A stretch of DNA of 64,000 nucleotides, from positions 248,001 through 312,000 of the forward strand of contig NZ_CP126625.1 of assembly GCF_030219325.1 (NCBI RefSeq), in the 5' to 3' direction. Below, piece after piece: positions 1 to 64,000 of the stretch (positions within the stretch are counted from its first letter, which is position 1; each line of letters opens with the position of its first letter). The notes beneath the pieces are model-generated. The model did no database searches. It worked only from the letters and a program-made list of their open reading frames with translations, and had not been told where the DNA came from. The translations under genes were made by a program, and so were the position numbers. This DNA comes from Geothrix sp. GTDB taxonomy: Bacteria; Acidobacteriota; Holophagae; Holophagales; Holophagaceae.

Positions 1-1349
1 CCAGCGGCATCGTGGGCTCCGGCTTCACCGTCACCACGCTGAACGACCAGAACAGCAGCACCGGCTACAAGGTCTTTGGCGGCTACTCGTTCAACAAGTA
101 CTTCGCCTTTGAGAGCGGCTACTTCGACCTGGGCAAGTTCGGCTACGACGCCACCACCCTGCCCGCGGGCGCCCTGAACGGCGAGATCAAGGTCAAGGGC
201 TTCAACTTCGACGCTGTCCTGAGTCTCCCCCTCACCGAGAAGTTCTCGGTGTTCGGCCGGATCGGCGTGGATCGGGCCAAGACCAGCGGCACGTTCTCGG
301 GAACGGGCTCTGTGACCGTGGCGACACCGAATCCCAGTGAGCAGGCGACCAACGTCAAGTACGGCGGCGGCCTGCAGTACGACTTCACTCCCACCATCGG
401 CATGCGTGCCGAGCTGGAGCGCTACCGCATCAACGACGCCGTCGGCGGCAAGGGCGACATCGACCTGGCCTCCATTGGCCTCCTCGTGCGCTTCGGACGG
501 ACCAGGCCGACGCCCGTCGCCTATACGCCCGCGCCTGAGCCGGTGGCCCCCGCTCCGGAACCCTACCTGGCGCCCCTCCCCGTGGTCGTACCGGCTGTCG
601 CCCGAACCGAGCAGTACTGCACCATCCTCGACCTGACCTTCGAGATTGATCGTGGCGCCATCGAGCGCGACGACCTGGAACGGCTCGCCGTGGTGGGGAC
701 CTTCCTCACCAAGTACCCCGGCACCACCGCCGTGATCGAAGGCCACACCGACAATGTCGGCACCGAGGAACACAACCTGGCCCTTTCCAAGCAGCGGGCC
801 GAGAGCGTGGTGACCTACCTGGTGGACACCGTCCACGTGGACCGCAGCCGCCTTTCGGCCGTGGGCTACGGGTACGCCCGCCCCATCGGGGACAACGCCA
901 CCGAGGAAGGCAAGCGCCAGAACCGCCGCATCAATGCCGTCGTCTCCTGCGTGACCGACATCGAGGGCCTGAAGGTCAAGCCCGCCCGGATCACCATGGC
1001 CCTGGAGATCGAGTTCGACCTGCTGAAGGACGACGTCAAGCCCGAGCATCGCGAGGAGCTCCGCAAGGTGGCCAATTTCCTGAAGGCCAATCCCGCCGTC
1101 ACCGCGACGGTGGAAGGCCACGCCGGCAAGGTCAAGACCACCGATGCCTCTGCCATGGCCATCTCCAAGCGCCGCGCCGAGAACGTCGTCACCTACCTGG
1201 TGGACAACTTCGGCATCGAGCGTTCACGGCTGACCGCGGAAGGCTTCGGCAAGACGCGCCGCTTCGCCTACAGCACCACCCTGGAGGGGCAACAGGAGAA
1301 CCGCCGCGTGAACATCATCATCAGCTACCCCGGCACCACGAAGATCTAG
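1..1349 (+). CDS. OmpA-family outer membrane protein with tandem OmpA-C domains (5' end outside window)
   Basis: Outer-membrane barrel protein expected to tether the outer membrane to peptidoglycan. The frame is open from the first base, so the start codon and signal peptide lie upstream; the GTG at 12 is an internal valine. Residues 1-165 resemble the OmpA/OprF eight-stranded barrel (NKYFAFESGYFDLGKF is typical). A Pro/Ala-rich hinge follows at about 168-198, then two OmpA-C peptidoglycan-binding domains in tandem (about 200-315 and 325-440). The first keeps GHTDN and QRAESV. In the second the Asp-bearing motif is replaced by GHAGK, although KRRAENV and QENRRV remain, so peptidoglycan binding there may be lost. 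A single OmpA-C domain is the usual arrangement. The family call is firm; loss of function in domain 2 is inference. Confidence 0.9.
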   Translation, partial: SGIVGSGFTVTTLNDQNSSTGYKVFGGYSFNKYFAFESGYFDLGKFGYDATTLPAGALNGEIKVKGFNFDAVLSLPLTEKFSVFGRIGVDRAKTSGTFSGTGSVTVATPNPSEQATNVKYGGGLQYDFTPTIGMRAELERYRINDAVGGKGDIDLASIGLLVRFGRTRPTPVAYTPAPEPVAPAPEPYLAPLPVVVPAVARTEQYCTILDLTFEIDRGAIERDDLERLAVVGTFLTKYPGTTAVIEGHTDNVGTEEHNLALSKQRAESVVTYLVDTVHVDRSRLSAVGYGYARPIGDNATEEGKRQNRRINAVVSCVTDIEGLKVKPARITMALEIEFDLLKDDVKPEHREELRKVANFLKANPAVTATVEGHAGKVKTTDASAMAISKRRAENVVTYLVDNFGIERSRLTAEGFGKTRRFAYSTTLEGQQENRRVNIIISYPGTTKI

Positions 1350-1402
1350 GAAACACCAGCACTTCAACCCCATTCGCCCTTCGGGCAGAAAGTGAACTCA
1401 CC

Positions 1403-2161
1403 ATGCGCAATTTCAGGCTCTCCCCCGCCACCGCCATCACGGCCTATGCCGCCATGATCATGGTGACCGGCGTGTCGCTCCAAGCCTCGGATGCCGACCA
1501 CAAGATCGAGCATGCCGCCAAGACCAGCTACAACTTCAAGACCTATCTCAAGGACGACAACATCAAGGTGGATTCGGCCGATGGCGTGGTCACCCTGACG
1601 GGTACCGTGGCCCGCGAGTACCACAAGTTCCTGGCCCAGGAGACCGTGGTCGGCTTGCCGGGCGTGAAGCGCGTGGACAACCAGCTGGGGGTCGTGGGCG
1701 AGCAGCCCGCCGAGCACTCCGATGGCTGGATCACCATGAAGGTGAAGACCGTGCTGGCCTTCCACAAGCATGTCAGCGCCACGGGCACGGAAGTGAACAC
1801 ACAGAACGGGGTGGTCACCCTCACGGGCAAGGCCGACACCCTGGGTGAGAAGCAGCTGACCGGGGAGTACGCCAAGGACGTGGAGGGCGTCACCGAGGTC
1901 CGCAACGACCTGGTGATCGCCAAGTCCAACCGGCGCACCATGGGCGACAAGGTGGACGATACCTCCATCACGGCCCAGGTGAAGTCGACCCTGCTGTTCC
2001 ACAAGTCCACGAGCATGCTCGCCACCAAGGTCTCCACCCTGAACGGGGTGGTCAGCCTGAACGGCGAGGCGAAGAATGCCGCTGAGCGCGATCTGGTCAC
2101 CAAGCTCGTCGAGGACATCCACGGCGTGCAGTCCGTCCACAACCGGATGACGGTGAGGTAG
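1403..2161 (+). CDS. Periplasmic triple BON-domain protein (OsmY-like)
   Basis: 252 residues with a probable signal peptide (about 1-28) followed by three BON repeats (about 35-98, 110-172 and 185-250). Each repeat carries the hallmark 'V..(D/N)G.V.L.G' strand pair, for example DGVVTLTG, NGVVTLTG and NGVVSLNG. BON domains bind phospholipid surfaces, and OsmY-type proteins are induced by osmotic or envelope stress. The ATG at 1403 is close to the preceding OmpA gene (53 bp) and a strong hairpin follows the stop, so the two may form a transcription unit. The neighbouring small stress genes fit an envelope-stress role. The substrate is unknown. Confidence 0.9.
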   Translation: MRNFRLSPATAITAYAAMIMVTGVSLQASDADHKIEHAAKTSYNFKTYLKDDNIKVDSADGVVTLTGTVAREYHKFLAQETVVGLPGVKRVDNQLGVVGEQPAEHSDGWITMKVKTVLAFHKHVSATGTEVNTQNGVVTLTGKADTLGEKQLTGEYAKDVEGVTEVRNDLVIAKSNRRTMGDKVDDTSITAQVKSTLLFHKSTSMLATKVSTLNGVVSLNGEAKNAAERDLVTKLVEDIHGVQSVHNRMTVR

Positions 2162-2172
2162 ACCCTTCCATG

Positions 2173-2202
2173 CCCGACCCCCGGAACGTTCCGGGGGTCG
2201 GG
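2173..2202. terminator. Strong GC-rich hairpin after the BON gene
   Basis: A perfect 30-bp palindrome: the left arm CCCGACCCCCGGAA meets its exact complement around a central CG, so the RNA would fold with a four-base ACGT loop. It begins 11 bp after the BON stop codon. No U-tract follows, so it could be a weak intrinsic terminator, an RNA-stabilising hairpin or a protein-binding palindrome. Confidence 0.6.
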
Positions 2203-2229
2203 GCTTCACATCCCAAGAGAGGAGCCACC

Positions 2230-2379
2230 ATGCTCTGGACCATCGCCATCATCCTGCTCGTCCTGTGGGCCCTCGGCCTCGTGAGCTCCTACACCATGGG
2301 CGGCTTCATCCACATCCTCCTGATCGTGGCCATCGTCGTCGTCCTCATCCGGCTCATCCAGGGCCGGAGGGTCCTCTAG
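2230..2379 (+). CDS. lmo0937-family membrane miniprotein
   Basis: 49-residue, almost entirely hydrophobic protein starting MLWTIAIILLVLW and ending GRRVL. It has two short membrane helices separated by a Gly/Ser turn, the layout of the lmo0937 family of small membrane proteins of unknown function. The ATG at 2230 is chosen because GAGAGGAG lies just upstream and the family begins MLWTI. An upstream in-frame ATG at 2170 would place the large hairpin inside the coding sequence and adds nothing conserved. Genes of this family often sit in stress-gene clusters like this one. Confidence 0.8.
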   Translation: MLWTIAIILLVLWALGLVSSYTMGGFIHILLIVAIVVVLIRLIQGRRVL

Positions 2380-2389
2380 GAGTGCCCTC

Positions 2390-2677
2390 ATGTTCGAGAA
2401 GCGCAAGGCCTACGAAAGCAACCTCGAAGCCCAGCTGGCGATGTGGAAGGCCGACATCGACGTGCTCCGGGCCAAGGCCGGGCGCGCGGAAGTGAGCGCC
2501 AAGGTCCAGTACGACAAGACCATCGACAGCCTTGAGCGCACCCACGCCGAGGCCGGCCAGCGCCTGCACAGCCTGCAGGAGGCCGGTGACGAGACCTGGG
2601 AAAGCCTGAAGACCGGCACCGAGAAGGCCTGGACGGAGCTCCGGGACCTGTTCCACCACTCCAGGGGAAAACACTGA
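2390..2677 (+). CDS. Small coiled-coil stress-type protein (sll1863-like)
   Basis: 95-residue, charged, helical protein with no signal peptide or membrane segment. It starts MFEKRKAYESNLEAQL and continues with heptad-like E/A/L/K patterning, as in the sll1863 family of small stress-response proteins. It lies 10 bp after the lmo0937-type gene and is probably cotranscribed with it. A structural or scaffolding role under stress is inferred only from composition and neighbours. Confidence 0.6.
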   Translation: MFEKRKAYESNLEAQLAMWKADIDVLRAKAGRAEVSAKVQYDKTIDSLERTHAEAGQRLHSLQEAGDETWESLKTGTEKAWTELRDLFHHSRGKH

Positions 2678-2743
2678 CCAGGCGCCCAGGACCCGACACA
2701 CTGCCAGCCCCCCCATCCCGACCGATCCCCCTAGGAGTCAGAC

Positions 2744-3235
2744 ATGAGCAAGCACCCCGCGCTCCTCGAGCATGAGCTGTTCAACGAGAAAACCACCATC
2801 GAGCTGGTGGCCCTGCTGAACCAGTCGCTCGCGGACACCCTCGACCTGGCCTACCAGACCAAGCAGGCCCACTGGAACGTGAAGGGGCCGAACTTCTATG
2901 GTCTGCACCTCCTCTTCGACCAGCTCTACATCCAGCTGGGCACCACCGTGGACGACATGGCCGAACGGGCCGTGGCTCTGGGTGGCCAGGCCCTGGGCAC
3001 CATCCGCGCCGCTGGGAGCGCCTCCCATCTGGAGGAGTACCCCCTGGATGCCAAGCAGAGCATGGTCCACGTGAACGCGCTCATCGACCGCTACAGCGAC
3101 TACACCAGCCGGGTCCGTCATGCCATCCGGAAGGCCGAGAAGCTCGGCGACCAGGACACGGCGGACCTCTACACCTCGGTGAGCCGCGCCATGGACAAGG
3201 CGCTGTGGATGCTGACGGCCAGCCAGGACGCCTGA
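2744..3235 (+). CDS. dps: Dps-family ferritin-like DNA protection protein
   Basis: 163 residues, the usual Dps length. The inter-subunit ferroxidase ligands are visible with canonical spacing: His43 (QAHWNVKGPNF), His55, Asp59, Asp70 and Glu74 (DDMAER). The family forms a dodecamer that oxidises Fe(II) with peroxide and shields DNA in starvation. The ATG at 2744 follows CTAGGAGTC, a good ribosome site. Its place among BON, YtxH and DUF948 genes fits a general stress block. Confidence 0.95.
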   Translation: MSKHPALLEHELFNEKTTIELVALLNQSLADTLDLAYQTKQAHWNVKGPNFYGLHLLFDQLYIQLGTTVDDMAERAVALGGQALGTIRAAGSASHLEEYPLDAKQSMVHVNALIDRYSDYTSRVRHAIRKAEKLGDQDTADLYTSVSRAMDKALWMLTASQDA

Positions 3236-3257
3236 GCCCACCCTTCTGGAGCCCGCC

Positions 3258-3647
3258 ATGCCCATCGCCCTCGAGATCACCCTCATCCTCGTCCTGATCG
3301 CCCTGGCTGTCGGCCTGGTGCCCCTGCTCCATCAGCTCCGCCGGACGGCCCAGAGCCTGGACCTCTTCCTGCTCTCCACCCGGAAGGACCTGACCCAGAT
3401 CGCCGAAGACGTGCATGCTTCCCGGCTGCGCATGGACCACCTGGCGGGCTCCCTGGCGGGCTCCCTGGGCGAACTGTCGGTCTTCGCCAAGTCGGTCGGA
3501 GAGATCGGCACCACCGTCTCGGAATGGCACGCGCGCTTTCGAAACACCATTGACTCCGCCTCCCGCAACTTCGGGGGCGTCATCGGAGGGATCAGCGCCG
3601 TGCTGGCCTTCTTCAAGAGCAGGCCCACCCCCCAAGAACCTGAATAG
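3258..3647 (+). CDS. DUF948-like membrane-anchored protein
   Basis: 129 residues: one N-terminal membrane helix (about 5-25), then a long amphipathic region (about 30-100) rich in L/S/D/E, and a second hydrophobic stretch near 105-118 (FGGVIGGISAVLAFF). This resembles DUF948 proteins, a family that often precedes YtxH genes, as here with 10 bp between. No enzymatic motif is present. A structural role at the membrane is inferred. Confidence 0.7.
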   Translation: MPIALEITLILVLIALAVGLVPLLHQLRRTAQSLDLFLLSTRKDLTQIAEDVHASRLRMDHLAGSLAGSLGELSVFAKSVGEIGTTVSEWHARFRNTIDSASRNFGGVIGGISAVLAFFKSRPTPQEPE

Positions 3648-3657
3648 GACGCCCACC

Positions 3658-3933
3658 ATGAGCGAACCCAAGACCTCCTCCTACGGCACCACCCTCCTGA
3701 CCTTCCTCGCCGGCGCCGCCGTCGGCGCGGTGGTCGTGGCCCTCACCACGCCCAAGACCGGCCCCGAACTCCGCGGCAACCTGAAGGACCTCTCCCTCCG
3801 CGCCAAGCGCCGGGCCGGGGAGTTCGCCGACGACGCGAGCGACACCTGGGACGACCTGAAGGGCCGCACCGCCCTCGCCGCAGCCGATCTCAAGCGCGGC
3901 ATGACCGACGCCGCGAACGACCTGCGCGGCTGA
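3658..3933 (+). CDS. YtxH-domain protein, copy 1
   Basis: 91 residues. An N-terminal glycine-zipper membrane helix (FLAGAAVGAVVVALTTPKTG) is followed by 'GPELRGNLKDL' and a charged amphipathic tail, the YtxH pattern. The ATG at 3658 lies 10 bp after the DUF948 stop. The protein closely resembles the other 91-residue YtxH gene at 5656-5931, with an OmpA gene between them. YtxH proteins are stress-associated and have no known biochemical activity. Confidence 0.8.
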   Translation: MSEPKTSSYGTTLLTFLAGAAVGAVVVALTTPKTGPELRGNLKDLSLRAKRRAGEFADDASDTWDDLKGRTALAAADLKRGMTDAANDLRG

Positions 3934-4058
3934 GGCCCTGACGGGCGAAGGCCCGGCCTCCGAACTCGATTTCCGCCCACTGCAAAACCAGTTTCCGGCC
4001 ACCTCCGTCCAGTCCAGGCGGGGTGGCTGCCTTCCCATGGACCCTGGAAAGGAACAGC

Positions 4059-5561
4059 ATGCACCTCTGGAAAATGATCCCCTTCATGACGGCCCTCCTG
4101 GCGGCCCAGGCCGGCACCCCGTCCACCCTTCTCACCGCCAATCCCAACCTGGTCGCCACGCCCCAGGCCCCGGCAGCCACCGTTCCCCTGTACCGGGTGA
4201 CGGTGGTGCAGGGCTCGGCCAAGGCCATCAACTACCGGAACCTGAAGCGTTCCACCGAGATCGACCTGCTGGGCACGGTCCTGGTCGCGAACGCCTCGGG
4301 AGAGGCCCGGGTGAAGAGCGAGGGCGGCGCCATCCAGATCACCGCGACGTTCAAGAACCTGCCCCCGGCCTCCTCCTTTGGCGGGGAGTTCCTGACCTAC
4401 GTCCTCTGGGGCGTGTCGCCTGAAGGGCGGGCCACCAACCTGGGCGAGGTCCTCCTCGAGCAAGGGCACGGCAAGGTGAAGGTGACGGAAAAGCTCCAGA
4501 CCTTCGGTCTGGTCGTGACCGCCGAACCCTACTTCGCCGTCACCCAGCCGAGCGACGTGGTGGTCATGGAGAACGCGATCCGCAAGGGTTCCGTGGAGCA
4601 GTTCGAGTTCATCGACGCCAAGTACGAACTGCTGAAGCGGGGCCAGTACACCCTGAACCTGGATGCCCTGGCGCCCCTGGCGATGGATGACACGACGCCC
4701 TTCGCCGTCTTCCAGGCCCGCAACGCGGTCCGGATCGCCCGGGCCTCGGGCGCCAAGTTCTACGCTCCGGAGGCCTATGGCAAGGCGATCGGCTACCTGG
4801 TGGAGGCCGAGACCAAGGACGGCTCGAAGAAGGCTCGGATCATCTCCGCCAGGGAGGCGGTCCAGAGGGCCGAGGATGCGCGCCTGATCGCCATCCAGAA
4901 GCAGGGCGTCGAGGTCGCCGCCATGGAGCGGAAGACGGCCCAGGACAAGCTGGATGCCGCCAACCAGCAGACCGCCCAGGCCACGGCCGCCGGCGATTCG
5001 GCCCGCAAGGAGAACAAGATGGCCGAGCTTGAGAATCGCACCCTGCGGGCCACGAACGAGGGCCTGTGGACCGCCAACAAGGGGCTGGAGTCCAAGAACG
5101 ATGGCCTGCAGACCAAGAACGAGGGGCTGAGAAACCAGTTGATGGTGGAGCTCAATGCCGTCCTCCAGACCCGTGCCACGGTCCGGGGCCTCATCGTGAA
5201 CATGTCCGGCGTGCTGTTCGAGAATGGGAAGGCATCGCTGCTGCCCACCGCCCGGGAGAAACTCGCCAAGATCGCCGGCATCCTCTCCACCCACAAGGGG
5301 CTGAAGATCGAGGCTGAGGGCTTCACGGACAGCAAGGGCAGCAATGCCTCCAATCAGGTCCTGTCCGAAAAGCGAGCCCAGAACACGAGGGATTACCTCG
5401 TGCAGCAGGGGGTCGCCTCGGATGCCATCAGCTTCAAGGGCTTCGGTGAGAGCCATCCCATCGCCACCAATGAAACGGCAGCCGGGCGCCAGGAGAACCG
5501 GCGCGTCGAGCTGGTGGTTTCGGGCGAGGGCCTCTCGGCCACCAAGGCCGCCGGCCTCTGA
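4059..5561 (+). CDS. OmpA-family protein with coiled-coil stalk
   Basis: 500 residues. A signal peptide (about 1-18) is followed by a globular N-terminal domain of about 150 residues that I do not recognise. A long Ala/Glu/Lys-rich coiled coil (about 225-365) contains near-repeats such as TNEGLW, SKNDGLQ and TKNEGLR, and a C-terminal OmpA-C domain (about 380-490) carries EGFTDSKGSN, SEKRAQNTRDYL and RQENRRVEL. The coiled coil probably spans the periplasm with OmpA-C gripping peptidoglycan. The ATG at 4059 is preferred: GGAAAGGAA precedes it and a hydrophobic signal follows. A 12-bp hairpin terminator follows the stop. Confidence 0.85.
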   Translation: MHLWKMIPFMTALLAAQAGTPSTLLTANPNLVATPQAPAATVPLYRVTVVQGSAKAINYRNLKRSTEIDLLGTVLVANASGEARVKSEGGAIQITATFKNLPPASSFGGEFLTYVLWGVSPEGRATNLGEVLLEQGHGKVKVTEKLQTFGLVVTAEPYFAVTQPSDVVVMENAIRKGSVEQFEFIDAKYELLKRGQYTLNLDALAPLAMDDTTPFAVFQARNAVRIARASGAKFYAPEAYGKAIGYLVEAETKDGSKKARIISAREAVQRAEDARLIAIQKQGVEVAAMERKTAQDKLDAANQQTAQATAAGDSARKENKMAELENRTLRATNEGLWTANKGLESKNDGLQTKNEGLRNQLMVELNAVLQTRATVRGLIVNMSGVLFENGKASLLPTAREKLAKIAGILSTHKGLKIEAEGFTDSKGSNASNQVLSEKRAQNTRDYLVQQGVASDAISFKGFGESHPIATNETAAGRQENRRVELVVSGEGLSATKAAGL

Positions 5562-5568
5562 AGCGGGC

Positions 5569-5596
5569 CCCGGGGGGGCCAAATGGCCCCCCCGGG
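5569..5596 (+). terminator. Intrinsic terminator-like hairpin
   Basis: A perfect 12-bp stem (CCCGGGGGGGCC with its complement) closes an AAAT loop at 5581-5584 and is followed by TTTC. It starts 8 bp after the OmpA stop codon. The stem is very stable and the U-run short. Confidence 0.7.
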
Positions 5597-5655
5597 TTTC
5601 ACCCCTGGCGCAAATGGCCAGGCCCACCATCCGCACGCCTTCCGGAGCCTTTCAC

Positions 5656-5931
5656 ATGAGCCAGAACCAAACCCCATTCCCACTCCCATCCCTGATCACC
5701 TTTCTGATGGGTGCCGCCATCGGCGCCGTCGTGGTGGCCCTCACCACGCCCAAGTCAGGTCCCCGCCTCCGGAAGGACCTGAAGGACCTGGCGCGCCGTG
5801 GCAGGGAGCGCGCCCATCGGGCCATCGAGGGCTTTCGCGGTCATGGCCCACGGTCCCGCCGGACCTATGTCTGGCACACTCCCGACGCCAAGGGTGACCA
5901 CCCGATTTCCGTGAACGATCTGCCCGGCTGA
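5656..5931 (+). CDS. YtxH-domain protein, copy 2
   Basis: 91 residues, a paralogue of 3658-3933 with the same length and a nearly identical glycine-zipper helix (FLMGAAIGAVVVALTTPKSG) followed by PRLRKDLKDL. The C-terminal half diverges and is more basic (RRGRERAHRAIEGF). The ATG at 5656 lies downstream of the OmpA terminator, so this copy probably has its own promoter. The two copies look like a local duplication flanking the OmpA gene. Confidence 0.75.
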   Translation: MSQNQTPFPLPSLITFLMGAAIGAVVVALTTPKSGPRLRKDLKDLARRGRERAHRAIEGFRGHGPRSRRTYVWHTPDAKGDHPISVNDLPG

Positions 5932-5984
5932 GCCGGATGCGAATCACCTTGCGCCCTGGAATCCGAAAGCACGAAAGGGGAGTC

Positions 5985-6845
5985 ATGATGATGGCCCTGG
6001 TTCATGGACAACGAATGGCCTACACGGATGAGGGAAAGGGATCGCCGATTCTCTTCGTCCACGGCTTTCCCTTGAATGGGGATGCCTGGTCCCGGCAGTT
6101 GGATACCTTCAAGGCCACGAACCGGGTGCTCACGCCGGATCTGCCCGGGTTCGGCGCCAGTGCGCCAGCGGCTGGCCCTGCCACCATGGCCCGGTACGCC
6201 GAGGATCTGTTCACGCTGTGTCAGCACCTGGAGACGGGTCCGGTCGTCATGGTGGGCCACTCCATGGGAGGCTACATCGCCCTGGCCTTCGCCAGGGCCT
6301 ATCCCCTCTTCCTCCGGGGCCTGGTGCTGGTGGGCACGAGGGCCGGAGGGGATCAGCCCGACGTGGCCGAGGCCCGGCGCGAGACGGCGACGAAGGTCCG
6401 GAACGGCGGCTTCGAGGCTGTCGTGAAGGGTCTGATTCCGAAGATGCTCTCGGAGACCCCTTCGAACCTAGGCATGGTCCAAGCCGTGCGCGACATCATG
6501 TGGGCGTCCAGTCCCCATGGTGTGAGCAGTGCCCTCCTGGCCCTGGCGGATCGGCCGGATCAGCGGGGCCATCTCGACGAACTCAGGATGCCGACCCTGG
6601 TGGTGACCGGGGCCGAGGACATGCTCATCCCGCCCGGCGAATCCGCGGAGCTGGCTCGGGGCATCCGTGGGGCCGAGCTGATCGTGATTCCCAAGGCTGG
6701 CCACCTCGTGGCCTATGAGCAGCCCTTGGCCTTCAACGAAGCTCTGGGAGCCTGGTTGGGGGCCCTCCAAGCCCATGGCCTGGGTCAGTCTCCGGCCAGT
6801 CTGGTTGGGTCACCCCAGGCCCCATCCCAAGGAGTTCAACCATGA
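5985..6845 (+). CDS. Alpha/beta-fold hydrolase
   Basis: 286 residues from the first of three tandem ATGs (5985, 5988, 5991), which follow AAAGGGGAG. The nucleophile elbow is GHSMGG (Ser93). The acid is probably in TGAEDMLIPP and the base His in PKAGHLV, and the oxyanion region is HGFPLNG near residue 26. No signal peptide is seen, so it is probably cytoplasmic. The fold resembles esterases and peroxidase-like hydrolases; the substrate cannot be read from sequence. The stop overlaps the next start by 4 bp (ATGA), so the two are translationally coupled. Confidence 0.88.
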   Translation: MMMALVHGQRMAYTDEGKGSPILFVHGFPLNGDAWSRQLDTFKATNRVLTPDLPGFGASAPAAGPATMARYAEDLFTLCQHLETGPVVMVGHSMGGYIALAFARAYPLFLRGLVLVGTRAGGDQPDVAEARRETATKVRNGGFEAVVKGLIPKMLSETPSNLGMVQAVRDIMWASSPHGVSSALLALADRPDQRGHLDELRMPTLVVTGAEDMLIPPGESAELARGIRGAELIVIPKAGHLVAYEQPLAFNEALGAWLGALQAHGLGQSPASLVGSPQAPSQGVQP

Positions 6846-7384
6846 ATGAACGCCACGCAGTGGTCGGCGTGTTCCTCTCCCACCTGGAGGCCGAAGGCAG
6901 CATCAAGGAACTCCAGCTGGCGGGGTACGACATGAAAAAGCTCTCCATCGTGGGAAAGGATTTCCACACGGAGGAACACGTCATCGGCTACTACAACGCC
7001 GGGGACCGCATGAAGGTATGGGGCAAGCTCGGCGCCTTCTGGGGGGGCTTCTGGGGTTTGCTGTTCGGATCCGCCATCTTCGTGGTGCCCGGCCTGGGGT
7101 CCCTGGTGGTCTTCGGGCCATTGGTGAGCTGGATCGTGGGCGCTCTGGAAGGCGCCCTCACGGCCGGCGGGCTGGGTGTGCTGGCTGCGGCCCTCTACAG
7201 CCTGGGCATCCCCAAGGACAGCTGTCTGCAATACGAGACCGCCGTCAGTTCCAACCGCTTCCTGGTGATCACTCACGGCACCCATGAAGAAGCCGCCAAG
7301 GCCAGGGGCATCCTCGAGCAGGCTGGTGCGGCACATATCGGCGTCCATGCGGAGTCCTGCCGGGAACTCGTCAGCTTCACCTAG
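6842..7384 (+). CDS. General stress protein 17M-like membrane-associated protein
   Basis: 180 residues. The N-terminal 55 resemble the general stress protein 17M (YflT) fold, in which two sequence halves each offer a ferredoxin-like strand (VVGVFLSHLEAEGSIKELQLAGYD and, near the C-terminus, RFLVITHGTHEEAAKARGIL). Between them is a glycine-rich hydrophobic hairpin (about 60-120) that would insert in the membrane. It is coupled to the upstream hydrolase by the 4-bp overlap. The function is unknown; the stress link rests on family and neighbours. Confidence 0.65.
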   Translation: MNERHAVVGVFLSHLEAEGSIKELQLAGYDMKKLSIVGKDFHTEEHVIGYYNAGDRMKVWGKLGAFWGGFWGLLFGSAIFVVPGLGSLVVFGPLVSWIVGALEGALTAGGLGVLAAALYSLGIPKDSCLQYETAVSSNRFLVITHGTHEEAAKARGILEQAGAAHIGVHAESCRELVSFT

Positions 7385-7451
7385 CTCTTCATTAGCACCA
7401 CCCGGCCGCTCCATTCGCGATCCGCCGCCGGGCTCGAAAAGAGGTTCCACC

Positions 7452-8495
7452 ATGCAAGCCCTTGTCTATCACGGTCCTGGGATTAAGGCATTAGAGGAAC
7501 GGCCGGATCCTATCCTCAAGGACGCCACGGATGCCATCGTCCGGATCACCAAAACGACCATCTGCGGCACAGACCTGCACATCATGAAGGGCGATGTCCC
7601 CACGGTGACTGCTGGACGGATTCTCGGGCACGAGGGGGTCGGCATCGTCGAACAGGTGGGTGGGAGCGTCTCGAATGTCGCGATTGGGGATCATGTCCTG
7701 ATCTCGTGCATCTCCTCCTGCGGGAGGTGCTCCAACTGCAAGGCGGGCATGTACTCCCACTGCGAGAATGGCGGTGGCTGGATCCTGGGCAACCTCATCG
7801 ACGGCACTCAGGCCGAGCTGGTCCGGATCCCCTTCGCCGACCACAGCCTGTACCCCATTCCGTCGGGAACGGACGAGGAGGCGCTCGTCATGTTGAGCGA
7901 CATCCTTCCCACAGGGTTCGAATGCGGCGTCCTCAGCGGGGCCATCAGGCCCGGAGATTCCGTGGCCATCGTCGGGGGGGGGCCCATCGGGCTGGCCACG
8001 CTCCTGACGGCGCGCTTCTATTCGCCCGCGGAGGTCATCGTGGTCGACGTGGATGACAACCGCCTCGAGGTGGCGAAGACATTCGGTGCCACCTGGGTCG
8101 TGAACAACAGCGATGGTCAGGCCGTGGAGCGCGTCATGGCGCTGACCGGGAACCGGGGCGTGGACGTGGCCATCGAGGCCATCGGCCAGGCTGCGGCCTT
8201 CGACATCTGCCAGGCCATCGTGACGGCAGGCGGGCACATTGCCAACATCGGCGTCCATGGCAAGCCCGTCCAGCTGAACCTGGACAAGCTCTGGTCGCAC
8301 AACATCACCCTGACCACCCGGCTGGTGGACACCGTCTCCACCCGCATGCTCATGAAGTCGGTGGTCGCCGGGAAGCTGCAGCCGGCGCGGCTGATCACCC
8401 ACCGGTTCGCCTTGACCGAGGTCATGAAGGCCTACGATACCTTCGGCCAGGCCAAGGAGGAGCGGGCTCTGAAGGTGATCCTGACCAATGAGTAA
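7452..8495 (+). CDS. Zinc-dependent alcohol dehydrogenase (MDR family)
   Basis: 347 residues, standard for medium-chain dehydrogenases. Catalytic zinc ligands are Cys38 (ICGTD) and the His60-Glu61 pair (GHEGVG). Structural zinc Cys residues are 90, 93, 96 and 104. The Rossmann nucleotide-binding motif is VGGGPIGL. The VDVDD acidic strand end suggests NAD(H) preference. It oxidises an alcohol or reduces an aldehyde or ketone; the closest subgroup appears to be secondary or general ADHs. The ATG at 7452 follows GAAAAGAGGTTCC. It overlaps the next gene by 8 bp. Confidence 0.9.
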   Translation: MQALVYHGPGIKALEERPDPILKDATDAIVRITKTTICGTDLHIMKGDVPTVTAGRILGHEGVGIVEQVGGSVSNVAIGDHVLISCISSCGRCSNCKAGMYSHCENGGGWILGNLIDGTQAELVRIPFADHSLYPIPSGTDEEALVMLSDILPTGFECGVLSGAIRPGDSVAIVGGGPIGLATLLTARFYSPAEVIVVDVDDNRLEVAKTFGATWVVNNSDGQAVERVMALTGNRGVDVAIEAIGQAAAFDICQAIVTAGGHIANIGVHGKPVQLNLDKLWSHNITLTTRLVDTVSTRMLMKSVVAGKLQPARLITHRFALTEVMKAYDTFGQAKEERALKVILTNE

Positions 8496-9120
8496 AATCC
8501 GTCCCAACACTCCGGCAACTGCCACCCACGGTGGGCGACCAGGGCCGCTGAAGGAAGGCTCTGTGAACCCCTCTGGCGAGTTGGCCTCAAAGTATCTGGG
8601 CATTCCCTTCGAGAGCCTGGATGAGCAAGCCCAGCGGGTTGCACGGCACGTGGCGGAGGGCCGGCACATCGCCCGGAACGTCACGAAGGCCTACGATGAG
8701 GGGACGACCTTCGGCCAGCGTGCTGCGGATGTGGTCGCGAGCTTCGGCGGCTCATGGACCTTCGTGGGGCTTTTCGCGGCGGTCATGCTCATTTGGGTTG
8801 GGCTCAATGCCTTCCTGCTGACAAGCCGGGGCCGAACCTTCGACCCCTACCCGTTCATTCTGCTGAATCTGTTCCTGTCGATGCTGGCTGCCATCCAGGC
8901 GCCGGTCATCCTCATGTCCCAGAACCGCCACTCGGAGCGGGATCGGCTCAATGCCGAGCATGACTACGAGGTCAACCTCAAGGCCGAGCTCGACATCATG
9001 CTGCTGCACGAGAAGATGGATCTGCTGCGGGAGAAGCAGTGGGAGGAACTGCTGGTGATCCAGAAGGAGCAGCTGGCGATCCTGTCCACCTTGATCCAGA
9101 AGAAGACCCTCTCGCCATGA
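8488..9120 (+). CDS. DUF1003 membrane protein
   Basis: 210 residues. The DUF1003 core includes FGGSWTFVGLFAAVMLIWVGLN (helix 1, about 87-108) and PYPFILLNLFLSMLAAIQAPVILMSQNR (helix 2, about 120-147), followed by a cytoplasmic helical tail. The family is widespread and uncharacterised. The start overlaps the ADH gene by 8 bp and the stop overlaps the cardiolipin synthase start (ATGA), so ADH, DUF1003 and cls form a tight operon. Co-location with cls suggests a membrane role. Confidence 0.88.
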   Translation: MSKIRPNTPATATHGGRPGPLKEGSVNPSGELASKYLGIPFESLDEQAQRVARHVAEGRHIARNVTKAYDEGTTFGQRAADVVASFGGSWTFVGLFAAVMLIWVGLNAFLLTSRGRTFDPYPFILLNLFLSMLAAIQAPVILMSQNRHSERDRLNAEHDYEVNLKAELDIMLLHEKMDLLREKQWEELLVIQKEQLAILSTLIQKKTLSP

Positions 9121-10523
9121 GCCCCGACTCCAGCCTCTGCGGTCAGGAGGAGCGGCAGCTCCAGCCCCCATGGTACTGGATCCTGGCGTTCTGTCTGCTC
9201 TGCTCGGCTTGTGCGCGGCTGCCGGATCTGAAGTATCTGAAGGAGCCGCTCAACACCCCCACGACTCCGAGGGTGGTGGATGGTCGGGGCCCGCTGAGCG
9301 AGCCTGAGGCGGCCTCCCTGCTCACCCGCCGGCTGGGCCGCGCCAAGGTCGATGCCAAGTACCTCGCGGGCCTGGAGGAAGCCGCCACGGGTCGCCCCCT
9401 CATCGCGGGCAACCAGGTGACGCTGCTCTTCGACGGCCCCGTGACCATCGCGGCCATGATGGCGGCCGTCTCGGCGGCCCGGGACTCCATCAACCTGGAA
9501 ACCTACCTCTTCGATCAGGACCCCCTGGGCATGAGGTTCGCCGACTTGCTCATCGCCAAGCAGAAAGAGGGCGTCCAGGTGAGCATCATCTACGACTGCG
9601 TGGGGACGCTCGGCACGCCGCAGGCATTCTTCGACCGCATGCAGGAGGCCGGCATCCGGCTCCTGCCCTTCCAGCCCGTGAGCCCGCACCACAAGCTCCT
9701 GGGATGGCGCATCAACAACCGCGATCACCGGAAGGTCCTCGTCGTGGATGGCAGGGTGGCCTTCACGGGAGGGGTCAACATCACCGCAAGCTACGCGCGA
9801 AGCTCGCTGTTCCGCTCCGCCCGCAAGGCCAAGGCCGTGGGGTGGCGGGATACCCACGTCCAGATCGAGGGGCCCGCCGTGGCCGCCCTCCAGTGGATGT
9901 TCCTGGACAACTGGGCCAGCCAGAATGAGGGCAGTCTGCCGGAGCGTGACTTCTTTCCCACCCTTGCCCCGGCAGGCGACAAGGTCGTGCGGGTGCTCCG
10001 CAGCCAGCCGGGAAGCAACCACGAGATCTTCAAGGCCTATTTCGTGGCCATCCAGGGAGCCAGGACCTCGATCCACATTGCCTCGGCCTATTTCGTGCCG
10101 GACGTGCAGATCTCGAAGGCCCTGCAGGCGGCGGCGCGGCGGGGCATCGACGTGAAGGTCCTCCTGCCCGGCGTCTCCGACAGCTGGCTGACCACCTATG
10201 GCTCGCACTCGTTCTACCAGGACATGCTGGATGCTGGCGTGAGGATCTACGAGCTGAAGACCTCCGTCCTGCACGCCAAGACCGCCGTCATCGATGGCTC
10301 CTGGTCCACGGTGGGCTCCACCAACCTGGACACCCGCAGCTTCCTCCACAACAAGGAGGTGAACGTGGTGATCCTGGGCGACGCCTTCGGTCGGGAGATG
10401 GAGGATGCCTTCCAGGATGACTTGAAGGATTCCAGGGAGATCACGCCGGGGACGTGGCAGCAACGGCCCTACCTTCAGCGGCTCAAGGAGTGGTGCGCAC
10501 GGCTGGCATCCTACTGGCTCTGA
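9117..10523 (+). CDS. cls: Cardiolipin synthase-type phospholipase D protein
   Basis: 468 residues with two complete PLD (HKD) motifs: His204-x-Lys206-x4-Asp211 (DHRKVLVVDG) and His386-x-Lys388-x4-Asp393 (HAKTAVIDG). They form the two half-sites that condense phosphatidylglycerol into cardiolipin. A hydrophobic N-terminal segment (about 19-33) ending in a CSAC sequence could be a membrane anchor or a lipoprotein-like signal. The ATG at 9117 overlaps the DUF1003 stop. Other PLD-family transphosphatidylases are possible. Confidence 0.88.
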   Translation: MSPDSSLCGQEERQLQPPWYWILAFCLLCSACARLPDLKYLKEPLNTPTTPRVVDGRGPLSEPEAASLLTRRLGRAKVDAKYLAGLEEAATGRPLIAGNQVTLLFDGPVTIAAMMAAVSAARDSINLETYLFDQDPLGMRFADLLIAKQKEGVQVSIIYDCVGTLGTPQAFFDRMQEAGIRLLPFQPVSPHHKLLGWRINNRDHRKVLVVDGRVAFTGGVNITASYARSSLFRSARKAKAVGWRDTHVQIEGPAVAALQWMFLDNWASQNEGSLPERDFFPTLAPAGDKVVRVLRSQPGSNHEIFKAYFVAIQGARTSIHIASAYFVPDVQISKALQAAARRGIDVKVLLPGVSDSWLTTYGSHSFYQDMLDAGVRIYELKTSVLHAKTAVIDGSWSTVGSTNLDTRSFLHNKEVNVVILGDAFGREMEDAFQDDLKDSREITPGTWQQRPYLQRLKEWCARLASYWL

Positions 10524-10732
10524 GCGGCGGCAGCCTGGTCCCATCGAATTGACGGGAGAGGTCCCTCGGCATGATGGGCCTGCCTGGGCCATTTCCCGCA
10601 TCGCCCATGGCAAGTCCAAGGAACCAGTCATCTTCTGGCCTGGCACGGAATCCGCTGCCTTACGGGTCCTGCTGGCGACCGCCCCCGTGGAGGGTCTGCA
10701 GATCAGCGCAGGCACCCACCGGGAGCGACGAC

Positions 10733-11485
10733 ATGGCATCCATCGGACTCATCAACCTCGGCATCCTGCCCCTGCTCTTGGAGGCCATGACGCCCGCCTA
10801 TGCGCAGCATGACCAGCGCGAGCAGGACTCGAGAAAGCAGCAGCAGGAGCAGGAGACCAAGGCGAAAAAACCCCAGCCATCCCGACCGGAGCGGGAGGAG
10901 AAGCCGCAGCACGAGGCCAGGCCCCAAGGCCAACCGCGGCAGGAGCGGCCCGATCATCCGGAGAAACCTCAGCCACGCCCTGAAGTCAGGCCGGAGGGCC
11001 AGCCTCGGCAAGACCGCGCCACCCGCCGGGAACCGCCGCAGCAGCGACCCGAGCCCAGGTTTGAACGACAGCCGCCCCCCGCCCAGGTGCCCCGGCCCAC
11101 GCCGCGTACCCCGCAGGCGCAGGCAGGCCAGCATCAAACGGCCTGGCCAGCCCGCCGCGCGCGGGACTGGAAGACGGAGCATCGAACCTGGCAGGATCGG
11201 GGCGGCTACCGTGGCTACCGCATTCCCGAGGCCCGGTTTCAGGGGTACTTCGGGGCCAGCCACGGGTTCCGGATGTTCCGCTTCCCCTTGATCGTCGTGG
11301 GCGGCTACCCCCGATTCCAGTACAGCGGCCTGTGGTTCAGCGTCATGGACCCCTGGCCCGAGTACTGGTCCGACACCTGGTACGGGGACGACGATCTCTA
11401 CATCGAGTACTGGGGTGGCGGCTACTACCTGCTCAACCGGAGACACCCCATGGATCGCATCGCCATCACCGTCCTGGCCGGCTAG
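10733..11485 (+). CDS. Secreted Pro/Gln/Arg-rich protein of unknown function
   Basis: 250 residues. After a signal-like N-terminus (cleavage probably after TPAYA, near 24) comes about 120 residues of low complexity dominated by P, Q, R and E, including repeated 'RPEGQPRQ/RPQGQPRQ' units. A C-terminal aromatic domain of about 90 residues is rich in Tyr, Trp and Gly (YWGGGYYLLNRR). The ATG at 10733 follows GGGAGCGAC. I recognise no family with certainty. The disordered linker plus aromatic domain suggests an envelope or surface protein. The preceding 209 bp holds no gene I can support. Confidence 0.6.
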   Translation: MASIGLINLGILPLLLEAMTPAYAQHDQREQDSRKQQQEQETKAKKPQPSRPEREEKPQHEARPQGQPRQERPDHPEKPQPRPEVRPEGQPRQDRATRREPPQQRPEPRFERQPPPAQVPRPTPRTPQAQAGQHQTAWPARRARDWKTEHRTWQDRGGYRGYRIPEARFQGYFGASHGFRMFRFPLIVVGGYPRFQYSGLWFSVMDPWPEYWSDTWYGDDDLYIEYWGGGYYLLNRRHPMDRIAITVLAG

Positions 11486-11607
11486 GCCTCGGCGGCGCCG
11501 CTCTCGGTGACCGTCCTTGCAAACGACAGCACCGTAGGCCCGAACTGGTTGCCGGCATGACCGAAGCGCGGCAGCTGCACCAACCCATCCCGGTCGAGGA
11601 GATCTGC

Positions 11608-12060
11608 ATGCAAAAGACATTGGCTAGATTGGTTCTACCCGCCGTGCTGGCGGTGCTGAGTGCCGCGCCTGCGGCGGCCCAGGTCCGGATCGGCGTGGAG
11701 CTCCCATCGATCCACATCCGCATCGCGCCGGACGCCCCGCCGCCGCCCCAGGTGGAGGTCCGGATGCACCGTCCCAGCCGGGACCATCGGTGGATCGCCG
11801 GGTACTGGGATCGCCAGGATGACCGCTGGGCCTGGGCCCCGGGACGCTGGGAACAGCCCTCCCGCCGTGGCTCGAGCTGGATCGCGGCACGCTATCAGCG
11901 CGAGGGCGGGGCCTATCGGTATGAACCGGGGCACTGGTCCCACGAGAAAATGGTCGAGGGGGACGACTACACCCGCTGGCATCGGGACCACGGTCGCGGG
12001 CCGGAGAGACATGGCGACCGGGATAGGGACCATGAGCGGGACGATCACCGCCGGGATTGA
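11608..12060 (+). CDS. Periplasmic WXXGXW (YXWXXG)-repeat protein
   Basis: 150 residues with a clear signal peptide (MQKTLARLVLPAVLAVLSAAPAAAQ, cut near 25). Repeats of the BcpO-type WxxGxW motif follow: RWIAGYW, RWAWAPGRW, YRYEPGHW. The tail is Arg/Asp/His-rich (RDHGRGPERHGDRDRDHERD). The ATG at 11608 follows GAGGAGATCTGC. The family is secreted and of unknown function; the His/Asp tail could bind metal, which is inference. Confidence 0.75.
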   Translation: MQKTLARLVLPAVLAVLSAAPAAAQVRIGVELPSIHIRIAPDAPPPPQVEVRMHRPSRDHRWIAGYWDRQDDRWAWAPGRWEQPSRRGSSWIAARYQREGGAYRYEPGHWSHEKMVEGDDYTRWHRDHGRGPERHGDRDRDHERDDHRRD

Positions 12061-12078
12061 TGAATCCAGAGCGTGAAC

Positions 12079-12516
12079 CTACTGGGGGGTCGCCAGGGCC
12101 TCGAGCCGGACCTTGACCTGCCGCTTGCCGATGCCCCTCAGGGCGGCGATGGCGGCCAGCTGCGACCGGCGGGGCCGGGACTTTTCGGCCTCCCAGTTGT
12201 AGACCGTCTGGGCCGAGACGCCCAGGAGCAGGCCCATGTCCGCCGCGGAGAGCCCCAGCTTCTCCCGCTGCCGGGCCAGGCGCTTCGCGCTGAACCGGAT
12301 CCGGGTGGCATCCTCGGGGGTCTCCACTGGCGCGGCGGCACGCTTCTTCTCGCCCCGGGCCAGGCCCTTCTCAAGCACCAAGATCCTGCGCTTCAGGGCC
12401 GCGATCTCAGTGCGATGGGCGGCCGCCGCCTTCTTGAGTCCTTCCGTGGCCGTCCGCAGCTCCTTGCGCGCCAGCCGGACGACCTCTTCCTTCAGCACGG
12501 ATGCAATGTTCGGCAT
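12079..12516 (-). CDS. Small XRE-type helix-turn-helix regulator
   Basis: 145 residues. An N-terminal Ala/Lys/Arg/Glu-rich helical region (about 5-60, likely coiled coil) is followed by an XRE-like HTH (about 75-125) containing LSAADMGLLLGVSAQTVYNWE, which fits the Cro/CI helix pattern. The C-terminus is basic. The start ATG at 12516 follows GGGAGGACAC. It is divergent from the hybrid kinase at 12862 and convergent with the WXXGXW gene. The target is unknown. Confidence 0.75.
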   Translation of the reverse strand: MPNIASVLKEEVVRLARKELRTATEGLKKAAAAHRTEIAALKRRILVLEKGLARGEKKRAAAPVETPEDATRIRFSAKRLARQREKLGLSAADMGLLLGVSAQTVYNWEAEKSRPRRSQLAAIAALRGIGKRQVKVRLEALATPQ

Positions 12517-12861
12517 GTGTCCTCCCCGGCGTCGAGGCCCTGATGGACCGGCCCTTTCTTGATAATAGGGGAGTTGTCGGGGCCGGGGCCCAATTACCAG
12601 TTCAAAAGCAATCTTATAACTTTGGCGACCGGGCCTCCGGCCCCGTCAGACCGGTCCGGATCAGGGGTGGAGGGGGGTCGCCCGAGCCTGCAGCTGCTTG
12701 ATAACTGCAATGAATGTTTGATGTGTGGTTGAACCGGTGGGCGGGGCGGAGCGGTCCGGCCCCGGGATTCGTGATCTTCGGCCGAGGGTGGTCCTGCAAC
12801 AGTTATCCAGCAGGAGAAACTTCGGAAGGCGTTCGACGATTTTCGGGGGAAGGACCCACGC
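12517..12861. other. 345-bp divergent intergenic region
   Basis: It separates the XRE regulator (minus) from the SBP-type hybrid kinase (plus). It contains the AT-richer patches CTTGATAATAGG near 12559 and TTGATAACTGCAATG near 12699, which could be -35/-10 material, but I cannot pair them convincingly. I see no ORF or clear terminator. Confidence 0.4.
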
Positions 12862-15453
12862 ATGCGCAGCGGCACCCGGTCAGCCATGATCAGTGGGCTC
12901 CTCGCCCTCCTCCTGATGGTCCTCCCCTGCGCGCTGGGGGCCGGGACCCGGCAGGTCCGGGTGGCGGTCTTCCCGCACAAGCCGGCCACCTTCCAGGACG
13001 CCGGGGGCCAGGTCCGGGGCTTCTACATCGACATGATCGAGGAGGTCGGCCGGGCCAAGGGCTGGGATATCCGCTACGTTCCGGGCTCCTTCGCCGAAGG
13101 ACTGGAGCGGGCCCGCCGCGGCGAGGTGGACCTGGCCACGAGCGTGGCCTACACGGAGGAGCGGGCCCAGTACCTCGACTATGGGCGGGAGGTCACCCTC
13201 ACGGTCTGGAGCCTCCTCTACGCGAATCCGAAGGTGCCGATCCAGAGTGTCTTCGACGTGCGCGGACGCCGGGTGGCGGTGATGAAGTCCGACGTGAATG
13301 GTCAGCACTTCATGGACCTCTGCAATCGGTTCGAGATCCAGGTGGACTTCGTGGTGGTGCCCTCCTTCGAGGACGTCCTGCTCACCGTGGCGGCCGGCGC
13401 CGCCGACGCCGGCGTGACCACCAGCATCTTCGGGTATTCGCGCGAAGGGGACTTCCGGGTCGTGCGCACGCCGGTGGTCTTCAACCCCTTCCCCACCTAT
13501 TTCGCCACCACCAAGGGCCGCAACGCCGACCTGCTCCAGGCCCTCGACGCCTACCTCGCCGATGGCCGGGGCAAGGTTGACTCGGGATACACCCGGGCCA
13601 TCGACCGGTGGATGCAGTCGGGCGGGGCGGTCCGGGGGCTGCCCCTCTGGCTCCCGCGGGCCGCCCTGGCCCTGGTGGTGCTGCTGGCCCTCACGTCGGG
13701 GCTCATGCTCCTCTTCCGGTTCCGGGTGCGCCGGGCCACGGCCGAGGTGCGGGCCCTGAACCAGGAGCTGGAGAAGGAGCTGGCGGAGCGCCGCCGGCGG
13801 GAGGACGTGATCCTGAACGTGGCCAGCGGCGTCTCCGCCATGACCGGGGACACCTTTTTCCAGGAGCTGACGCGCTACCTGGCCCAGGCGGCCCATGCGG
13901 ACGGGGCGATGATCGGCGAGGGCTTCCTGAGGGATGGCGCGGAATGGGTTCGCACCCTGGCCGTGTTCCTCGATGGCGAGACGATCCCCGGCTTCGAGTA
14001 TCCCCTGGCGGGAACCCCGTGCGCGGCGGTCTATCGCGGTGAGCCGTGCGCCTTCGCCGAAGGCGTCCAGGAGCGCTTCCCGGCCTTCGACCTGCTCAGG
14101 AAGCTGGATGCCAGCGCCTACGTGGGGTGCCCCCTCCTGGATGAATCCGGCCGCACTCGCGGCATGCTTGCGGTCGTGAAGCGTCAGCCGGAGGACCACC
14201 CGGAGGAGACCGCCTCGCTCCTGCGCATCTTCTCGAGCCGCGCCACGGCGGAGCTGGAGCGCCGCGCGGCGGAGCGGGAGCGGCAGCTCATGGAGCAGCA
14301 GATGCAGCACGTGCAGAAGCTGGAGAGCCTCGGCCTGCTGGCCGGAGGCATCGCCCACGACTTCAACAACCTGCTGACCGCTATGCTGGGCCACCTGAAC
14401 CTCGCCCAGTCCCGGCTCAGCCCCGAATCGCCGGCCCATCCCTCGCTGGGCAACCTGGAGCGGATCATCCACCGCACCTCGGAGCTGACCCGGCAGATGC
14501 TCGCCTACTCGGGGAAGGGGCGCTTCCTGGTGCAGAACCGGGACCTGAACCAGGTCATCCGGGAGATGCTCCACCTGCTGGAGGTCTCCATCTCCAAGAA
14601 GGTCGCCCTGCGGCTCGGCCTGGCCGGCGCCCCCGTGCCCATCCAGGCCGATGCGGCGCAGATCCAGCAGGTGCTCATGAACCTGGTGACCAATGCGGCG
14701 GACGCCATCGGCGACCGGGAAGGCACCATCCGGATCACCACGGCCGTGACGGCCCTGGACCGGGCCTACCTCGACCAGGTGTTCCAGGGCCAGGAGCTGC
14801 TGCCCGGCACCTACGCCGTCATGGAGGTGCAGGACACCGGCTGCGGCATGAGTCCCGAAGTGCTGTCCCGCATCTTCGATCCCTTCTTCACCACCAAGCC
14901 CTCGGGCCACGGCCTGGGCCTGTCGGCCACGCTCGGCATCCTCCGCGGCCACCATGCGGGCCTGAGGATCTACAGCGAGCCGGGCCGGGGCAGCACCTTC
15001 AAGGTCCTCTTCCCGGTCGCCGACGGGGTCGCGGCCGAAGCGGGGCCCGAGGCCACCACCGCGGTATCGCTTCTGGGTCTGCGGGTGCTCGTGGTGGACG
15101 ACGAGGAGATCCTCCGCGAATCCACCGCCGAGGCCCTGCAATCCCTGGGCGTGGAGGTCATCCTGGCCACGGATGGGCAGGAGGCGGTGGACCGGGTCAC
15201 CCAGCAGGGGCCCTCCCTGGACCTGGTCTTCATGGACCTGACCATGCCCCGCATGGATGGCCGGGAGGCCTTCCAGCAGATCCGCAGGCTCTGTCCCGGC
15301 GTGCCCGTGGTGCTGACCAGCGGCTACAACGAGCAGGAGTCGATCCAGGACTTCATCGGCCGCGGCCTCGCCGGGTTCCTGCAGAAGCCCTACACCCTGA
15401 AGGCCCTGGGCGAGACCCTCCAGCGCTGTGCCCGGTCGAGGCCGGAAGCCTAG
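12862..15453 (+). CDS. Hybrid sensor histidine kinase with periplasmic SBP_bac_3 sensor
   Basis: 863 residues in order: signal sequence (about 1-27); type-3 solute-binding domain (about 30-250, opening QVRVAVFPHKPATFQ); membrane helix (about 268-288); coiled coil; GAF-like domain (about 320-465); HisKA with phospho-His near 498 (GGIAHDFNNLL); HATPase with DTGCGM and GHGLGL motifs; and a C-terminal receiver (about 725-850) with acceptor Asp near 791 (FMDLTMPRMDG). The solute-binding domain should sense a small amino-acid-like ligand in the periplasm. No output domain is attached, so the phosphate probably passes to a separate partner. The second hybrid kinase follows 113 bp downstream. Confidence 0.92.
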   Translation: MRSGTRSAMISGLLALLLMVLPCALGAGTRQVRVAVFPHKPATFQDAGGQVRGFYIDMIEEVGRAKGWDIRYVPGSFAEGLERARRGEVDLATSVAYTEERAQYLDYGREVTLTVWSLLYANPKVPIQSVFDVRGRRVAVMKSDVNGQHFMDLCNRFEIQVDFVVVPSFEDVLLTVAAGAADAGVTTSIFGYSREGDFRVVRTPVVFNPFPTYFATTKGRNADLLQALDAYLADGRGKVDSGYTRAIDRWMQSGGAVRGLPLWLPRAALALVVLLALTSGLMLLFRFRVRRATAEVRALNQELEKELAERRRREDVILNVASGVSAMTGDTFFQELTRYLAQAAHADGAMIGEGFLRDGAEWVRTLAVFLDGETIPGFEYPLAGTPCAAVYRGEPCAFAEGVQERFPAFDLLRKLDASAYVGCPLLDESGRTRGMLAVVKRQPEDHPEETASLLRIFSSRATAELERRAAERERQLMEQQMQHVQKLESLGLLAGGIAHDFNNLLTAMLGHLNLAQSRLSPESPAHPSLGNLERIIHRTSELTRQMLAYSGKGRFLVQNRDLNQVIREMLHLLEVSISKKVALRLGLAGAPVPIQADAAQIQQVLMNLVTNAADAIGDREGTIRITTAVTALDRAYLDQVFQGQELLPGTYAVMEVQDTGCGMSPEVLSRIFDPFFTTKPSGHGLGLSATLGILRGHHAGLRIYSEPGRGSTFKVLFPVADGVAAEAGPEATTAVSLLGLRVLVVDDEEILRESTAEALQSLGVEVILATDGQEAVDRVTQQGPSLDLVFMDLTMPRMDGREAFQQIRRLCPGVPVVLTSGYNEQESIQDFIGRGLAGFLQKPYTLKALGETLQRCARSRPEA

Positions 15454-15566
15454 GCGAAGGGAATCCGGGCCTGCCGGTCCCCTGCCGAAAAGGTCGCCCG
15501 GGAGGGGCGGCCGGGGGATACTTTTGGGAATCCATTCCCAGGCCGCCGGGCCCACAGGAAAATGCC

Positions 15567-17891
15567 ATGCCACCACTCGCCATGCGCCAGCAGGTCTGGA
15601 GCGGTCACCAGGAGGGACCGCTGTCCCTGGCCCTGGACGCGGCCGGGCTGGCCACCTGGGAGTGGCACCTCCCCAGCGGCGAGGCCCGCTGGAACGCGCG
15701 GCACTTCGAACTGCTGGGCTACGAGCCGGGCGAGGTCCAGCCGGGCTACGAGGCCTTGATCGCCCGGGTCCATCCGGCGGACCGGGCGGCGGTGGAGACC
15801 CTGCTGGAGCAGGCCCTGGCCCGGGGTTCGGACTACGCCGCCACCTTCAAGGCCCTTCGGCCGGACGGAAGCATCCGCTGGCTGGAGGCCCGAGGGCGCT
15901 TCGACCGCGACGCTGCCGGGCAGGCCGAATTCAGCTATGGCGTGGTGCTCGACGTCACGACCGAGCAGCTGCTGCGGGAGAGCGAGGCGCGCTTCCGCAT
16001 GACCCTCCAGAACGCCCCCATCACGGTCGCCACCCTGGACCGCGACCTTCGCTACACCTGGATCTACAACACCCGCCACGGGTTCAGCCCCGACATGGTG
16101 ATCGGGCGGCGCCCGGACGAGCTCATCCCTCCCGCCGATGCCGCGGAGCTGATGGACCTGCTGCAGCGGGTGCTCGACACCGGGCAGCCCGAAGTGCGGG
16201 AGGTCTCCGGCGAGACCCGGGGCCGGTCCTGGCACTACTCGGACTATGTCGAGCCGGTGCTGGATGCGGCGGGCCGGATCCAGGGCCTGAACGTGGCCAT
16301 GATCGAGATCACGGAGCGGAAGGAGGCCGAGGCGGCGCTTCGGAATGCCAAGGTCGACCTGGAACGCCGCGTCGAGACCCGGACCGCGGAGCTGGTGGGA
16401 CTGGCAGCCTCGCTCCAGTCCGAACGGCACCGGCTGTACGACGTCCTCGAGGCGCTTCCGGCCTACGTGGTCCTCATGACGCCGGAACACCGGATCACCT
16501 TCGCCAACCGCGACTTCGAACGGCGCTTCGGCAAGCCCCCGGACACCACCTGCCACGCGCACCTCTTCCAGCAGGAGGAGCCCTGCGAGGGGTGCGAGAC
16601 CATCCGGGTCCTCGAGACCTTGGCCTCCCAGCAGTGCGAGTGGCGCGGACCGGACGGTCACGACTATGAGGTGTCGACTTACCCCTTCGTGGACACGGAC
16701 GGTTCGAGGCTCATGCTGCGGGTGGGCATCGACATCACCCACCGGAAGCAGGCCGAGGTGGCCCTGCTCCAGCGCACCCGCCAGCTCGCCCACCTGGCGG
16801 CTGAGCTGACCATGGCCGAACACCACGAGCGCAAGCGGCTGGCCCAGGTGCTGCACGACGGGCTGCAGCAGCTCCTCGTGGCGGCCAAGTACCGCGTGGG
16901 GGCCCTGGAGGGGGCCGGTGACAGCCGGATCCAGGAGGAGGTCCACCACCTGGAGGAGCTGCTCGTCGATTCCATCGAGACGTCCCGCACCCTGACCTAC
17001 GAGCTCAGCCCGCCCTTTCTCGGGGAGCAGGGCCTGCTGCCCGCCCTGGAGTGGCTGGCGCGGTGGAAGCTGGCCAAGCACGGGCTGCGCGTGGGCCTGC
17101 AGGTGGGAAAGGAACTGCCCCCCATCCCGGAGGACCAGACCATCCTCCTCTTCCAGGCGGTGCGCGAGCTGCTGTTCAACGTGGTGAAGCACGCGGGCAC
17201 CAGGGTGGCCCAGCTCTCCGTGCAGCAGGCCGGGGGCGGCCTTCAGATCATGGTGGCCGACGAGGGCGTGGGCTTCGACCCCGCCCGTCTCCGCGTTGCC
17301 GGCGGCGAGTCGGGCGGCTATGGCCTGCTGTCTCTGCACGAGCGCCTTGGCCTGCTGGGCGGCCGCCTGGAGATCCAGAGCAGCGCGGGCCTGGGCAGCC
17401 GCTTCACCCTGACCGTGCCCCTCCATCCGGAAGGGGCGGACGGGCCGGGGGTGGCCCAGACCGGAGTGGTCGCCGACCCCCTCGTGAAGGCTGCGGAGCC
17501 GCCTGGGGGCGCTGCCCCGCCGCGTCCGATCCGCCTGCTGCTCGTGGATGACCACACCCTGGTCCGCCAGGGGCTGGGCACCCTGCTGCGCCAGGAGCGT
17601 GGCATTCAGCTGGTGGGGGAGGCCGCGGGCGGGGAGTCGGCCCTGGACCTGGTGGACCGGCTCCGGCCCGACGCGGTGCTCATGGACATCCAGATGCCCG
17701 GCATGAGCGGCATCGAGGCCACCCGGATCATCCATCAGCGCTTCCCGGAGGTGCAGGTCATCGGCCTCTCCATGCACCAGGACGTGGACATGGCCGAGGC
17801 CATGCGCTCGGCGGGCGCCGTGGGCTACGTGAGCAAGAGCGATCTCTCCGACACCATCCTCGCGGCGGTCCTTGCCTGCCGCACGACCTGA
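15567..17891 (+). CDS. Multi-PAS NarL-type histidine kinase fused to a receiver domain
   Basis: 774 residues and no membrane segments, so probably cytosolic. There are three PAS-type domains (about 10-130, 138-260, 285-400). The third contains a Cys cluster (CHAHLF...EPCEGCETI) seen in some redox or metal-responsive PAS domains. HisKA_3 follows with the phospho-His near 430 (ERKRLAQVLHDGLQQLL), then HATPase (DEGVGFDP) and a NarL-like receiver (about 650-765; Asp near 705, LMDIQMPGMSG). NarL receivers are usually followed by a LuxR HTH, which is absent here, so output must go through another protein. The start follows CACAGGAAA. Confidence 0.88.
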   Translation: MPPLAMRQQVWSGHQEGPLSLALDAAGLATWEWHLPSGEARWNARHFELLGYEPGEVQPGYEALIARVHPADRAAVETLLEQALARGSDYAATFKALRPDGSIRWLEARGRFDRDAAGQAEFSYGVVLDVTTEQLLRESEARFRMTLQNAPITVATLDRDLRYTWIYNTRHGFSPDMVIGRRPDELIPPADAAELMDLLQRVLDTGQPEVREVSGETRGRSWHYSDYVEPVLDAAGRIQGLNVAMIEITERKEAEAALRNAKVDLERRVETRTAELVGLAASLQSERHRLYDVLEALPAYVVLMTPEHRITFANRDFERRFGKPPDTTCHAHLFQQEEPCEGCETIRVLETLASQQCEWRGPDGHDYEVSTYPFVDTDGSRLMLRVGIDITHRKQAEVALLQRTRQLAHLAAELTMAEHHERKRLAQVLHDGLQQLLVAAKYRVGALEGAGDSRIQEEVHHLEELLVDSIETSRTLTYELSPPFLGEQGLLPALEWLARWKLAKHGLRVGLQVGKELPPIPEDQTILLFQAVRELLFNVVKHAGTRVAQLSVQQAGGGLQIMVADEGVGFDPARLRVAGGESGGYGLLSLHERLGLLGGRLEIQSSAGLGSRFTLTVPLHPEGADGPGVAQTGVVADPLVKAAEPPGGAAPPRPIRLLLVDDHTLVRQGLGTLLRQERGIQLVGEAAGGESALDLVDRLRPDAVLMDIQMPGMSGIEATRIIHQRFPEVQVIGLSMHQDVDMAEAMRSAGAVGYVSKSDLSDTILAAVLACRTT

Positions 17892-17969
17892 CAGGTTGGA
17901 CCGGCGTTTTCACCCGGCCTTGACAGCGGCCTCCGCCGCTTTCTGGAAGGATGGAGCAGGAGGCGCGCC

Positions 17970-18449
17970 GTGAAGCATCAGAAAGTCATCGCCCTGGTCG
18001 CCCACGATCACCGCAAGAAGGACCTCATCGAGTGGGTCTCGTGGAACCACGCGATCCTGGCGGAGCACCGGCTCGTCTGCACGGGCACCACCGGGCGGCT
18101 GGTAGAGGAGGCCCTGGCCCGGAAGGCGGCCGAGGCGGAGGGCACCTTCCCCGTGCCCCCCATCCGCAAGCTCAAGTCGGGCCCCCTGGGCGGGGATCAG
18201 CAGCTGGGCGCGCTCATCGCGGAAGGGAAGATCGACATGGTGATCTTCCTGTGGGACCCCATGCAGCCCCAGCCCCACGACGTGGACGTGAAGGCCCTCC
18301 TGCGCATCGCCGTGGTCTACAACATCCCCATGGCCTGCTCCCGCAGCTCGGCGGACTTCATGATCTCGTCGCCCCTCATGACCCGCGTCTACCAGCCGGC
18401 CGTGACGGACTACTCGGCCTACATCGGGCGGCAGGTGGAAGGGGACTGA
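17970..18449 (+). CDS. mgsA: Methylglyoxal synthase
   Basis: 159 residues. It converts dihydroxyacetone phosphate to methylglyoxal plus phosphate, a bypass of lower glycolysis under phosphate limitation. Residues equivalent to the E. coli catalytic set are visible: His12 (ALVAHDH), Asp76 (GPLGGDQQ) and His103 (QPHDVDVKALLR). The TGTTG phosphate-binding loop is at 38-42. The start is GTG at 17970 with GCAGGAGG upstream; the ATG at 17951 is out of frame. There is no obvious operon partner. Confidence 0.95.
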   Translation: MKHQKVIALVAHDHRKKDLIEWVSWNHAILAEHRLVCTGTTGRLVEEALARKAAEAEGTFPVPPIRKLKSGPLGGDQQLGALIAEGKIDMVIFLWDPMQPQPHDVDVKALLRIAVVYNIPMACSRSSADFMISSPLMTRVYQPAVTDYSAYIGRQVEGD

Positions 18450-18564
18450 ACCCGGTCGATCTGCGCCGGGCGGCCGAGGTTCCCTTCAGCCTTTTGGTCC
18501 ATTCGTTGTGATGGACACCCCTGTCATTTTGGAGGGTTCACCTCCGGTCCGGGTTGGTTCCGAT

Positions 18565-18639
18565 TTAATAAAGCGCTAAAGAAATAAAGAAATAAACCGC
18601 GGAACAGAAAGTGCTTCCTCGTCCTTGATGTTCAAGGAC
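18565..18639 (+). promoter_or_regulatory. AT-rich tract and hairpin before the hemolysin-III gene
   Basis: The tract at about 18563-18597 is unusually AT-rich for this genome and contains the direct repeat AAAGAAATAAAGAAATAAA. A perfect 8-bp stem (GTCCTTGA / TCAAGGAC, loop TGT) lies at 18621-18639. Its right arm contains AAGGA, the likely ribosome site for the ATG at 18647, so the hairpin could mask initiation. Confidence 0.45.
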
Positions 18640-18646
18640 ACCAGCC

Positions 18647-19390
18647 ATGATCTGCGAGCGCCTTCCCGTGTGTGCTGAGCCGAGTCCGGCAACCATGGCC
18701 GGAGCCGCGCCTCGTGGCAGGCCCATGGATCCTGGCCTGGAACCAAGCCTCCAGCCCCGGTTGAAACCGCGATGGCGAGGCGTGTCCCACCTGCTCGCTG
18801 CCTGTGTCGCCACCCCAGCGGTGGTGTTCCTGTGGCTCGGGGCAGGCTCCTGGGCGGCGCGCTGGGGTGCGGCGATCTACGGGTTGAGTCTGGTGACGCT
18901 CCTGGCCACCTCCGCCATCTACCACCGGCCCACCTGGGCGCCGCGGGCGAGAGACCTGGTGGGACGCCTGGACCAATCGGCCATCTTCCTGCTCATCGCG
19001 GGCACCTACACCCCCTTTGGCCTGCTGCTGGGATCCGGGACCGGCCACCTCCTGTTGGCCCTCGTCTGGGGCGGGGCGCTGGGCGGCGTGATGCTGTCCC
19101 TGCTGTGGCCGGCGGCCCCCAAGCCGCTGATGGCGGGGATCTATGTGGCCTTCGGGTGGTCCTTCGCGCTGCTGGTCCCCTCGCTGTTCCGCGCGGCGGG
19201 CGTGACGGTGATCGGTCTGATCGTGGCCGGGGCCCTCGCCTACACAGTGGGTGCCCTCATCTATGCGCTCCGGCGGCCCGACCCCTTTCCCCGCACGTTC
19301 GGTTACCACGAGATCTTCCATCTCCTGGTGGTGGCTGCGGCGGCGTGTCATTTCGTGGCCGTGACCCTGGCCCTGCCCTCGCTCGGTTGA
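18647..19390 (+). CDS. Hemolysin III / PAQR-family membrane protein
   Basis: Up to 247 residues with seven predicted membrane helices. Family motifs are present: TSAIYHRP (first conserved His), RLDQSAIFLLIAGTYTPF, and GYHEIFHLLVVAAAACHF near the C-terminus with the paired metal-site His residues. PAQR/HlyIII proteins are integral membrane proteins with a proposed zinc-dependent hydrolase site, and TrhA-type members affect membrane energetics. ATGs at 18695 and 18725 would remove a non-conserved 16-26 residue leader and are credible alternatives. It is convergent with the L,D-transpeptidase remnant. Confidence 0.88.
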   Translation: MICERLPVCAEPSPATMAGAAPRGRPMDPGLEPSLQPRLKPRWRGVSHLLAACVATPAVVFLWLGAGSWAARWGAAIYGLSLVTLLATSAIYHRPTWAPRARDLVGRLDQSAIFLLIAGTYTPFGLLLGSGTGHLLLALVWGGALGGVMLSLLWPAAPKPLMAGIYVAFGWSFALLVPSLFRAAGVTVIGLIVAGALAYTVGALIYALRRPDPFPRTFGYHEIFHLLVVAAAACHFVAVTLALPSLG

Positions 19391-19408
19391 GGGCGGTCCC
19401 GGTTCCAG

Positions 19409-19974
19409 TCAGTGAGCCTCGATCCGCATCCGATCGCCGGGCCGGGTTCGGGCGAGGATCTCCAGGAAATGGGCCCGGGTGACGGCCACGCAGCCGGCGG
19501 TGGGCTCGTAGCCGGGCCGCGCCACGTGGAAGAAGATGGCGCTGCCCAGGCCCGGCACCACGGGGGCATCGTTGTAGCCGAGGGGCACGATGAGGTCGTA
19601 GACGTCGTCCTCTCGCCAGAGATTCTCGTGGCTGGGGTCGAAGGGCAGCTTCACGGGGCGGTTGTAGCGGGAATCCCTCGGGTCGTCGCACCAGCCGTCG
19701 GCGGGCTGCAAGGCGATGGGCTTCCAGCATTCCGGCAGCAGCGAGCTCTCGACTTTGTCGGGCCGGTAGTGGAGGCCCCGCATGGCGAATGCCCAGAAGG
19801 CGTGCGGCCGTCGCCCTCCCGCTTGTCGCACCGGGGGGCCACGCCGGCCCGGGCCACGGCGCATGGATAGGCCCTGCCACCCACCCTCAGCACCCAGGTG
19901 CGGTTCGCGGCCTTCCGCACCCGCAGGGGCTCCCGGGCATGGATGAGCCCCAGGGCCAGGGCGGTCAGCGCCAA
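19409..19974 (-). pseudogene. L,D-transpeptidase (YkuD) broken by a frameshift
   Basis: The N-terminal part (TTG start at 19974, signal-like LALTALALGLIHA) reads into DKREGDGRTPSG near 19810, the classic start of the catalytic fold. From there the homologous sequence continues in another frame: AFWAFAMRGLHYRPDKVESS, then RYNRPVKLPF, and the active-site region PTAGCVAV with the catalytic Cys, ending at 19409. Joining GRTP to AFWAF needs a frame change, consistent with a small deletion of about 7 bases. No ATG precedes the signal in frame, so the 5' end may also be damaged or use TTG. It is either a real pseudogene or an assembly error. The intact enzyme would make or edit peptidoglycan cross-links. 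Confidence 0.75.
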
Positions 19975-20095
19975 GGCGGCGAACCGGCGGAGGGGGGCAC
20001 GGGGCCTCCTGGGCAGGGGAACGTGGGAATCGTTCCATCCTAGTCACATCGAATGCTTCGTCCATCTGGCCGCCCGGGTCCCGTAGGATCTGTCC

Positions 20096-21517
20096 ATGCC
20101 CCTCCTCTCCGATCTGATCCAGCGCGCGGCCGACCGGCTCTTCATGCCCTGGGTGCTGCTCGTCCTCATGGGCGGCGGCCTCTACCTGACCCTGCGCCTG
20201 CGCGTGGTGCAGGTGCGGCGCTTCCGCGAGGCCCTGCGGGTCATGCTGACAGCGCGGCCCCGGGGCGCGGACGGCCCGCTGACGCCCTTCCAGGCCTTCA
20301 TGACGGCCCTGGGGGCCTCCATCGGCACCGGCAACATCGCGGGCGTAGCCACGGCCATCATCTCCGGTGGCCCCGGCGCGCTGTTCTGGATCTGGTGCTA
20401 CGGCTTCTTCGCCACGGCCATCAAGTTCTGCGAGGCGGTGCTGGGCCTGCGCTTCCGCGTGGCGCGCGGCGACCAGGTGCAGAGCGGGCCCATGTACTAC
20501 CTGCGTGACGGCCTGAAGTCCCCGGCCCTGGCCTGGCTCTACGCCGCCGCAGCCTGCCTGGGGGCCCTGACCACCACGCCCTTCTCCCAGCCCAACAGCA
20601 TCGGCGTGGCCCTGAGCCATGTGCTGCCCACCGGCGCGGTGGTGCTGCCCTGGCTGGGCGCCGTGTCGCGGACGTCGCTCTATGTGGGCCTGGCCGTGGG
20701 CGTGCTGACCTGGGCGGTCATCATCGGCGGCATCAAGGTCATCGGCCGCGCGGCGGAGAAGCTGGCGCCCCTCAAGGTGGGCCTCTACCTGGCCGGGGGC
20801 CTGATCGTGCTCGTGACGTACGCCGCGGCCCTTCCCTCGGTGCTGGCCCTGGTCTTCCGCGAGGCCTTCTCCCTGCATGCCGCCGGCGGCACGGCCGCGG
20901 GCCTGGGCGTGATGATGGCCATGCGCTACGGCGTGGCGCGGGGTGTGTACGCCAACGAGGCGGGCTACGGCACCGCGGCGGTGGCCTACGGCACCGCGCA
21001 GAGCGATCGGCCCGAACAGCAGGGCCTGCACGCGGTGATGGAGACCTTCATCGTGTCCTGCGTGACCTCCTCCATCAGCGCCCTGACCATCCTCGTGAGC
21101 GGCGTGGCGCAGCAGTCCATCGCGGTGATCCGCGCCGGGGGCGAGGGCCTCACCAGCACGGCGGCGGTGGCCGGCGCCTTCAACACGGCGATGCCCACGG
21201 TGGGTGGCTGGATCGTGGCCTTCTGCGCCTTCCTCTTCGGCTACACCACCCTCATCGGCTGGGCCTTCTACGGCGAGCAGGCCCTCGAGTACCTGGTCGG
21301 CCCCCGGGCCACGAGGGTGTACCGCTGGATCTACTGCCTGCTCATCCCCTTCGGCGCCATCGCCAAGCCCACCGCCGTGTGGGCCTGGGGTGACATGATG
21401 AACGCGCTGCAGGTGTTCCCCAACATGATCGGCCTCCTCGGCCTGGCCGGCCTCGCGGCGAAGTACGCGACGCGGCGGGGTGGCGCCGAGTCCAGCGCCG
21501 GATTGGAGGCGCCGTGA
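20096..21517 (+). CDS. AGCS-family sodium:alanine/glycine symporter
   Basis: 473 residues and about eleven membrane helices, typical of the AGCS family. The signature GASIGTGNIAGVATAI (about residues 79-94) forms the Na+ and substrate site, and NEAGYGTAAVAYG is the second conserved block (about 287-299). It imports small amino acids such as alanine or glycine with Na+. The ATG at 20096 follows TAGGATCTGTCC. The stop overlaps the GTG start of the Kir channel by 4 bp, so the two are coupled. Confidence 0.92.
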   Translation: MPLLSDLIQRAADRLFMPWVLLVLMGGGLYLTLRLRVVQVRRFREALRVMLTARPRGADGPLTPFQAFMTALGASIGTGNIAGVATAIISGGPGALFWIWCYGFFATAIKFCEAVLGLRFRVARGDQVQSGPMYYLRDGLKSPALAWLYAAAACLGALTTTPFSQPNSIGVALSHVLPTGAVVLPWLGAVSRTSLYVGLAVGVLTWAVIIGGIKVIGRAAEKLAPLKVGLYLAGGLIVLVTYAAALPSVLALVFREAFSLHAAGGTAAGLGVMMAMRYGVARGVYANEAGYGTAAVAYGTAQSDRPEQQGLHAVMETFIVSCVTSSISALTILVSGVAQQSIAVIRAGGEGLTSTAAVAGAFNTAMPTVGGWIVAFCAFLFGYTTLIGWAFYGEQALEYLVGPRATRVYRWIYCLLIPFGAIAKPTAVWAWGDMMNALQVFPNMIGLLGLAGLAAKYATRRGGAESSAGLEAP

Positions 21518-22446
21518 CGCCACTCCCCCGCTTCAACCGCAGCCTCCCCAACGACGACCTGGGCCTGGGCGTCCGCGTGGGCCCGGGGCGCAGCGTCAAC
21601 AAGGACGGCACCTTCAACGTGCGCCGCGCGGGCCTGCCCTTCTTCCGGGGCTACGAGCTGTACCACCGGCTCATCACCATGGGCGGCTTCCGCTTCCTGG
21701 CCCTGCTCTTCCTGGGGTTCCTCGTGGCCAATGCCCTGTTCGCGGCCGTCTACCTGGGCATCGGCATGGACCAGTTCATCCGGACCGGTGGCCACAGCCG
21801 CCTGGACCGGCTCATGGACGCCTTCTTCTTCAGCGCCCAGACCCTCACCACCGTGGGGTACGGGCACATCAGCCCCAACAGCCACCTGGTGAGCGCCGTG
21901 GCGGCCTTCGAATCCCTGCTGGGGCTCCTGAGCTTCGCCCTGGCCACGGGCCTGCTCTACGGCCGCTTCTCGCGGCCCCATGCCCAGATGCGGTTCAGCC
22001 AGCGGGCCGTGGTGGCGCCCTATCGAGGCGGCACTGCCTTCATGTTCCGGTTCGTGAACCGGCGCAGCAACCAGCTCATCGAGGTGGAGGCCACCGTGGT
22101 GCTCTCCTGCAACGATCCGGAGACCGGCACCCGCCGCTTCGTCACCCTCTCGCTGGAGCGCAGCAAGATCAACCTCTTCCCCACCAGCTGGACCGTGGTG
22201 CATCCCATCGACGAGTCCAGCCCCCTCTCCGGCCTGACGACCGAGGATCTGGAGCGGGCCCAGGCCGAGTTCATCGTCCTCATCAAGGCCTTCGACGACA
22301 CCTTCGCCCAGACCATCTACCAGCGCACTTCGTACATCGCCGGGGAGATCCTCTGGGGCGCGCGCTTCCAGCCCATGGCCACCCTCGCGGTGGATGGCGT
22401 GATGGAGATGGATGTGGAGAAGGTCGATGCGACGGAGGTCGTCTAG
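21514..22446 (+). CDS. KirBac-type inward-rectifier potassium channel
   Basis: 310 residues. A slide-helix region (about 40-55) precedes two membrane helices (about 58-82 and 125-150) that flank the pore helix and selectivity filter TTVGYG (113-117). The immunoglobulin-like cytoplasmic domain follows, starting RPHAQMRFSQRAVVAPY, as in KirBac. It forms a tetrameric K+ channel. The start is GTG at 21514, overlapping the AGCS stop. It is convergent with kdpE and marks the edge of the potassium island. Confidence 0.93.
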   Translation: MTPLPRFNRSLPNDDLGLGVRVGPGRSVNKDGTFNVRRAGLPFFRGYELYHRLITMGGFRFLALLFLGFLVANALFAAVYLGIGMDQFIRTGGHSRLDRLMDAFFFSAQTLTTVGYGHISPNSHLVSAVAAFESLLGLLSFALATGLLYGRFSRPHAQMRFSQRAVVAPYRGGTAFMFRFVNRRSNQLIEVEATVVLSCNDPETGTRRFVTLSLERSKINLFPTSWTVVHPIDESSPLSGLTTEDLERAQAEFIVLIKAFDDTFAQTIYQRTSYIAGEILWGARFQPMATLAVDGVMEMDVEKVDATEVV

Positions 22447-22464
22447 AGAGCAGGAAGCACCGGC

Positions 22465-23156
<692 letters not shown>

Positions 23157-23160
<4 letters not shown>

Positions 23161-25841
23161 GGGGCCTCCTCCGGCATTGCGGGCGGCGTCCCCAGGGGCA
23201 GAGTCACCAGGAACTGGGCGCCGCCCTGGGGGTGGTTCACGGCCTGGATGCGGCCCTGGTGGGCCGTCACGATGCCCTTGCAGATGGCGAGGCCCAGCCC
23301 GGCCCCGGGCCGGTTCGAGGCGGCCTGGCCCCGGGCCAGCTTCTCGAAGATCCGCTCCTCCTCCCCGGCGGGGATGCCCGGCCCCTGGTCGGCGATGGAG
23401 AGCGTGAGCGACTTTCCGGCGGCCCAGGCCTTGATGTCCACGGGGGATTCCGGCGGCGAGTATTTCAGGGCGTTGTCGAGGAGGTTCAGCAGCAGCTGCT
23501 CCATGAGCACACCATCCATGGCCACCAGGGGCAGGTCCTCGGGCAGGGCGACGCGCACGCGATGGGCTTCCAGGGCCAGCTCCCGGCGGTTAAGGGCGGC
23601 GCCCACCACCTCCTCCACGGGCATCCACTCGGTCTGCAGGTCCAGGGAACCTGCCTCCAGGCGCGTGATGTCCAGCAGGTTGCTGACCAGACGGTGGAGG
23701 CGCTGGGCCTCCTCCTGGGCGGACTGGAGCAGCTCCCGCCGGGCGGGCTCGGGAAGATCCGGCGTCTCCAGGGCTGTGCTGACGGCGCCGGTGATGACGC
23801 CCAGCGGCGTGCGCAGGTCGTGGGAGACCGAGCTGAGCAGGGCGTTGCGGAGCCGCTCCTCGTCCGCCCGGCGCTTGTCCTGAGCGCCCTGCTCGGCCAG
23901 GAGGGCCCGCTCCAGGGCCAGGGCCGTCTGAGTGGCGAAGGCTTCGAGCAGCTGGCGCTGGTCCGGCTCGGCCCAGCGGGGCGCGCCCTCGGGGAGCAGG
24001 CCCAGGACGCCGAGGGCCCCGGCCGCCCCCTTCAGGGGCAGGTAGGTGGCGCGCGCGCCCGGCAGGGTGAGGGTGCCGAGGCCGGCGGGTTCCGCATGGT
24101 CGAAGACCCACTGGGCCACGCCCAGCTCCTGGTCGTTGAGGGGGAAGGCCAGGGGATGGGCGGGCGCCTGCAGACGGCCATGCTCATCGGGTCGCAGCAT
24201 CACGCCCTGGCTCTGGAACTGGGTGGCCACGTTCTGGAGGGCGGAGGCCACCAGGGCCGCGGAGCCCGAGCTGCGGGCCAGCTCCTGCCCCAGGCGGTAG
24301 AGGGCGTGGGTGCGCTGCTCTCGACCGCGCGCCAGGCGGGCCTGGGCGCGGATCCGCTCCGTGAGGTTGCCGATGACCACGCCCATCAGCAGCATCACGG
24401 CAAAGGTGCCCACGTGCCGGAAGTCAGTGACCGCGAAGGTGTAGTACGGGGGCACGAAGAGGAAGTCGAGGGCCGCGACGCTGAGCACGGAGGCCAGCAG
24501 GGAGGGGCCGCGGCCGAAGCGCGTGGCCACGATGAGGATGCCCAGGAGGTAGACCATGACGATGTCCGCCAGCTCGGTGCGGCGGAAGATGAGGCTGGCC
24601 AGGACACTGGCCAGCACCACGGTCAGGGCGCTCAGCAGGTAGTTGCGCAGGGGGCTCGTGATGGTGCGCCGGATGAGGGGCGTGGCCGGTTCGCGGCCCG
24701 GCTCGCCGCTGATGACGTAGACGTCGATGGTGCCGCTGTCGCGGATGAGATCGTCCACCGTGGAGCCCATCACCAGCTCCATCCAGCGGGGCCGGGAGGG
24801 TTTCCCCACCACGATCTTGGTGATGTTGCGGTCCCGGGCGAAGGTGAGGATGTCCTCCACCAGGGCGCCGGCCCCTTCGATGACCGCCGTCTCGCCGCCC
24901 AGTTTCTCGGCCAGGCGCAGGTTGGCCTCCAGGCGGGTGCGGTCCTCGTCCGTGAAGCGGAGGTGCTGGCGGGACTCCACGTAGAGGGCCAGCCAGGGCG
25001 CTCCGAGCGCGCCCGCCATGCGGCGGGTGCCGCGGATGAGGCGCTCGGACAGCTCCCCCGGGCCCACGCACACGAGCAGGCGGTCGCCGGCCGCCCAGGT
25101 CTTGCGGATGCCCTCGGAGGCCATGTAGCGGCGCATCTGCGCGTCCACGCTCTCGGCCGTGTGCCGCAGGGCCAGCTCACGCAGGGCCAGCAGGTTGCCC
25201 TTGCGGAAGAAGTGATCCTGGGCGTGGCGGGCCTGGTCCGGCAGGTAGACCTTCCCCTCCTTCAGGCGGAGCAGCAGGTCGTCCGGCGGCAGATCCACCA
25301 GCTCCACCTCGTCGGCGCGCTCCAGCACGGTGTCGGGCACGTTCTCCCGGACGATCACGCCCGTGATCTGGGCCACCACGTCCTTGAGGCTTTCCAGGTG
25401 CTGCACGTTCAGGGTGGTGTAGACGTCGATGCCCGCGTCCAGCAGCTCCATCACGTCCTGCCAGCGCTTGGCGTGCCGGGACCCCATCACGTTCGAGTGG
25501 GCCAGCTCGTCCATGAGGATCAGCTCGGGCCGCCGCTGCAGGGCCGCGTCCAGGTCGAACTCCGGCAGGAACTGGCCCGCGTAGGCCAGCTCCCTGCGGG
25601 GCAGCACCTCAAGCCCCTCGAGCAGGGCCGCGGTCTCGCTGCGGCCGTGGGTCTCCACCACGCCCACGACCACGCCCACGCCCTCCTTCCGGCGCTCCTG
25701 CGCCTCCGAGAGCATGGCGAAGGTCTTGCCGACGCCGGGCGCCGCACCGAAGAAGACCTTCAGCTTGGCGCGCGTCTCGCGGGACTCCTGCTCCTGCACC
25801 TGGCGCAGGAGGGCATCGGGGTCCGGGCGTTCGAGCGGCAT
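23157..25841 (-). CDS. kdpD: KdpD sensor histidine kinase
   Basis: 894 residues, full length. The N-terminal KdpD domain has Walker A GAAPGVGKT (32-40) and a Walker-B-like ILMDELAHSN. A universal-stress-protein-like domain (about 250-370) follows, then four membrane helices (about 395-490), a GAF-like domain, HisKA with phospho-His near 673 (SSVSHDLRTPLG) and HATPase (DQGPGIP, GAGLGLAI). It senses K+ limitation or osmotic state and phosphorylates KdpE. It lies about 4 kb from kdpFABC, with the porin and remnants between; the usual order is kdpFABCDE. Confidence 0.96.
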
Positions 25842-25922
25842 GCAGTCAACCTATCCGGAATTCGGCCCATGTTGAACACGGAACGGCTTGGGTGTGCCGA
25901 TCAGGAGGGTTCTCGGAGGACC

Positions 25923-26645
25923 TCAACCTTGGATGGCCACAGTCATCGTGCTGTGGCGCTTCTGCCGGTCTCCCTGGTCGTAGAGGAATGCCTCGGAGGT
26001 CCGGGTGGCCACCACCAGCCGCTGCTCCCGGACCGTGTAGGTGGTCCTGATCAGGCTCGTGCCATGAATGCGGCCGTAGAGGCGGCTGTGCCGGCCGGTG
26101 TAGTCCAGGGAGCATTCCGTGACCAGGGGCACGCCGTCATCATCCATCCAGACCTTCAGGATGGATTCCGCCTGCGTAACGAGGCTCTGGTGGTGGGTGG
26201 GGATCCTGGTCGCGTTCCTGAAGATCAGGGTCCGGACCTCCTTCCCCTGGTACGACTCGCGGCCTTCTGACTTGAACCGGGCGGCGTCCAGAAGCCCGGA
26301 CATCTCGCTCGCCTGGTTGAGCAGACTGTCCAACCGGGCCGGGCCGAGGTCCTTCTGCACCTCTTCCATGAAAATCGAGGTGAGCGATGCAGGGCCTGTG
26401 GGAGAAGGGTTCCAGGTTACCTGCAGGTCGGAGCCGCCCTCGGCCAGTTGCAGCCGCAGCGAATGCTCCTGGACGGCAGGCGTGAAGAAGGTGGTGCCTT
26501 CTTGCCGGAGGTTGTAGGCGACCTCGGCCTTCACGGGGGCCCGACCGTGGAGCCGGTTCAGGGTGGTGCGGAGGTCGGCAGGGCCGTCGGCCCGGGCCAG
26601 GGTGGTGAGAACCAGCACGAACAAAAGCTTGAGGGAGTACCGCAT
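25923..26645 (-). CDS. Secreted protein of unknown function, likely in the K+ regulon
   Basis: 240 residues with a signal peptide (MRYSLKLLFVLVLTTLARA, about 1-19) and no membrane segment afterwards. The rest is a mixed alpha/beta periplasmic protein that I do not recognise. The alternating strands and length are loosely like LolA-fold proteins, but no diagnostic motif is seen. The ATG at 26645 follows GGAGCTGCACC. It is divergent from the porin gene, and a minus-strand pair of the 11-bp repeats lies about 110 bp upstream, linking it to the potassium genes. Confidence 0.6.
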   Translation of the reverse strand: MRYSLKLLFVLVLTTLARADGPADLRTTLNRLHGRAPVKAEVAYNLRQEGTTFFTPAVQEHSLRLQLAEGGSDLQVTWNPSPTGPASLTSIFMEEVQKDLGPARLDSLLNQASEMSGLLDAARFKSEGRESYQGKEVRTLIFRNATRIPTHHQSLVTQAESILKVWMDDDGVPLVTECSLDYTGRHSRLYGRIHGTSLIRTTYTVREQRLVVATRTSEAFLYDQGDRQKRHSTMTVAIQG

Positions 26646-26744
26646 GGTGCAGCTCCAGATGGGGTCAGAGATGGTGGCCGGAATACCTGGGGGAATGGGA
26701 CGACCAGAGGAGGCACACGGGACCTACCTCGGCGGATGTCAGTG

Positions 26745-26773
26745 TCGGCGAGCGGGTGTTAAAGCGGCGTTGG
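26745..26773 (-). promoter_or_regulatory. Putative KdpE-type site for the 25923-26645 gene
   Basis: Read on the minus strand: repeat CCAACGCCGCT (26773-26763) directly followed by repeat TTAACACCCGC (26762-26752), 11 bp each. A weak -10-like GACACT follows one base from the position seen at the other promoters. The downstream TGRCCATSCT block is not conserved here, so this site is less certain than the others. Confidence 0.45.
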
Positions 26774-26839
26774 GATGCCGGCTGCGCGCATTAAGAATTC
26801 GCAATGATCCGCAATGGTCCGCATGGTTCCACTGCTTTC

Positions 26840-26894
26840 TTAACGCCGCCCCACCCTCTATTAGCGCCGCCCTAACGCCCGACGTGGCCATCCT
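26840..26894 (+). promoter_or_regulatory. Putative KdpE-dependent promoter of the porin gene
   Basis: Repeats TTAGCGCCGCC (26861-26871) and CTAACGCCCGA (26872-26882) abut. An extra copy, TTAACGCCGCC, lies at 26840-26850, 21 bp upstream in phase. The block TGGCCATCCT (26885-26894) starts exactly 13 bp after the last repeat begins and contains CATCCT as a plausible -10. This spacing matches the kimA and kdp promoters. Start of transcription near 26901 would leave a leader of about 32 nt. Confidence 0.6.
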
Positions 26895-26932
26895 TTCTGG
26901 CTGGCGATCTGCGCCGGATCTTTGGAGCTGTG

Positions 26933-28306
26933 ATGAAATCTTCTCTTCTGCTACTCATGGTGGCCGGCATTCCGGCCATGGCGCAGGCCTCCGCCGAACT
27001 CACCGCGGTGCAGGTTCCCGCGGCGCCACCCGCCGCGGTGGTCAAGGTCGCCGAGCCCTTCACTTTCGCCGATTTCACCTGGCTGAACGGCAACCCCCGC
27101 ACCAAGGATGCCCCGCTGGATTCCAAGGTCTTCACGGGTGAGTTTCGGGCCGACGTGAACATGGTCTACGACTTCAACCATCCCAAGGACCACACCATCG
27201 TGGGTTCCTGCGAGACGGGCCGGACCAATGAGATCCAGGTGCAGCAGCTGGGTCTCGGCGGCGATTTCCATTGGGAGAACGTCCGCGGCCGTGTCATGAC
27301 CCAGTTCGGGATGTACTCGACCATGACCCCCCGGAATGATGCGAGCCCCTCCCGGGGCCAGTGGGAGTCGGACAAGGCCTACCGCTATGTGTCCGAGGCC
27401 TACGGCGGCTACCACTGGGACGTGCTGAACGGCATCAACCTCGACGCCGGCATCTTCATGTCCTACATCGGCCTGTTCAGCTACTACAACTTCGACAACT
27501 GGGCCTACCAGCCCTCTTACGTATCCGCCAACACTCCCTGGTTCTTCAACGGCCTGCGTCTCCAGGTGTTCCCCTCGGACAAGCTGAAGCTGGAGTTCTG
27601 GCTCACCAACGGATGGCAGTCCTACAACACCTTCAACAACACCCCCGGCATCGGTGCCTGCCTCAACTGGCGGCCCACCGGCGACCTCAACATCATCTCC
27701 AACAACTACGTCCTGGGCGCCGACACGCTGGGCAACCAGAAACGCACCCGCCGCCACACGGACAACAGCATCCAGTGGAAGTACTACGACAAGCCGGAGA
27801 GCTTCATCTCCAGGATGGCGACCAGCTTCACCTTCGACCTGGGCGATGAGCAGGGCGGGGGCGTGAGCCGCTCCGGCAACGCCGCCGAGCCCAAGCAGTA
27901 CTTCGCGGGGTGGATGCTCTACAACCGCTTCTGGTTCAAGGGCGACCGCCACGCCATCACCATTGGCGGCGGGGCCATCACGAACCCCGGCCGCTACCTC
28001 GTCCTCGTGCCCCCCGTCAACGGGGCCACCGCGACCTCGGGCACTCCCTACTTCACTGCGAACCCCGGCGATCCCTTCCACGCCTGGGACTACACGGTGA
28101 CCTACGACTACATGCCCAGCCAGTTCATCACCTTCCGCGGCGAATTCAACCGCCGGGGCGCCAGTGTCCCCTACTTCTCGGGCGAGAACGGCATCACCCC
28201 TCCCGGCGGCAACCAGGGGCCCCTGGGGTCGGCGGTGGCCGGGTGGGCCCCCGACCTCCGCAAGACCGAGAGCCGCATCAACCTGGCCCTGCTCGTGAAG
28301 CTCTAG
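26933..28306 (+). CDS. Outer-membrane beta-barrel porin in the potassium island
   Basis: 457 residues. A signal peptide (about 1-20) and a short Pro/Ala linker are followed by a large beta-barrel with repeated aromatic-girdle strands and a final strand ending NLALLVKL. Segments such as YHWDVLNGINLDAGIFMSYIG resemble the BBP2 (beta-barrel porin 2) family. ATG 26933 is preferred over GTG 26930 because GGAG lies at ideal spacing. The shared operator-like promoter and the position beside kdp suggest it admits K+ under limitation; that substrate is inference. Confidence 0.8.
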   Translation: MKSSLLLLMVAGIPAMAQASAELTAVQVPAAPPAAVVKVAEPFTFADFTWLNGNPRTKDAPLDSKVFTGEFRADVNMVYDFNHPKDHTIVGSCETGRTNEIQVQQLGLGGDFHWENVRGRVMTQFGMYSTMTPRNDASPSRGQWESDKAYRYVSEAYGGYHWDVLNGINLDAGIFMSYIGLFSYYNFDNWAYQPSYVSANTPWFFNGLRLQVFPSDKLKLEFWLTNGWQSYNTFNNTPGIGACLNWRPTGDLNIISNNYVLGADTLGNQKRTRRHTDNSIQWKYYDKPESFISRMATSFTFDLGDEQGGGVSRSGNAAEPKQYFAGWMLYNRFWFKGDRHAITIGGGAITNPGRYLVLVPPVNGATATSGTPYFTANPGDPFHAWDYTVTYDYMPSQFITFRGEFNRRGASVPYFSGENGITPPGGNQGPLGSAVAGWAPDLRKTESRINLALLVKL

Positions 28307-28320
28307 ATTCAGGACACGCG

Positions 28321-28614
28321 ATGCTCACTCTGGTCCTGACCCTGGCTGTCGTGGGCACGAGCCCATGCCCCTCCCCGAACGATCGGTGCCCCGTCACGGG
28401 GCTTCCCGTGACGAACCCCATGATCTACAAGACCGTGGAAGTGCGCGGCCACTCCTACTACGTCCATGACCGCAGGGCAGGGATCCTGCTCAGGGCTTGG
28501 CCGGAAGGCTACCTGGACACGGACGGCACCCCACGGAGCGCCCATCCGATCTCCACACCATGCATGCCGGGCACCCATGGTTCGCCCCAAGGGTGCCGCT
28601 CCCGAGTCCGCTGA
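28321..28614 (+). CDS. Small secreted YHS-like protein
   Basis: 97 residues. A short signal (about 1-14) precedes CPSPNDRCPVTGLPV, then VRGHSYYVHDRRAGILLRAWPEGYLDTDGTP. The layout 'CPVTG..V....(K)..(V)..G..YYV......(F/L)...P..YL' follows YHS domains, which often bind metal through Cys, but the second Cys pair of the canonical motif is absent. It starts 14 bp after the porin stop and is probably cotranscribed. The last 20 residues are not conserved-looking. The assignment is tentative. Confidence 0.5.
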   Translation: MLTLVLTLAVVGTSPCPSPNDRCPVTGLPVTNPMIYKTVEVRGHSYYVHDRRAGILLRAWPEGYLDTDGTPRSAHPISTPCMPGTHGSPQGCRSRVR

Positions 28615-28717
28615 CTCCTCGCCCAGTCCGACGTTCCGATGCCCTCCCTGCCTTGCGGGGCGGGCATCGTCGGCGGCCGGGGCCGCCATCCCGTTGGCCA
28701 TCCATTCCGGAGGCATC

Positions 28718-29062
28718 GTGAGGGACGCTCCACCTCGGATCCTGATCGTGGAAGACGAACCTCACCTCCGGTCCTTCCTGCGGGAGGCCCTGAAGGCCCA
28801 CGGCTTCTGCTGCGTGGAGGCGGCCACGGGAAGGGAGGGGCTGGACCTGGCGGTGCGGCATCGTCCCGACATCACCCTGCTGGACCTGGGGCTGCCGGAT
28901 ATCGATGGTCTGGACCTCCTCTCGCGCCTGCGCGAATGGAGTCGCATGCCCGTCATCGTCATCTCCGCCCGTCGCCGGGAGATCGACCGCGTGGCGGCCC
29001 TGGATGTCGGCGCCGATGACTATCTTGCGAAGCCCTACCCTCTCCGGGAGCTGCTCGCCCGC
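28718..29062 (+). pseudogene. Truncated second kdpE (receiver domain only)
   Basis: It starts at GTG 28718 after CCGGAGG. The receiver resembles kdpE in this window over its whole length: RILIVEDEPHLRSFLREAL, LLDLGLPDIDGLDLLSRLREWSR, PVIVISARRREIDRVAALDVGADDYLAKPYPLRELLAR. The acceptor Asp and the conserved Lys are kept. Similarity stops abruptly at LRELLAR (29062), and the DNA-binding half is absent. The frame stays open to 29416, but the rest is antisense to kdpC and the kdpA-like fragment. A receiver-only protein cannot be excluded. It looks like the product of a rearrangement in a duplicated kdp locus. Confidence 0.75.
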
Positions 29063-29105
29063 CCAGTGCCGTCCGCCAGGAAGCCCTGGGTGACGAGGCC
29101 CGGCA

Positions 29106-29231
29106 TCAGCAGGGCGAAGAGGCCCACGGTCCGCCCGAGAATACCCGCTCCAGGTAGCGCCCCGCGGGAACCGTCAACCCGAAAACGAGAAGGAGGAAGA
29201 GGGCGTACTGGGCCAAGTCCCCGGGGGGCAT
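29106..29231 (-). pseudogene. kdpA-like 5' fragment immediately after kdpC
   Basis: A 41-codon frame opens with ATG 3 nt after the kdpC stop. It encodes DLAQYALFLLLVFGLTVP then AGRYLERVFSGG, which matches the N-terminal membrane helix and the 'PLGRYM.RVF.GE' segment of KdpA, and then stops. The intact kdpA is at 31976-33673. The fragment abuts the truncated kdpE on the opposite strand. Because it is short, the homology call is moderate; an unrelated small membrane protein is possible. Confidence 0.45.
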
Positions 29232-29234
29232 GGG

Positions 29235-29828
29235 CTACTTCGACGACAATGCTTCGAGGGCGAGGTTCAGCTTCAGCACGTTCACGCGGGCATCGCCGAG
29301 CACGCCCCATTGGGGGCCTTGGGTGTGGGCGGCCACCAGGTCGCGGACCTTGGCCTCGTCCAGGCCCCGGGCCTTGGCCACGCGATGCACCTGGTAGGCG
29401 GCAGCGGCGGGGCTGATGTGGGGATCCAGGCCGCTGGCGGACGTGGTGACGAGGTCCACGGGCACGGGGCCGGTGGTGTCAGGATCCGCCGCGCGCAGGG
29501 CGGCGATGCGCTCCTCCACGGCCTTCTTCAGGTCCGGGTTGCTGGGAGCCAGGTTGGATCCGCCGCTGTTGGCGCCGTTGTAGGGCAGGGGCTTGCCGTT
29601 GGCGTCCACGGTGGCGGAGGGGCGGCTCCAGAAATCCTTGGGGGCCGTGAAGGACTGTCCGATGAGCTCGGAGCCGATCACCTTGCCATCCGCCTTGATA
29701 AGGCTGCCCGCCGCCTGCTTGCGGAAGATGGCCTTGGAGAGCCCCGTGATGACCAGGGGATAGGCGAGGCCCGTGATGACGCTGAGGGCGATGAAGGAGA
29801 CGAGGGCGGGGCGGAGTTGCAGGTTCAT
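29235..29828 (-). CDS. kdpC: Potassium-transporting ATPase subunit KdpC
   Basis: 197 residues. One N-terminal membrane helix (about 8-30, [22 protein letters not shown]) precedes the periplasmic domain, with the family motifs [29 protein letters not shown] and [10 protein letters not shown]. KdpC stabilises the KdpFABC complex and assists K+ delivery. It starts 9 bp after the kdpB stop, as the last intact gene of the operon. Confidence 0.97.
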
Positions 29829-29837
29829 GGCGTGTCC

Positions 29838-31961
29838 TTACGCGGCGAAGTGAAGGGCGACCAGCAGCCAGTCGATGAGCTTGATGCCGATGAAGGGCAC
29901 CACCAGGCCGCCCGCGCCGTAGATGAGCAGGTTCCGCTGCAGCAGCTGGGCGGCGCCCACGGGACGGTATTTCACGCCGCGCAGGGCCAGGGGGATGAGC
30001 ACCACGATGATCAGTGCGTTGAAGATCACCGCCGACAGGATGGCGCTCTCGGGGCTGTGCAGGCCCATGATGTTGAGCGCTCCCAGAGCCGGATAGGTGG
30101 CCACGAAGGCCGCCGGCAGGATGGCGAAGTACTTGGCCACGTCGTTGGCGATGCTGAAGGTGGTGAGGGAGCCGCGGGTCATGAGCATCTGCTTGCCGAT
30201 CTCCACGATCTCGATGAGCTTGGTGGGATTGGAGTCCAGGTCCACCATGTTCCCGGCCTCCTTGGCGGCCTGGGTGCCGCTGTTCATGGCCACGGCCACG
30301 TCGGCCTGGGCCAGGGCGGGCGCATCGTTGGTGCCGTCACCGGTCATGGCCACGAGGCGGCCCCCGGCCTGGTATTCGCGGATGAGTTTCAGCTTGGCTT
30401 CGGGTGTGGCCTGGGCCAGGAAGTCGTCCACGCCCGCTTCCGCGGCGATGGCGGCGGCGGTGAGGGGATTGTCACCGGTGATCATCACGGTCTTGATGCC
30501 CATGCCGCGCAGCTCGGTGAAGCGCTCCTTGATGCCACCCTTCACGATGTCCTTGAGCTGGATGACGCCCAGGGCGTGAGGCCCTTCGGCGACCACCAGA
30601 GGTGTGCCTCCCGCCATGGAGATCTGATCCACCGTGCGGCGCAGGTCATCGGGGAACTTCCCGCCCTGGGCCTGGACGTAGTCCTCGATGGCGGACGCCG
30701 CACCCTTGCGGATCTGGCGGTCGCCGAGGTTCACGCCGCTCATGCGGGTCTGGGCGGTAAAGGGGACGAAGTGGGCGTCCAGGGCCTGGAGATCCCGCTC
30801 GCGGAGGCCGTACTGCTCCTTGGCCAGCACCACGATGCTGCGGCCCTCGGGTGTTTCATCCGAGAGCGAGGAGAGCTGCGCGGCATCGGCCAGGGCCCTG
30901 ATGTCCACGCCCTCGGCGGGAACGAAGGCCACAGCCTGGCGGTTGCCCAGGGTGATGGTGCCGGTCTTGTCCAGCAGCAGCACGTCCACGTCGCCGGCGG
31001 CTTCCACGGCACGGCCCGAGGTGGCGATGACGTTGGCCTGGATCATGCGATCCATGCCGGCGATGCCGATGGCCGACAGCAGGCCGCCGATGGTGGTGGG
31101 GATGAGGCAGACCAGCAGGGAGACCAGCACCGTGAGGGTCACGGGGCTGCCCTGGCCTGCGGCCTTCACGCTGAAGATGGAAAAGGGCAGCAGCGTGGCC
31201 ACGGCCAGCAGGAAGATGATGGTGAGGCCCGCCAGGAGGATGTCCAGGGCGATCTCGTTGGGCGTCTTCTGGCGCTTGGCGCCCTCCACCATGGCGATCA
31301 TGCGGTCCAGGAAGCTTTCGCCGGGGTTGGCCGAGATGCGGATGACCAGCCAGTCCGAGAGCACCAGGGTGCCGCCGGTGACGGCGGAGCGGTCGCCGCC
31401 GCTTTCCCGGATGACGGGGGCGCTCTCGCCGGTGATGGCGCTTTCGTTCACGGAAGCCACGCCTTCGACCACCTCGCCGTCACCGGGGATGGTCTCGCCG
31501 GCTTCCACCAGCACGAGATCATTGATGCGCAGATCGGGCGCATCGATGGTGTCAAAGGCGCCCTGGCGGTCCGTCCCCTTGAGGCGCTTGGCCTTCACGT
31601 CGCGCTTGGATTTGCGCAGGGAATCGGCCTGGGCCTTGCCCCGGCCCTCGGCCATGGCTTCGGCGAAGTTGGCGAAGAGCAGGGTGAACCAGAGCCAGAG
31701 GGAGATGGCGAGGATGAAGCCGGGCCGCCCACCGCCACGCCCCGAAAGGGCCTGCACCCAGAGCCCCGTGGTGAAGGCGCTGCAGATCCACACCGTGAAC
31801 ATCACCGGGTTCCGCAGCTGGTGCAGGGGATTCAGTTTTCGAAGGGAATCGATCACTGCGCGGCGCACGATGCTGGGTTCGAAGAGGGGGCGGGCTTGAC
31901 GAGAGCTCCCAACCCGCGTCTGCGCGAGGTGGGGAATGTCCTGCCGTGAATGGGAAACCAT
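29838..31961 (-). CDS. kdpB: Potassium-transporting P-type ATPase KdpB
   Basis: 707 residues. It is the catalytic subunit that hydrolyses ATP to drive K+ uptake. The phosphorylated Asp is D331 in [10 protein letters not shown], the actuator loop TGES is at 177-180, and the nucleotide and hinge motifs ([16 protein letters not shown]) are present. The ATG at 31961 is chosen because GGAG lies 6 nt upstream (31968-31971); an in-frame TTG at 31979 would overlap the ribosome site. It lies 14 nt after kdpA. Confidence 0.97.
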
Positions 31962-31975
31962 GGTCATCTCCAGAA

Positions 31976-33673
31976 TCAACGAAGGGCCAGCTGTTCAGCG
32001 ATGGGCCCCAGGGCCAGGGCGGGCAGGTAGGTGAGCGCGCCCACCAGCAGGACCACGCCCACCAGCACCGCCACGAAGAGGGGCGTGTGCGTGGGCAGGG
32101 TGCCCAGGCCCTCCGGCGTGTATTTCTTGCGACCCAGGGAACCGGCGATGGCGAGCACGGGGAAGATGACGCCGAAGCGGCCCACCACCATGGCGACGGC
32201 GAGCCCGTAGTTGTAGAAGGGGATGTTGCCGTTGAGGCCGCCGAAGGCGCTGCCATTGTTCTGGGCGCAGCTGCTGAAGGCGTAGAGAACCTGCGTGAAG
32301 CCGTGGGGCCCGGGGTTGGAGATGGAGGCCGTGGCCGCCGTCGAGAGCACGGCCGTAGCCGTGCCGATGAGGATGGCGGCGGAAGGCAGGAGGATGGCGA
32401 TGGAGGCCATCTTCATCTCGAAGGCCTCGATCTTCTTCCCCAGGTACTCCGGCGTGCGGCCCACCATGAGGCCACCGATGAAGACGCCCACCAGGGCGAA
32501 GAGCAGCATGCCGTAGAGGCCCGAGCCGACGCCGCCGAAGACCACTTCGCCCAGCTGGATCAACCAGAGGGGGACCAGGCCGCCCAGTGGGGTGAAGGAG
32601 TCGTGCATGCCATTGACGGCGCCGCAGGAGGCGGACGTGGTGATGGTGGCGAAGAGGCTGGTGGCCCCGGTGCCGAAGCGGACCTCCTTGCCCTCCATGT
32701 TGCCGCCGCCCTGCTGGAGGGTGGCGACCTGGTCCACGGGGAGGGGCTTGAGTCCAGGGTTGCCCTTGGCCTCGGCCCAGGTGGTGACCGAGAGCGCCAT
32801 CACGAAGATGACGGTCATGGCGGCCAACACGGCCCAGCCCTGGCGGCGGTCCTTCACCATCTTGCCGAAGGTGAGGCAGAGGGCCGCGGGAATGGCGAAG
32901 ATGGCCAGCATGTGGATGAGGTTGCTGAGGGCGTTCGGGCTTTCGAAGGGGTGGGCGGAGTTGGCGTTGAAGAAGCCGCCGCCGTTGGTGCCCAGCATCT
33001 TGATGGCCACCTGGGAGGCCACGGGGCCCATGGCGATGACCTGCCCCGAGGCGGTGTGCACATAGGCGGAGAGGTTCTGGATGGCGCCCTGGGAGACCAG
33101 CAGGAGGGCGATGACGGCGCTGAGGGGCAGCAGCACGTAGAGGGTGCTGCGGGTCAGATCCGCCCATGCGTTGCCGATGCCGTTCGACGTGCGGCGCACC
33201 AGTCCCCGGATGAGGGCCACCAGCACGGCCATGGCCGTGGCGGCGGAGAGGAAGTTCTGCACCGTGAGGCCCAGCATCTGGGTGAGATAGCTCATGGTGC
33301 TTTCACCACCGTAGTTCTGCCAGTTGGTGTTGGTGACGAAACTGATGGCGGTGTTGAAGGACAGGTCCGTGGGCAGCTTGCCCATGGCTTCGGGGTTCAG
33401 GGGCAGGGCCCCCTGGGCTTTCTGCAGCACGAAGACCGCCACGAACCCCAGCAGGTTGAAAAGGGCGATGGCCCAGGCATAGGCCTTCCAGCCCATGTCC
33501 TCCCCGCCGGAGATGCCCATGAGCCGGTAGATGCCCCGCTCGAGGGGCCCGAGCACCGGATGGAGGAAGGTGCGCTCCCCTTCCATCACCTTGGCGATGA
33601 AGGGACCGAGCGGGACCGCGATCCCGATCAGGAGCACGAGGAAGAGGAGGTTCTGGATCCAGGCTGCGGTCAT
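31976..33673 (-). CDS. kdpA: Potassium-transporting ATPase subunit KdpA
   Basis: 565 residues, the K+-selecting channel-like subunit with ten membrane helices. The four filter-region signatures are visible: [43 protein letters not shown] and NNGSAFGGL. The start ATG at 33673 overlaps the kdpF stop by 4 bp (ATGA), indicating coupled translation. Confidence 0.97.
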
Positions 33674-33762
33674 TGGAACTTCTCCGGTTTCAGCAGCGCG
33701 AAGGTGAGGTAGCCCAGCAGGCCCAGGGCCAGCAGGGACGCGACGAGGAGGGTGGGGCTCAT
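33670..33762 (-). CDS. kdpF: KdpF small subunit
   Basis: 30 residues: [17 protein letters not shown] then [14 protein letters not shown] single membrane helix ends in the 'L..PE.F' tail typical of KdpF, which stabilises the KdpABC complex. Its stop overlaps the kdpA start and its start overlaps the stop of the upstream 64-residue membrane protein, so three genes are chained by 4-bp overlaps. It is easily missed because of its length. Confidence 0.92.
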
Positions 33763-33953
33763 GAGAGGCCTCCGGGATGGGTCGTGAACTGGGCCATCAG
33801 CCAGACGAAGAGGGGGAAGAACATCAGGACGAGCATCCACACCGCATTTTTCCGTCCGGCCCCGCTCTCGGCGCGCAGGTCCCTGGCGGTACGCAGGCCG
33901 AGCCAGGCGACCAGGGTGGCGAGGGGGAGGAACCAGGGCAGGACGAGATGCAC
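33759..33953 (-). CDS. 64-residue membrane protein coupled to kdpF
   Basis: Two membrane helices (about 4-18, [16 protein letters not shown], and 40-56, [18 protein letters not shown]) are joined by a basic loop containing [13 protein letters not shown]. The start is GTG 33953 with CAGGAG upstream; an upstream ATG at 34034 would fall before the predicted transcription start. The stop overlaps the kdpF start by 4 bp. I know no characterised Kdp component of this type. Its position as first gene of the predicted kdp transcript suggests an accessory or regulatory subunit, which is inference. Confidence 0.7.
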
Positions 33954-34034
33954 AGGGGCTCCTGTGGTGTATGCGGACTGGGGCGGCCAGCGGCGCCGGC
34001 TCGGCTTCGCCTTCCAGGGATCAGGCGACCCCAC

Positions 34035-34100
34035 AGCATGGTCATGGGGGGCGTTAAGGCGGCGTTAGGAGTCCGGGCCGAGCCGTTAGGTTCTCGTTGG
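34035..34100 (-). promoter_or_regulatory. Putative KdpE-dependent promoter of the kdp operon
   Basis: On the minus strand the proximal pair is CTAACGCCGCC (34068-34058) and TTAACGCCCCC (34057-34047). A distal pair, CCAACGAGAAC (34100-34090) and CTAACGGCTCG (34089-34079), is phased 21 bp upstream. TGACCATGCT (34044-34035) begins 13 bp after the last repeat starts, with CATGCT as a plausible -10. Transcription starting near 34027 would give a leader of about 75 nt before the 64-residue gene. Confidence 0.62.
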
Positions 34101-34122
34101 GCCGGGGCCCAGGCCTGATTTC

Positions 34123-34156
34123 CTAACGTTTTCTTAACACCCTTCCTGGCCATCCT
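34123..34156 (+). promoter_or_regulatory. Putative KdpE-dependent promoter of kimA
   Basis: Repeats CTAACGTTTTC (34123-34133) and TTAACACCCTT (34134-34144) abut, followed by TGGCCATCCT (34147-34156), again 13 bp from the start of the second repeat. The TGGCCATCCT block is identical to that at the porin promoter. It is divergent from the kdp promoter in the same intergenic region (33954-34256), which otherwise holds no gene. Confidence 0.6.
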
Positions 34157-34256
34157 GAGGACCGGCTGGCCTTGGGGAGCGGGCGCGCCGGGTCGACCCT
34201 GTCGGCACGCTGTGCGCCCCGTCCAGATGACCTCACCAGACCAGGGAACCGCAGCC

Positions 34257-36149
34257 ATGCCCAACTACCGAGCGCTCCTCCTGGGGCGGCGGCTCACCAC
34301 CGAGGAGAGCCACGAGACCAGGATCAGCAATCCCATCGCCCTGGCGGTGTTCAGCTCGGACGCGCTGTCTTCCGTGGCCTACGGCACCCAGGAGATCATG
34401 GCCCCGCTCACGGCGGCCATCGCCATCTATGGCGCGGGGGTGCTCGGCTGGTCCTGGTGGGTGGCCCTCGGCATCGTGGGCCTGCTGCTCATCCTCAACG
34501 TGAGCTACCGGCAGACCATCCATGCCTACCCCAGCGGCGGCGGAGCCTACCTGGTGGCCAAGGACAACCTGGGGGAAGTGGCCGCGCAAACGGCCGGCGC
34601 ATCCCTCCTGATCGACTACATCCTGACCGTCGCCGTGTCCGTATCGGCCGGCGTGTCGGCCATCGTCTCGGCGTTCCCGGGCCTGGAGGCCCACCGGGTC
34701 TTCCTGGCCGAGGGCATCATCGCCTTCATCGCGCTGATGAACCTGCGGGGCGTGAAGGAGAGTGGCCTGGTCTTCTCCCTGCCCACCTACGGCTTCGTGA
34801 TCTGCATCGTGGGCCTGCTGCTCAAGGGCTTCTGGAATGTGGCCACCGGCCATGAGGTGGTCCTCGCCCCCCGCGCCGCAGCCCACCTGGAGGGCACCTC
34901 CAAGCTGGCGGCCCTGTGGCTCTTCGCCCGGGCCTACAGCGCCGGCTGTACGGCCCTCACGGGGGTGGAGGCCATCAGCAACGGCGTCACCGCCTTCAAG
35001 GACCCGGTGTCGCGCAATGCGGCGAAGACCATGACCTGGATGGTGGTGATCCTGGGCTCCATGTTCCTGGGCATCACCTACCTGACCAACCACTACGGCC
35101 TGACCTACCATCCGGACGCCCCGGAGACCCTGCTGTCCCAGCTGACCCGGGTGATCCTGGGCGGGGCGGAACACGGGTTCCCGAAGCTGGTCTACCTCAC
35201 CACCACCGGTTTCACCATGGCCATCCTGGCCCTGGCGGCCAACACCGCCTATGCGGACTTCCCCCGACTGGCCGCGCTCCACGCCCGGGACGGTTTCCTG
35301 CCCCGGCAGTTCACCAGCCAGGGAGACCGCCTGGTCTTCTCCAATGGGATCTTCATCCTGTCGCTGGCGGCGGGGGTCCTGGTCCTGCTCTTCGGCGCCA
35401 AGGAGGACCACCTGCTGCCGCTCTATGCCGTGGGCGTGTTCCTGGGCTTCACCATCAGCCAGACCGGCATGGTGGTGCGCTGGTTCAGGCTGAAGGGCAA
35501 GGCCTGGCGGCTGAAGGCGGTGATCAATGGTCTGGGCGCCGTGACCACGCTGGTCGTCATGCTGGTGATCGCCGTGACCCGGTTCGCCCACGGGGCCTGG
35601 ATCGTCATCGTCCTGGTGCCCGTGATGGTGACGACCTTCTTCAACATCCACCGGCACTACATCCGCGTGAAGTCCATCCTGGCGGCGAGCCGCGTGGACT
35701 TCATGGGGCCCCGCCGCAACCGCGTGGTGGTGCTGGTCTCCGGCATCCACGCCGGCGTGGTGCAGGCCCTGAACTACGCCAAGGTCATCGCCGAGCATGG
35801 CGAGGTGGAGGCGCTGACCGTCGACTTCCCCGATGAGCATGGCCGGGACAGCGCGGCGCTGGAGAAGCTGAGGTCAGACTGGCCCAGGTACTGTGAAGGG
35901 ATTCCGCTCCGGCCGATCCGGAGCCCCTACCGCAAGGTCGTCGAGCCCATCGTGGACGAACTCGAGCGAATGCGGCGGGTGGAGCCGGAGTACACCATCA
36001 CCGTGATCCTGCCCGAGTTCATCACGGGGCACTGGTGGTCGAACCTGCTGCACAACCAGACCGCCTGGCGCATCAAGGGCACCCTGCTCCTCATGCCCAA
36101 GATCATCGTGATCTCGATCCCCTACCACGTGGATCCCACGCTCGAGTAG
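34257..36149 (+). CDS. kimA: KimA-type potassium importer (APC-superfamily)
   Basis: 630 residues: twelve predicted membrane helices (about 25-450) and a cytoplasmic C-terminal domain. Blocks shared with B. subtilis KimA (YdaO) as I recall it include FSSDALSSVAYGT, SYRQTIHAYPSGGGAYLV, SLLIDYILTVAVSVSAG, CTALTGVEAISNGV, and near the end FITGHWWSNLLHNQTAW. KimA is a high-affinity K+/H+ symporter, and the location opposite kdpFABC with a matching promoter strongly supports K+ import. ATG 34257 is preferred; GTG 34212 is in frame but adds a non-conserved leader. An amino-acid permease is the alternative. Confidence 0.85.
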   Translation: MPNYRALLLGRRLTTEESHETRISNPIALAVFSSDALSSVAYGTQEIMAPLTAAIAIYGAGVLGWSWWVALGIVGLLLILNVSYRQTIHAYPSGGGAYLVAKDNLGEVAAQTAGASLLIDYILTVAVSVSAGVSAIVSAFPGLEAHRVFLAEGIIAFIALMNLRGVKESGLVFSLPTYGFVICIVGLLLKGFWNVATGHEVVLAPRAAAHLEGTSKLAALWLFARAYSAGCTALTGVEAISNGVTAFKDPVSRNAAKTMTWMVVILGSMFLGITYLTNHYGLTYHPDAPETLLSQLTRVILGGAEHGFPKLVYLTTTGFTMAILALAANTAYADFPRLAALHARDGFLPRQFTSQGDRLVFSNGIFILSLAAGVLVLLFGAKEDHLLPLYAVGVFLGFTISQTGMVVRWFRLKGKAWRLKAVINGLGAVTTLVVMLVIAVTRFAHGAWIVIVLVPVMVTTFFNIHRHYIRVKSILAASRVDFMGPRRNRVVVLVSGIHAGVVQALNYAKVIAEHGEVEALTVDFPDEHGRDSAALEKLRSDWPRYCEGIPLRPIRSPYRKVVEPIVDELERMRRVEPEYTITVILPEFITGHWWSNLLHNQTAWRIKGTLLLMPKIIVISIPYHVDPTLE

Positions 36150-36170
36150 GCCCGCCGAAGGCCTGCCTTC

Positions 36171-36629
36171 CTAGGGTTCGATGGTCCTGCCAGTCTCGGC
36201 CTTCAGCAGGATCTCCCGCACCATCAGGGTCGCGTCCTCCTGGCTGAGCTGGTCTTTCCAGGCGGGCATGGAGTAGCCGAAGAGGATGCCCTTGCGGATG
36301 GTCCGGATCATGGTCCGGATCTCCCGCTCGGAAGCCGGGCCGCTCAGCGTCCTGAACTCATGGGCGGCCTTGGTGAAGTCCAGCCCACCAAGTCGCCGTC
36401 CGTCGGGGCCCTTCGCGGAACCGTCCAGCCCGTGGCAGCGGGTGCAGTTCTGCTGGAAGAAGGCCTTCAGCTCGGGGATCGTCCTGGCCCTCGCTTCCGC
36501 CACCTGGGCCGGGGCGCTGAGCGCGGCGAGCAGCACCCAACCGGGCAGGAGGAGGCGGGAGAGGGCCCGCTGGATGGAGCCGAGGCACGGGAGAACTGCG
36601 GCATTTCCGATCCGGAGCATGCGAGGCAC
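36171..36629 (-). CDS. Periplasmic single-haem cytochrome c
   Basis: 152 residues from GTG 36629, which AAGGAGG precedes. A hydrophobic signal (about 25-45) leads to the haem motif CTRCHG. A GYSMPAW-type Met lies about 60 residues later and is the probable sixth ligand. The pattern 'GILFGYSMPAWKDQLSQED' is typical of small class-I cytochromes. A paralogue with the same layout lies at 46254-46664. The 15-bp element GAACCGGATCTGGTG is 74 bp upstream. It probably shuttles electrons in the periplasm. Confidence 0.9.
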   Translation of the reverse strand: MPRMLRIGNAAVLPCLGSIQRALSRLLLPGWVLLAALSAPAQVAEARARTIPELKAFFQQNCTRCHGLDGSAKGPDGRRLGGLDFTKAAHEFRTLSGPASEREIRTMIRTIRKGILFGYSMPAWKDQLSQEDATLMVREILLKAETGRTIEP

Positions 36630-36702
36630 TTGCCCTCCTTGGGATGCATCGAGCGCCGGGGAGGACGCCCGCTCCGTCCATGGTCAACGGCGCCGACCCT
36701 GC

Positions 36703-36717
36703 CACCAGATCCGGTTC
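36703..36717 (-). promoter_or_regulatory. GAACCGGATCTGGTG element, copy 1
   Basis: On the minus strand GAACCGGATCTGGTG points at the cytochrome gene (start 36629), 74 bp upstream. It is preceded by ATCTGG, giving a possible short hairpin ATCT..GGAT around the GGGAACC loop. The 15 bases are identical to copies at 39622 and 43738. Confidence 0.55.
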
Positions 36718-36801
36718 CCAGATGGCGTACAGTCCGGTTCTGGAGTGCCTGAGGGCACCCCGGCGGGGCCGCGTGAGGCCAGGCAGGATGCACCGCGGGG
36801 A

Positions 36802-38280
36802 TCAAGCCCGCCTGGCGCAGGCTTCCTTCAGGGCCAGGGCCATCCGTGAGCAGGCCTCGTTCTGCTCGTCCAGGTCATGGGCCGCGAAGCCGAGGCTGAT
36901 GAAGGGCAGGCTCTGGCGGTGGAGGTCGTAGAGTCCACCGGGGTAGAAGACCACGCCGTGGGCCAGGCAGCGCTCCGTCCAGGCCTCGAGGGGCACGCCC
37001 TCGGCCACGCGGACCCAGAGGGAGAGGCCCTCGCGGGGGTTCCGCACCGAGATGGCCGGGTGGAGGTGGAGGAGCAGCCGATCCACCATGGTCTCCCGGC
37101 GCTCGTCCGTGAGCTTGCGGAGGCGGCGGAGGTGCCGCAGGATCTCGCCGTCGCGCAGGGTCTCCTCGATGGTGGCCTCCTGCACCAGGTTGCCGGGCCA
37201 GTCCACCAGCTGGCGCTGCTGGGCCAGGGCCTTGATGAGGCTGGCCTCGCCCGCGAGGAAGCCCACCTGGAGGCCGGGCGCGAGGATCTGCTCGAAGCTG
37301 CTGAAGTAGAGCACGCGGCCGTGGAGGTCCTCGCTGGCCAGCGGCAGGCTGGGGTTCTTCTCCCGGTGGAAGCCCAGGCCAGGGTCTCCTTCGAGGATGC
37401 GGAAGCCATGCGCCCGGGACAGCTCCAGCAGCCGCTGGCGCCGCGCGGGATCCAGGGTCACCTGGGTGGGGTGCTGGGGGCTGGCCGAGAGGTAGAGCAG
37501 GCGGATGGGCTCCTGGATCAGCAGGGCCTCCAGGGCCTCCACGTTCAGGCCCCGGGCATCCACGGGCACGGCGAACAACCGGGCGCCGGCCGAGCGGAAG
37601 GCCTCGGCCACCCGGAACATGCCGGGGTTCTCCATGGCCACGGCATCGCCCGGCGCGAACAGCACCCGGGATACCAGGTTGAGGGTGCTCATCAGGCCGC
37701 GGGTGAGCAGCAGGTTGCCCGCTTCGACGGAGAGTCCCCGCATGTCTCGGAGCATCTTGCCGAGGGAGTTCCGCAGATCCAGCAGGCCCCTGGGGTCCCA
37801 GCCCGGCTGGAGCAGCCGTTCGGGATGCAGCTTCAGGATCCGGCCGTAGGCCCGGTGGATGGCCTCGGTGGGGGCGAGCCTCAGGTCCGTCGTGTCGGGG
37901 ATGAGCTGGAAGGATTCGAGAGCCGGGGCCCCCGGCTGGAAGAAGGGCTCGCTCCGGGGCGTGGCGCGCTTCCAGGAGGCCGAGTCCTGGGCGGAAATGC
38001 CCGCCGGGACTTCGAGCACGAAGGGCAGCTTCCGGGCCACGAAGGTGCCGCGGTCCGGGGCCACCTCGATCCAGCCCTCCGCCTCCAGCTCCTTGTAGGC
38101 GGCCAGGGTCGTGTTCCGGTTGACGCCCAGCAGCTCCGCCAGGGCCCGGGTCCCGGGGAGGGCATCCCCGGGCTTGAAGCGCCCGTGTCGGATGCCCTCC
38201 TCGAGGGCCTTCACCAGCTGGAGGTACAGGGGTTCGGGATTGGATCGGTCGAGCGCGATGGCAAGATCCCAGTTACCCAA
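36802..38280 (-). CDS. MocR-like GntR regulator with degenerate aminotransferase domain
   Basis: 492 residues from TTG 38280, with GGAG 7 nt upstream. The N-terminal GntR winged helix (about 10-80) reads LYLQLVKALEEGIRHGRF, LPGTRALAELLGVNRNTTLAAYKELEAEGW. The C-terminal fold-type-I aminotransferase domain is about 125-485. In MocR proteins the PLP-binding Lys sits in 'FSKTLAPGLRLGY'. Here the segment is SSFEQILAPGLQVGF, with Gln at the Lys position and Gln for the phosphate-binding Arg, so PLP attachment appears lost. It may sense another ligand. MocR regulators usually act on a divergent gene, but both neighbours here run in the same direction. Confidence 0.85.
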   Translation of the reverse strand: MGNWDLAIALDRSNPEPLYLQLVKALEEGIRHGRFKPGDALPGTRALAELLGVNRNTTLAAYKELEAEGWIEVAPDRGTFVARKLPFVLEVPAGISAQDSASWKRATPRSEPFFQPGAPALESFQLIPDTTDLRLAPTEAIHRAYGRILKLHPERLLQPGWDPRGLLDLRNSLGKMLRDMRGLSVEAGNLLLTRGLMSTLNLVSRVLFAPGDAVAMENPGMFRVAEAFRSAGARLFAVPVDARGLNVEALEALLIQEPIRLLYLSASPQHPTQVTLDPARRQRLLELSRAHGFRILEGDPGLGFHREKNPSLPLASEDLHGRVLYFSSFEQILAPGLQVGFLAGEASLIKALAQQRQLVDWPGNLVQEATIEETLRDGEILRHLRRLRKLTDERRETMVDRLLLHLHPAISVRNPREGLSLWVRVAEGVPLEAWTERCLAHGVVFYPGGLYDLHRQSLPFISLGFAAHDLDEQNEACSRMALALKEACARRA

Positions 38281-38343
38281 AATGGAACTCCGTGAGTCGG
38301 ACCAGAATCCAGCCGGGTCCTGGTCCCGTCAAGCGCGTGGAAG

Positions 38344-39528
38344 TCAATAGCCCGTGCCGCCGGTGCCACCCGTGCCGCCCGTGCCGCCACCCGCCCCGAC
38401 GCCGGCGGTGCCGTAGTTGATGACGGCGAAGAGACCATGGGTTTCCGCCTGGGGCCCTGCTGTGACATAGAGGTTGTTGACCGCCCCGGCGGAGCCGCCG
38501 TTGCCGAAGGTCAGCCCCCAGAGCCCGCCGATGGCCAGGGGGAGGTTGGTCGGCCCCTTGAGCTGGCCCAGCTCTGCGCCGGTGGTGGCGTTGAAGGCCG
38601 TGATGTGCCCATCCCCGAAGTTGCCCACGAGCAGGGCGCCGCTGTAGGGGCCGAAGTTGGCCGGGGCGAGGGCGATGCCCCAGGGGGCGTTGAGGGATCC
38701 GCCCGAGGCGACGCGGGCGACGAAGCTCCCGTCCAGGTTGAAGACGCTGACATAGCCGAGCCCCGCCCCGGTGGTCTCGCGGAGGGCCGGTGGGATGCGC
38801 TGGGCATAGGTCACGTAGAGCTTGGTGCCGAGCACCTGGACGTTGAAAGGGGCGAAGCCGGCGGGCAGGGTGGGATCCACCAGGGCGGAGACGCCCAGGC
38901 TCACCGGAGCGTAGGTCCCATCGAAGACGTCGATGGTCCCCGCCGTGAAGTTGGCGACGTACAGGTAGGTGGCGGTCCCGACGGTGGCAGTGGCGAGGCC
39001 GGTGTAGACGGCCCCGGAGCCGGAGCTGTCGACCCGACGGGTCGTGGTGGTGCCGGTGCTCCAGCCGCAGAGGCAGCCATCCAGCGAGGCGAGGATGAAC
39101 TCGTCCCCGGTGAAGCCGGTGGAGCCGTTGAACACCACGCCCGTGGGTCCGCCCATCACGTGGCCCACGACGGAGGGGGTGGAGACGACGATGGGTACGG
39201 TCGGCTTGTTCCCGAGGCCGTCATACACCGTGGTCGTGGCGGTGGCCTGGTTGGCCAGCCAGAAGTAGGTGGTGGGGCCGTAGGCGATGCCCCAGGGGTT
39301 CACGAGGTTGGCGTCCGTGGTGGCCGCGCCGGTCGCGGCCTGATCCGATACCAGATGGGTGACCTGGTAGGCGGAGGGAGGAGGAGGCGGAGGCGCGCTG
39401 GCGGAACCGCCGCCGCCGCAGGCGAGGAGTGACAGGACGACGGCCCCGGCTCCGGCCAGCGAGGCTGGAAGGAGGGGCCACCCCCGCGGCGCGAAGGGAT
39501 GGGTGGGTGGGATGGCCGTTCGTGGCAT
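38344..39528 (-). CDS. TIGR03118-family secreted beta-propeller lipoprotein
   Basis: 394 residues. A lipoprotein signal ends LLACGGGG, followed by a Pro-rich spacer (SAPPPPPPS). The TIGR03118 core opens QVTHLVSDQAATGAATTDANLVNPWGIAYG, with repeated 'NPWGIA' and 'GLWGLTFGNG' blade motifs. The tail is a GGTGGTGGTG repeat. The family is exported, probably a six- or seven-bladed propeller, with no known activity. The ATG at 39528 follows GGAGG. An exact copy of GAACCGGATCTGGTG lies 93 bp upstream. Confidence 0.88.
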   Translation of the reverse strand: MPRTAIPPTHPFAPRGWPLLPASLAGAGAVVLSLLACGGGGSASAPPPPPPSAYQVTHLVSDQAATGAATTDANLVNPWGIAYGPTTYFWLANQATATTTVYDGLGNKPTVPIVVSTPSVVGHVMGGPTGVVFNGSTGFTGDEFILASLDGCLCGWSTGTTTTRRVDSSGSGAVYTGLATATVGTATYLYVANFTAGTIDVFDGTYAPVSLGVSALVDPTLPAGFAPFNVQVLGTKLYVTYAQRIPPALRETTGAGLGYVSVFNLDGSFVARVASGGSLNAPWGIALAPANFGPYSGALLVGNFGDGHITAFNATTGAELGQLKGPTNLPLAIGGLWGLTFGNGGSAGAVNNLYVTAGPQAETHGLFAVINYGTAGVGAGGGTGGTGGTGGTGY

Positions 39529-39621
39529 GGAAGCCTCCAGCCCGCGGATGCGGGCAAAGTCCCGATCAGGGATCCCGGGTCGAGCACCCGGTCAGCTCAG
39601 CTTCGGGCCCCAGGGCACCCC

Positions 39622-39636
39622 CACCAGATCCGGTTC
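39622..39636 (-). promoter_or_regulatory. GAACCGGATCTGGTG element, copy 2
   Basis: Minus-strand GAACCGGATCTGGTG, 93 bp before the TIGR03118 start, preceded by GATCTCC so that GATCT..GGATC could pair around a CCGAACC loop. It also lies about 90 bp before the divergent gene at 39726, but in antisense orientation to it. Confidence 0.55.
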
Positions 39637-39725
39637 GGAGATCGCAGACCCTCCGGTGGGGTCCGGCTCCGCTTCGCCAAAAGGGGTGGCACTGGGCTAC
39701 CATCCACGGGAACCCGCCCTCCTGG

Positions 39726-40790
39726 ATGGTGATGCCGCTCCGCCGATGGACCCTCGCCCTGGTCGCCGCCGCCGCCTCCGGCCAGGAGGCCGCGCCCTTT
39801 CCGCAGGCCGCCATCTCCCCGTGGACGCCCGCCTGGGAACTGACGCTGCGGGGTGATGACCTGGCCGAACCGAACCAACCCTCCGACAGCTTCCGCCGCG
39901 CGGGCCTCCAGCTGCGGCTGCGGTGGTCCTGGGAATGGGAGGCCCTGCGCTTCGTGGCCGGCACCCGGTCCGCCCTGGGTTCCGATGGCAACCGGTTCAA
40001 CCCCCCCCGCTGGGATCAGCAGCCTTCCAATGGCTCCCAGATGGACGTGGCGCATGGGGATCTCTCCTGGGCGACCGAGCGGGCCTTCGGGACCCTCAAG
40101 CTGGGCCTGCAGGAGAACGGCCTCCTGAGCTCCCAGGCCCTCTGGGACCGGAACCTGCGCTTTCTCGGCGCGGGGGGGATGGCCGGTGTCCGGGGCACGG
40201 AAGGACTGCTGCAGGAGGTGAGCTTCCGGGTGGCCGCAGGCCGGGTGCGGAACATCCTCGGGGGCCGGGGCGACCTGCTCGCCGGCCAGTTCGTCCTCAA
40301 GCTGGACACGGGGCCCTTCTCCTGGACGGCCCATGCCGGCCGCTGGTGGTACGCCTGGGACCCGGGCGATGAGCGCCTGCGGCGACTGCCCGGCCACGAC
40401 CCCCTGGACCGGCAGCGCATGACCGTGGATGCCCGGGGCGCTGCCCTGAAGTGGAATGCCGTGTTCCCCTGGGAGGCGCGCTGGTTCCGGTCGAAGAACC
40501 GGGAGAGCGGAGAGGACAGCGAGGAGGTCCAGCTCTCGGCCGGGAGCCGGGAACGGACCTACTGGCCGCAGCTGTCCTTCACCTGGCAGCGGCTCTCCTC
40601 CACGGGGGCCCTGTACCCCGTGAATGGCGACGAGTGGTGGTTCTATCGGCGGGCGAAGGGCCCGCGCTTCGACGCGGCCCTGCCTCTCCCGGGCCAGTGG
40701 GTCGTCTCCCTCGTCTACCTGCGCCAGCGCGCCGACGGGGACGAGTACGAGGTCACCCGGAAGATGCTGGTCCTGGTGAAGCGGTTCTGA
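39726..40790 (+). CDS. Exported protein of unknown function, probable outer-membrane barrel
   Basis: 354 residues. A short signal (about 1-20, ending AAAASGQEA) precedes alternating hydrophobic and polar strands with many Trp, Tyr and Arg: LRLRWSWEWEALRFVAG, WTAHAGRWWYAW, VVSLVYLRQRADGDEYEVTRKML. The chain ends VLVKRF with a terminal Phe, as outer-membrane barrels often do. I recognise no family. Its stop lies 2 bp from the convergent cupredoxin stop. Start codons 39726 and 39732 are both possible. Confidence 0.55.
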   Translation: MVMPLRRWTLALVAAAASGQEAAPFPQAAISPWTPAWELTLRGDDLAEPNQPSDSFRRAGLQLRLRWSWEWEALRFVAGTRSALGSDGNRFNPPRWDQQPSNGSQMDVAHGDLSWATERAFGTLKLGLQENGLLSSQALWDRNLRFLGAGGMAGVRGTEGLLQEVSFRVAAGRVRNILGGRGDLLAGQFVLKLDTGPFSWTAHAGRWWYAWDPGDERLRRLPGHDPLDRQRMTVDARGAALKWNAVFPWEARWFRSKNRESGEDSEEVQLSAGSRERTYWPQLSFTWQRLSSTGALYPVNGDEWWFYRRAKGPRFDAALPLPGQWVVSLVYLRQRADGDEYEVTRKMLVLVKRF

Positions 40791-40792
40791 GG

Positions 40793-41467
40793 CTAGTAGT
40801 TCCGGTCATCCGCCAGGGGAGGGTAGTCCCGGCCGAACTTGTTCTTGTGGGGCTCGACGGGCGGCAGGGAGATCTGCAGATCCCAGGCACCCTGCGTGAT
40901 GCCGCCGTCCACCTTGAGGGTCCAGGCTTTCTCGCCGGCCTCGGGATGCCAGAGGCGCAGGCGGTAGGCGCCGGGGGGGACGCCCTCGAAGTGGATCCCC
41001 GACCGGCCGTCCAGGAGCTGGGCGAAGGGCGTGGTCACGACCCAGAGGAAGGCGTTCATCTGGTGGTGGACGTTGCAGTACAGCTTGACCAACCCGGGGC
41101 TCGTCACCTTCACCCGGGGGGAGTCCCCGGGGCGGTACTGGCCCGTGTCGAAGCGGTTGCCCTGGGTGACGCTGAAGACGTTGTGCAGGATGTGGTCCAG
41201 GTTGGGGAAGGCCACCTCCGTGCCCGGGGTGGCGATGGTGACGCGGGGGAGGAACTGCTTCCCCACGGTCCGGATCACCACGGCCTTGGAGGGACCCGCC
41301 ACGGGCTGGGCCGAATCCAGGGGTTCCAGCAGGGCCACGCAGTCCTTGAGGGAGGCGCGGGGCCGGCCGTCCTTCTCGCGCAGCTGCACCGGACCCTGGA
41401 CGCCACCTGCGCCCAGCGGCAGGGTCAAGGCCAGGACGGACAGGCCGCATGCAAGGGCTCGTATCAT
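40793..41467 (-). CDS. Periplasmic cupredoxin-like protein
   Basis: 224 residues with a signal peptide (about 1-24). The plastocyanin-like core (about 80-150) has the type-1 copper ligands in order: His in FPNLDHILHNVFSV, then Cys, His and Met in YCNVHHQMNAFLWV. A C-terminal carboxypeptidase-regulatory-like strand region (VPPGAYRLRLWHPEAGEKAW) follows. Such proteins are often labelled methylamine-utilisation proteins. It probably carries electrons with a Cu(I/II) centre. It is divergent, with 55 bp between starts, from the Ser/Thr kinase at 41523. Confidence 0.85.
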   Translation of the reverse strand: MIRALACGLSVLALTLPLGAGGVQGPVQLREKDGRPRASLKDCVALLEPLDSAQPVAGPSKAVVIRTVGKQFLPRVTIATPGTEVAFPNLDHILHNVFSVTQGNRFDTGQYRPGDSPRVKVTSPGLVKLYCNVHHQMNAFLWVVTTPFAQLLDGRSGIHFEGVPPGAYRLRLWHPEAGEKAWTLKVDGGITQGAWDLQISLPPVEPHKNKFGRDYPPLADDRNY

Positions 41468-41522
41468 GCGTGGATTCCAGAGTAGATTCGACGCAAGTAT
41501 ACCGATCCCCCGAAGGAAGCCC

Positions 41523-43706
<2,184 letters not shown>

Positions 43707-43737
43707 AGGGGGCTGGTCCGGAGGGGGCGGAATCCGC

Positions 43738-43752
43738 GAACCGGATCTGGTG
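43738..43752 (+). promoter_or_regulatory. GAACCGGATCTGGTG element, copy 3
   Basis: Plus-strand GAACCGGATCTGGTG, 77 bp before the Rieske start. It is preceded by AATCCGC, so ATCC..GGAT can pair around a GCGAACC loop. The 15-mer is identical to the other two copies and has the same orientation relative to its gene. Confidence 0.55.
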
Positions 43753-43829
43753 AGCCCCCTGGATCGGATGGATGGTGGGCCTGGCCCGGTGCTTCAGCGC
43801 CCTGGCCACCGCCACCAGAGGAGGCCCCC

Positions 43830-44324
43830 ATGTTCGAGCCTGCCATCCCCGATCCGGAACCCGCCACCACCGCCATGGATCGCCGCTGCTTCTGCGCCGG
43901 CGCCCTGGTCGCCGGCCTGACCCTGGCCTGCGGGGGTGGGGGCTACCCGACTCCCCCGCCGACCTCGGCCCCCCCGCCGAACGGTCCGCTGACCACCTCG
44001 GACACCAAGGCCGGCCTGCTGGCCACGCCCACCGACACCGTCCGGGACTACCGCAACCTGGGGAACTTCTTCCTCATCCGGGATGCCACGGGCATCTACG
44101 CCATGACCGCGATCTGCACCCACATGGGCTGCACGGTGGGAGCGCCCATCGGCATCCAGATCACCTGCCCCTGCCACGGCAGCCAGTACGACCTGAACGG
44201 CGGGAACACCCGCGGCCCCGCCATCCATCCCCTGGTCCACTTCCAGGTCACGGAGGCCACCCCCGGTGGCGCGCTCGTGGTGAACACGGCCCAGACCGTG
44301 GCCGCCACGACGCGCCTGACCTGA
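43830..44324 (+). CDS. Exported Rieske [2Fe-2S] protein
   Basis: 164 residues. The cluster-binding boxes CTHMGC and CPCHGSQYD are both intact and spaced normally. The N-terminus has RR followed by a hydrophobic stretch ending LACGGGG, so it could be Tat-exported, lipid-anchored or both. A Pro-rich spacer follows. No quinol-oxidase or cytochrome b partner is adjacent, so it may serve a stand-alone electron-transfer chain with the nearby cupredoxin and cytochromes. The ATG at 43830 follows AGAGGAGGCCCCC. Confidence 0.9.
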   Translation: MFEPAIPDPEPATTAMDRRCFCAGALVAGLTLACGGGGYPTPPPTSAPPPNGPLTTSDTKAGLLATPTDTVRDYRNLGNFFLIRDATGIYAMTAICTHMGCTVGAPIGIQITCPCHGSQYDLNGGNTRGPAIHPLVHFQVTEATPGGALVVNTAQTVAATTRLT

Positions 44325-44374
44325 GCCGCTGCGCCCTCCTGAACCCTTCCCGCCACCCCTCCAAAGGAGCTTCC

Positions 44375-45613
44375 ATGAAGCGCCACGCCCATCTGATCCG
44401 AACGACGCTCACGGCCTTCACCTTCCTGCCGGTCCTGTGCGGGCTCCTCGCCCTGTCCGCCTGTGGTGGCGGGGGATCCACAGCCCAGCAACCACCGCCG
44501 GCCTCGTCGATGAGGGTCGCCGGAACCCTGACGGGAACCTCCACGACGCCGCAGTTCAACCAGCAGCCCGTGAAGGTGGCCTCCGCCATCGTCACCGTGA
44601 ATGGCCAGGCGGCCACCACCGCCCGGTTGCAGCCCGGCGTGGTGATCCTGGGCCGGGCCACCCGGACGGCCCAGGGCATCACCCTCCAGTCCGCGGACGT
44701 CCAGTCGGAACTGAAGGGCCCCATCTCCGCCCTCAGCCTGACCGCGGGAACCATGACCGTGCTGGACACCCTCGTGACCGTGAACGCCCTCACGCGCCTG
44801 GAGCAGGAGGGAGCGGACCACACCTTCACCGACCTCGCCCTCGCGGACTTCGCGGTAGGGGACCTGGTCTCGGTGTTCGGTACCCGGCAGGCTGCAGGTG
44901 ACCTCCTGGCCACCCGCATCGAACGGGAAGTGCCGGGCGCCGGCGGCGAGTCCGAAGCCCGCGGCGTGGTGAGCGCGCTGGATGCCACGGCCAAGACCTT
45001 CACCCTCGGCGCGCTCCTCGTGTCCTATGGCTCGGCGACGGTCACGGGCACCCTGGCCGACGGCATCCGCGTCGAAGTGGAGGGCGCGCTCTCGGGAACG
45101 ACCCTCACCGCCACCAAGGTCCATGTGGAAGACGGCATGGAAGGTGGGGAGGGCGGCGAAGCGGAAGTCTCCGGCGCCCTGTCGAGCCTGGATGCCACCG
45201 CCAAGACCTTCTCCCTGCTCTCGTTCAAGGTGGACTACAGCCATGCCGTCGTGGAAGGCGTCCTGGCCGAAGGCGCCACGGTGGAGGTCGAGGGCGCGGT
45301 GAGCACCACGGATCCCACCCTGCTCGTGGCGGTCAAGGTCGAGGTGCGCTTCCCGAAGATGGGGAACGGCGCCTCCGACACCGAAGCCAAGGGCCCCATC
45401 ACCGCCTTGAACGCCACGGACCTGACCTTGACCGTGGGCGGAACGGTGTACTGGACCGATGCCCAGACGCTCATCCTGGACCACGATGCACCCCTCGGGT
45501 TCGCCCAGCTGCTTGTCGGGGATCGTGTCCAGGTGAGGGCCCTCAGCACCCGCACCAACGCCGCAGGGCAGCCCTATGCCGTGCGGGTCGAACGAAAGAA
45601 CGATGGCGACTGA
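44375..45613 (+). CDS. DUF5666-repeat lipoprotein
   Basis: 412 residues. The lipoprotein signal ends LLALSACGGGG. The rest is made of about four or five DUF5666-type beta repeats; the clearest are VSALDATAKTFTLGALLVSYG..VEVEGAL and LSSLDATAKTFSLLSFKVDYS..VEVEGAV, then ITALNATDLTLTVGGTVYW. The family is exported and of unknown function. It starts 50 bp after the Rieske stop after AAAGGAGC, so it is probably cotranscribed. A hairpin terminator follows. Confidence 0.85.
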   Translation: MKRHAHLIRTTLTAFTFLPVLCGLLALSACGGGGSTAQQPPPASSMRVAGTLTGTSTTPQFNQQPVKVASAIVTVNGQAATTARLQPGVVILGRATRTAQGITLQSADVQSELKGPISALSLTAGTMTVLDTLVTVNALTRLEQEGADHTFTDLALADFAVGDLVSVFGTRQAAGDLLATRIEREVPGAGGESEARGVVSALDATAKTFTLGALLVSYGSATVTGTLADGIRVEVEGALSGTTLTATKVHVEDGMEGGEGGEAEVSGALSSLDATAKTFSLLSFKVDYSHAVVEGVLAEGATVEVEGAVSTTDPTLLVAVKVEVRFPKMGNGASDTEAKGPITALNATDLTLTVGGTVYWTDAQTLILDHDAPLGFAQLLVGDRVQVRALSTRTNAAGQPYAVRVERKNDGD

Positions 45614-45635
45614 CGCATCCCGCCATTCCGTCGTC

Positions 45636-45667
45636 GAGTGGGGAATCCTTCACGGGATTCCCCACTC
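45636..45667 (+). terminator. Hairpin after the DUF5666 gene
   Basis: A perfect 13-bp inverted repeat (GAGTGGGGAATCC and complement) with loop TTCACG, starting 23 bp after the stop codon. No U-tract is present. It separates the Rieske-DUF5666 unit from the hemerythrin promoter region. Confidence 0.6.
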
Positions 45668-45708
45668 CGCTGCATGGACCGGCACGATCCTGTCCGGTTT
45701 CCCCGGGG

Positions 45709-45725
45709 TGCGACCGCTTGTCGCA
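45709..45725 (+). promoter_or_regulatory. RegA/PrrA-type box before the hemerythrin gene
   Basis: TGCGAC-CGCTT-GTCGCA, a perfect 6-bp inverted repeat with 5-nt spacer. It fits the published two-block RegA/PrrA consensus GCGNC...GNCGC. It lies 75 bp upstream of the ATG at 45801. Confidence 0.6.
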
Positions 45726-45800
45726 TTCCCCGAACTCAATTCCGGCCCCAGAGTTGGAATCCAAACACACCCTGGCAGCACTCGCTTAGAAGGAGACGAT

Positions 45801-46190
45801 ATGGGCAAGCTGGCGAAGGCGAGTGGCGCGATGGCGGGGGGTTGGCAGGTGGCCCCCGACGTGGAGCAGCTGAGCGCCGCCGCAGCGGCCTGGAGGGCCG
45901 AGGGCCTGGGGGACCGGTCCTCCAACCGCCAGTTCCTGGCCACCTTCGCCATCTACCTCGTGAAGCATTTCAGGACGGAGGAGGATCGGCTCGAGCGGGT
46001 GAATGCGCCCGGTTGGGCCTGGCATCGGCGGGAGCATCGCCGCCTCGTGAAGCAGCTGCGGGACCTGATGAACGACCTGGATCTGGGCTTGGAGGTCAGC
46101 CCGCGGATCCACCAGTTCCTGGAGGCCTGGCGGATCCACCAGGAGACCGCCTCCCTGCGACGCGATGCCGGGAGCTCACGGGGCCACTGA
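45801..46190 (+). CDS. Hemerythrin-like protein
   Basis: 129 residues, cytoplasmic. Four-helix-bundle ligands follow the family pattern: KHFRTEEDRLE (His and Glu), HRREHRRLVKQL (two His), and WRIHQETASLRRD (His and Asp) near the C-terminus. These would hold a non-haem di-iron O2 site. The first-helix His of the canonical motif is not obvious, so binding is not certain. The ATG at 45801 follows AAGGAGACGAT. The RegA-type box upstream suggests oxygen or redox control. Confidence 0.78.
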   Translation: MGKLAKASGAMAGGWQVAPDVEQLSAAAAAWRAEGLGDRSSNRQFLATFAIYLVKHFRTEEDRLERVNAPGWAWHRREHRRLVKQLRDLMNDLDLGLEVSPRIHQFLEAWRIHQETASLRRDAGSSRGH

Positions 46191-46253
46191 AGGCCTTCGG
46201 ATCCGATCCTGGGATGCGCGGGAATGGACCTGCGACAGGGCCGGCCTCGCGGC

Positions 46254-46664
46254 TCACCGGGACTTCGCCATCGCACTGGCCGGTGCCAGGATGGGCTCGC
46301 CCTTCCTGGCCTTCCGCAGGATGTTCCGCACGAGGATCAGGGCCTCCTCCTCGGTGAGCTCGTGCTTGTAGGCCGGCATGGCCATGCCGAAGAAGAGGCC
46401 CTTGCGGATGGTCGTGGCAAGGCTCTGATCGGTGGTGCCATGCATGTCCTTCTCCGAGGTGAAGTCCCGGCCCTTGAGCTTCCGCCCGTCGGCGGCGGTG
46501 GCCGAGCCGTCCTCGCCGTGGCAGCCGCTGCAGGACCGCTGGTAGAAGGCGCGGAGCTCCGCCTCGGAGCGAGGGGCGGCGCCCTGGGCCGAGAGGGGGG
46601 GCAGGGCGAATCCGGCCAGCGCCGCGGCAACCACGATGGGGGTGAAGGCATTCCGGTGTCGCAT
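46254..46664 (-). CDS. Periplasmic single-haem cytochrome c, paralogue
   Basis: 136 residues. The signal peptide (about 1-28) is followed by the haem site CSGCHG and a distal Met in FFGMAMPAYKHELTEEE. It is similar to the cytochrome at 36171-36629 in length, motif order and C-terminal helix (LILVRNILRKA). ATG 46664 is preferred because GGAG lies 5 nt upstream. It is divergent from regB, and a RegA-type box in the shared 209-bp region could regulate both. Confidence 0.9.
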   Translation of the reverse strand: MRHRNAFTPIVVAAALAGFALPPLSAQGAAPRSEAELRAFYQRSCSGCHGEDGSATAADGRKLKGRDFTSEKDMHGTTDQSLATTIRKGLFFGMAMPAYKHELTEEEALILVRNILRKARKGEPILAPASAMAKSR

Positions 46665-46779
46665 GGGGGCTCCTGCGGCGGGATCGATCCCATCCCAGCA
46701 TTGGCCGATTCGGGAGGGCACACAGATCCGGATGAGAAATGCCCACCCCTCCGGTGTCCCATGGCCGGTGGAGCGGCCT

Positions 46780-46800
46780 CCTGCGTCAAACTGACGCAGG
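46780..46800. promoter_or_regulatory. RegA/PrrA-type box between cytochrome c and regB
   Basis: A perfect 9-bp inverted repeat, CCTGCGTCA and TGACGCAGG, separated by AAC. Read as blocks it is GCGTC-AAACT-GACGC, matching RegA/PrrA consensus GCGNC-N5-GNCGC. It is 73 bp before regB and 115 bp before the divergent cytochrome, so autoregulation is likely. Confidence 0.65.
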
Positions 46801-46873
46801 GGATCCGGCAGGCGCGCTGATAGATCTGGGTGGACGATCCTGCACCGAGGCCCTGAGGGATAATGACCCCACC

Positions 46874-48145
46874 ATGACCCATCCCGGCTTCGGCATCTCC
46901 CTCACCTGGCTGCTGCGCCTGCGCTGGATCACCGCGGTCGGCCAGACCGCGGCGATCCTGGCGGCGAAGCGCCTGCTGCCCGAGGAACTGTCCATCGGCC
47001 CCCTGCTGGGGTTGGTGGCCTTCGGGGCCCTGAGCAACGCGGCGCTGATGCTGCGCCTCCGCCGACCCGAACCCGTGCGGCCGGCCCTGCCGGGGCTGGT
47101 GCTGGGGCTGGACATCCTCCTGCTCACGGGGCTGCTCTACGGCAGCGGCGGCGCGGCCAATCCCTTCACGGCCATCTACCTCGTGCACATCACCCTGGCG
47201 GCCGTGGTCATGCGGGGCATCTGGGCCTGGGCCCTGGGCGTGCTGTCGATCTCCGGCTTCGGCCTGCTCTTCTTCTACAACGTGCACGTGCATTCCCTGG
47301 CCCACATGAACCACGGCGGCGACGATGGCATCTCCCTCCATCTGGTCGGCATGTGGGTGGCCTTCGCCATCACGGCGGGGCTCATCGCCGCCTTCGTGGG
47401 CCTGGTGACCGAGGCCCTCCGCCGTCGCGACGAGGAACTGGCGGCCCTCCGCGACCTCACGGCCCGGCAGTCGCGGCTGGCGGCCTTGACGACCCTGGCC
47501 GCGGGCGTAGCCCACGAGCTGGGGTCTCCGCTCGGCACCATCGCCGTGGCGGCGAAGGAGCTGCAGCGGACCGCCGAGGGCCTGGGCGCGCCGGGGGCCA
47601 GCCTGGCCCAGGACGCGGCCCTCATCCGGGAGGAGGTCGGGCGCTGCCGCCGCATCCTCGACCAGATGGCCGAACCCAGCGGCTCGAACCTGGGCGAACC
47701 CCTCCAGGCCCTCTCCTGGGGCGAGCTTGAAGCGGACCTGTCCGAGGGGCTCGCCTCCGAGGACCGTACCCGCCTTGCCTTCCAGTGGCCGGACGCGGGC
47801 TGCGGCCCCATGCCCCGGCGGGGCCTGGGGCGGGCCCTGCGCGCGGTGGTGGCCAATGCCCTGGAGGCCACGCCCCGGCCGGGATCCGTGAAGGTCGTCG
47901 CGCGGGAAGACCAGGGCGCCTGGCTGCTGGAAGTGGAAGATCAGGGCACCGGCATGGCGCCGGAGGTGCTGGCCCGGGTGGGCGAGCCCTTCTTCAGCAC
48001 CAAGCCCACGGGCTCGGGCATGGGGTTGGGGCTCTTCCTGGCCCGCACCTTCGCCGAGCAGCTGGGCGGCGAACTGCGGGTGGAGTCGCAGCCGGGGCAG
48101 GGCACCCGGGTGCAGCTGAGCTGGCCCCAGGTGGCCCGTGGCTGA
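46874..48145 (+). CDS. regB: RegB/PrrB-type redox sensor histidine kinase
   Basis: 423 residues. Six N-terminal membrane helices contain the RegB signature GGAANPF (92-98), the proposed quinone-sensing loop. The H-box is LAAGVAHELGSPLGTIA with phospho-His214. Cys258 in EEVGRCRRIL matches the redox-active Cys of Rhodobacter RegB. The HATPase motifs are DQGTGMAP and GMGLGL. RegB phosphorylates RegA when the quinone pool or thiol state is reduced. It overlaps regA by 8 bp. Confidence 0.93.
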   Translation: MTHPGFGISLTWLLRLRWITAVGQTAAILAAKRLLPEELSIGPLLGLVAFGALSNAALMLRLRRPEPVRPALPGLVLGLDILLLTGLLYGSGGAANPFTAIYLVHITLAAVVMRGIWAWALGVLSISGFGLLFFYNVHVHSLAHMNHGGDDGISLHLVGMWVAFAITAGLIAAFVGLVTEALRRRDEELAALRDLTARQSRLAALTTLAAGVAHELGSPLGTIAVAAKELQRTAEGLGAPGASLAQDAALIREEVGRCRRILDQMAEPSGSNLGEPLQALSWGELEADLSEGLASEDRTRLAFQWPDAGCGPMPRRGLGRALRAVVANALEATPRPGSVKVVAREDQGAWLLEVEDQGTGMAPEVLARVGEPFFSTKPTGSGMGLGLFLARTFAEQLGGELRVESQPGQGTRVQLSWPQVARG

Positions 48146-48677
48146 ATCCAGGCCCTCCCTCCTGGTGGTGGATGACGATGCCGTCTACCGAGAGCGCCTG
48201 GCCCAGGCCATCGCCGCCCGCGGCTACGACGTGCGCACCGCCGCCGACGCAGAGGCCGCCATCAGACTGGCCGAGGCGGACAGCCCCGAGTTCGCGGTGC
48301 TGGACCTGCGCATGCCCGGCGAGTCGGGCCTGGACCTGCTGCGCCGGCTCAGGGGCATCGACCCGGCCACACGGGTGCTCATGCTCACGGGCTACGGCAG
48401 CATCGCCACCGCCATGGAGGCCGTGCGTCTCGGCGCCGTGAACTACCTGACCAAGCCCGCGGACGTGGATGACATCCTGGCGGCCTTCAATCCCGAGGGG
48501 CCGGGCCCCGACGCGAACGCCGATCAGGAGACGCCTTCCCTGGCCCGCGTGGAGTGGGAGCACATCCAGCGCGTGCTGAACGACTGCGAGGGCAACCTCT
48601 CCGAAGCCGCACGGCGCCTGGGCATGCATCGGCGCAGCCTGCAGCGCAAGGCAGGACGGAAGCGCCCCCCGAAATAG
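48138..48677 (+). CDS. regA: RegA/PrrA-type response regulator
   Basis: 179 residues from GTG 48138. The receiver has Asp56 (FAVLDLRMPGESG) and Lys in LTKPADVDD. A short linker leads to the Fis-type HTH that characterises RegA (WEHIQRVLNDCEGNLSEAARRLGMHRRSLQRK). It activates or represses respiratory and redox genes. Three matching DNA boxes in this window (45709, 46780, 48692) provide likely local targets. Confidence 0.95.
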   Translation: MAESRPSLLVVDDDAVYRERLAQAIAARGYDVRTAADAEAAIRLAEADSPEFAVLDLRMPGESGLDLLRRLRGIDPATRVLMLTGYGSIATAMEAVRLGAVNYLTKPADVDDILAAFNPEGPGPDANADQETPSLARVEWEHIQRVLNDCEGNLSEAARRLGMHRRSLQRKAGRKRPPK

Positions 48678-48691
48678 GGCCGTTCCTCTCT

Positions 48692-48706
48692 GCGACAAAG
48701 TGACGC
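48692..48706 (+). promoter_or_regulatory. RegA/PrrA-type box after regA
   Basis: GCGAC-AAAGT-GACGC, matching the regB box at 18 of 20 flanking positions and the RegA/PrrA two-block consensus. It lies 58 bp before the ATG at 48765, in the 87-bp gap after regA. Confidence 0.6.
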
Positions 48707-48764
48707 AGGCATGGTCGCCGCCGTCGAAGCACAATCGGTGGACACCGTCCAAAGGAACGACCTC

Positions 48765-49718
48765 ATGCGTCAAAGCGCCGGACTCGCCATCGCCACGCTC
48801 CTGCTCGTCCCTGGCCCCTTGGTCCGGGCCTGCGGGGCCTGCGGCTGCACGCTGAATTCCGACTGGGCCAGCCAGGGCTACGCGGTGAAGCCGGGGTTCC
48901 GCTTCGACCTGCGCTACGACTACTTCAACCAGGACCAGCTGCGCTCGGGAACGAAGTCGGTGGATCGCGGCGGCCTGGTGATCCCGAACGGGATGGAGAT
49001 CCAGGAGAAGACCATCAACCGGAACCTCACGGCCACCCTGGACTACAGCCCCGATCCCGACTGGGGTGTGACCCTGCTGGTGCCGGTCTTCAACCGCTAC
49101 CACGCCACCTTGGCGCCCGGCGACATGGACCCCTCGTTCTCGAAGGGCAGCGGCCTGGGCGACGTGCGCGTGCTGGGCCGCTACCAGGGGTTTTCCGAGG
49201 ACCATTCCTTCGGGATCCAGTTCGGCGTCAAGCTCGCGACCGGCGACACGAAGCAGACCTTCAACGCCGGAGCCCAGGCCGGTGAGCTTCTGGACCGGGG
49301 CCTGCAGCTGGGCACGGGCACGACGGATCTGCTGCTGGGCTGCTACGCCTTCGGCGAACTGGCCGCCGACTGGGGCGTGTTCGGCCAGGTGCTCTTCCAG
49401 AAGCCCACGGGCGGGAAGGACGGCTTCAAGCCCGGCGATGGCGTGAATGCCAACGTGGGCCTCCGCTACACCGGCCATGCGGGCTTCACGCCGCACCTGC
49501 AGCTGAACGTGCGGGCCGAGGGCCGGGAATCCGGCCCCAACGCCGACGTGGACAACAGCGGCGCCACCCTGGTCTACCTCAGTCCCGGCGTGACCTTCAA
49601 CGTCAGTCCCCGGTTCCAGGTCTACGCCTTCGCCCAGGTGCCCGTGGCCCAGCGGGTGACCGGCCTGCAGATCGAGCCCCGGTGGAGCGCCTCCCTGGGG
49701 CTGCACTGGAGCTTCTAG
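48765..49718 (+). CDS. Outer-membrane barrel with N-terminal CGACGC motif
   Basis: 317 residues. A signal peptide (about 1-22) ends at RACGACGCTLNSDW, a Cys-rich mature N-terminus that could be lipidated or bind metal. The rest alternates as beta strands (FRFDLRYDYFNQDQL, GVTLLVPVFNRYHATL, WSASLGLHWSF) and ends in Phe, as outer-membrane proteins do. The ligand is unknown. The RegA-type box and the position after regBA suggest redox-controlled expression. The stop overlaps the convergent GGDEF gene by 4 bp. Confidence 0.75.
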   Translation: MRQSAGLAIATLLLVPGPLVRACGACGCTLNSDWASQGYAVKPGFRFDLRYDYFNQDQLRSGTKSVDRGGLVIPNGMEIQEKTINRNLTATLDYSPDPDWGVTLLVPVFNRYHATLAPGDMDPSFSKGSGLGDVRVLGRYQGFSEDHSFGIQFGVKLATGDTKQTFNAGAQAGELLDRGLQLGTGTTDLLLGCYAFGELAADWGVFGQVLFQKPTGGKDGFKPGDGVNANVGLRYTGHAGFTPHLQLNVRAEGRESGPNADVDNSGATLVYLSPGVTFNVSPRFQVYAFAQVPVAQRVTGLQIEPRWSASLGLHWSF

Positions 49719-52165
49719 GGCGCACCCACCAGGGGGAAGAACTCGCGGTCGGCCTTGAGCATGTGCTGGGCCACCACGTCGTGGGCCAGGAACTGGAAGA
49801 GGCTCCCGATCGACAGGGTGCCGCCCCGGAAGGCCTGCTCCAGCTGCAGGGCCCTGGCCACCAGCTCGGCATGCTTCCGGGCGTGGTCCGCCAGGCCCGG
49901 ATAGGCTCGAGCGGCGAGGATCGCCTCCTCATCGTGGAAGTGCTGCACCACGTCGGCCAGGAGCTCCGAGACGAAGGCGGCGATCTCGTCGATGGGCCGC
50001 CCCGACAGCAGGGCGTCCAGCAGCTCGTTGGCAAGCCGGAAGAGCCGCTCGTGCTGGGTGTCGATGAGGACGTTTCCGCAGCGGTAGGCGGGGCTCCAGA
50101 CCAGCTTCAGGAAGGAACTCTCGGGATGCTCGGCCACCACCTCGCCGTCGCGCCGGAGGGGATCCGTCTCGACCCGGTTCCGTCCCGCGTGCTTGGCCCG
50201 GTAGAGAGCCTGGTCGGCCCGCTCCAGCCACGCCGCCAGCCGGGAGGGCGGCAGGTACTCCGCCAGGCCGAGACTGACCGTCACGGTGCCGATCCCCTCG
50301 AACGCATGGGCGGCAATGCCCTCCCGGATGCGCTCGGCCAGCACCTGGGCATTGGCCAGGCCGGTGCTGGGCATGAGCACGATGAACTCCTCGCCGCCCC
50401 ATCGCGTGAGGGAGTCCGACACCCGGATCACGCCCCGCACGCAGTCGGCCACCTGCCGGAGCACGCGGTCGCCCTCGGCGTGGCCGAAGGTGTCGTTCAC
50501 CCGCTTGAAGTGGTCGATGTCGAGGATGAGCAGGGACAGGGGATGGCCATAACGCTCCGAGCGGTGGATCTCCCCCTCGATGGCCTCTTCGAAATGCCGC
50601 CGGTTCCAGGCATGGGTCAGCAGGTCCGTGGTCGCCGCCTCCTCCAGGGCCTGGAGCTCGAGCCGCAGGCGTTCCTCGGCCTGGCGGCGGAGCGTGATGT
50701 CGCGGCTGATGCCGAGTACCGAGACCAGGTGGCCCTCCGCGTCCGCATGCAGGGTGGTCACCACCTCGGTGGGGATCAGGCGGCCATCCTTGTGGGGCTG
50801 GTCCACCTCCATCGCTCGCGGCGCCACGGAGCGCCCGGCATTCCACTCGGCCATGGCCTTGAGCAGGTCGGCGCGCACGAGGGCCGCCGACTCGGGCGTC
50901 AGGGCCTCGCTCGCCGGCCGGGACATGATCTCCTCGGGGGTGTACCCCCGCAGCTGGAACACCGAGGGGCTGACGTAGGTGAAGCGCCCGCTGGGGATGT
51001 CCATGGTCCAGATGACGTCGGCCGCGTGCTCGGCGATGAACCGGAACCGCCGCTCGTTGCCCTGGATGATGGTGCCCAGCTCGGCCTGGGTGCGCAGGGC
51101 CCGGGCCAGGCGCCGGTTCAGGCCGAGGATGACCAGGGCCACGGTGCCGAGCAGCGCGGCGATGGGCAGGATCAGGATCAGGGCCAGCTTCAGCCGCTGT
51201 CGGGTGAGCCGGTCGGCGGCATCCGGATCATAGAGGAAGCCCTGGAGGCTGTAGGGCCGGGGCAGCAGGCCCAGATCTGCATAGGTGTCGGCGATGTGCT
51301 GCCAGCGGCCTTCATGCATGTAGCCCATCTCGACCAGCTCGGGCCGCAGGAGCGGCGCCATCTGGCGGGCCTCGAACAGCAGGTGCTCGCGGCTGTGGCT
51401 CCGGCCGTACCGGGCGAGGATCAGGTCCGCCACCGCTTCGGGGTGGGTCATGGCATAGCGCCAGCCCCGCATGCTGGCCTCCCGGAAGGCCCGCACCCGG
51501 TCGGGATGCCGTCGGATCTCGGCTTCCGTCGTGAACAGGTTGTCGCCGTAGAAATCAATGCCGGCGCTGCGGGGCGTGAAGGTCTGGTAGCGAAAACCGG
51601 CCCGGTCCAGGAAGAAGGGCTCGTCCGAGCTGTAGGCGCTGAGGGCATCCGTCCGGCCCTGGAGCAGGTCGGTGGGATCGAAGGAATGGCCCATGGGCTG
51701 GAGCGAGGGCAGGGGCACGCCCTCCTGCTGGAGGTAGGCGAGGAGCTCCTCGGCGTGGCGCTCCAGCATCAGGCGCCGGCCCACCAGATCGTGGACGGAA
51801 CCGATGCCCACATCGGTGCGGGCGATGAGGACGAGGGGGGAGTGCTGGAAGATCGCCGCCAGCACGACCACCGGCTGGCCCTGCAGGCGGGCGAGCAGGA
51901 GACCGCTGTTGCTGACGCCGAAATGCGCCCGCCCCTCCACGACCTCCCGGACGGGATCCAGGATGGGGTCGGCCTCCACGATGGCCACGTCCAGCCCCGC
52001 CTCCCGGTAGTAGCCCTGCTCGCGGGCGGCGTAGTAGCCGGCGAACTGGAACTGATGCTGCCACTTCAGCTGGAGGACGACCCGCTCGGGGGCCTTCTCC
52101 GCCCGGAGGGCCAGGCCCAGGAGCAGGCAGAGGACCAGCCGCAGGTACCGGAACCCGCGACCCAT
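49715..52165 (-). CDS. NMT1/THI5 sensor - PAS - GGDEF - hemerythrin protein
   Basis: 816 residues from ATG 52165, which begins a signal peptide. Domains: NMT1/THI5-like periplasmic binding (about 27-310, VVLQLKWQHQFQFAGYYAA), membrane helix (about 326-350), PAS (about 370-490), GGDEF diguanylate cyclase (about 505-665, active site GGEEF 590-594, with DHFKRVNDTFGH), and a C-terminal bacteriohemerythrin (about 685-812) with His705, His742, Glu746, His761, His765, His801 and Asp806. It should make c-di-GMP in response to a pyrimidine- or thiamine-precursor-like ligand outside and O2 inside. The combination is unusual. Confidence 0.9.
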   Translation of the reverse strand: MGRGFRYLRLVLCLLLGLALRAEKAPERVVLQLKWQHQFQFAGYYAAREQGYYREAGLDVAIVEADPILDPVREVVEGRAHFGVSNSGLLLARLQGQPVVVLAAIFQHSPLVLIARTDVGIGSVHDLVGRRLMLERHAEELLAYLQQEGVPLPSLQPMGHSFDPTDLLQGRTDALSAYSSDEPFFLDRAGFRYQTFTPRSAGIDFYGDNLFTTEAEIRRHPDRVRAFREASMRGWRYAMTHPEAVADLILARYGRSHSREHLLFEARQMAPLLRPELVEMGYMHEGRWQHIADTYADLGLLPRPYSLQGFLYDPDAADRLTRQRLKLALILILPIAALLGTVALVILGLNRRLARALRTQAELGTIIQGNERRFRFIAEHAADVIWTMDIPSGRFTYVSPSVFQLRGYTPEEIMSRPASEALTPESAALVRADLLKAMAEWNAGRSVAPRAMEVDQPHKDGRLIPTEVVTTLHADAEGHLVSVLGISRDITLRRQAEERLRLELQALEEAATTDLLTHAWNRRHFEEAIEGEIHRSERYGHPLSLLILDIDHFKRVNDTFGHAEGDRVLRQVADCVRGVIRVSDSLTRWGGEEFIVLMPSTGLANAQVLAERIREGIAAHAFEGIGTVTVSLGLAEYLPPSRLAAWLERADQALYRAKHAGRNRVETDPLRRDGEVVAEHPESSFLKLVWSPAYRCGNVLIDTQHERLFRLANELLDALLSGRPIDEIAAFVSELLADVVQHFHDEEAILAARAYPGLADHARKHAELVARALQLEQAFRGGTLSIGSLFQFLAHDVVAQHMLKADREFFPLVGAP

Positions 52166-52417
52166 GCCAGCGGCCCCGAGGGACCTTGGCATAGGTCTTG
52201 GGTTGGGCTGGGTGCAGGACGGGGGCATGGAGTGCTCGATGGAGAGCGGAGACAGGGAGCGGCCAGGGCCAGAGCGTGTCTCCGTATCGGCCATCTCCAG
52301 GTGTGGCGGGAGTTTCGGGGCTTCGGGGCACCCCAAGGACGGGGTGGCCAGGGCACCCGCGGGGCTGTGGGGACTGGGATTTCCTTGTAGAATCAAGGGT
52401 TCCGATGGAGTCCGACC

Positions 52418-54844
52418 ATGCCCTTCCAGCCCCTGACCCAGGAACCCGAGATCCAGCGCCGCTGGCTCGAGTCCGGCGCGTTCCGCGCCAAGCGGTCAGC
52501 GGAACTGCTGCCGGACTCCAAGACCTTCTACATGCTCGTGATGCTGCCCTACCCCTCGGGCCGCATCCACATGGGCCACGTGCGCAACTACACCCTGGGC
52601 GATGTCACGGCCCGCTTCCGCCGAATGCGGGGCTACGAGGTCATGCACCCCCTTGGCTGGGACAGCTTCGGCCTGCCCGCGGAAAACGCCGCCATCAAGC
52701 ACGGCATCCACCCCGCCATCTGGACCCGGGCCAACATCGAGGAGATGAAGGGCCAGATCCAGAAGATGGGCATCAGCTACGACTGGGACCGCGAGATCGC
52801 CAGCTTCCAGGACGACTACTACCGCTGGAACCAGTGGCTCTTCCTCAAGATGTGGGAGGCGGGCGACGTGTTCCGCGCCATGCGCACCGTGAACTGGTGC
52901 GAGGCCCTGGGAACGGTGCTGGCCAACGAGCAGGTGGTGGACGGCAAGGACGAGCGCACCGGCCACCCCGTCACCCAGAAGCCCCTGGAGCAGTACTTCT
53001 TCAAGACGACGAAGTATGCGGACGAGCTGCTGGACTGCCTCGACGGCCTGGACTGGCCCGAGAACGTGAAGACCATGCAGCGCCACTGGATCGGAAGGTC
53101 CGAAGGGGCCCGTGCACGCTTCACGCTCACGAGTGGGGAAGAGATCGAAGTGTTCACCACGCGGCTCGACACCTTGTTTGGCGTGACCTTCATGGCATTG
53201 AGCACGGAACATCCGGTCATCGAGAAGGCCGCGGAAACGGACCCCGAGCTCAAGGCCTTCTGCGACACGGTGGCCTCGCAAAGCCGCGAGGAACGGCTCA
53301 CGAGCGACGTCAAGCTGGGCCACCGCTCAAAGCTCTCCGCCATCCATCCCTTCACCGGCGAGGAGGTGCCTGTCTTCGCCGCCAACTACGTGCTCATGGA
53401 CTACGGCACGGGCGCCGTGATGGGCGTGCCCGCCCATGATGAGCGCGACAACGAGTTCGCCAAGAAGTACGGCCTAGCCATCCCCCAGGTCATCGAATCC
53501 GAGAGCGAGTGGGATCTCGGCACCCTCGTGAACAGCGGCGAGTTCACGGGCATGAAGAGCGAGGATGCCATCACCGCCATGGTGGCGAAGCTGGGCGACC
53601 GCGCCGCCAAGACGACAACCTACAAACTCAAGGACTGGGGCCTCAGCCGCCAGCGCTACTGGGGTACGCCCATCCCCACCGTGCATTGCGAGGCCTGCGG
53701 CGTCGTGCCCGAAAAGGCCGAGAACCTGCCCGTGCGCCTGCCGGAAGACGTGGCCTTCACGGGCGTGGGCCCCTCGCCCCTCACCACCTCGCGCGCCTTC
53801 CTCGACTGCGCCTGCCCGGCCTGTGGCAAACCTGCGCGCCGCGAGACGGACACCATGGACACCTTCGTGGACAGCAGCTGGTACTGGCTGCGCTACCTGG
53901 ATCCCAAGAACACGGAGCTGCCCTTCGCCAAGGCCGAAAGCGACGCCTGGATGCCCGTGGACCTCTACGTGGGCGGCATCGAACATGCCACCATGCACCT
54001 CATCTACGCCCGCTTCTTCTACAAGGTGCTGCGCGACCTGGGCCTCGCCTCGGGCCCGGAGCCCTTCCAGAAGCTCATCTGCCAGGGCATGGTGCTGAAG
54101 GACGGTTCGAAGATGAGCAAGTCCAAGGGCAACATCGTGGACCCGGACGAGGTCATCTCGAAGTACGGAGCCGACGCCCTGCGCCTTTTCATGATCTTTG
54201 CGGCGCCCATCGAGAAGGAGATCGACTGGACCGGCTTCGAGGGCATCGAGGGCGCCAGCCGCTTCCTCAAGCGCATCACCCGCATGGTCGAGGACCACGC
54301 CGTCACGGCCGATGCCCTGCCCGCCAAGGACCAGCTCAGTGCCGAGGAGAAGGCCCTCCTCATCAAGCTCAACCAGACCCTGGCCCGCCTCACCGACGAC
54401 CTGGAGCGCCGCTACCAGTTCAACACGGTGGTCTCCGGCCTCATGGAGCTGTCCAACGCCCTGCACGATCTGCCTGGGGATGCACCCCACCGCAGGGCCG
54501 TCATGCAGCACGCGCTGGACGCCTTCGTGCGCCTCATGTCGCCCGTGGCGCCCCACCTGGCCGAGCAGCTCTGGAGCCAGCTGGGTCGGCCCGGCCTCTG
54601 CATGCAGGCCGCCTGGCCCGAGGCCGACGCGCAGTACCTCGAAGCCGATGAGGTCCTCGTGGTGGTGCAGGTGAATGGCAAGGTGCGAGGCCGCATCACG
54701 GTGCCCGCCTCGGCCACCGAAGCGCAGCGCCGCGAAGCCGCGCTGGCCTGTCCCGAGGCCCAGTCCCACCTGGCGGGCAAGGAGGTCGTGAAGGTCGTGC
54801 TGCCCCCCGGCGGCAAGCTGGTGAGCATCGTGGTGAAAGGCTGA
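52418..54844 (+). CDS. leuS: Leucine--tRNA ligase
   Basis: 808 residues, full length. Class I signatures are HMGH (51-54) and KMSKSKGN (about 565). The editing domain, from about residue 220, includes LDTLFGVTFMALSTEHP and the GTGAVMGVPAHDERD block. The zinc-type Cys cluster CEACGVVPEKAENLP and a second one, CACPACGKPARR, are present. It attaches leucine to tRNA-Leu. It is the first gene of a tight run with cysteine synthase (4 bp), pyrE and the cobalamin enzyme. Confidence 0.98.
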   Translation: MPFQPLTQEPEIQRRWLESGAFRAKRSAELLPDSKTFYMLVMLPYPSGRIHMGHVRNYTLGDVTARFRRMRGYEVMHPLGWDSFGLPAENAAIKHGIHPAIWTRANIEEMKGQIQKMGISYDWDREIASFQDDYYRWNQWLFLKMWEAGDVFRAMRTVNWCEALGTVLANEQVVDGKDERTGHPVTQKPLEQYFFKTTKYADELLDCLDGLDWPENVKTMQRHWIGRSEGARARFTLTSGEEIEVFTTRLDTLFGVTFMALSTEHPVIEKAAETDPELKAFCDTVASQSREERLTSDVKLGHRSKLSAIHPFTGEEVPVFAANYVLMDYGTGAVMGVPAHDERDNEFAKKYGLAIPQVIESESEWDLGTLVNSGEFTGMKSEDAITAMVAKLGDRAAKTTTYKLKDWGLSRQRYWGTPIPTVHCEACGVVPEKAENLPVRLPEDVAFTGVGPSPLTTSRAFLDCACPACGKPARRETDTMDTFVDSSWYWLRYLDPKNTELPFAKAESDAWMPVDLYVGGIEHATMHLIYARFFYKVLRDLGLASGPEPFQKLICQGMVLKDGSKMSKSKGNIVDPDEVISKYGADALRLFMIFAAPIEKEIDWTGFEGIEGASRFLKRITRMVEDHAVTADALPAKDQLSAEEKALLIKLNQTLARLTDDLERRYQFNTVVSGLMELSNALHDLPGDAPHRRAVMQHALDAFVRLMSPVAPHLAEQLWSQLGRPGLCMQAAWPEADAQYLEADEVLVVVQVNGKVRGRITVPASATEAQRREAALACPEAQSHLAGKEVVKVVLPPGGKLVSIVVKG

Positions 54845-54848
54845 TCCC

Positions 54849-55787
54849 GTGACCAAGTCCCTGCCTCCCGTCGTCGACTCCGTCCTGGACCTGGTGGGGA
54901 ACACCCCCCTGCTGCGGCTCACGCGCTTCGCACCGGAATTCCAGATCTTCTCCAAGCTCGAGTACCTGAACCCCGGCGGCAGCGTGAAGGACCGCATCGG
55001 CGTGGGCATGATCCGGGCCGCCGAGGCCCTGGGCCAGATCCGGCCGGGCATCAGCACCATCATCGAGCCCACCGCGGGCAACACGGGCGTCGGCCTGGCC
55101 ATCGCCGCGAAGGCCCTGGGCTACCGCTGCATCCTCTGCGTGCCCACGAAGTACAGCCGCGAGAAGATGATGCTCATGAAGGCCCTGGGTGCGGAGCTGG
55201 TGCTCATCCCCAAGGAGCAGGGCATGAAGGGCGCCATCGAGAAGTGCGCCGAGCTGGCGGCCAGCATCCCCCACGCCTTCGTGCCCCAGCAGTTCGCCAA
55301 CCCCAGCAACCCCGACAGCCACTACGCCACCACGGGGCCCGAGATCTGGGCACAGATGGAGGGCCGCGTGGACGCCGTGGTGCTGGGCGCCGGCAGCGGC
55401 GGCACCTTCACGGGCATCGCCCGGTACCTGAAGGAGAAGAATCCCGCCATCCAGGCCGTGGTGGTCCAGCCCGAGGGCTCCATCTACTGTGGCGCGCCCC
55501 TCAAGGACTGGGTGGTGGAGGGCGTGGGCAACAGCTTCATCCCCGCCAGCCTGGATCTCTCCATCGCCGACAAGATCATCGACGTGGCCGATGCGGACAG
55601 TCTGGCCACGGCCCGGGACCTCATTGCCACCGAGGGCTGCCTGGTGGGCGCCTCCAGCGGCGCCAATGCCTGGGCCGCCCGGGAAGTGGCGAAGTCCCTG
55701 CCCGCGGGTGCCCGCGTGGTCACCCTCTTCCCCGATGGCGCCGAGCGCTACATGTCCAAGCAGCCCGTGGCCGACCTGGAGCTGTGA
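54849..55787 (+). CDS. PLP-dependent cysteine synthase / cystathionine beta-synthase-type enzyme
   Basis: 312 residues from GTG 54849, 4 nt after leuS. The PLP Lys is in NPGGSVKDRIG. The substrate loop is EPTAGNTGVGLA, where TAGNTG rather than TSGNTG, together with SREKMMLMKALGAELV, leans towards the CBS/MccA branch over classical CysK. The phosphate loop is GSGGTFTG. It exchanges the beta-substituent of serine or O-acetylserine for sulfide or homocysteine. Its stop overlaps the pyrE start by 1 nt. Confidence 0.9.
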   Translation: MTKSLPPVVDSVLDLVGNTPLLRLTRFAPEFQIFSKLEYLNPGGSVKDRIGVGMIRAAEALGQIRPGISTIIEPTAGNTGVGLAIAAKALGYRCILCVPTKYSREKMMLMKALGAELVLIPKEQGMKGAIEKCAELAASIPHAFVPQQFANPSNPDSHYATTGPEIWAQMEGRVDAVVLGAGSGGTFTGIARYLKEKNPAIQAVVVQPEGSIYCGAPLKDWVVEGVGNSFIPASLDLSIADKIIDVADADSLATARDLIATEGCLVGASSGANAWAAREVAKSLPAGARVVTLFPDGAERYMSKQPVADLEL

Positions 55788-56428
55788 TGAGCCTCTCTCC
55801 GCGTGATTTCGCTGGTTGTCTCCTCGAGGTGGGCGCGGTGCGCCTGCAGCCCATGGACCCCTTCACCTGGGCCAGCGGGCTGAAGTCGCCGATCTACTGC
55901 GACAACCGCCAGCTGATGGGTTTCCCGGAAGTCCGCGATCAGATCGTGGCTTCGCTGGTGGTGGCTTCCAGGGCGCTGAAGCCCACGCTCATCGCCGGGG
56001 CCGCCACCGCGGGGGTGCCCTGGGCCGCCATGGTGGCCGACCGCCTGCAGCTGCCCCTGGCCTATGTGCGGCCCACACCCAAGAACCACGGCATGGGTCG
56101 CCAGGTGGAGGGCCCCATGGCCAAGGGCCATCGAGCCGTGCTCATCGAGGACCTGATCTCCACGGGCATGTCCAGCCTCAAGTGTGCCGATGCGCTCCGC
56201 GCCGAGGGCGCCGAGGTGCCCGCCGTGCTGGCCCTCTTCAGCTATGGCCTGCCCCAGGCCGAAGAGGCCTTCGCCGCAGCCCGCATCGAGATGGCCGTGC
56301 TCAGCTCCTTCGAGGTGCTGTCCGCCGAGGCCGAGGCCCGGGGAATCCTCGACATCGCCGGGTCCGACGCGCTGAGGGCCTGGCGCTCGGATACCGTGGC
56401 CTGGAGCCATGCCCACGGCGGGGCCTAG
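55787..56428 (+). CDS. pyrE: Orotate phosphoribosyltransferase
   Basis: 213 residues, normal length. Family motifs are FTWASGLKSPIYCDNR (orotate site), YVRPTPKNHGMGRQVEG (catalytic loop) and the PRPP-binding loop VLIEDLISTGMSS. It converts orotate and PRPP to OMP in pyrimidine synthesis. ATG 55787 overlaps the preceding TGA. Confidence 0.95.
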   Translation: MSLSPRDFAGCLLEVGAVRLQPMDPFTWASGLKSPIYCDNRQLMGFPEVRDQIVASLVVASRALKPTLIAGAATAGVPWAAMVADRLQLPLAYVRPTPKNHGMGRQVEGPMAKGHRAVLIEDLISTGMSSLKCADALRAEGAEVPAVLALFSYGLPQAEEAFAAARIEMAVLSSFEVLSAEAEARGILDIAGSDALRAWRSDTVAWSHAHGGA

Positions 56429-56453
56429 GCGCCGGGATGGATGAGGTACGACC

Positions 56454-57011
56454 ATGAAGCTCTACACGCGCACCGGTGACGACGGCTCCTCAGGACTCTT
56501 CGGGGGCGACCGGGTGAGCAAGTCCCACCTGCGCCTGGTGGCCTACGGCACCCTCGACGAGCTGAACGCGATCATGGGCCTGGTGCGCCTGCACGCCACG
56601 CCCGCCTGCGTGGACGAGGCCACCCTGCTGCGGGTCCAGCACGACCTCTTCGTGCTGGGGGCCATCCTGGCCACGCCGGCGGCCCGCCAGGAGCTGCTGG
56701 GGGCCCGCATGAGCCGCCCCACCTGGGAGCTCGCCGACATGGAGGCGGACATCGACCGCCTCACGGCCCTGGCGCCGGCCATGACGGCCTTCGTCCTGCC
56801 GGGGGGCACGCCGGGCTCCGCCCACGCCCACCTGGCCCGCACCGTCTGCCGCCGCGCTGAGCGCGAGGTGGTGGCCCTCACCCACGAGGAGTCCATGAAC
56901 CCCGTGGTGCAGACCTACCTGAACCGCCTCAGCGACTGGCTCTTCGCCCTGGCCCGGGCCGAGAACGCCGTGGCGGGCGTGGCCGACATCCAGTGGGTGC
57001 CAAAGGACTGA
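56454..57011 (+). CDS. pduO: PduO-type cob(I)alamin adenosyltransferase
   Basis: 185 residues. The ATP-binding N-terminus KLYTRTGDDGSSGLFGGDRVSK is diagnostic, YGTLDELNAIMG follows, and the C-terminal RLSDWLFALAR completes the five-helix bundle. It transfers adenosyl to cob(I)alamin to make coenzyme B12. It is separated from pyrE by 25 bp and followed by a strong bidirectional hairpin. Confidence 0.95.
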   Translation: MKLYTRTGDDGSSGLFGGDRVSKSHLRLVAYGTLDELNAIMGLVRLHATPACVDEATLLRVQHDLFVLGAILATPAARQELLGARMSRPTWELADMEADIDRLTALAPAMTAFVLPGGTPGSAHAHLARTVCRRAEREVVALTHEESMNPVVQTYLNRLSDWLFALARAENAVAGVADIQWVPKD

Positions 57012-57028
57012 ATTGTTTCCTGACATGA

Positions 57029-57052
57029 AAACGGGCCCCGAAGGGCCCGTTT
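57029..57052. terminator. Bidirectional intrinsic terminator
   Basis: Stem AAACGGGCCC with complement GGGCCCGTTT, loop CGAA (TTCG on the minus strand, a stable tetraloop). It serves the cobalamin gene on + and the TonB receptor on -. Confidence 0.85.
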
Positions 57053-57074
57053 GTCTTGCGGTCGTGGGCTCCGA

Positions 57075-60000
57075 TCAGAACTGGAGCTTCACGCCGAACC
57101 GGTAGCGACGGCCCTGCTGCCAGGCGGTGGCGGCACCGAAGCGGGCTTCGGGGGACCCACCCTGCGTCGTGGCCTGCTGGAGCTGGGCCGTGGCGTAGCG
57201 GGTGTTGAACAGGTTGAAAATGTCCACACTGGGGGTCAGCTTCATCTTGCCACCCAGCTTCTTCGACCAGTCGAGGTGCACATCGACATTGTTGAGGGCA
57301 GGGCTGCGACCGGCCGTGCCCTGGGTGCCGTTGACGGCCGTGGCATTGCCATAGAAACCGATATCCAGGAAAGAGTGGATGTGGTCCTTGCCCGTGGGGC
57401 CGATCCACTGTCCACCAATGCCACCAGAACCCCAGTTCAGCGGGTTGTCATAATCTGCCTGGGTGTTCACGGCAATGGGGTTGCCGCTAAGGGTGGTGTT
57501 GTTGTCGTAGTCGAGGTAGCCCAGGTGGGCCGTGTCCCAGCCGGGGGCGTAGCCATTGCTGACGGAGCCATCATCCCAGGCGCTATTGGGGGTGCCGCTC
57601 TGGTAGGTCCAGTTGACGCCCAGGTTCAGATCACCACTGAAGAAGTCGAAGCGGTGGCTGGCGTAGAGCTTGACCACGTGGGTGCGATCCAGGGGCAGCG
57701 GGCCGTAGCCCGCGTAGGGGAAGTAGTCGAAGCTGGCGGTGATGTTGCCGTCCGCCTGGCCGTTGGAACTGGAGACCACGCCCTCGTAGTTGCCTTCCAG
57801 GCGGCTCCAGGTGTAGCTGAAGCCGAAGACGTCGCGGTCGGTCTTCTTGTCCAGGGTGAAATCCACGCTGGAGAACTTGTTACCGGCCTTGGGGAAGTTC
57901 GTGTTCTGAACCGTGAAGAGCCCCGTGGCGGGGTTGTAGTAGTTCAGGTAGTCGATGCCGTAGTTGTTCTGGGTGTATGGATTACCCAGGAAGTTGGTGC
58001 CCGCGGGGCCACGGCCCAGGAGAACCAGGGTCATGCTGGCGGGGTTGGGACGCCACTGCTGGTAGGCACCGGGGTTGCCGATGACCGCCGCGCCAGCGCC
58101 GTAGCGCGGGGCGCCGGTGCTGGTGTAGGAGATGGCCGGGCCCTCATCGTAGGGGTTGCCGAAGTTGTCGGTGAACACCATGTCTTCCATGGGGTTCTTC
58201 AGCTCGCGGTACTTGCCATGGACGCCCACGGTCCAGCCGCTGGGCAGGGTGTGATCGATACCGAGGATGTACTCGTTGCGCTCAGGCAGCTTCACGCCCA
58301 CGGCGATGGGATCGAAGCTGAAGGGCGTGGCGTAATCGGTGATGGTGTTGGGCGTCGCGCCGAAGGTGTAGGCGCCCGTGGCGTTGGTGTAGGTCGAGTT
58401 GGAGAAGCGGTAGTTGTAGCGGAGGTAGGTCTCGTTGGCATAGACGCGGATGGCCATGCGCTGCGGGATCTGCTCGAAGTACTTGGCGTAGTTGCCGCTG
58501 ACCTTGGTCTTGCCATCCTGGTTCACGTCCCAGGTGAAGCCCAGGCGGGGCTGGACGTAGTCCTTGAAGTTGTCGAACTTCAGGAAGGACTTGTCGTTCA
58601 GGTCCCGCTGGTCCTGCATCTCAAACCGGAAGCCATACATCAGCTTCACGCCCGCGCCCACATCCCAGGTGTCCTGGGCGTAGAACGAAGTGATGATCTC
58701 CTTCACGGTGGCGTTGGTGTGCAGGAACTGGCGGATGATCTGGCTGCTGCTGGTGCCCACGGCATTGATGGTGACGCGCTCACCGCCGGAGGTGGCGGCG
58801 ATCTCGGTGTACTTCGAGGTGAGCTGGGACACGCCGAACTTCATGTTGTGGGTGCCCAGGAAGTAGCTCAGGTCCAGCCTGGCCTGGGTGGTGTTGGTCT
58901 TGTCCTGGGCCACATAGTAGCCCGCGCCACCACGGCGGTAGCCGAGGCCGGATCCGGCATTGGGATCGCCGCCGAGGGCGCCGGGGCCGTCATCTTCCCA
59001 ACGGTAGTCGGTGACGGCGATGTTGGTCGTATCCGCGGGTGTGGTGTCGGTCTTGTACTGGGTGGTGCCCAGCTTGGCGCTCAGGAAGAGGCTGGGGCTG
59101 ATGGTCCAGTCGTAGTTGATGACCAGATTCTGGGTGGTGCCCTTGATGAGCGATCCCAGGCTGGCGTTGCCCAGCGTTGCAGGGTAGGCGATGGGCTGGT
59201 TGTCCTTGTGATCGTTCAGATTCGCCGAGAAAGTGAACTGCTGGTCCGGCGTGAGGTACCAGTTCACCTTGGCGATCACCTGATAGTCATCGATCTTCTG
59301 AGTGCCATTGGCAAGACCACTGCGGTTGGGCAGGTTGTTCGAGCCGCTGTTCTCGGTGTAGGTGTAGTCGATGCCCGCGAAGTAGAAGAGCTTGTCCTTG
59401 ATGATGGGGCCGCCGACCTCGGCGCCCACGTCGTAGCGGCTGGGGGCAGGGGCCTGCGAGTAGAACTCGTTGTGCTTGGGCTTGGCTCCGATGCCGATGG
59501 GATCCCAGGTGAGCCAGGCCGAACCCTTGAATTCATTGGAACCGCTCTTGGTGATGGCGTTGATCACGCCGCCCAGGGCGCTGAACTCGGGCTTGAAGCC
59601 GCCCGTCTGAACTTCCACCTGATCGATGAAGTCCGTCACCAGGGTGGCGCCCTGAAAGCCGCGGTTGGTGTTGGTGGTGGAGAGGCCATCGACCACATAG
59701 CTGTTCTCGGCGGCGGAACCGCCACCGATGGAGGGATCGTCATGGCCGGCCATGCCGCCGCCGACGGCGCCGGGCGCCAGCAGCACGACGCTGCTGATGT
59801 CACGGCCCTTGGGGATGGCGGACAGGTTCTCCATGGTGGTGGTGAGGCCGGTCTGGGTGGTGGTGGAGTCCACCGTGGTGGTGGTGCCGAGCACTTCGAC
59901 GACCGTGGCGGCCTCGGAGGCCATCTTGAAGGTCACGGGCTGAGTCTGGTTCACCAGCACGCTGACGGTCTGGGTGATCTTCTGGAAGCCGCCCTTGGTG

Positions 60001-60248
60001 ACTTCCACGGTCCAGGCACCGGGGTTCAGCAGGCCGAGGCGGAAGGCGCCATCCGAGCCCGTGATGATGGTGCGTGAGGTCTGCGAGGAACTCAGGCGCA
60101 CCGTCGCACCGGCCAGGGGCGCGCCGTTCTTGTCGGACACGGTGCCCGACAGCGCACCGGTGGTGGCCGTCTGCGCGTGAGCGATGATGCCACTCCCGGC
60201 GACAAGGGCTGCGGCCGTAAAGCCGAGCCGCGTGAAGATTCGATTCAT
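57075..60248 (-). CDS. Oar-like TonB-dependent outer-membrane receptor, copy 1
   Basis: 1057 residues. The signal peptide (about 1-25) is followed by a carboxypeptidase-regulatory-like beta sandwich (about 28-110: GALSGTVSDKNGAPLAGATV), a TonB plug (about 120-245: ENSYVVDGLSTTNTN, FKPEFSALGGVINAITKSGSNEFKG), and a large barrel ending FGVKLQF with a terminal Phe. This Oar/CarboxypepD_reg type is abundant in Acidobacteria and imports or binds bulky ligands; the substrate is unknown. ATG 60248 follows AAAGGAGT. The next receptor lies directly upstream on the same strand but has its own terminator. Confidence 0.93.
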   Translation of the reverse strand: MNRIFTRLGFTAAALVAGSGIIAHAQTATTGALSGTVSDKNGAPLAGATVRLSSSQTSRTIITGSDGAFRLGLLNPGAWTVEVTKGGFQKITQTVSVLVNQTQPVTFKMASEAATVVEVLGTTTTVDSTTTQTGLTTTMENLSAIPKGRDISSVVLLAPGAVGGGMAGHDDPSIGGGSAAENSYVVDGLSTTNTNRGFQGATLVTDFIDQVEVQTGGFKPEFSALGGVINAITKSGSNEFKGSAWLTWDPIGIGAKPKHNEFYSQAPAPSRYDVGAEVGGPIIKDKLFYFAGIDYTYTENSGSNNLPNRSGLANGTQKIDDYQVIAKVNWYLTPDQQFTFSANLNDHKDNQPIAYPATLGNASLGSLIKGTTQNLVINYDWTISPSLFLSAKLGTTQYKTDTTPADTTNIAVTDYRWEDDGPGALGGDPNAGSGLGYRRGGAGYYVAQDKTNTTQARLDLSYFLGTHNMKFGVSQLTSKYTEIAATSGGERVTINAVGTSSSQIIRQFLHTNATVKEIITSFYAQDTWDVGAGVKLMYGFRFEMQDQRDLNDKSFLKFDNFKDYVQPRLGFTWDVNQDGKTKVSGNYAKYFEQIPQRMAIRVYANETYLRYNYRFSNSTYTNATGAYTFGATPNTITDYATPFSFDPIAVGVKLPERNEYILGIDHTLPSGWTVGVHGKYRELKNPMEDMVFTDNFGNPYDEGPAISYTSTGAPRYGAGAAVIGNPGAYQQWRPNPASMTLVLLGRGPAGTNFLGNPYTQNNYGIDYLNYYNPATGLFTVQNTNFPKAGNKFSSVDFTLDKKTDRDVFGFSYTWSRLEGNYEGVVSSSNGQADGNITASFDYFPYAGYGPLPLDRTHVVKLYASHRFDFFSGDLNLGVNWTYQSGTPNSAWDDGSVSNGYAPGWDTAHLGYLDYDNNTTLSGNPIAVNTQADYDNPLNWGSGGIGGQWIGPTGKDHIHSFLDIGFYGNATAVNGTQGTAGRSPALNNVDVHLDWSKKLGGKMKLTPSVDIFNLFNTRYATAQLQQATTQGGSPEARFGAATAWQQGRRYRFGVKLQF

Positions 60249-60388
60249 AGGGACTCCTTTGGAGTGAGCGGCGGGGGGCCGCGAAAAAAGCGTGATGAAG
60301 TTCGGCCGGTGCCAATGCACCATCCCCCGAGGTGGCGATGCCCGGGGCGACTGTCACAAGGACGACCAAAGATCGGGGGAGTGTCGAA

Positions 60389-60418
60389 AGAATAGGTCAG
60401 GTTCCCCGGGTAACACAA
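60389..60418 (-). promoter_or_regulatory. Candidate promoter of the first TonB receptor
   Basis: Minus-strand TTGTGT (60418-60413), an 18-bp spacer and TATTCT (60394-60389) form a fair sigma-70-like pair. They lie about 140 bp upstream of the start codon in a locally AT-richer stretch. The 316-bp region 60249-60564 otherwise holds only this and the upstream gene's terminator. Confidence 0.4.
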
Positions 60419-60518
60419 ATTATTTTCGACGGATGGGACCGGCAACATCAGTATGTGAGGCATTTAAAACCACCTTTCTATCGCCTTTAAGGGAGGACGA
60501 TCGCCGGGCAGGTACGAA

Positions 60519-60546
60519 AAAACGAGGCCCTTGCGGGCCTCGTTTT
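60519..60546 (-). terminator. Intrinsic terminator of the second TonB receptor
   Basis: Stem AAAACGAGGCCC with GGGCCTCGTTTT, loop TTGC, and a run of six T on the minus strand beyond the stem. It begins 18 bp after the stop at 60565. Confidence 0.88.
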
Positions 60547-60564
60547 GGGTGGTACCGGGGTCGC

Positions 60565-63513
60565 TTAGAAGCGGAAGCCGGCAGAAACGGCGACGGTACG
60601 GGGAGTGCCGTAGTTCCCGAAGGACTGGGGGTTGCCGAAACCAGTGTAAGTGGTGGTGGCAGGGGACTGCACCCAGGGGGCGGTGTAGGCATTCGGGTAG
60701 GCGTAGGGGGCCGTGTTGGGCACGCGGTTCCAGGACGTATTGAAGGTGACGATCTGCTGGTGGTTGAGCACGTTGCCGATGTTGAACTTGGCAAAGGCTG
60801 TCACGTCCTTGCCCATGGCCTTGAAGAGCGGGAAATCATGGGTGACGGCCAGATCCAGGTAGGAGGCGGAGTTGTAGACGCCTCCGCCGCGGAAGTCGTT
60901 CAGGTACTGGGTGGAGGTGGCACCGAACTGGCCGGGCAGGGCCGGGTTCAGCTGGGCGGCGGTCATGGTGCGGGTGTTGCTGTAGTGGGCGCCGGAGTCG
61001 AAGCGGTAGACGAGACCCACGGAGGTCTTGCCGAAGCCATTGTTGAAGACCCGGTTGCCGGTCGCGCGAATGCGGATGGGCACGTGGCCCGTCAGGTAGC
61101 CGTAGGGCGCGGTCTTGCTGGAGTCATACAGGGAGACGCCGCCCACGACATCGTAGTAGTGGATGGATTCGCCACGTCCGGGGGTGTTGGTGCCTTCCCC
61201 TTCGTAGTTGCCCTTGAGGCTGCTCCAGGTGATGCCGGTCGTGTAGCTCCACTGGTTGCGGTTGTACTGGGACTCGACTTCCAGGCCCTTGTATTCGCGC
61301 TTGGCATCGGGGTTGTTGTCCCAGAGCTTGACATACAGCGTGTTCCCGGCGCCGTCCAGCACGGTCCCATTGTTGCCGGTGCTGACGTCCATCAGGTTAT
61401 TCCACTTCTTGCTCACGCCAGTGACCTTGACGTAGCCGTCGCCGTAGCCGCCGAAGTTGAAGGAGTAGGCGTAGCTGGCCTGGAGTTCCTCAACGGTGGG
61501 AGCCTTCATGTTGCGGTTCAGCTTCACATTGAGGGTGGGGTCGTTGTAGTAGGCGATATTGGTGAAGTCGTACAGGGCGGGATTCTGAAGGTTCGCGAAG
61601 GTGGTGCGGTTGGCGTTCAGCCAGTCGTAGCTGGTGGCCGGGGTTCCGCCGCCGGTGGCATACGTGAAGGCGTAGTAGTCAATTTCCTTCGGGTTGCCCT
61701 GGAGGGTCACGGAGTTGGTGATGCCTTCCAGCACCTTGGCGTTGTACTTGGCATAGCTGGCACCGAAGATGTGCTTGCTGTCGCCGAAGAGGTCGAACTT
61801 GACGCCGAGGCGGGGCGAGAGACCATTGGCGCCGGCGGTCTGGGCGCCCGCTTCGTTCTGCGCCTTGTACTTGTCCCAGCGCAGGCCGATCTGGAAGTTC
61901 CAGTGCTGGTCGAGGCTCCACTTGTCGTTCACGTAGAGGCCGGTGGAGAAGCTCTGGGCCTCGCCAGCAGCGCTCTGGTAGGTCCAGATGGCCGTGGGGA
62001 TGGCCGTCCGGGTGATGAGGTTCATGCCCGCAGCCTCAAAGATGAAGCCCGTCGGGGTCTGCTCGTTCTTGGCGCGGCGGATGCCGTCGTAGTAGTCGAT
62101 GCCGAAGTCGGTCTGGTGGCTGCCGAGAAGGTTCCAGAAGAGGCTGGCCTTCACGTTGTAGGTCTTGTTGCCGCGGTTGTCACCACCATCGGTGCTGTTG
62201 AAGATGCCGTTGTTGTAGTAGAGGCCCGTGTCATCCGACTGGATGGGGCTCTGGCCGTTGGCGAGACCACCGGCGCTCAGCATCTGGTTCTTGCGGCCGA
62301 AGCGGACTTCCGTGGTGAGGTTGCTGGTCCAGGCGGACCGCAGGGCGATGTTGTAGAAATTCGAGGTGCTCTTCTGGGGCACGAGGGACGCGATTTCACC
62401 CGCAGAGTAGTTGCGGTTCGTCTGGTTGGTTTCATTGCGCATGAAGGCGCCAACCAGGGTGTGGTCCTGGTTGATGGACCAGGTCAGCTTGATCTGGCGC
62501 CGGATTTCATTGGTGCCGGCCGTGTAACTGGAGCCGTAGCCGGTTCCAGCAACCGTCGGATTGGCGGCGCCGAGGCCGAGCGGGTCGGCAGAGAGGTTGC
62601 CGCCGATGGAGCCGATGGCACTGCTCTTGGTCGTGTAGTAGGAGGTGGAGAACCAGAGCTTGTCCTTGAGGATGGGGCCGCTCACCGAGAGGGTCTTGAA
62701 CTCGCTGAGGAGATTGTTGATGCTGGCACCCCGGGCCTGCAGGGGCGCGGTGGCGTTCCAGTCGGGATTCTGCAGTTCCCAGCGGAGGGAGCCGGCGAAC
62801 TCGTTGGAGCCGGAGCGGGTGATGGAGTTGATGACGCCGCCATCCACGTCGCCGTACTCGGCAGACATGGCGCCCGTGATGATCTGGGTCTCTTCGATGG
62901 AGTCATCGATCACGGCCAGGCCGCGGTTGTTGTAGGCGTTGTCAGCGATGTTCTGGCCATCCAGCAGGTACAGGTTGCCGGAGGTCATGGCGCCGCGGAT
63001 CTGGACACGACCACCCACGCCGGCGGTGACGCCGGGGGTGAGGAGGGCGACGCCTTCCATGTTGCGGGCGTTGGGCAGGAGATCGACGCTGTCGGCGCGG
63101 TAGTTGCTGGCGGTCTTGACATCGGTCTTGTCGACGGCGGGAGCAGCCGCGATCACTTCAACCACGGCGCCGCCCACCTTCGTGAGGGTGACCTTGGGGC
63201 TGAAGGTCTGGTCGATGCCGAGGGATTCAGTGACCTTGCGGGTTTCGAGGCCATCCTTGGTGTACTGGATGGTGTAGAAGCCAGGAGGCAGCAGGCGGGC
63301 GATGAACTTGCCCGTGGCGTCCGTGGTGTAGGTGCGCACACCCTGGAGGGCGGGGGAGGTGAGGCGGACGACGACGCCCGCGATGGGGGCGCCAGCGGCG
63401 TCCACGACGGTGCCGGTGATGTTCGCGGTCTGCGTGCCCTGTGAATACAGAGCTGCCCCGCCCAGGGCGATGAGGGCCGTGATGCGGCCCAGGCGGTTGT
63501 TCAAGAGATGCAT
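60565..63513 (-). CDS. Oar-like TonB-dependent outer-membrane receptor, copy 2
   Basis: 982 residues. Signal peptide (about 1-25), regulatory-like beta sandwich (about 28-110: NITGTVVDAAGAPIAGVVV), plug (about 115-235: GNLYLLDGQNIADNAYN, SAEYGDVDGGVINSITRSG), and barrel ending VAVSAGFRF. The layout is as in the first copy but the barrels differ strongly, so the ligands probably differ. ATG 63513 follows GGAGGATGCT. Two CTGGTCAGACCAG palindromes lie 185-228 bp upstream, pointing to control by a FadR-subfamily GntR regulator. Confidence 0.93.
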   Translation of the reverse strand: MHLLNNRLGRITALIALGGAALYSQGTQTANITGTVVDAAGAPIAGVVVRLTSPALQGVRTYTTDATGKFIARLLPPGFYTIQYTKDGLETRKVTESLGIDQTFSPKVTLTKVGGAVVEVIAAAPAVDKTDVKTASNYRADSVDLLPNARNMEGVALLTPGVTAGVGGRVQIRGAMTSGNLYLLDGQNIADNAYNNRGLAVIDDSIEETQIITGAMSAEYGDVDGGVINSITRSGSNEFAGSLRWELQNPDWNATAPLQARGASINNLLSEFKTLSVSGPILKDKLWFSTSYYTTKSSAIGSIGGNLSADPLGLGAANPTVAGTGYGSSYTAGTNEIRRQIKLTWSINQDHTLVGAFMRNETNQTNRNYSAGEIASLVPQKSTSNFYNIALRSAWTSNLTTEVRFGRKNQMLSAGGLANGQSPIQSDDTGLYYNNGIFNSTDGGDNRGNKTYNVKASLFWNLLGSHQTDFGIDYYDGIRRAKNEQTPTGFIFEAAGMNLITRTAIPTAIWTYQSAAGEAQSFSTGLYVNDKWSLDQHWNFQIGLRWDKYKAQNEAGAQTAGANGLSPRLGVKFDLFGDSKHIFGASYAKYNAKVLEGITNSVTLQGNPKEIDYYAFTYATGGGTPATSYDWLNANRTTFANLQNPALYDFTNIAYYNDPTLNVKLNRNMKAPTVEELQASYAYSFNFGGYGDGYVKVTGVSKKWNNLMDVSTGNNGTVLDGAGNTLYVKLWDNNPDAKREYKGLEVESQYNRNQWSYTTGITWSSLKGNYEGEGTNTPGRGESIHYYDVVGGVSLYDSSKTAPYGYLTGHVPIRIRATGNRVFNNGFGKTSVGLVYRFDSGAHYSNTRTMTAAQLNPALPGQFGATSTQYLNDFRGGGVYNSASYLDLAVTHDFPLFKAMGKDVTAFAKFNIGNVLNHQQIVTFNTSWNRVPNTAPYAYPNAYTAPWVQSPATTTYTGFGNPQSFGNYGTPRTVAVSAGFRF

Positions 63514-63697
63514 AGCATCCTCCAGAAAGTCGGGACTTGTGGTTGGGGGGGTCCCGAGGGGAAAAAACGAATCCTCAATCCGGGGGTGGCACAGGACCAC
63601 CGCCGCAGGAAGGGTGTGGCTACTGATGTCGGGATTGAAGACGGTGAAAAAGATCTAGGAGACAGGAGAGTAACTTTACCAGAACCCACAAGGGAAT

Positions 63698-63741
63698 CTG
63701 GTCAGACCAGAAGTTTTCCGGGAACCATCTGGTCAGACCAG
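63698..63741. promoter_or_regulatory. Twin FadR/GntR-type operators
   Basis: The 13-bp palindrome CTGGTCAGACCAG occurs twice, at 63698-63710 and 63729-63741, with centres 31 bp apart (about three helical turns). TGGTCNGACCA is typical of FadR-subfamily GntR regulators. The sites sit in the 256-bp gap before the second TonB receptor and after the phosphorylase stop; the rest of that gap shows nothing further. Confidence 0.65.
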
Positions 63742-63769
63742 GCACTCGCCACCCTTGCCCGGGTCAACA

Positions 63770-64000
63770 TCAACACCCGATGGTGGCCATCAACCAGGGT
63801 GTCTGCTTTGGCGGGGTCATTGTTAACTCAAGGGTCATTAAGTATAATTCCGGCACGACCACCTGGTCGGCTTTCGCCAGGACCTGGAAGAGCAGGTCGC
63901 CCTTGGCCACCTTCTGCCCCACCCGGGCGAGGACCCGGATGCCCACTCCGAGATCCAGCACGTCGGTCCGGTCGCGGCGGCCGGCCCCGAGGTCCATGGC
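63770..64000 (-). CDS. Pyrimidine-nucleoside/thymidine phosphorylase, C-terminal end
   Basis: Only the last 76 codons are in the window; the gene enters from beyond 64000. DLGAGRRDRTDVLDLGVGIRVL followed by ARVGQKVAKGDLLFQVLAKAD is the C-terminal (PYNP_C) domain of the family, which splits pyrimidine nucleosides to base and ribose 1-phosphate. After VVVPEL the frame continues 25 codons with unrelated composition before the stop, so the tail may be a non-homologous extension. A canonical promoter lies on the opposite strand within this tail. Confidence 0.75.
   Translation of the reverse strand, partial: AMDLGAGRRDRTDVLDLGVGIRVLARVGQKVAKGDLLFQVLAKADQVVVPELYLMTLELTMTPPKQTPWLMATIGC
63820..63848 (+). 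promoter_or_regulatory. Near-consensus sigma-70 promoter, antisense to the phosphorylase 3' end
   Basis: TTGTTA (63820-63825), exactly 17 bp, then TATAAT (63843-63848). It is the best -35/-10 pair I saw in the window and sits in an AT-rich patch. It points into the 3' end of the phosphorylase, opposite to its transcription. Confidence 0.45.

Follow-up and report, generated by a model that had tools for sequence, protein, structure and literature searches.

In the KdpFABC complex, potassium passes the filter of the KdpA subunit and then an inter-subunit tunnel that leads into the ATPase subunit KdpB, and the passage of the same source that deals with KdpC describes the role of that subunit as elusive (PMC8385062). 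Judging by titles and listings, we found no description in the open-access literature of an extra kdpA that stands behind kdpC without a kdpB of its own. The locus discussed here resembles kdpFABC operons with split or duplicated parts, as a canonical kdpFABC and kdpDE are both present in the window, i.e., a stretch of 64,000 nucleotides from a Geothrix genome that forms a single contig of 3,733,873 bases. Between them lies a scar of two broken kdp genes. We consider it probable that an ancestor carried two additional genes, kdpA2 and kdpE2, behind kdpFABC, that both are now dead, and that the window holds the decayed kdpFABC-kdpA2-kdpE2 tail. The ancestral kdpA2 (the name KdpA2 was coined in this analysis) would have supplied a second, divergent pore subunit for potassium, with kdpE2 encoding a regulator of the KdpE type dedicated to it.

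Read from left to right, the region begins with an intact kdpE (22465-23160, minus strand; Response_reg and Trans_reg_C in Pfam) and kdpD (23157-25841, minus strand), which matches kdpD at 79-93% in 19 of 20 related loci and at 67% in a locus of another genus (L054). These are followed by a gene for a 240-residue protein (hyp240, minus strand), a gene for a beta-barrel porin of the BBP2 type, OmpL-like (26930-28306, plus strand; Pfam PF07642, E 5e-44), and a small ORF of 97 residues (28321-28614, plus strand). Next come the receiver piece on the plus strand and the KdpA-like piece on the minus strand, which abut tail to tail and have intact counterparts in relatives. The remaining genes all lie on the minus strand: kdpC of the canonical operon (29235-29828, stop codon at 29235-29237; Pfam KdpC, E 2e-75; 88-89% to G038, G020, G029, and G043), kdpB (29838-31979; 84-94% to its counterparts in the loci compared from the genus and family, with one partial match at 98%), the canonical kdpA (31976-33673; Pfam KdpA, E 3e-237; TIGR00680, 765 bits), and a 30-residue frame from the ORF list (33670-33762), which we take to be kdpF-like from its resemblance to typical KdpF.

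The KdpA-like ORF (29106-29231, minus strand) encodes 41 residues and starts 3 nt after the kdpC stop codon. An initial annotation of this DNA had described it as a kdpA-like N-terminal fragment in exactly this position, to which we can add a second block. Block 1 (29133-29231, minus strand) comprises the start codon and KdpA2 residues 1-33, with 26 of 29 residues identical to residues 5-33 of the intact KdpA2 in G012, another genome of the genus (E 4e-11; none of 500 shuffles reached the score). Block 2 (29056-29136, minus strand) contains KdpA2 residues 127-153 in a shifted frame, agreeing with the G012 protein at 17 of 27 residues and at 82% over 49 nt of DNA; this was equaled by none of 500 shuffles for the G012 protein and by 2 of 500 for that of bog_363. 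Because the two blocks are colinear but in different frames, they point to an internal deletion: some 93 codons would have dropped out of the interior of kdpA2, with a shift of frame, and everything after codon ~153 would be gone as well. Block 2 can possibly also be read as residues 80-86 (GLFGLLM) plus 138-151; the single deletion takes fewer steps.

Neither Pfam (no matches) nor the KdpA family model (TIGR00680/PF03814) recognizes the 41-residue frame, so its assignment to the KdpA family is based on its relatives. An origin unrelated to KdpA is ruled out by the 26/29 match to the KdpA2 encoded intact in G012. The nearest relative by identity is KdpA2 (90% over 29 residues, versus 42% over 26 residues for the KdpA of its own genome), and these values, together with the separate KdpA2 clade described below, also rule out a copy of the neighboring kdpA. 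Among 47 genomes of the genus, its own included, the first 34 residues match (E<=0.001) in the own genome and G012 alone, the latter being 87% identical. Block 2 keeps the KdpA2-diagnostic residue A147; the other diagnostic residues fall in the deleted parts, as the remnant ends at about residue 153 and block 2 begins at 127, past the first pore loop. A search of the own genome for another intact KdpA2 or KdpE2 found none.

In a tree of 39 KdpA sequences, whose row labels were assigned by best-scoring query and agreed with the tree, the 13 KdpA2 group together with full support (100/100), and the canonical KdpA proteins from the same genomes or families fall outside this clade. Seven positions set the groups apart, being characteristic in 13/13 KdpA2 versus 24-26 of the 26 KdpA. 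Intact kdpA2 was present in one (G012) of the 46 other genus genomes searched, and a second one occurs in the Holophagaceae genome bog_363 (77%). Across 77 genomes of the family, identity to the KdpA2 query exceeded 70% in these two only and was at most 50% elsewhere. Among 396 genomes of the phylum, G331 (55%) and G324 (53%) stand out at E<=1e-140, and 399 genomes of the class of G324 gave 11 matches at E<=1e-190, the query genome G331 included. The intact KdpA2 of G012, bog_363, and G552 pass TIGR00680 with 563.9, 559.3, and 593.3 bits (cut-off 387.7), so NCBIfam would name KdpA2 simply KdpA. Compared with the KdpA of KdpFABC (TIGR00680, PF03814; chains 6hra_A and 5mrw_A), KdpA2 covers nearly the whole family model, aligns over nearly the full length of a KdpA sequence that we attribute to Escherichia coli, and keeps the pore-loop motifs WQ, GTNGGG, G(A/S), and NNG. 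Three pore-loop positions set it apart, with T instead of N before WQ, S instead of T in loop 3, and Q instead of S in the NNGS loop, and its gene is often not adjacent to kdpB.

The intact gene pair is found in G012, where the KdpA paralogue (576 residues, in an open frame of 577) overlaps an intact KdpE paralogue (231 residues) by GTGA; a DUF2254 gene follows the pair on the other strand. This KdpE2 resembles the KdpE response regulator in having a receiver and a DNA-binding domain, and its best NCBIfam model is KdpE, although it scores 256.6 bits, below the model cut-off of 325; the window copy, on the other hand, is a receiver alone. The contig with the pair measures 5,237 bases and carries neither kdpB nor kdpC, and the record PMJK01000038.1 encodes an identical KdpA2. 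Contigs C7 and C141 of G012 also hold kdpD-kdpE and kdpA-kdpB, each pair being interrupted in the matches by gaps or frameshifts, and kdpC was not found in this genome, which is 86% complete.

The receiver remnant in the window (28718-29053, plus strand) spans 112 codons. It begins with a GTG codon at 28718, 4 nt behind a GGAGG ribosome-binding box (28709-28713, plus strand), and matches Pfam Response_reg (E 5e-29) over nearly the full domain. The winged-helix DNA-binding domain of KdpE is missing, Response_reg being the only domain found and homology ending at codon 112. That a kdpE-like receiver on the plus strand stops at LRELLAR had already been noted and is borne out: the frame leaves KdpE homology after this motif (29053) and stays open to 29416, antisense to kdpA2 and kdpC. 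Identity to the KdpE2 of G012 (74/112) and to the own KdpE (71/112) is so close that it does not decide between the two origins. Trees place the receiver among the KdpE of the genus (92/83 in one tree), on the longest branch of all KdpE rows (0.52-0.73), and the best topology of a second tree makes it the sister of KdpE2, with weak support (71/79). Seven non-majority residues are common to the receiver and KdpE2, and five of them occur in 0/26 KdpE rows, one of the five being the GTG start read as V. By the same counts, no KdpE row shares more than four non-majority residues or more than two exclusive ones. From these comparisons we infer that the receiver derives from kdpE2. The 41 differences between the receiver and the own KdpE avoid the KdpE-invariant columns (8 found versus 17.9 expected, P 7e-5), implying that most of them arose while the receiver protein was still in use. 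It would thus have been constrained during most of its history, and it could still be translated, as the ribosome-binding box is kept. Upstream of the remnant, a strong hairpin is found at 28637-28669, and the segment 28615-28725 folds at a z of -2.67, matched by 2 of 200 shuffles.

The two remnants meet at 29054-29062, where comparison with kdpE, kdpE2, and kdpA2 DNA reveals no more than a few shared bases. According to our preferred explanation, kdpE2 would have lost its DNA-binding half, flipped, and become attached to what was left of kdpA2 through an illegitimate joint. An inversion-type deletion had been proposed initially, and part of this idea survives. The tail-to-tail orientation does require an inversion or a joined-in fragment, and an inversion seems the more plausible source of the joint; however, the kdpC-kdpA2 order is intact elsewhere in the phylum (L124, L167, L192, L193, and L194), so the KdpA piece does not owe its place after kdpC to a rearrangement and only the receiver is flipped. 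One simple inversion would leave the C-terminal part of kdpA2 before the receiver. On the plus strand upstream of the receiver, the search for this part returned nothing better than shuffles. On the minus strand, a single gapped match of 35 nt (score 31) to the G012 locus appeared, reached by 0/100 and 1/100 shuffles in two comparisons; a match this short, and on the wrong strand at that, we attribute to chance. With the kdpA2 C-terminus not found, either a further deletion occurred or the receiver is a fragment of other origin.

The latter option has its own scenario, in which only kdpA2 decayed in place while the receiver moved in together with the small ORF (28321-28614) and was joined to the stump by chance, with no local inversion. 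The family of this ORF (~85-97 residues; no Pfam or NCBIfam match for the window copy) is common in the genus, with matches in 34 of 60 genomes, which leaves room for a moved-in origin of the receiver. Its members usually sit elsewhere in the genome, often in neighboring pairs (e.g., C1:2590343-2590858 of the own genome), and the missing kdpA2 C-terminus just before the receiver and a joint almost without shared sequence are likewise as expected. We nonetheless find this scenario rather unlikely, since the receiver has its closest shared residues with KdpE2, whose gene accompanies kdpA2 in G012, and a distant origin would turn this into coincidence. An improbable reading is that the receiver was kept after the break as a working receiver-only protein, competing for KdpD phosphate and thereby tuning the Kdp response. 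Its ribosome-binding box, the match over nearly the full domain, and the concentration of its changes outside invariant columns agree with this, whereas the run of its frame into the antisense of kdpA2 and kdpC and its branch, the longest of the KdpE rows, speak against it. Nor is a receiver-only gene normal at this place: none was seen in the loci of 20 relatives. Such a gene, or an assignment of the 41-residue frame to another family, would have refuted the initial annotation, and neither came about. Most likely, neither the receiver nor the kdpA2 piece works now.

The initial annotation favored yet another history, namely a duplication of the whole kdp locus, after which an inversion-type deletion left pieces of kdpE and kdpA and split kdpDE from kdpFABC. 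Pieces of both types are indeed present and tail to tail, but the far higher identity of the KdpA piece to KdpA2 than to the own KdpA, and its place in the separate KdpA2 clade, contradict a duplication of the present operon, and we regard this history as very improbable. The separation of kdpDE does not help it either. Of the 20 related loci, 11 have kdpD immediately next to kdpC, and in the nine others the two are kept apart by kup (five loci, in G020 together with hyp240 and a porin gene), a porin gene (one locus, in G018), or unassigned sequence (three loci); a kdpA2 stump after kdpC occurs in none of the nine and in none of the 20. The scar is therefore rejected as what splits kdpDE from kdpFABC; in the window, the separation consists of hyp240 and the porin gene, with the scar merely lying between porin gene and kdpC. 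What stands of a second kdp locus is that both pieces are broken kdp genes whose intact counterparts overlap in G012, albeit a different gene pair than claimed. The preferred history of a decayed kdpFABC-kdpA2-kdpE2 tail also has evidence against it: the low support for the receiver with KdpE2, the absence of the kdpA2 C-terminus upstream, and a receiver that is constrained and keeps its ribosome-binding box. In addition, its full gene order occurs in no single genome and is pieced together, the pair of G012 not standing behind kdpC on its 5.2-kb contig.

Relatives show kdpA2 in several arrangements. It directly follows kdpC, with no kdpB found in the locus, in bog_363 (L124, spacing 4 nt), G644 (L192), G552 (L193), and G642 (L194); these loci reach only ~6-8 kb to each side, and within them nothing matched kdpB of the KdpFABC pump at E<=1e-3 (L124) or 1e-4 (L192-L194). 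G324 carries the order kdpA-kdpB-kdpC-kdpA2-DUF2254 (L167). In L190 and L191, kdpA2 is apart from but near the canonical kdp genes, porin genes lying both in the interval and further out, and in L186, L187, L188, L189, and L166 it has no other Kdp subunits in the locus, a kdpDE-like pair lying ~5 kb away in L189. In G331, which belongs to another family of the phylum, an intact kdpA2 stands alone (L166) and the canonical operon (L195) has a stump behind kdpC, with KdpA2 residues 1-24 followed by 396-435 in another frame; the stump in the window is thus not unique. No other kdpA2 stumps were found in 49 downstream regions of the genus and family, taken from 29 genomes (20 of them fetched twice). 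In the KdpC tree, the kdpC beside kdpA2 in bog_363 (L124, 5406-5996) has a long branch among the canonical KdpC of the window genus (94/87), and the L192-L194 copies make up a separate group (96/91), so that there is no single KdpC2 family. The kdpC of L124 is unlike the other kdpC of bog_363, a metagenome-assembled genome with 8% contamination.

As a pair of pseudogenes the scar is ordinary, but it leads to a little-noticed second KdpA family, named simply KdpA in databases. KdpA2 might replace KdpA in the canonical KdpB complex or form, with KdpC, a pore without ATPase, as suggested by its four conserved pore-loop motifs, the usual lack of a kdpB of its own, and the presence of kdpC in several loci. 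More tentatively still, KdpA2 and KdpC could be a module for potassium transport, derived from Kdp but operating with no KdpB of its own, that was repeatedly gained and lost in Acidobacteriota, the window being one loss. It might be a regulated pore for passive flow, or it might provide a swap-in pore through which the KdpB pump acquires another affinity or selectivity. This second family, with its kdpC-kdpA2 pairs lacking a neighboring kdpB in four loci of related soil bacteria, is the wider find worth following. Where a KdpA is encoded alongside KdpC and no KdpB, the question arises of whether KdpA can conduct or gate potassium without its pump, and the pair offers a natural system for probing the role of KdpC.

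Some minor observations concern the surroundings. Relatedness across 19409-38280 of the window is mosaic: agcS, the kch-like gene, kdpE, kdpD, and gntR are 92-97% similar to G013 (L050), yet kdpC and kdpA reach only 78% and 73% there and 89-93% to G038, G020, G029, and G043 (compared with L039-L042). Either the window or the G013 side probably had its kdpFABC replaced. Rfam returned nothing for the window and four loci except one tRNA, in L195. Within the own genome, C1:859412-862018 (L114) encodes a KdpE-like regulator and a short sensor kinase beside a putative ammonium transporter gene (names read from the sequence). Downstream of kdpA2, two families of the phylum have a gene for a DUF2254 membrane protein (72% identity between them; L111 4154-5230, minus strand, and L167 11286-12323, plus strand), on opposite strands relative to kdpA2. 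The BBP2 (OmpL-like) porin gene of the window (26930-28306) has counterparts that often neighbor kdp or kdpA2 (L040, L046, L056-L058, L147, L166, L167, L190, and L191), other families of the phylum included. Finally, pieces 74-83% similar to the non-coding segment 26740-26930 occur near kdp genes in L039, L040, L046, and L111, and also in L056.

Follow-up and report, generated by a model that had tools for sequence, protein, structure and literature searches.

The window, the 64,000-nucleotide stretch of a Geothrix genome analysed here, carries a cluster of potassium genes in which kimA is divergent from the minus-strand kdp genes. The genes of this cluster are the following:

22465–23160, minus strand: kdpE response regulator, the proposed binder of the boxes described below (best match E. 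coli KdpE 4kny, E 3.9e-72)
23157–25841, minus strand: kdpD sensor kinase (PF02702, NF007793)
26933–28306, plus strand: BBP2/OmpL-like outer-membrane porin (PF07642)
29235–29828, minus strand: kdpC (NF001454)
29838–31979, minus strand: kdpB (TIGR01497)
31976–33673, minus strand: kdpA (TIGR00680, PF03814)
33670–33762, minus strand: kdpF (read from the sequence)
33759–33959, minus strand: membrane-like small ORF of 66 aa that opens the kdp operon and starts with GTG (no Pfam family; also present in the relative G028, locus L105)
34257–36149, plus strand: kimA, KUP-type K+/H+ symporter of 630 aa (KimA of B. subtilis, PDB 6s3k, E 6.9e-133)

Two further reading frames were noted at this locus. The one at 28739–29059 (plus strand), between the porin gene and kdpC, encodes a KdpE-like receiver without a recognisable DNA-binding domain and looks like a decayed kdpE copy. 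The other, at 21514–22446 (plus strand), runs convergently towards kdpE and encodes a KirBac-like K+ channel; a homologue adjoins kdpE in G018 and G009.

The promoter elements of the cluster were read as follows:

34123–34144, plus strand: kimA box pair of the KdpE type, two abutting 11-mers, CTAACGTTTTC (34123–34133) and TTAACACCCTT (34134–34144); read from the sequence, unique in the genome and conserved in 23 kimA promoters
34151–34156, plus strand: kimA −10-like hexamer CATCCT, within the block TGGCCATCCT (34147–34156) that follows the pair after CC; bases 18–23 counting from the first base of the second repeat, as for TATAGT in phoA
34047–34068, minus strand: kdp proximal box pair (boxes 3 and 4), CTAACGCCGCC (34068–34058) and TTAACGCCCCC (34057–34047); from the sequence, the genome scan and the relatives
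34035–34040, minus strand: kdp −10-like hexamer CATGCT, within the block TGACCATGCT (34044–34035) that follows the proximal pair after CA; from sequence and comparison
34079–34100, minus strand: kdp distal box pair (boxes 1 and 2), CCAACGAGAAC (34100–34090) and CTAACGGCTCG (34089–34079), 32 bp upstream of the proximal pair
26840–26882, plus strand: porin promoter boxes TTAACG (26840), TTAGCG (26861) and CTAACG (26872), with a weak fourth at 26829
26885–26894, plus strand: porin −10 block TGGCCATCCT, identical to the kimA block
26752–26773, minus strand: weaker divergent box pair CCAACG/TTAACA, upstream of a 240-aa ORF and kdpDE

The first-pass annotation had described the kdp and kimA promoters as sharing a rigid build of two abutting 11-bp repeats, two bases and TGRCCATSCT at equal offsets. 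This build is confirmed, and in both promoters a CATnCT hexamer resembling a −10 box begins 18 bp after the start of the second YTAACG repeat. Within this genome the offset is identical, but it is less than rigid between species, in which the hexamer begins at either base 17 or base 18 of that repeat. The second repeat pair that had been placed 21 bp upstream on the kdp side is also present: 21 bp separate box 2 from box 3 and 32 bp one pair from the other, so that the four boxes stand at 0, 11, 32 and 43, a complete phasing that the annotation had not spelled out, for this genome or for E. coli; the first box is degenerate (CCAACG). In a degenerate half-site scan of the window, one of the few strong pairs was found before the porin gene, where 26861–26894 reads TTAGCGCCGCC CTAACGCCCGA CG TGGCCATCCT. 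The weak divergent pair at 26752–26773 might, at low confidence, serve kdpDE autoregulation. A GG dinucleotide (34165–34166, plus strand) lies about 9 bp past the kimA −10 hexamer, near the expected start site; in the window and its relatives, GG after the hexamer is nearly invariant in kdp promoters and frequent in kimA promoters.

The complete pattern is rare. YTAACN6YTAACN8TGNCCAT has two matches in the 3.73-Mb genome, both at this locus, as against none for the reversed control and none in 100 Markov-simulated windows. The bare pair YTAACN6YTAAC gave three genome matches and its reversed control seven; the rarity therefore belongs to the pair plus the block. The third bare-pair match (1594667) was rejected, being a near-palindrome without a −10 block.

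The first-pass annotation had staked its proposal on finding the repeats upstream of kdp and kimA in related genomes, and there they are conserved. Among 77 Holophagaceae genomes the strict pattern has 14 matches, every one before kimA, kdp or a porin–kdp unit (in G035, before the porin of that unit), and the reversed control has none. The pair stands 115–142 bp before the ATG of 23 kimA genes. In 19 non-redundant kimA promoters TAAC..TAAC is invariant and the hexamer conserved, and the columns further out are near background; position 6 of the half-site and the −10 vary among promoters. No pair was found in 12 sampled promoters of second-group kimA paralogues, and the boxes are absent from five main-group kim copies (G015, second copy of G009, G014, G022, G027). 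In the genus, most kdp promoters show the four-box phasing 0/11/32/43, followed by the hexamer at 59 or 60; in a few, the proximal pair alone is clear. A relaxed pattern with a gap of 11–12 matched only kdp promoters of the 17 type, five of five matches lying at kdp; this gap is one base short for promoters of the 18 type, and the result is read for specificity only. The pair precedes the porin gene in eight genomes counting our own, the seven others (G011, G014, G019, G020, G022, G035 and G049) being all those whose retrieved DNA shows the porin with its upstream region, and kdpFABC follows immediately after the porin gene in G011, G019, G020 and G035. As far as sequence comparison can tell, the same type of KdpE site would serve the Kdp pump, the KimA importer and the porin, an arrangement shared by over 20 species.

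Which protein would bind these boxes? As the first-pass annotation had pointed out, kdpE is encoded nearby (22465–23160, minus strand, in the same cluster), and kdpDE adjoins kdp or kimA. In G009, G018, G021, G029, G030, G033 and G036, kimA is divergent from kdpD and not from kdpF. G039, G040 and G041 have no KdpA match and keep kdpDE divergent from kimA with the boxes between them; in G028 (L105), kdpFABC is reduced to fragments of KdpA (137–182) and KdpC (125–192) between kdpD and kimA, and kdpD remains and both promoters are intact despite this decay. kdpD is present in all 23 genomes with a boxed kimA versus 36 of 47 in the genus (P ~1e-4, a value inflated by linkage and incompleteness). 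At the protein level, DNA binding by E. coli KdpE needs R193, R200 and T215 (PMC3264566), and in the alignment the equivalents of these residues are conserved in KdpE here. Gene neighbourhood, the retention of kdpDE with a boxed kimA after the loss of kdpFABC and the conserved contact residues together make KdpE the likely binder and support the joint control of kdp and kimA by KdpE that had been proposed.

The boxes with their spacing, uniqueness, conservation and associated genes are observed; they are consistent with the following scenario, in which the binding of KdpE and activation by it, as well as the start sites and the K+ signal, are inferred. The two abutting 11-bp half-sites at kimA, in a class II position over the −35 region and beside a weak CATnCT −10, would hold a single KdpE dimer that recruits RNA polymerase in a way similar to PhoB at phoA. 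The kdp promoter would bind two KdpE dimers separated by three helical turns (32 bp), with the proximal dimer in the class II position, and the element that precedes the BBP2 porin gene would act in the same manner. Because kimA has the proximal half only and kdp a further, distal dimer, control is predicted to be stronger or more cooperative at kdp than at kimA. Since porin, kimA and kdp share the element, we propose that the repeats are KdpE half-sites through which KdpDE switches on pore, symporter and pump together when K+ is scarce, a reading to which we give a probability of about 0.86.

The identity of the regulator deserves some caution. The half-site is YTAACG in this genus, TTTAYR or TTGAC in other acidobacteria and of the type TTTAYA in E. 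coli. Given this difference from E. coli, another OmpR/PhoB-class regulator, for example a PhoB homologue, might formally bind the repeats, with KdpE binding elsewhere. Direct repeats of 11 bp are indeed common to many regulators of that class, the spacing is that of the PhoB box of phoA, and the half-sites are unlike those of E. coli KdpE (PMC3264566). We nevertheless regard this as unlikely: the strict matches are confined to potassium genes, kdpDE and no other system stays beside the boxed kimA once kdpFABC is lost, and the four-box phasing at kdp equals that around the footprinted E. coli KdpE site. A local duplication might also have made the kimA promoter a mere copy of the kdp promoter, devoid of any present regulatory role, as the two are similar and kimA usually adjoins kdp or kdpDE, so that linkage could carry sites along. 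This is very improbable, because the invariant half-sites and diverged flanks of the 19 non-redundant kimA promoters point to selection; moreover, the site persists without kdpFABC, and G046 keeps the pair although its kimA and kdp are on different contigs.

KimA orthologues are better known for control by c-di-AMP, a contrast drawn in the first-pass annotation that our searches bear out. The c-di-AMP pocket of B. subtilis KimA is lined by residues that have been described (PMC10284832), and most of them are conserved in the aligned KimA here (Arg337, His579, Asn580, Gln581, Tyr118 and Asn237), which would suit a KimA controlled mainly by c-di-AMP as in Firmicutes, the boxes being secondary. 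However, none of the 77 Holophagaceae genomes has a diadenylate cyclase domain detectable by a search that was positive in 11 of 14 control genomes. No c-di-AMP riboswitch was detected in our own genome, and an Rfam search of the window gave no match and thus no RNA element in the kdp–kimA intergenic region. We consider this the least probable of the alternatives; the pocket, conserved without a detectable cyclase, may be structural or may bind another nucleotide. A two-component system, which we take to be KdpDE, appears to have taken over the control of KimA in this lineage.

We then considered whether the kdp layout extends to other bacteria. In E. coli kdp, the half-sites TTTATA and TTTACA lie within a KdpE footprint from −72 to −50 (PMC3264566). 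With these known half-sites at 0 and 11, the E. coli sequence (NC_000913.3, L099) has a second pair of 11-bp period, TTTGCGAAATC TTTGCAGCCAG, at 32 and 43, and this pair is kept in Enterobacterales and Moraxella. For 13 proteobacterial kdp promoters, the pair score averaged at each offset is highest at 32 (10.0), with 43 the only other offset to rise above the rest (6.0); in 2000 shuffles the mean reached at most 4.3, whatever the offset. As these sequences are related, they do not count as independent events. The half-site score was untrained, its values having been chosen manually on the basis of known half-sites of E. coli and Geothrix, and the sample consists of plasmid-borne and misfiled chromosomal loci from Enterobacterales, Moraxella and Burkholderiales. 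Variants occur: the offset is 33 rather than 32 in Pluralibacter and a near-identical Raoultella plasmid copy, the boxes of the distal pair are spaced by 10 bp in Klebsiella, and in two Comamonadaceae mainly the fourth box is visible. Within the acidobacteria, a phasing of 0/11/32/43, or nearly so, with boxes TTGAC and TTTATG recurs in three genomes of another family, and four abutting 11-mers are seen in five genomes from additional groups. KdpE was not found in the examined stretches downstream of kdpA for most of the acidobacteria with TTTAYR. The four-box layout was rejected for alphaproteobacteria, where a lone element at 44 bp, perhaps a −35, accompanies the distal pair, and no clear pair was seen at kdp in Azospirillum, Acetobacter, Acidiphilium, Streptomyces and several acidobacteria. 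On two Enterobacterales plasmids (L188, L202), a gene for a TrkH-type K+ transporter is divergent from the plasmid-borne kdpFABC.

The promoter layout thus probably extends to E. coli, where a re-reading of the kdp promoter is suggested: a conserved second pair of half-sites directly upstream of the −10 would explain how the KdpE dimer at −72 to −50 joins RNA polymerase. We found no report of this pair in the openly readable literature; as the original footprint paper and subscription papers lie outside that scope, its novelty is provisional. We also lean, with more reserve, towards a broader proposal, namely that in Holophagaceae KdpDE regulates the whole envelope route of K+ import (porin, KimA and Kdp), having taken the place of control by c-di-AMP and being able to persist after the Kdp pump is lost, and that the two-dimer 0/11/32/43 kdp promoter is old and common to several lineages, E. 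coli having a proximal site for a KdpE dimer that has been overlooked. The regulation of KimA has so far been described mainly through c-di-AMP, and the natural losses of kdpFABC provide evidence for a takeover by KdpDE.

Several known systems resemble the proposed one in part. The E. coli kdpFABC promoter is controlled by its cognate KdpDE, as is proposed here, and also has its second pair 32 bp further downstream. KdpE of E. coli is catalogued as a regulator with one target (PMC8249747, PMC7657598), whereas here the half-site is YTAACG and the candidate targets in Geothrix relatives include kimA and the porin gene. The class II PhoB box of phoA also consists of two abutting 11-mers with a −10 hexamer from base 18 of the second repeat, and this identical spacing supports the OmpR/PhoB-class layout first suggested for our repeats, in which direct repeats replace the −35 and the hexamer begins at base 17 or 18; phoA differs in half-site sequence, signal and target genes. 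In Mycobacterium smegmatis, KdpE has a 22-bp site before kdpFABC as well, but this site is A-rich and of unrelated sequence, and a single target promoter is described (PMC5401905). Finally, c-di-AMP control in Firmicutes, by a riboswitch in Bacillus and by inhibition of KimA, likewise couples kimA and kdp as a K+ import set; in Holophagaceae, with neither a detectable cyclase (77 genomes) nor a riboswitch (own genome), a similar coupling would be achieved by DNA sites beside kdpDE.
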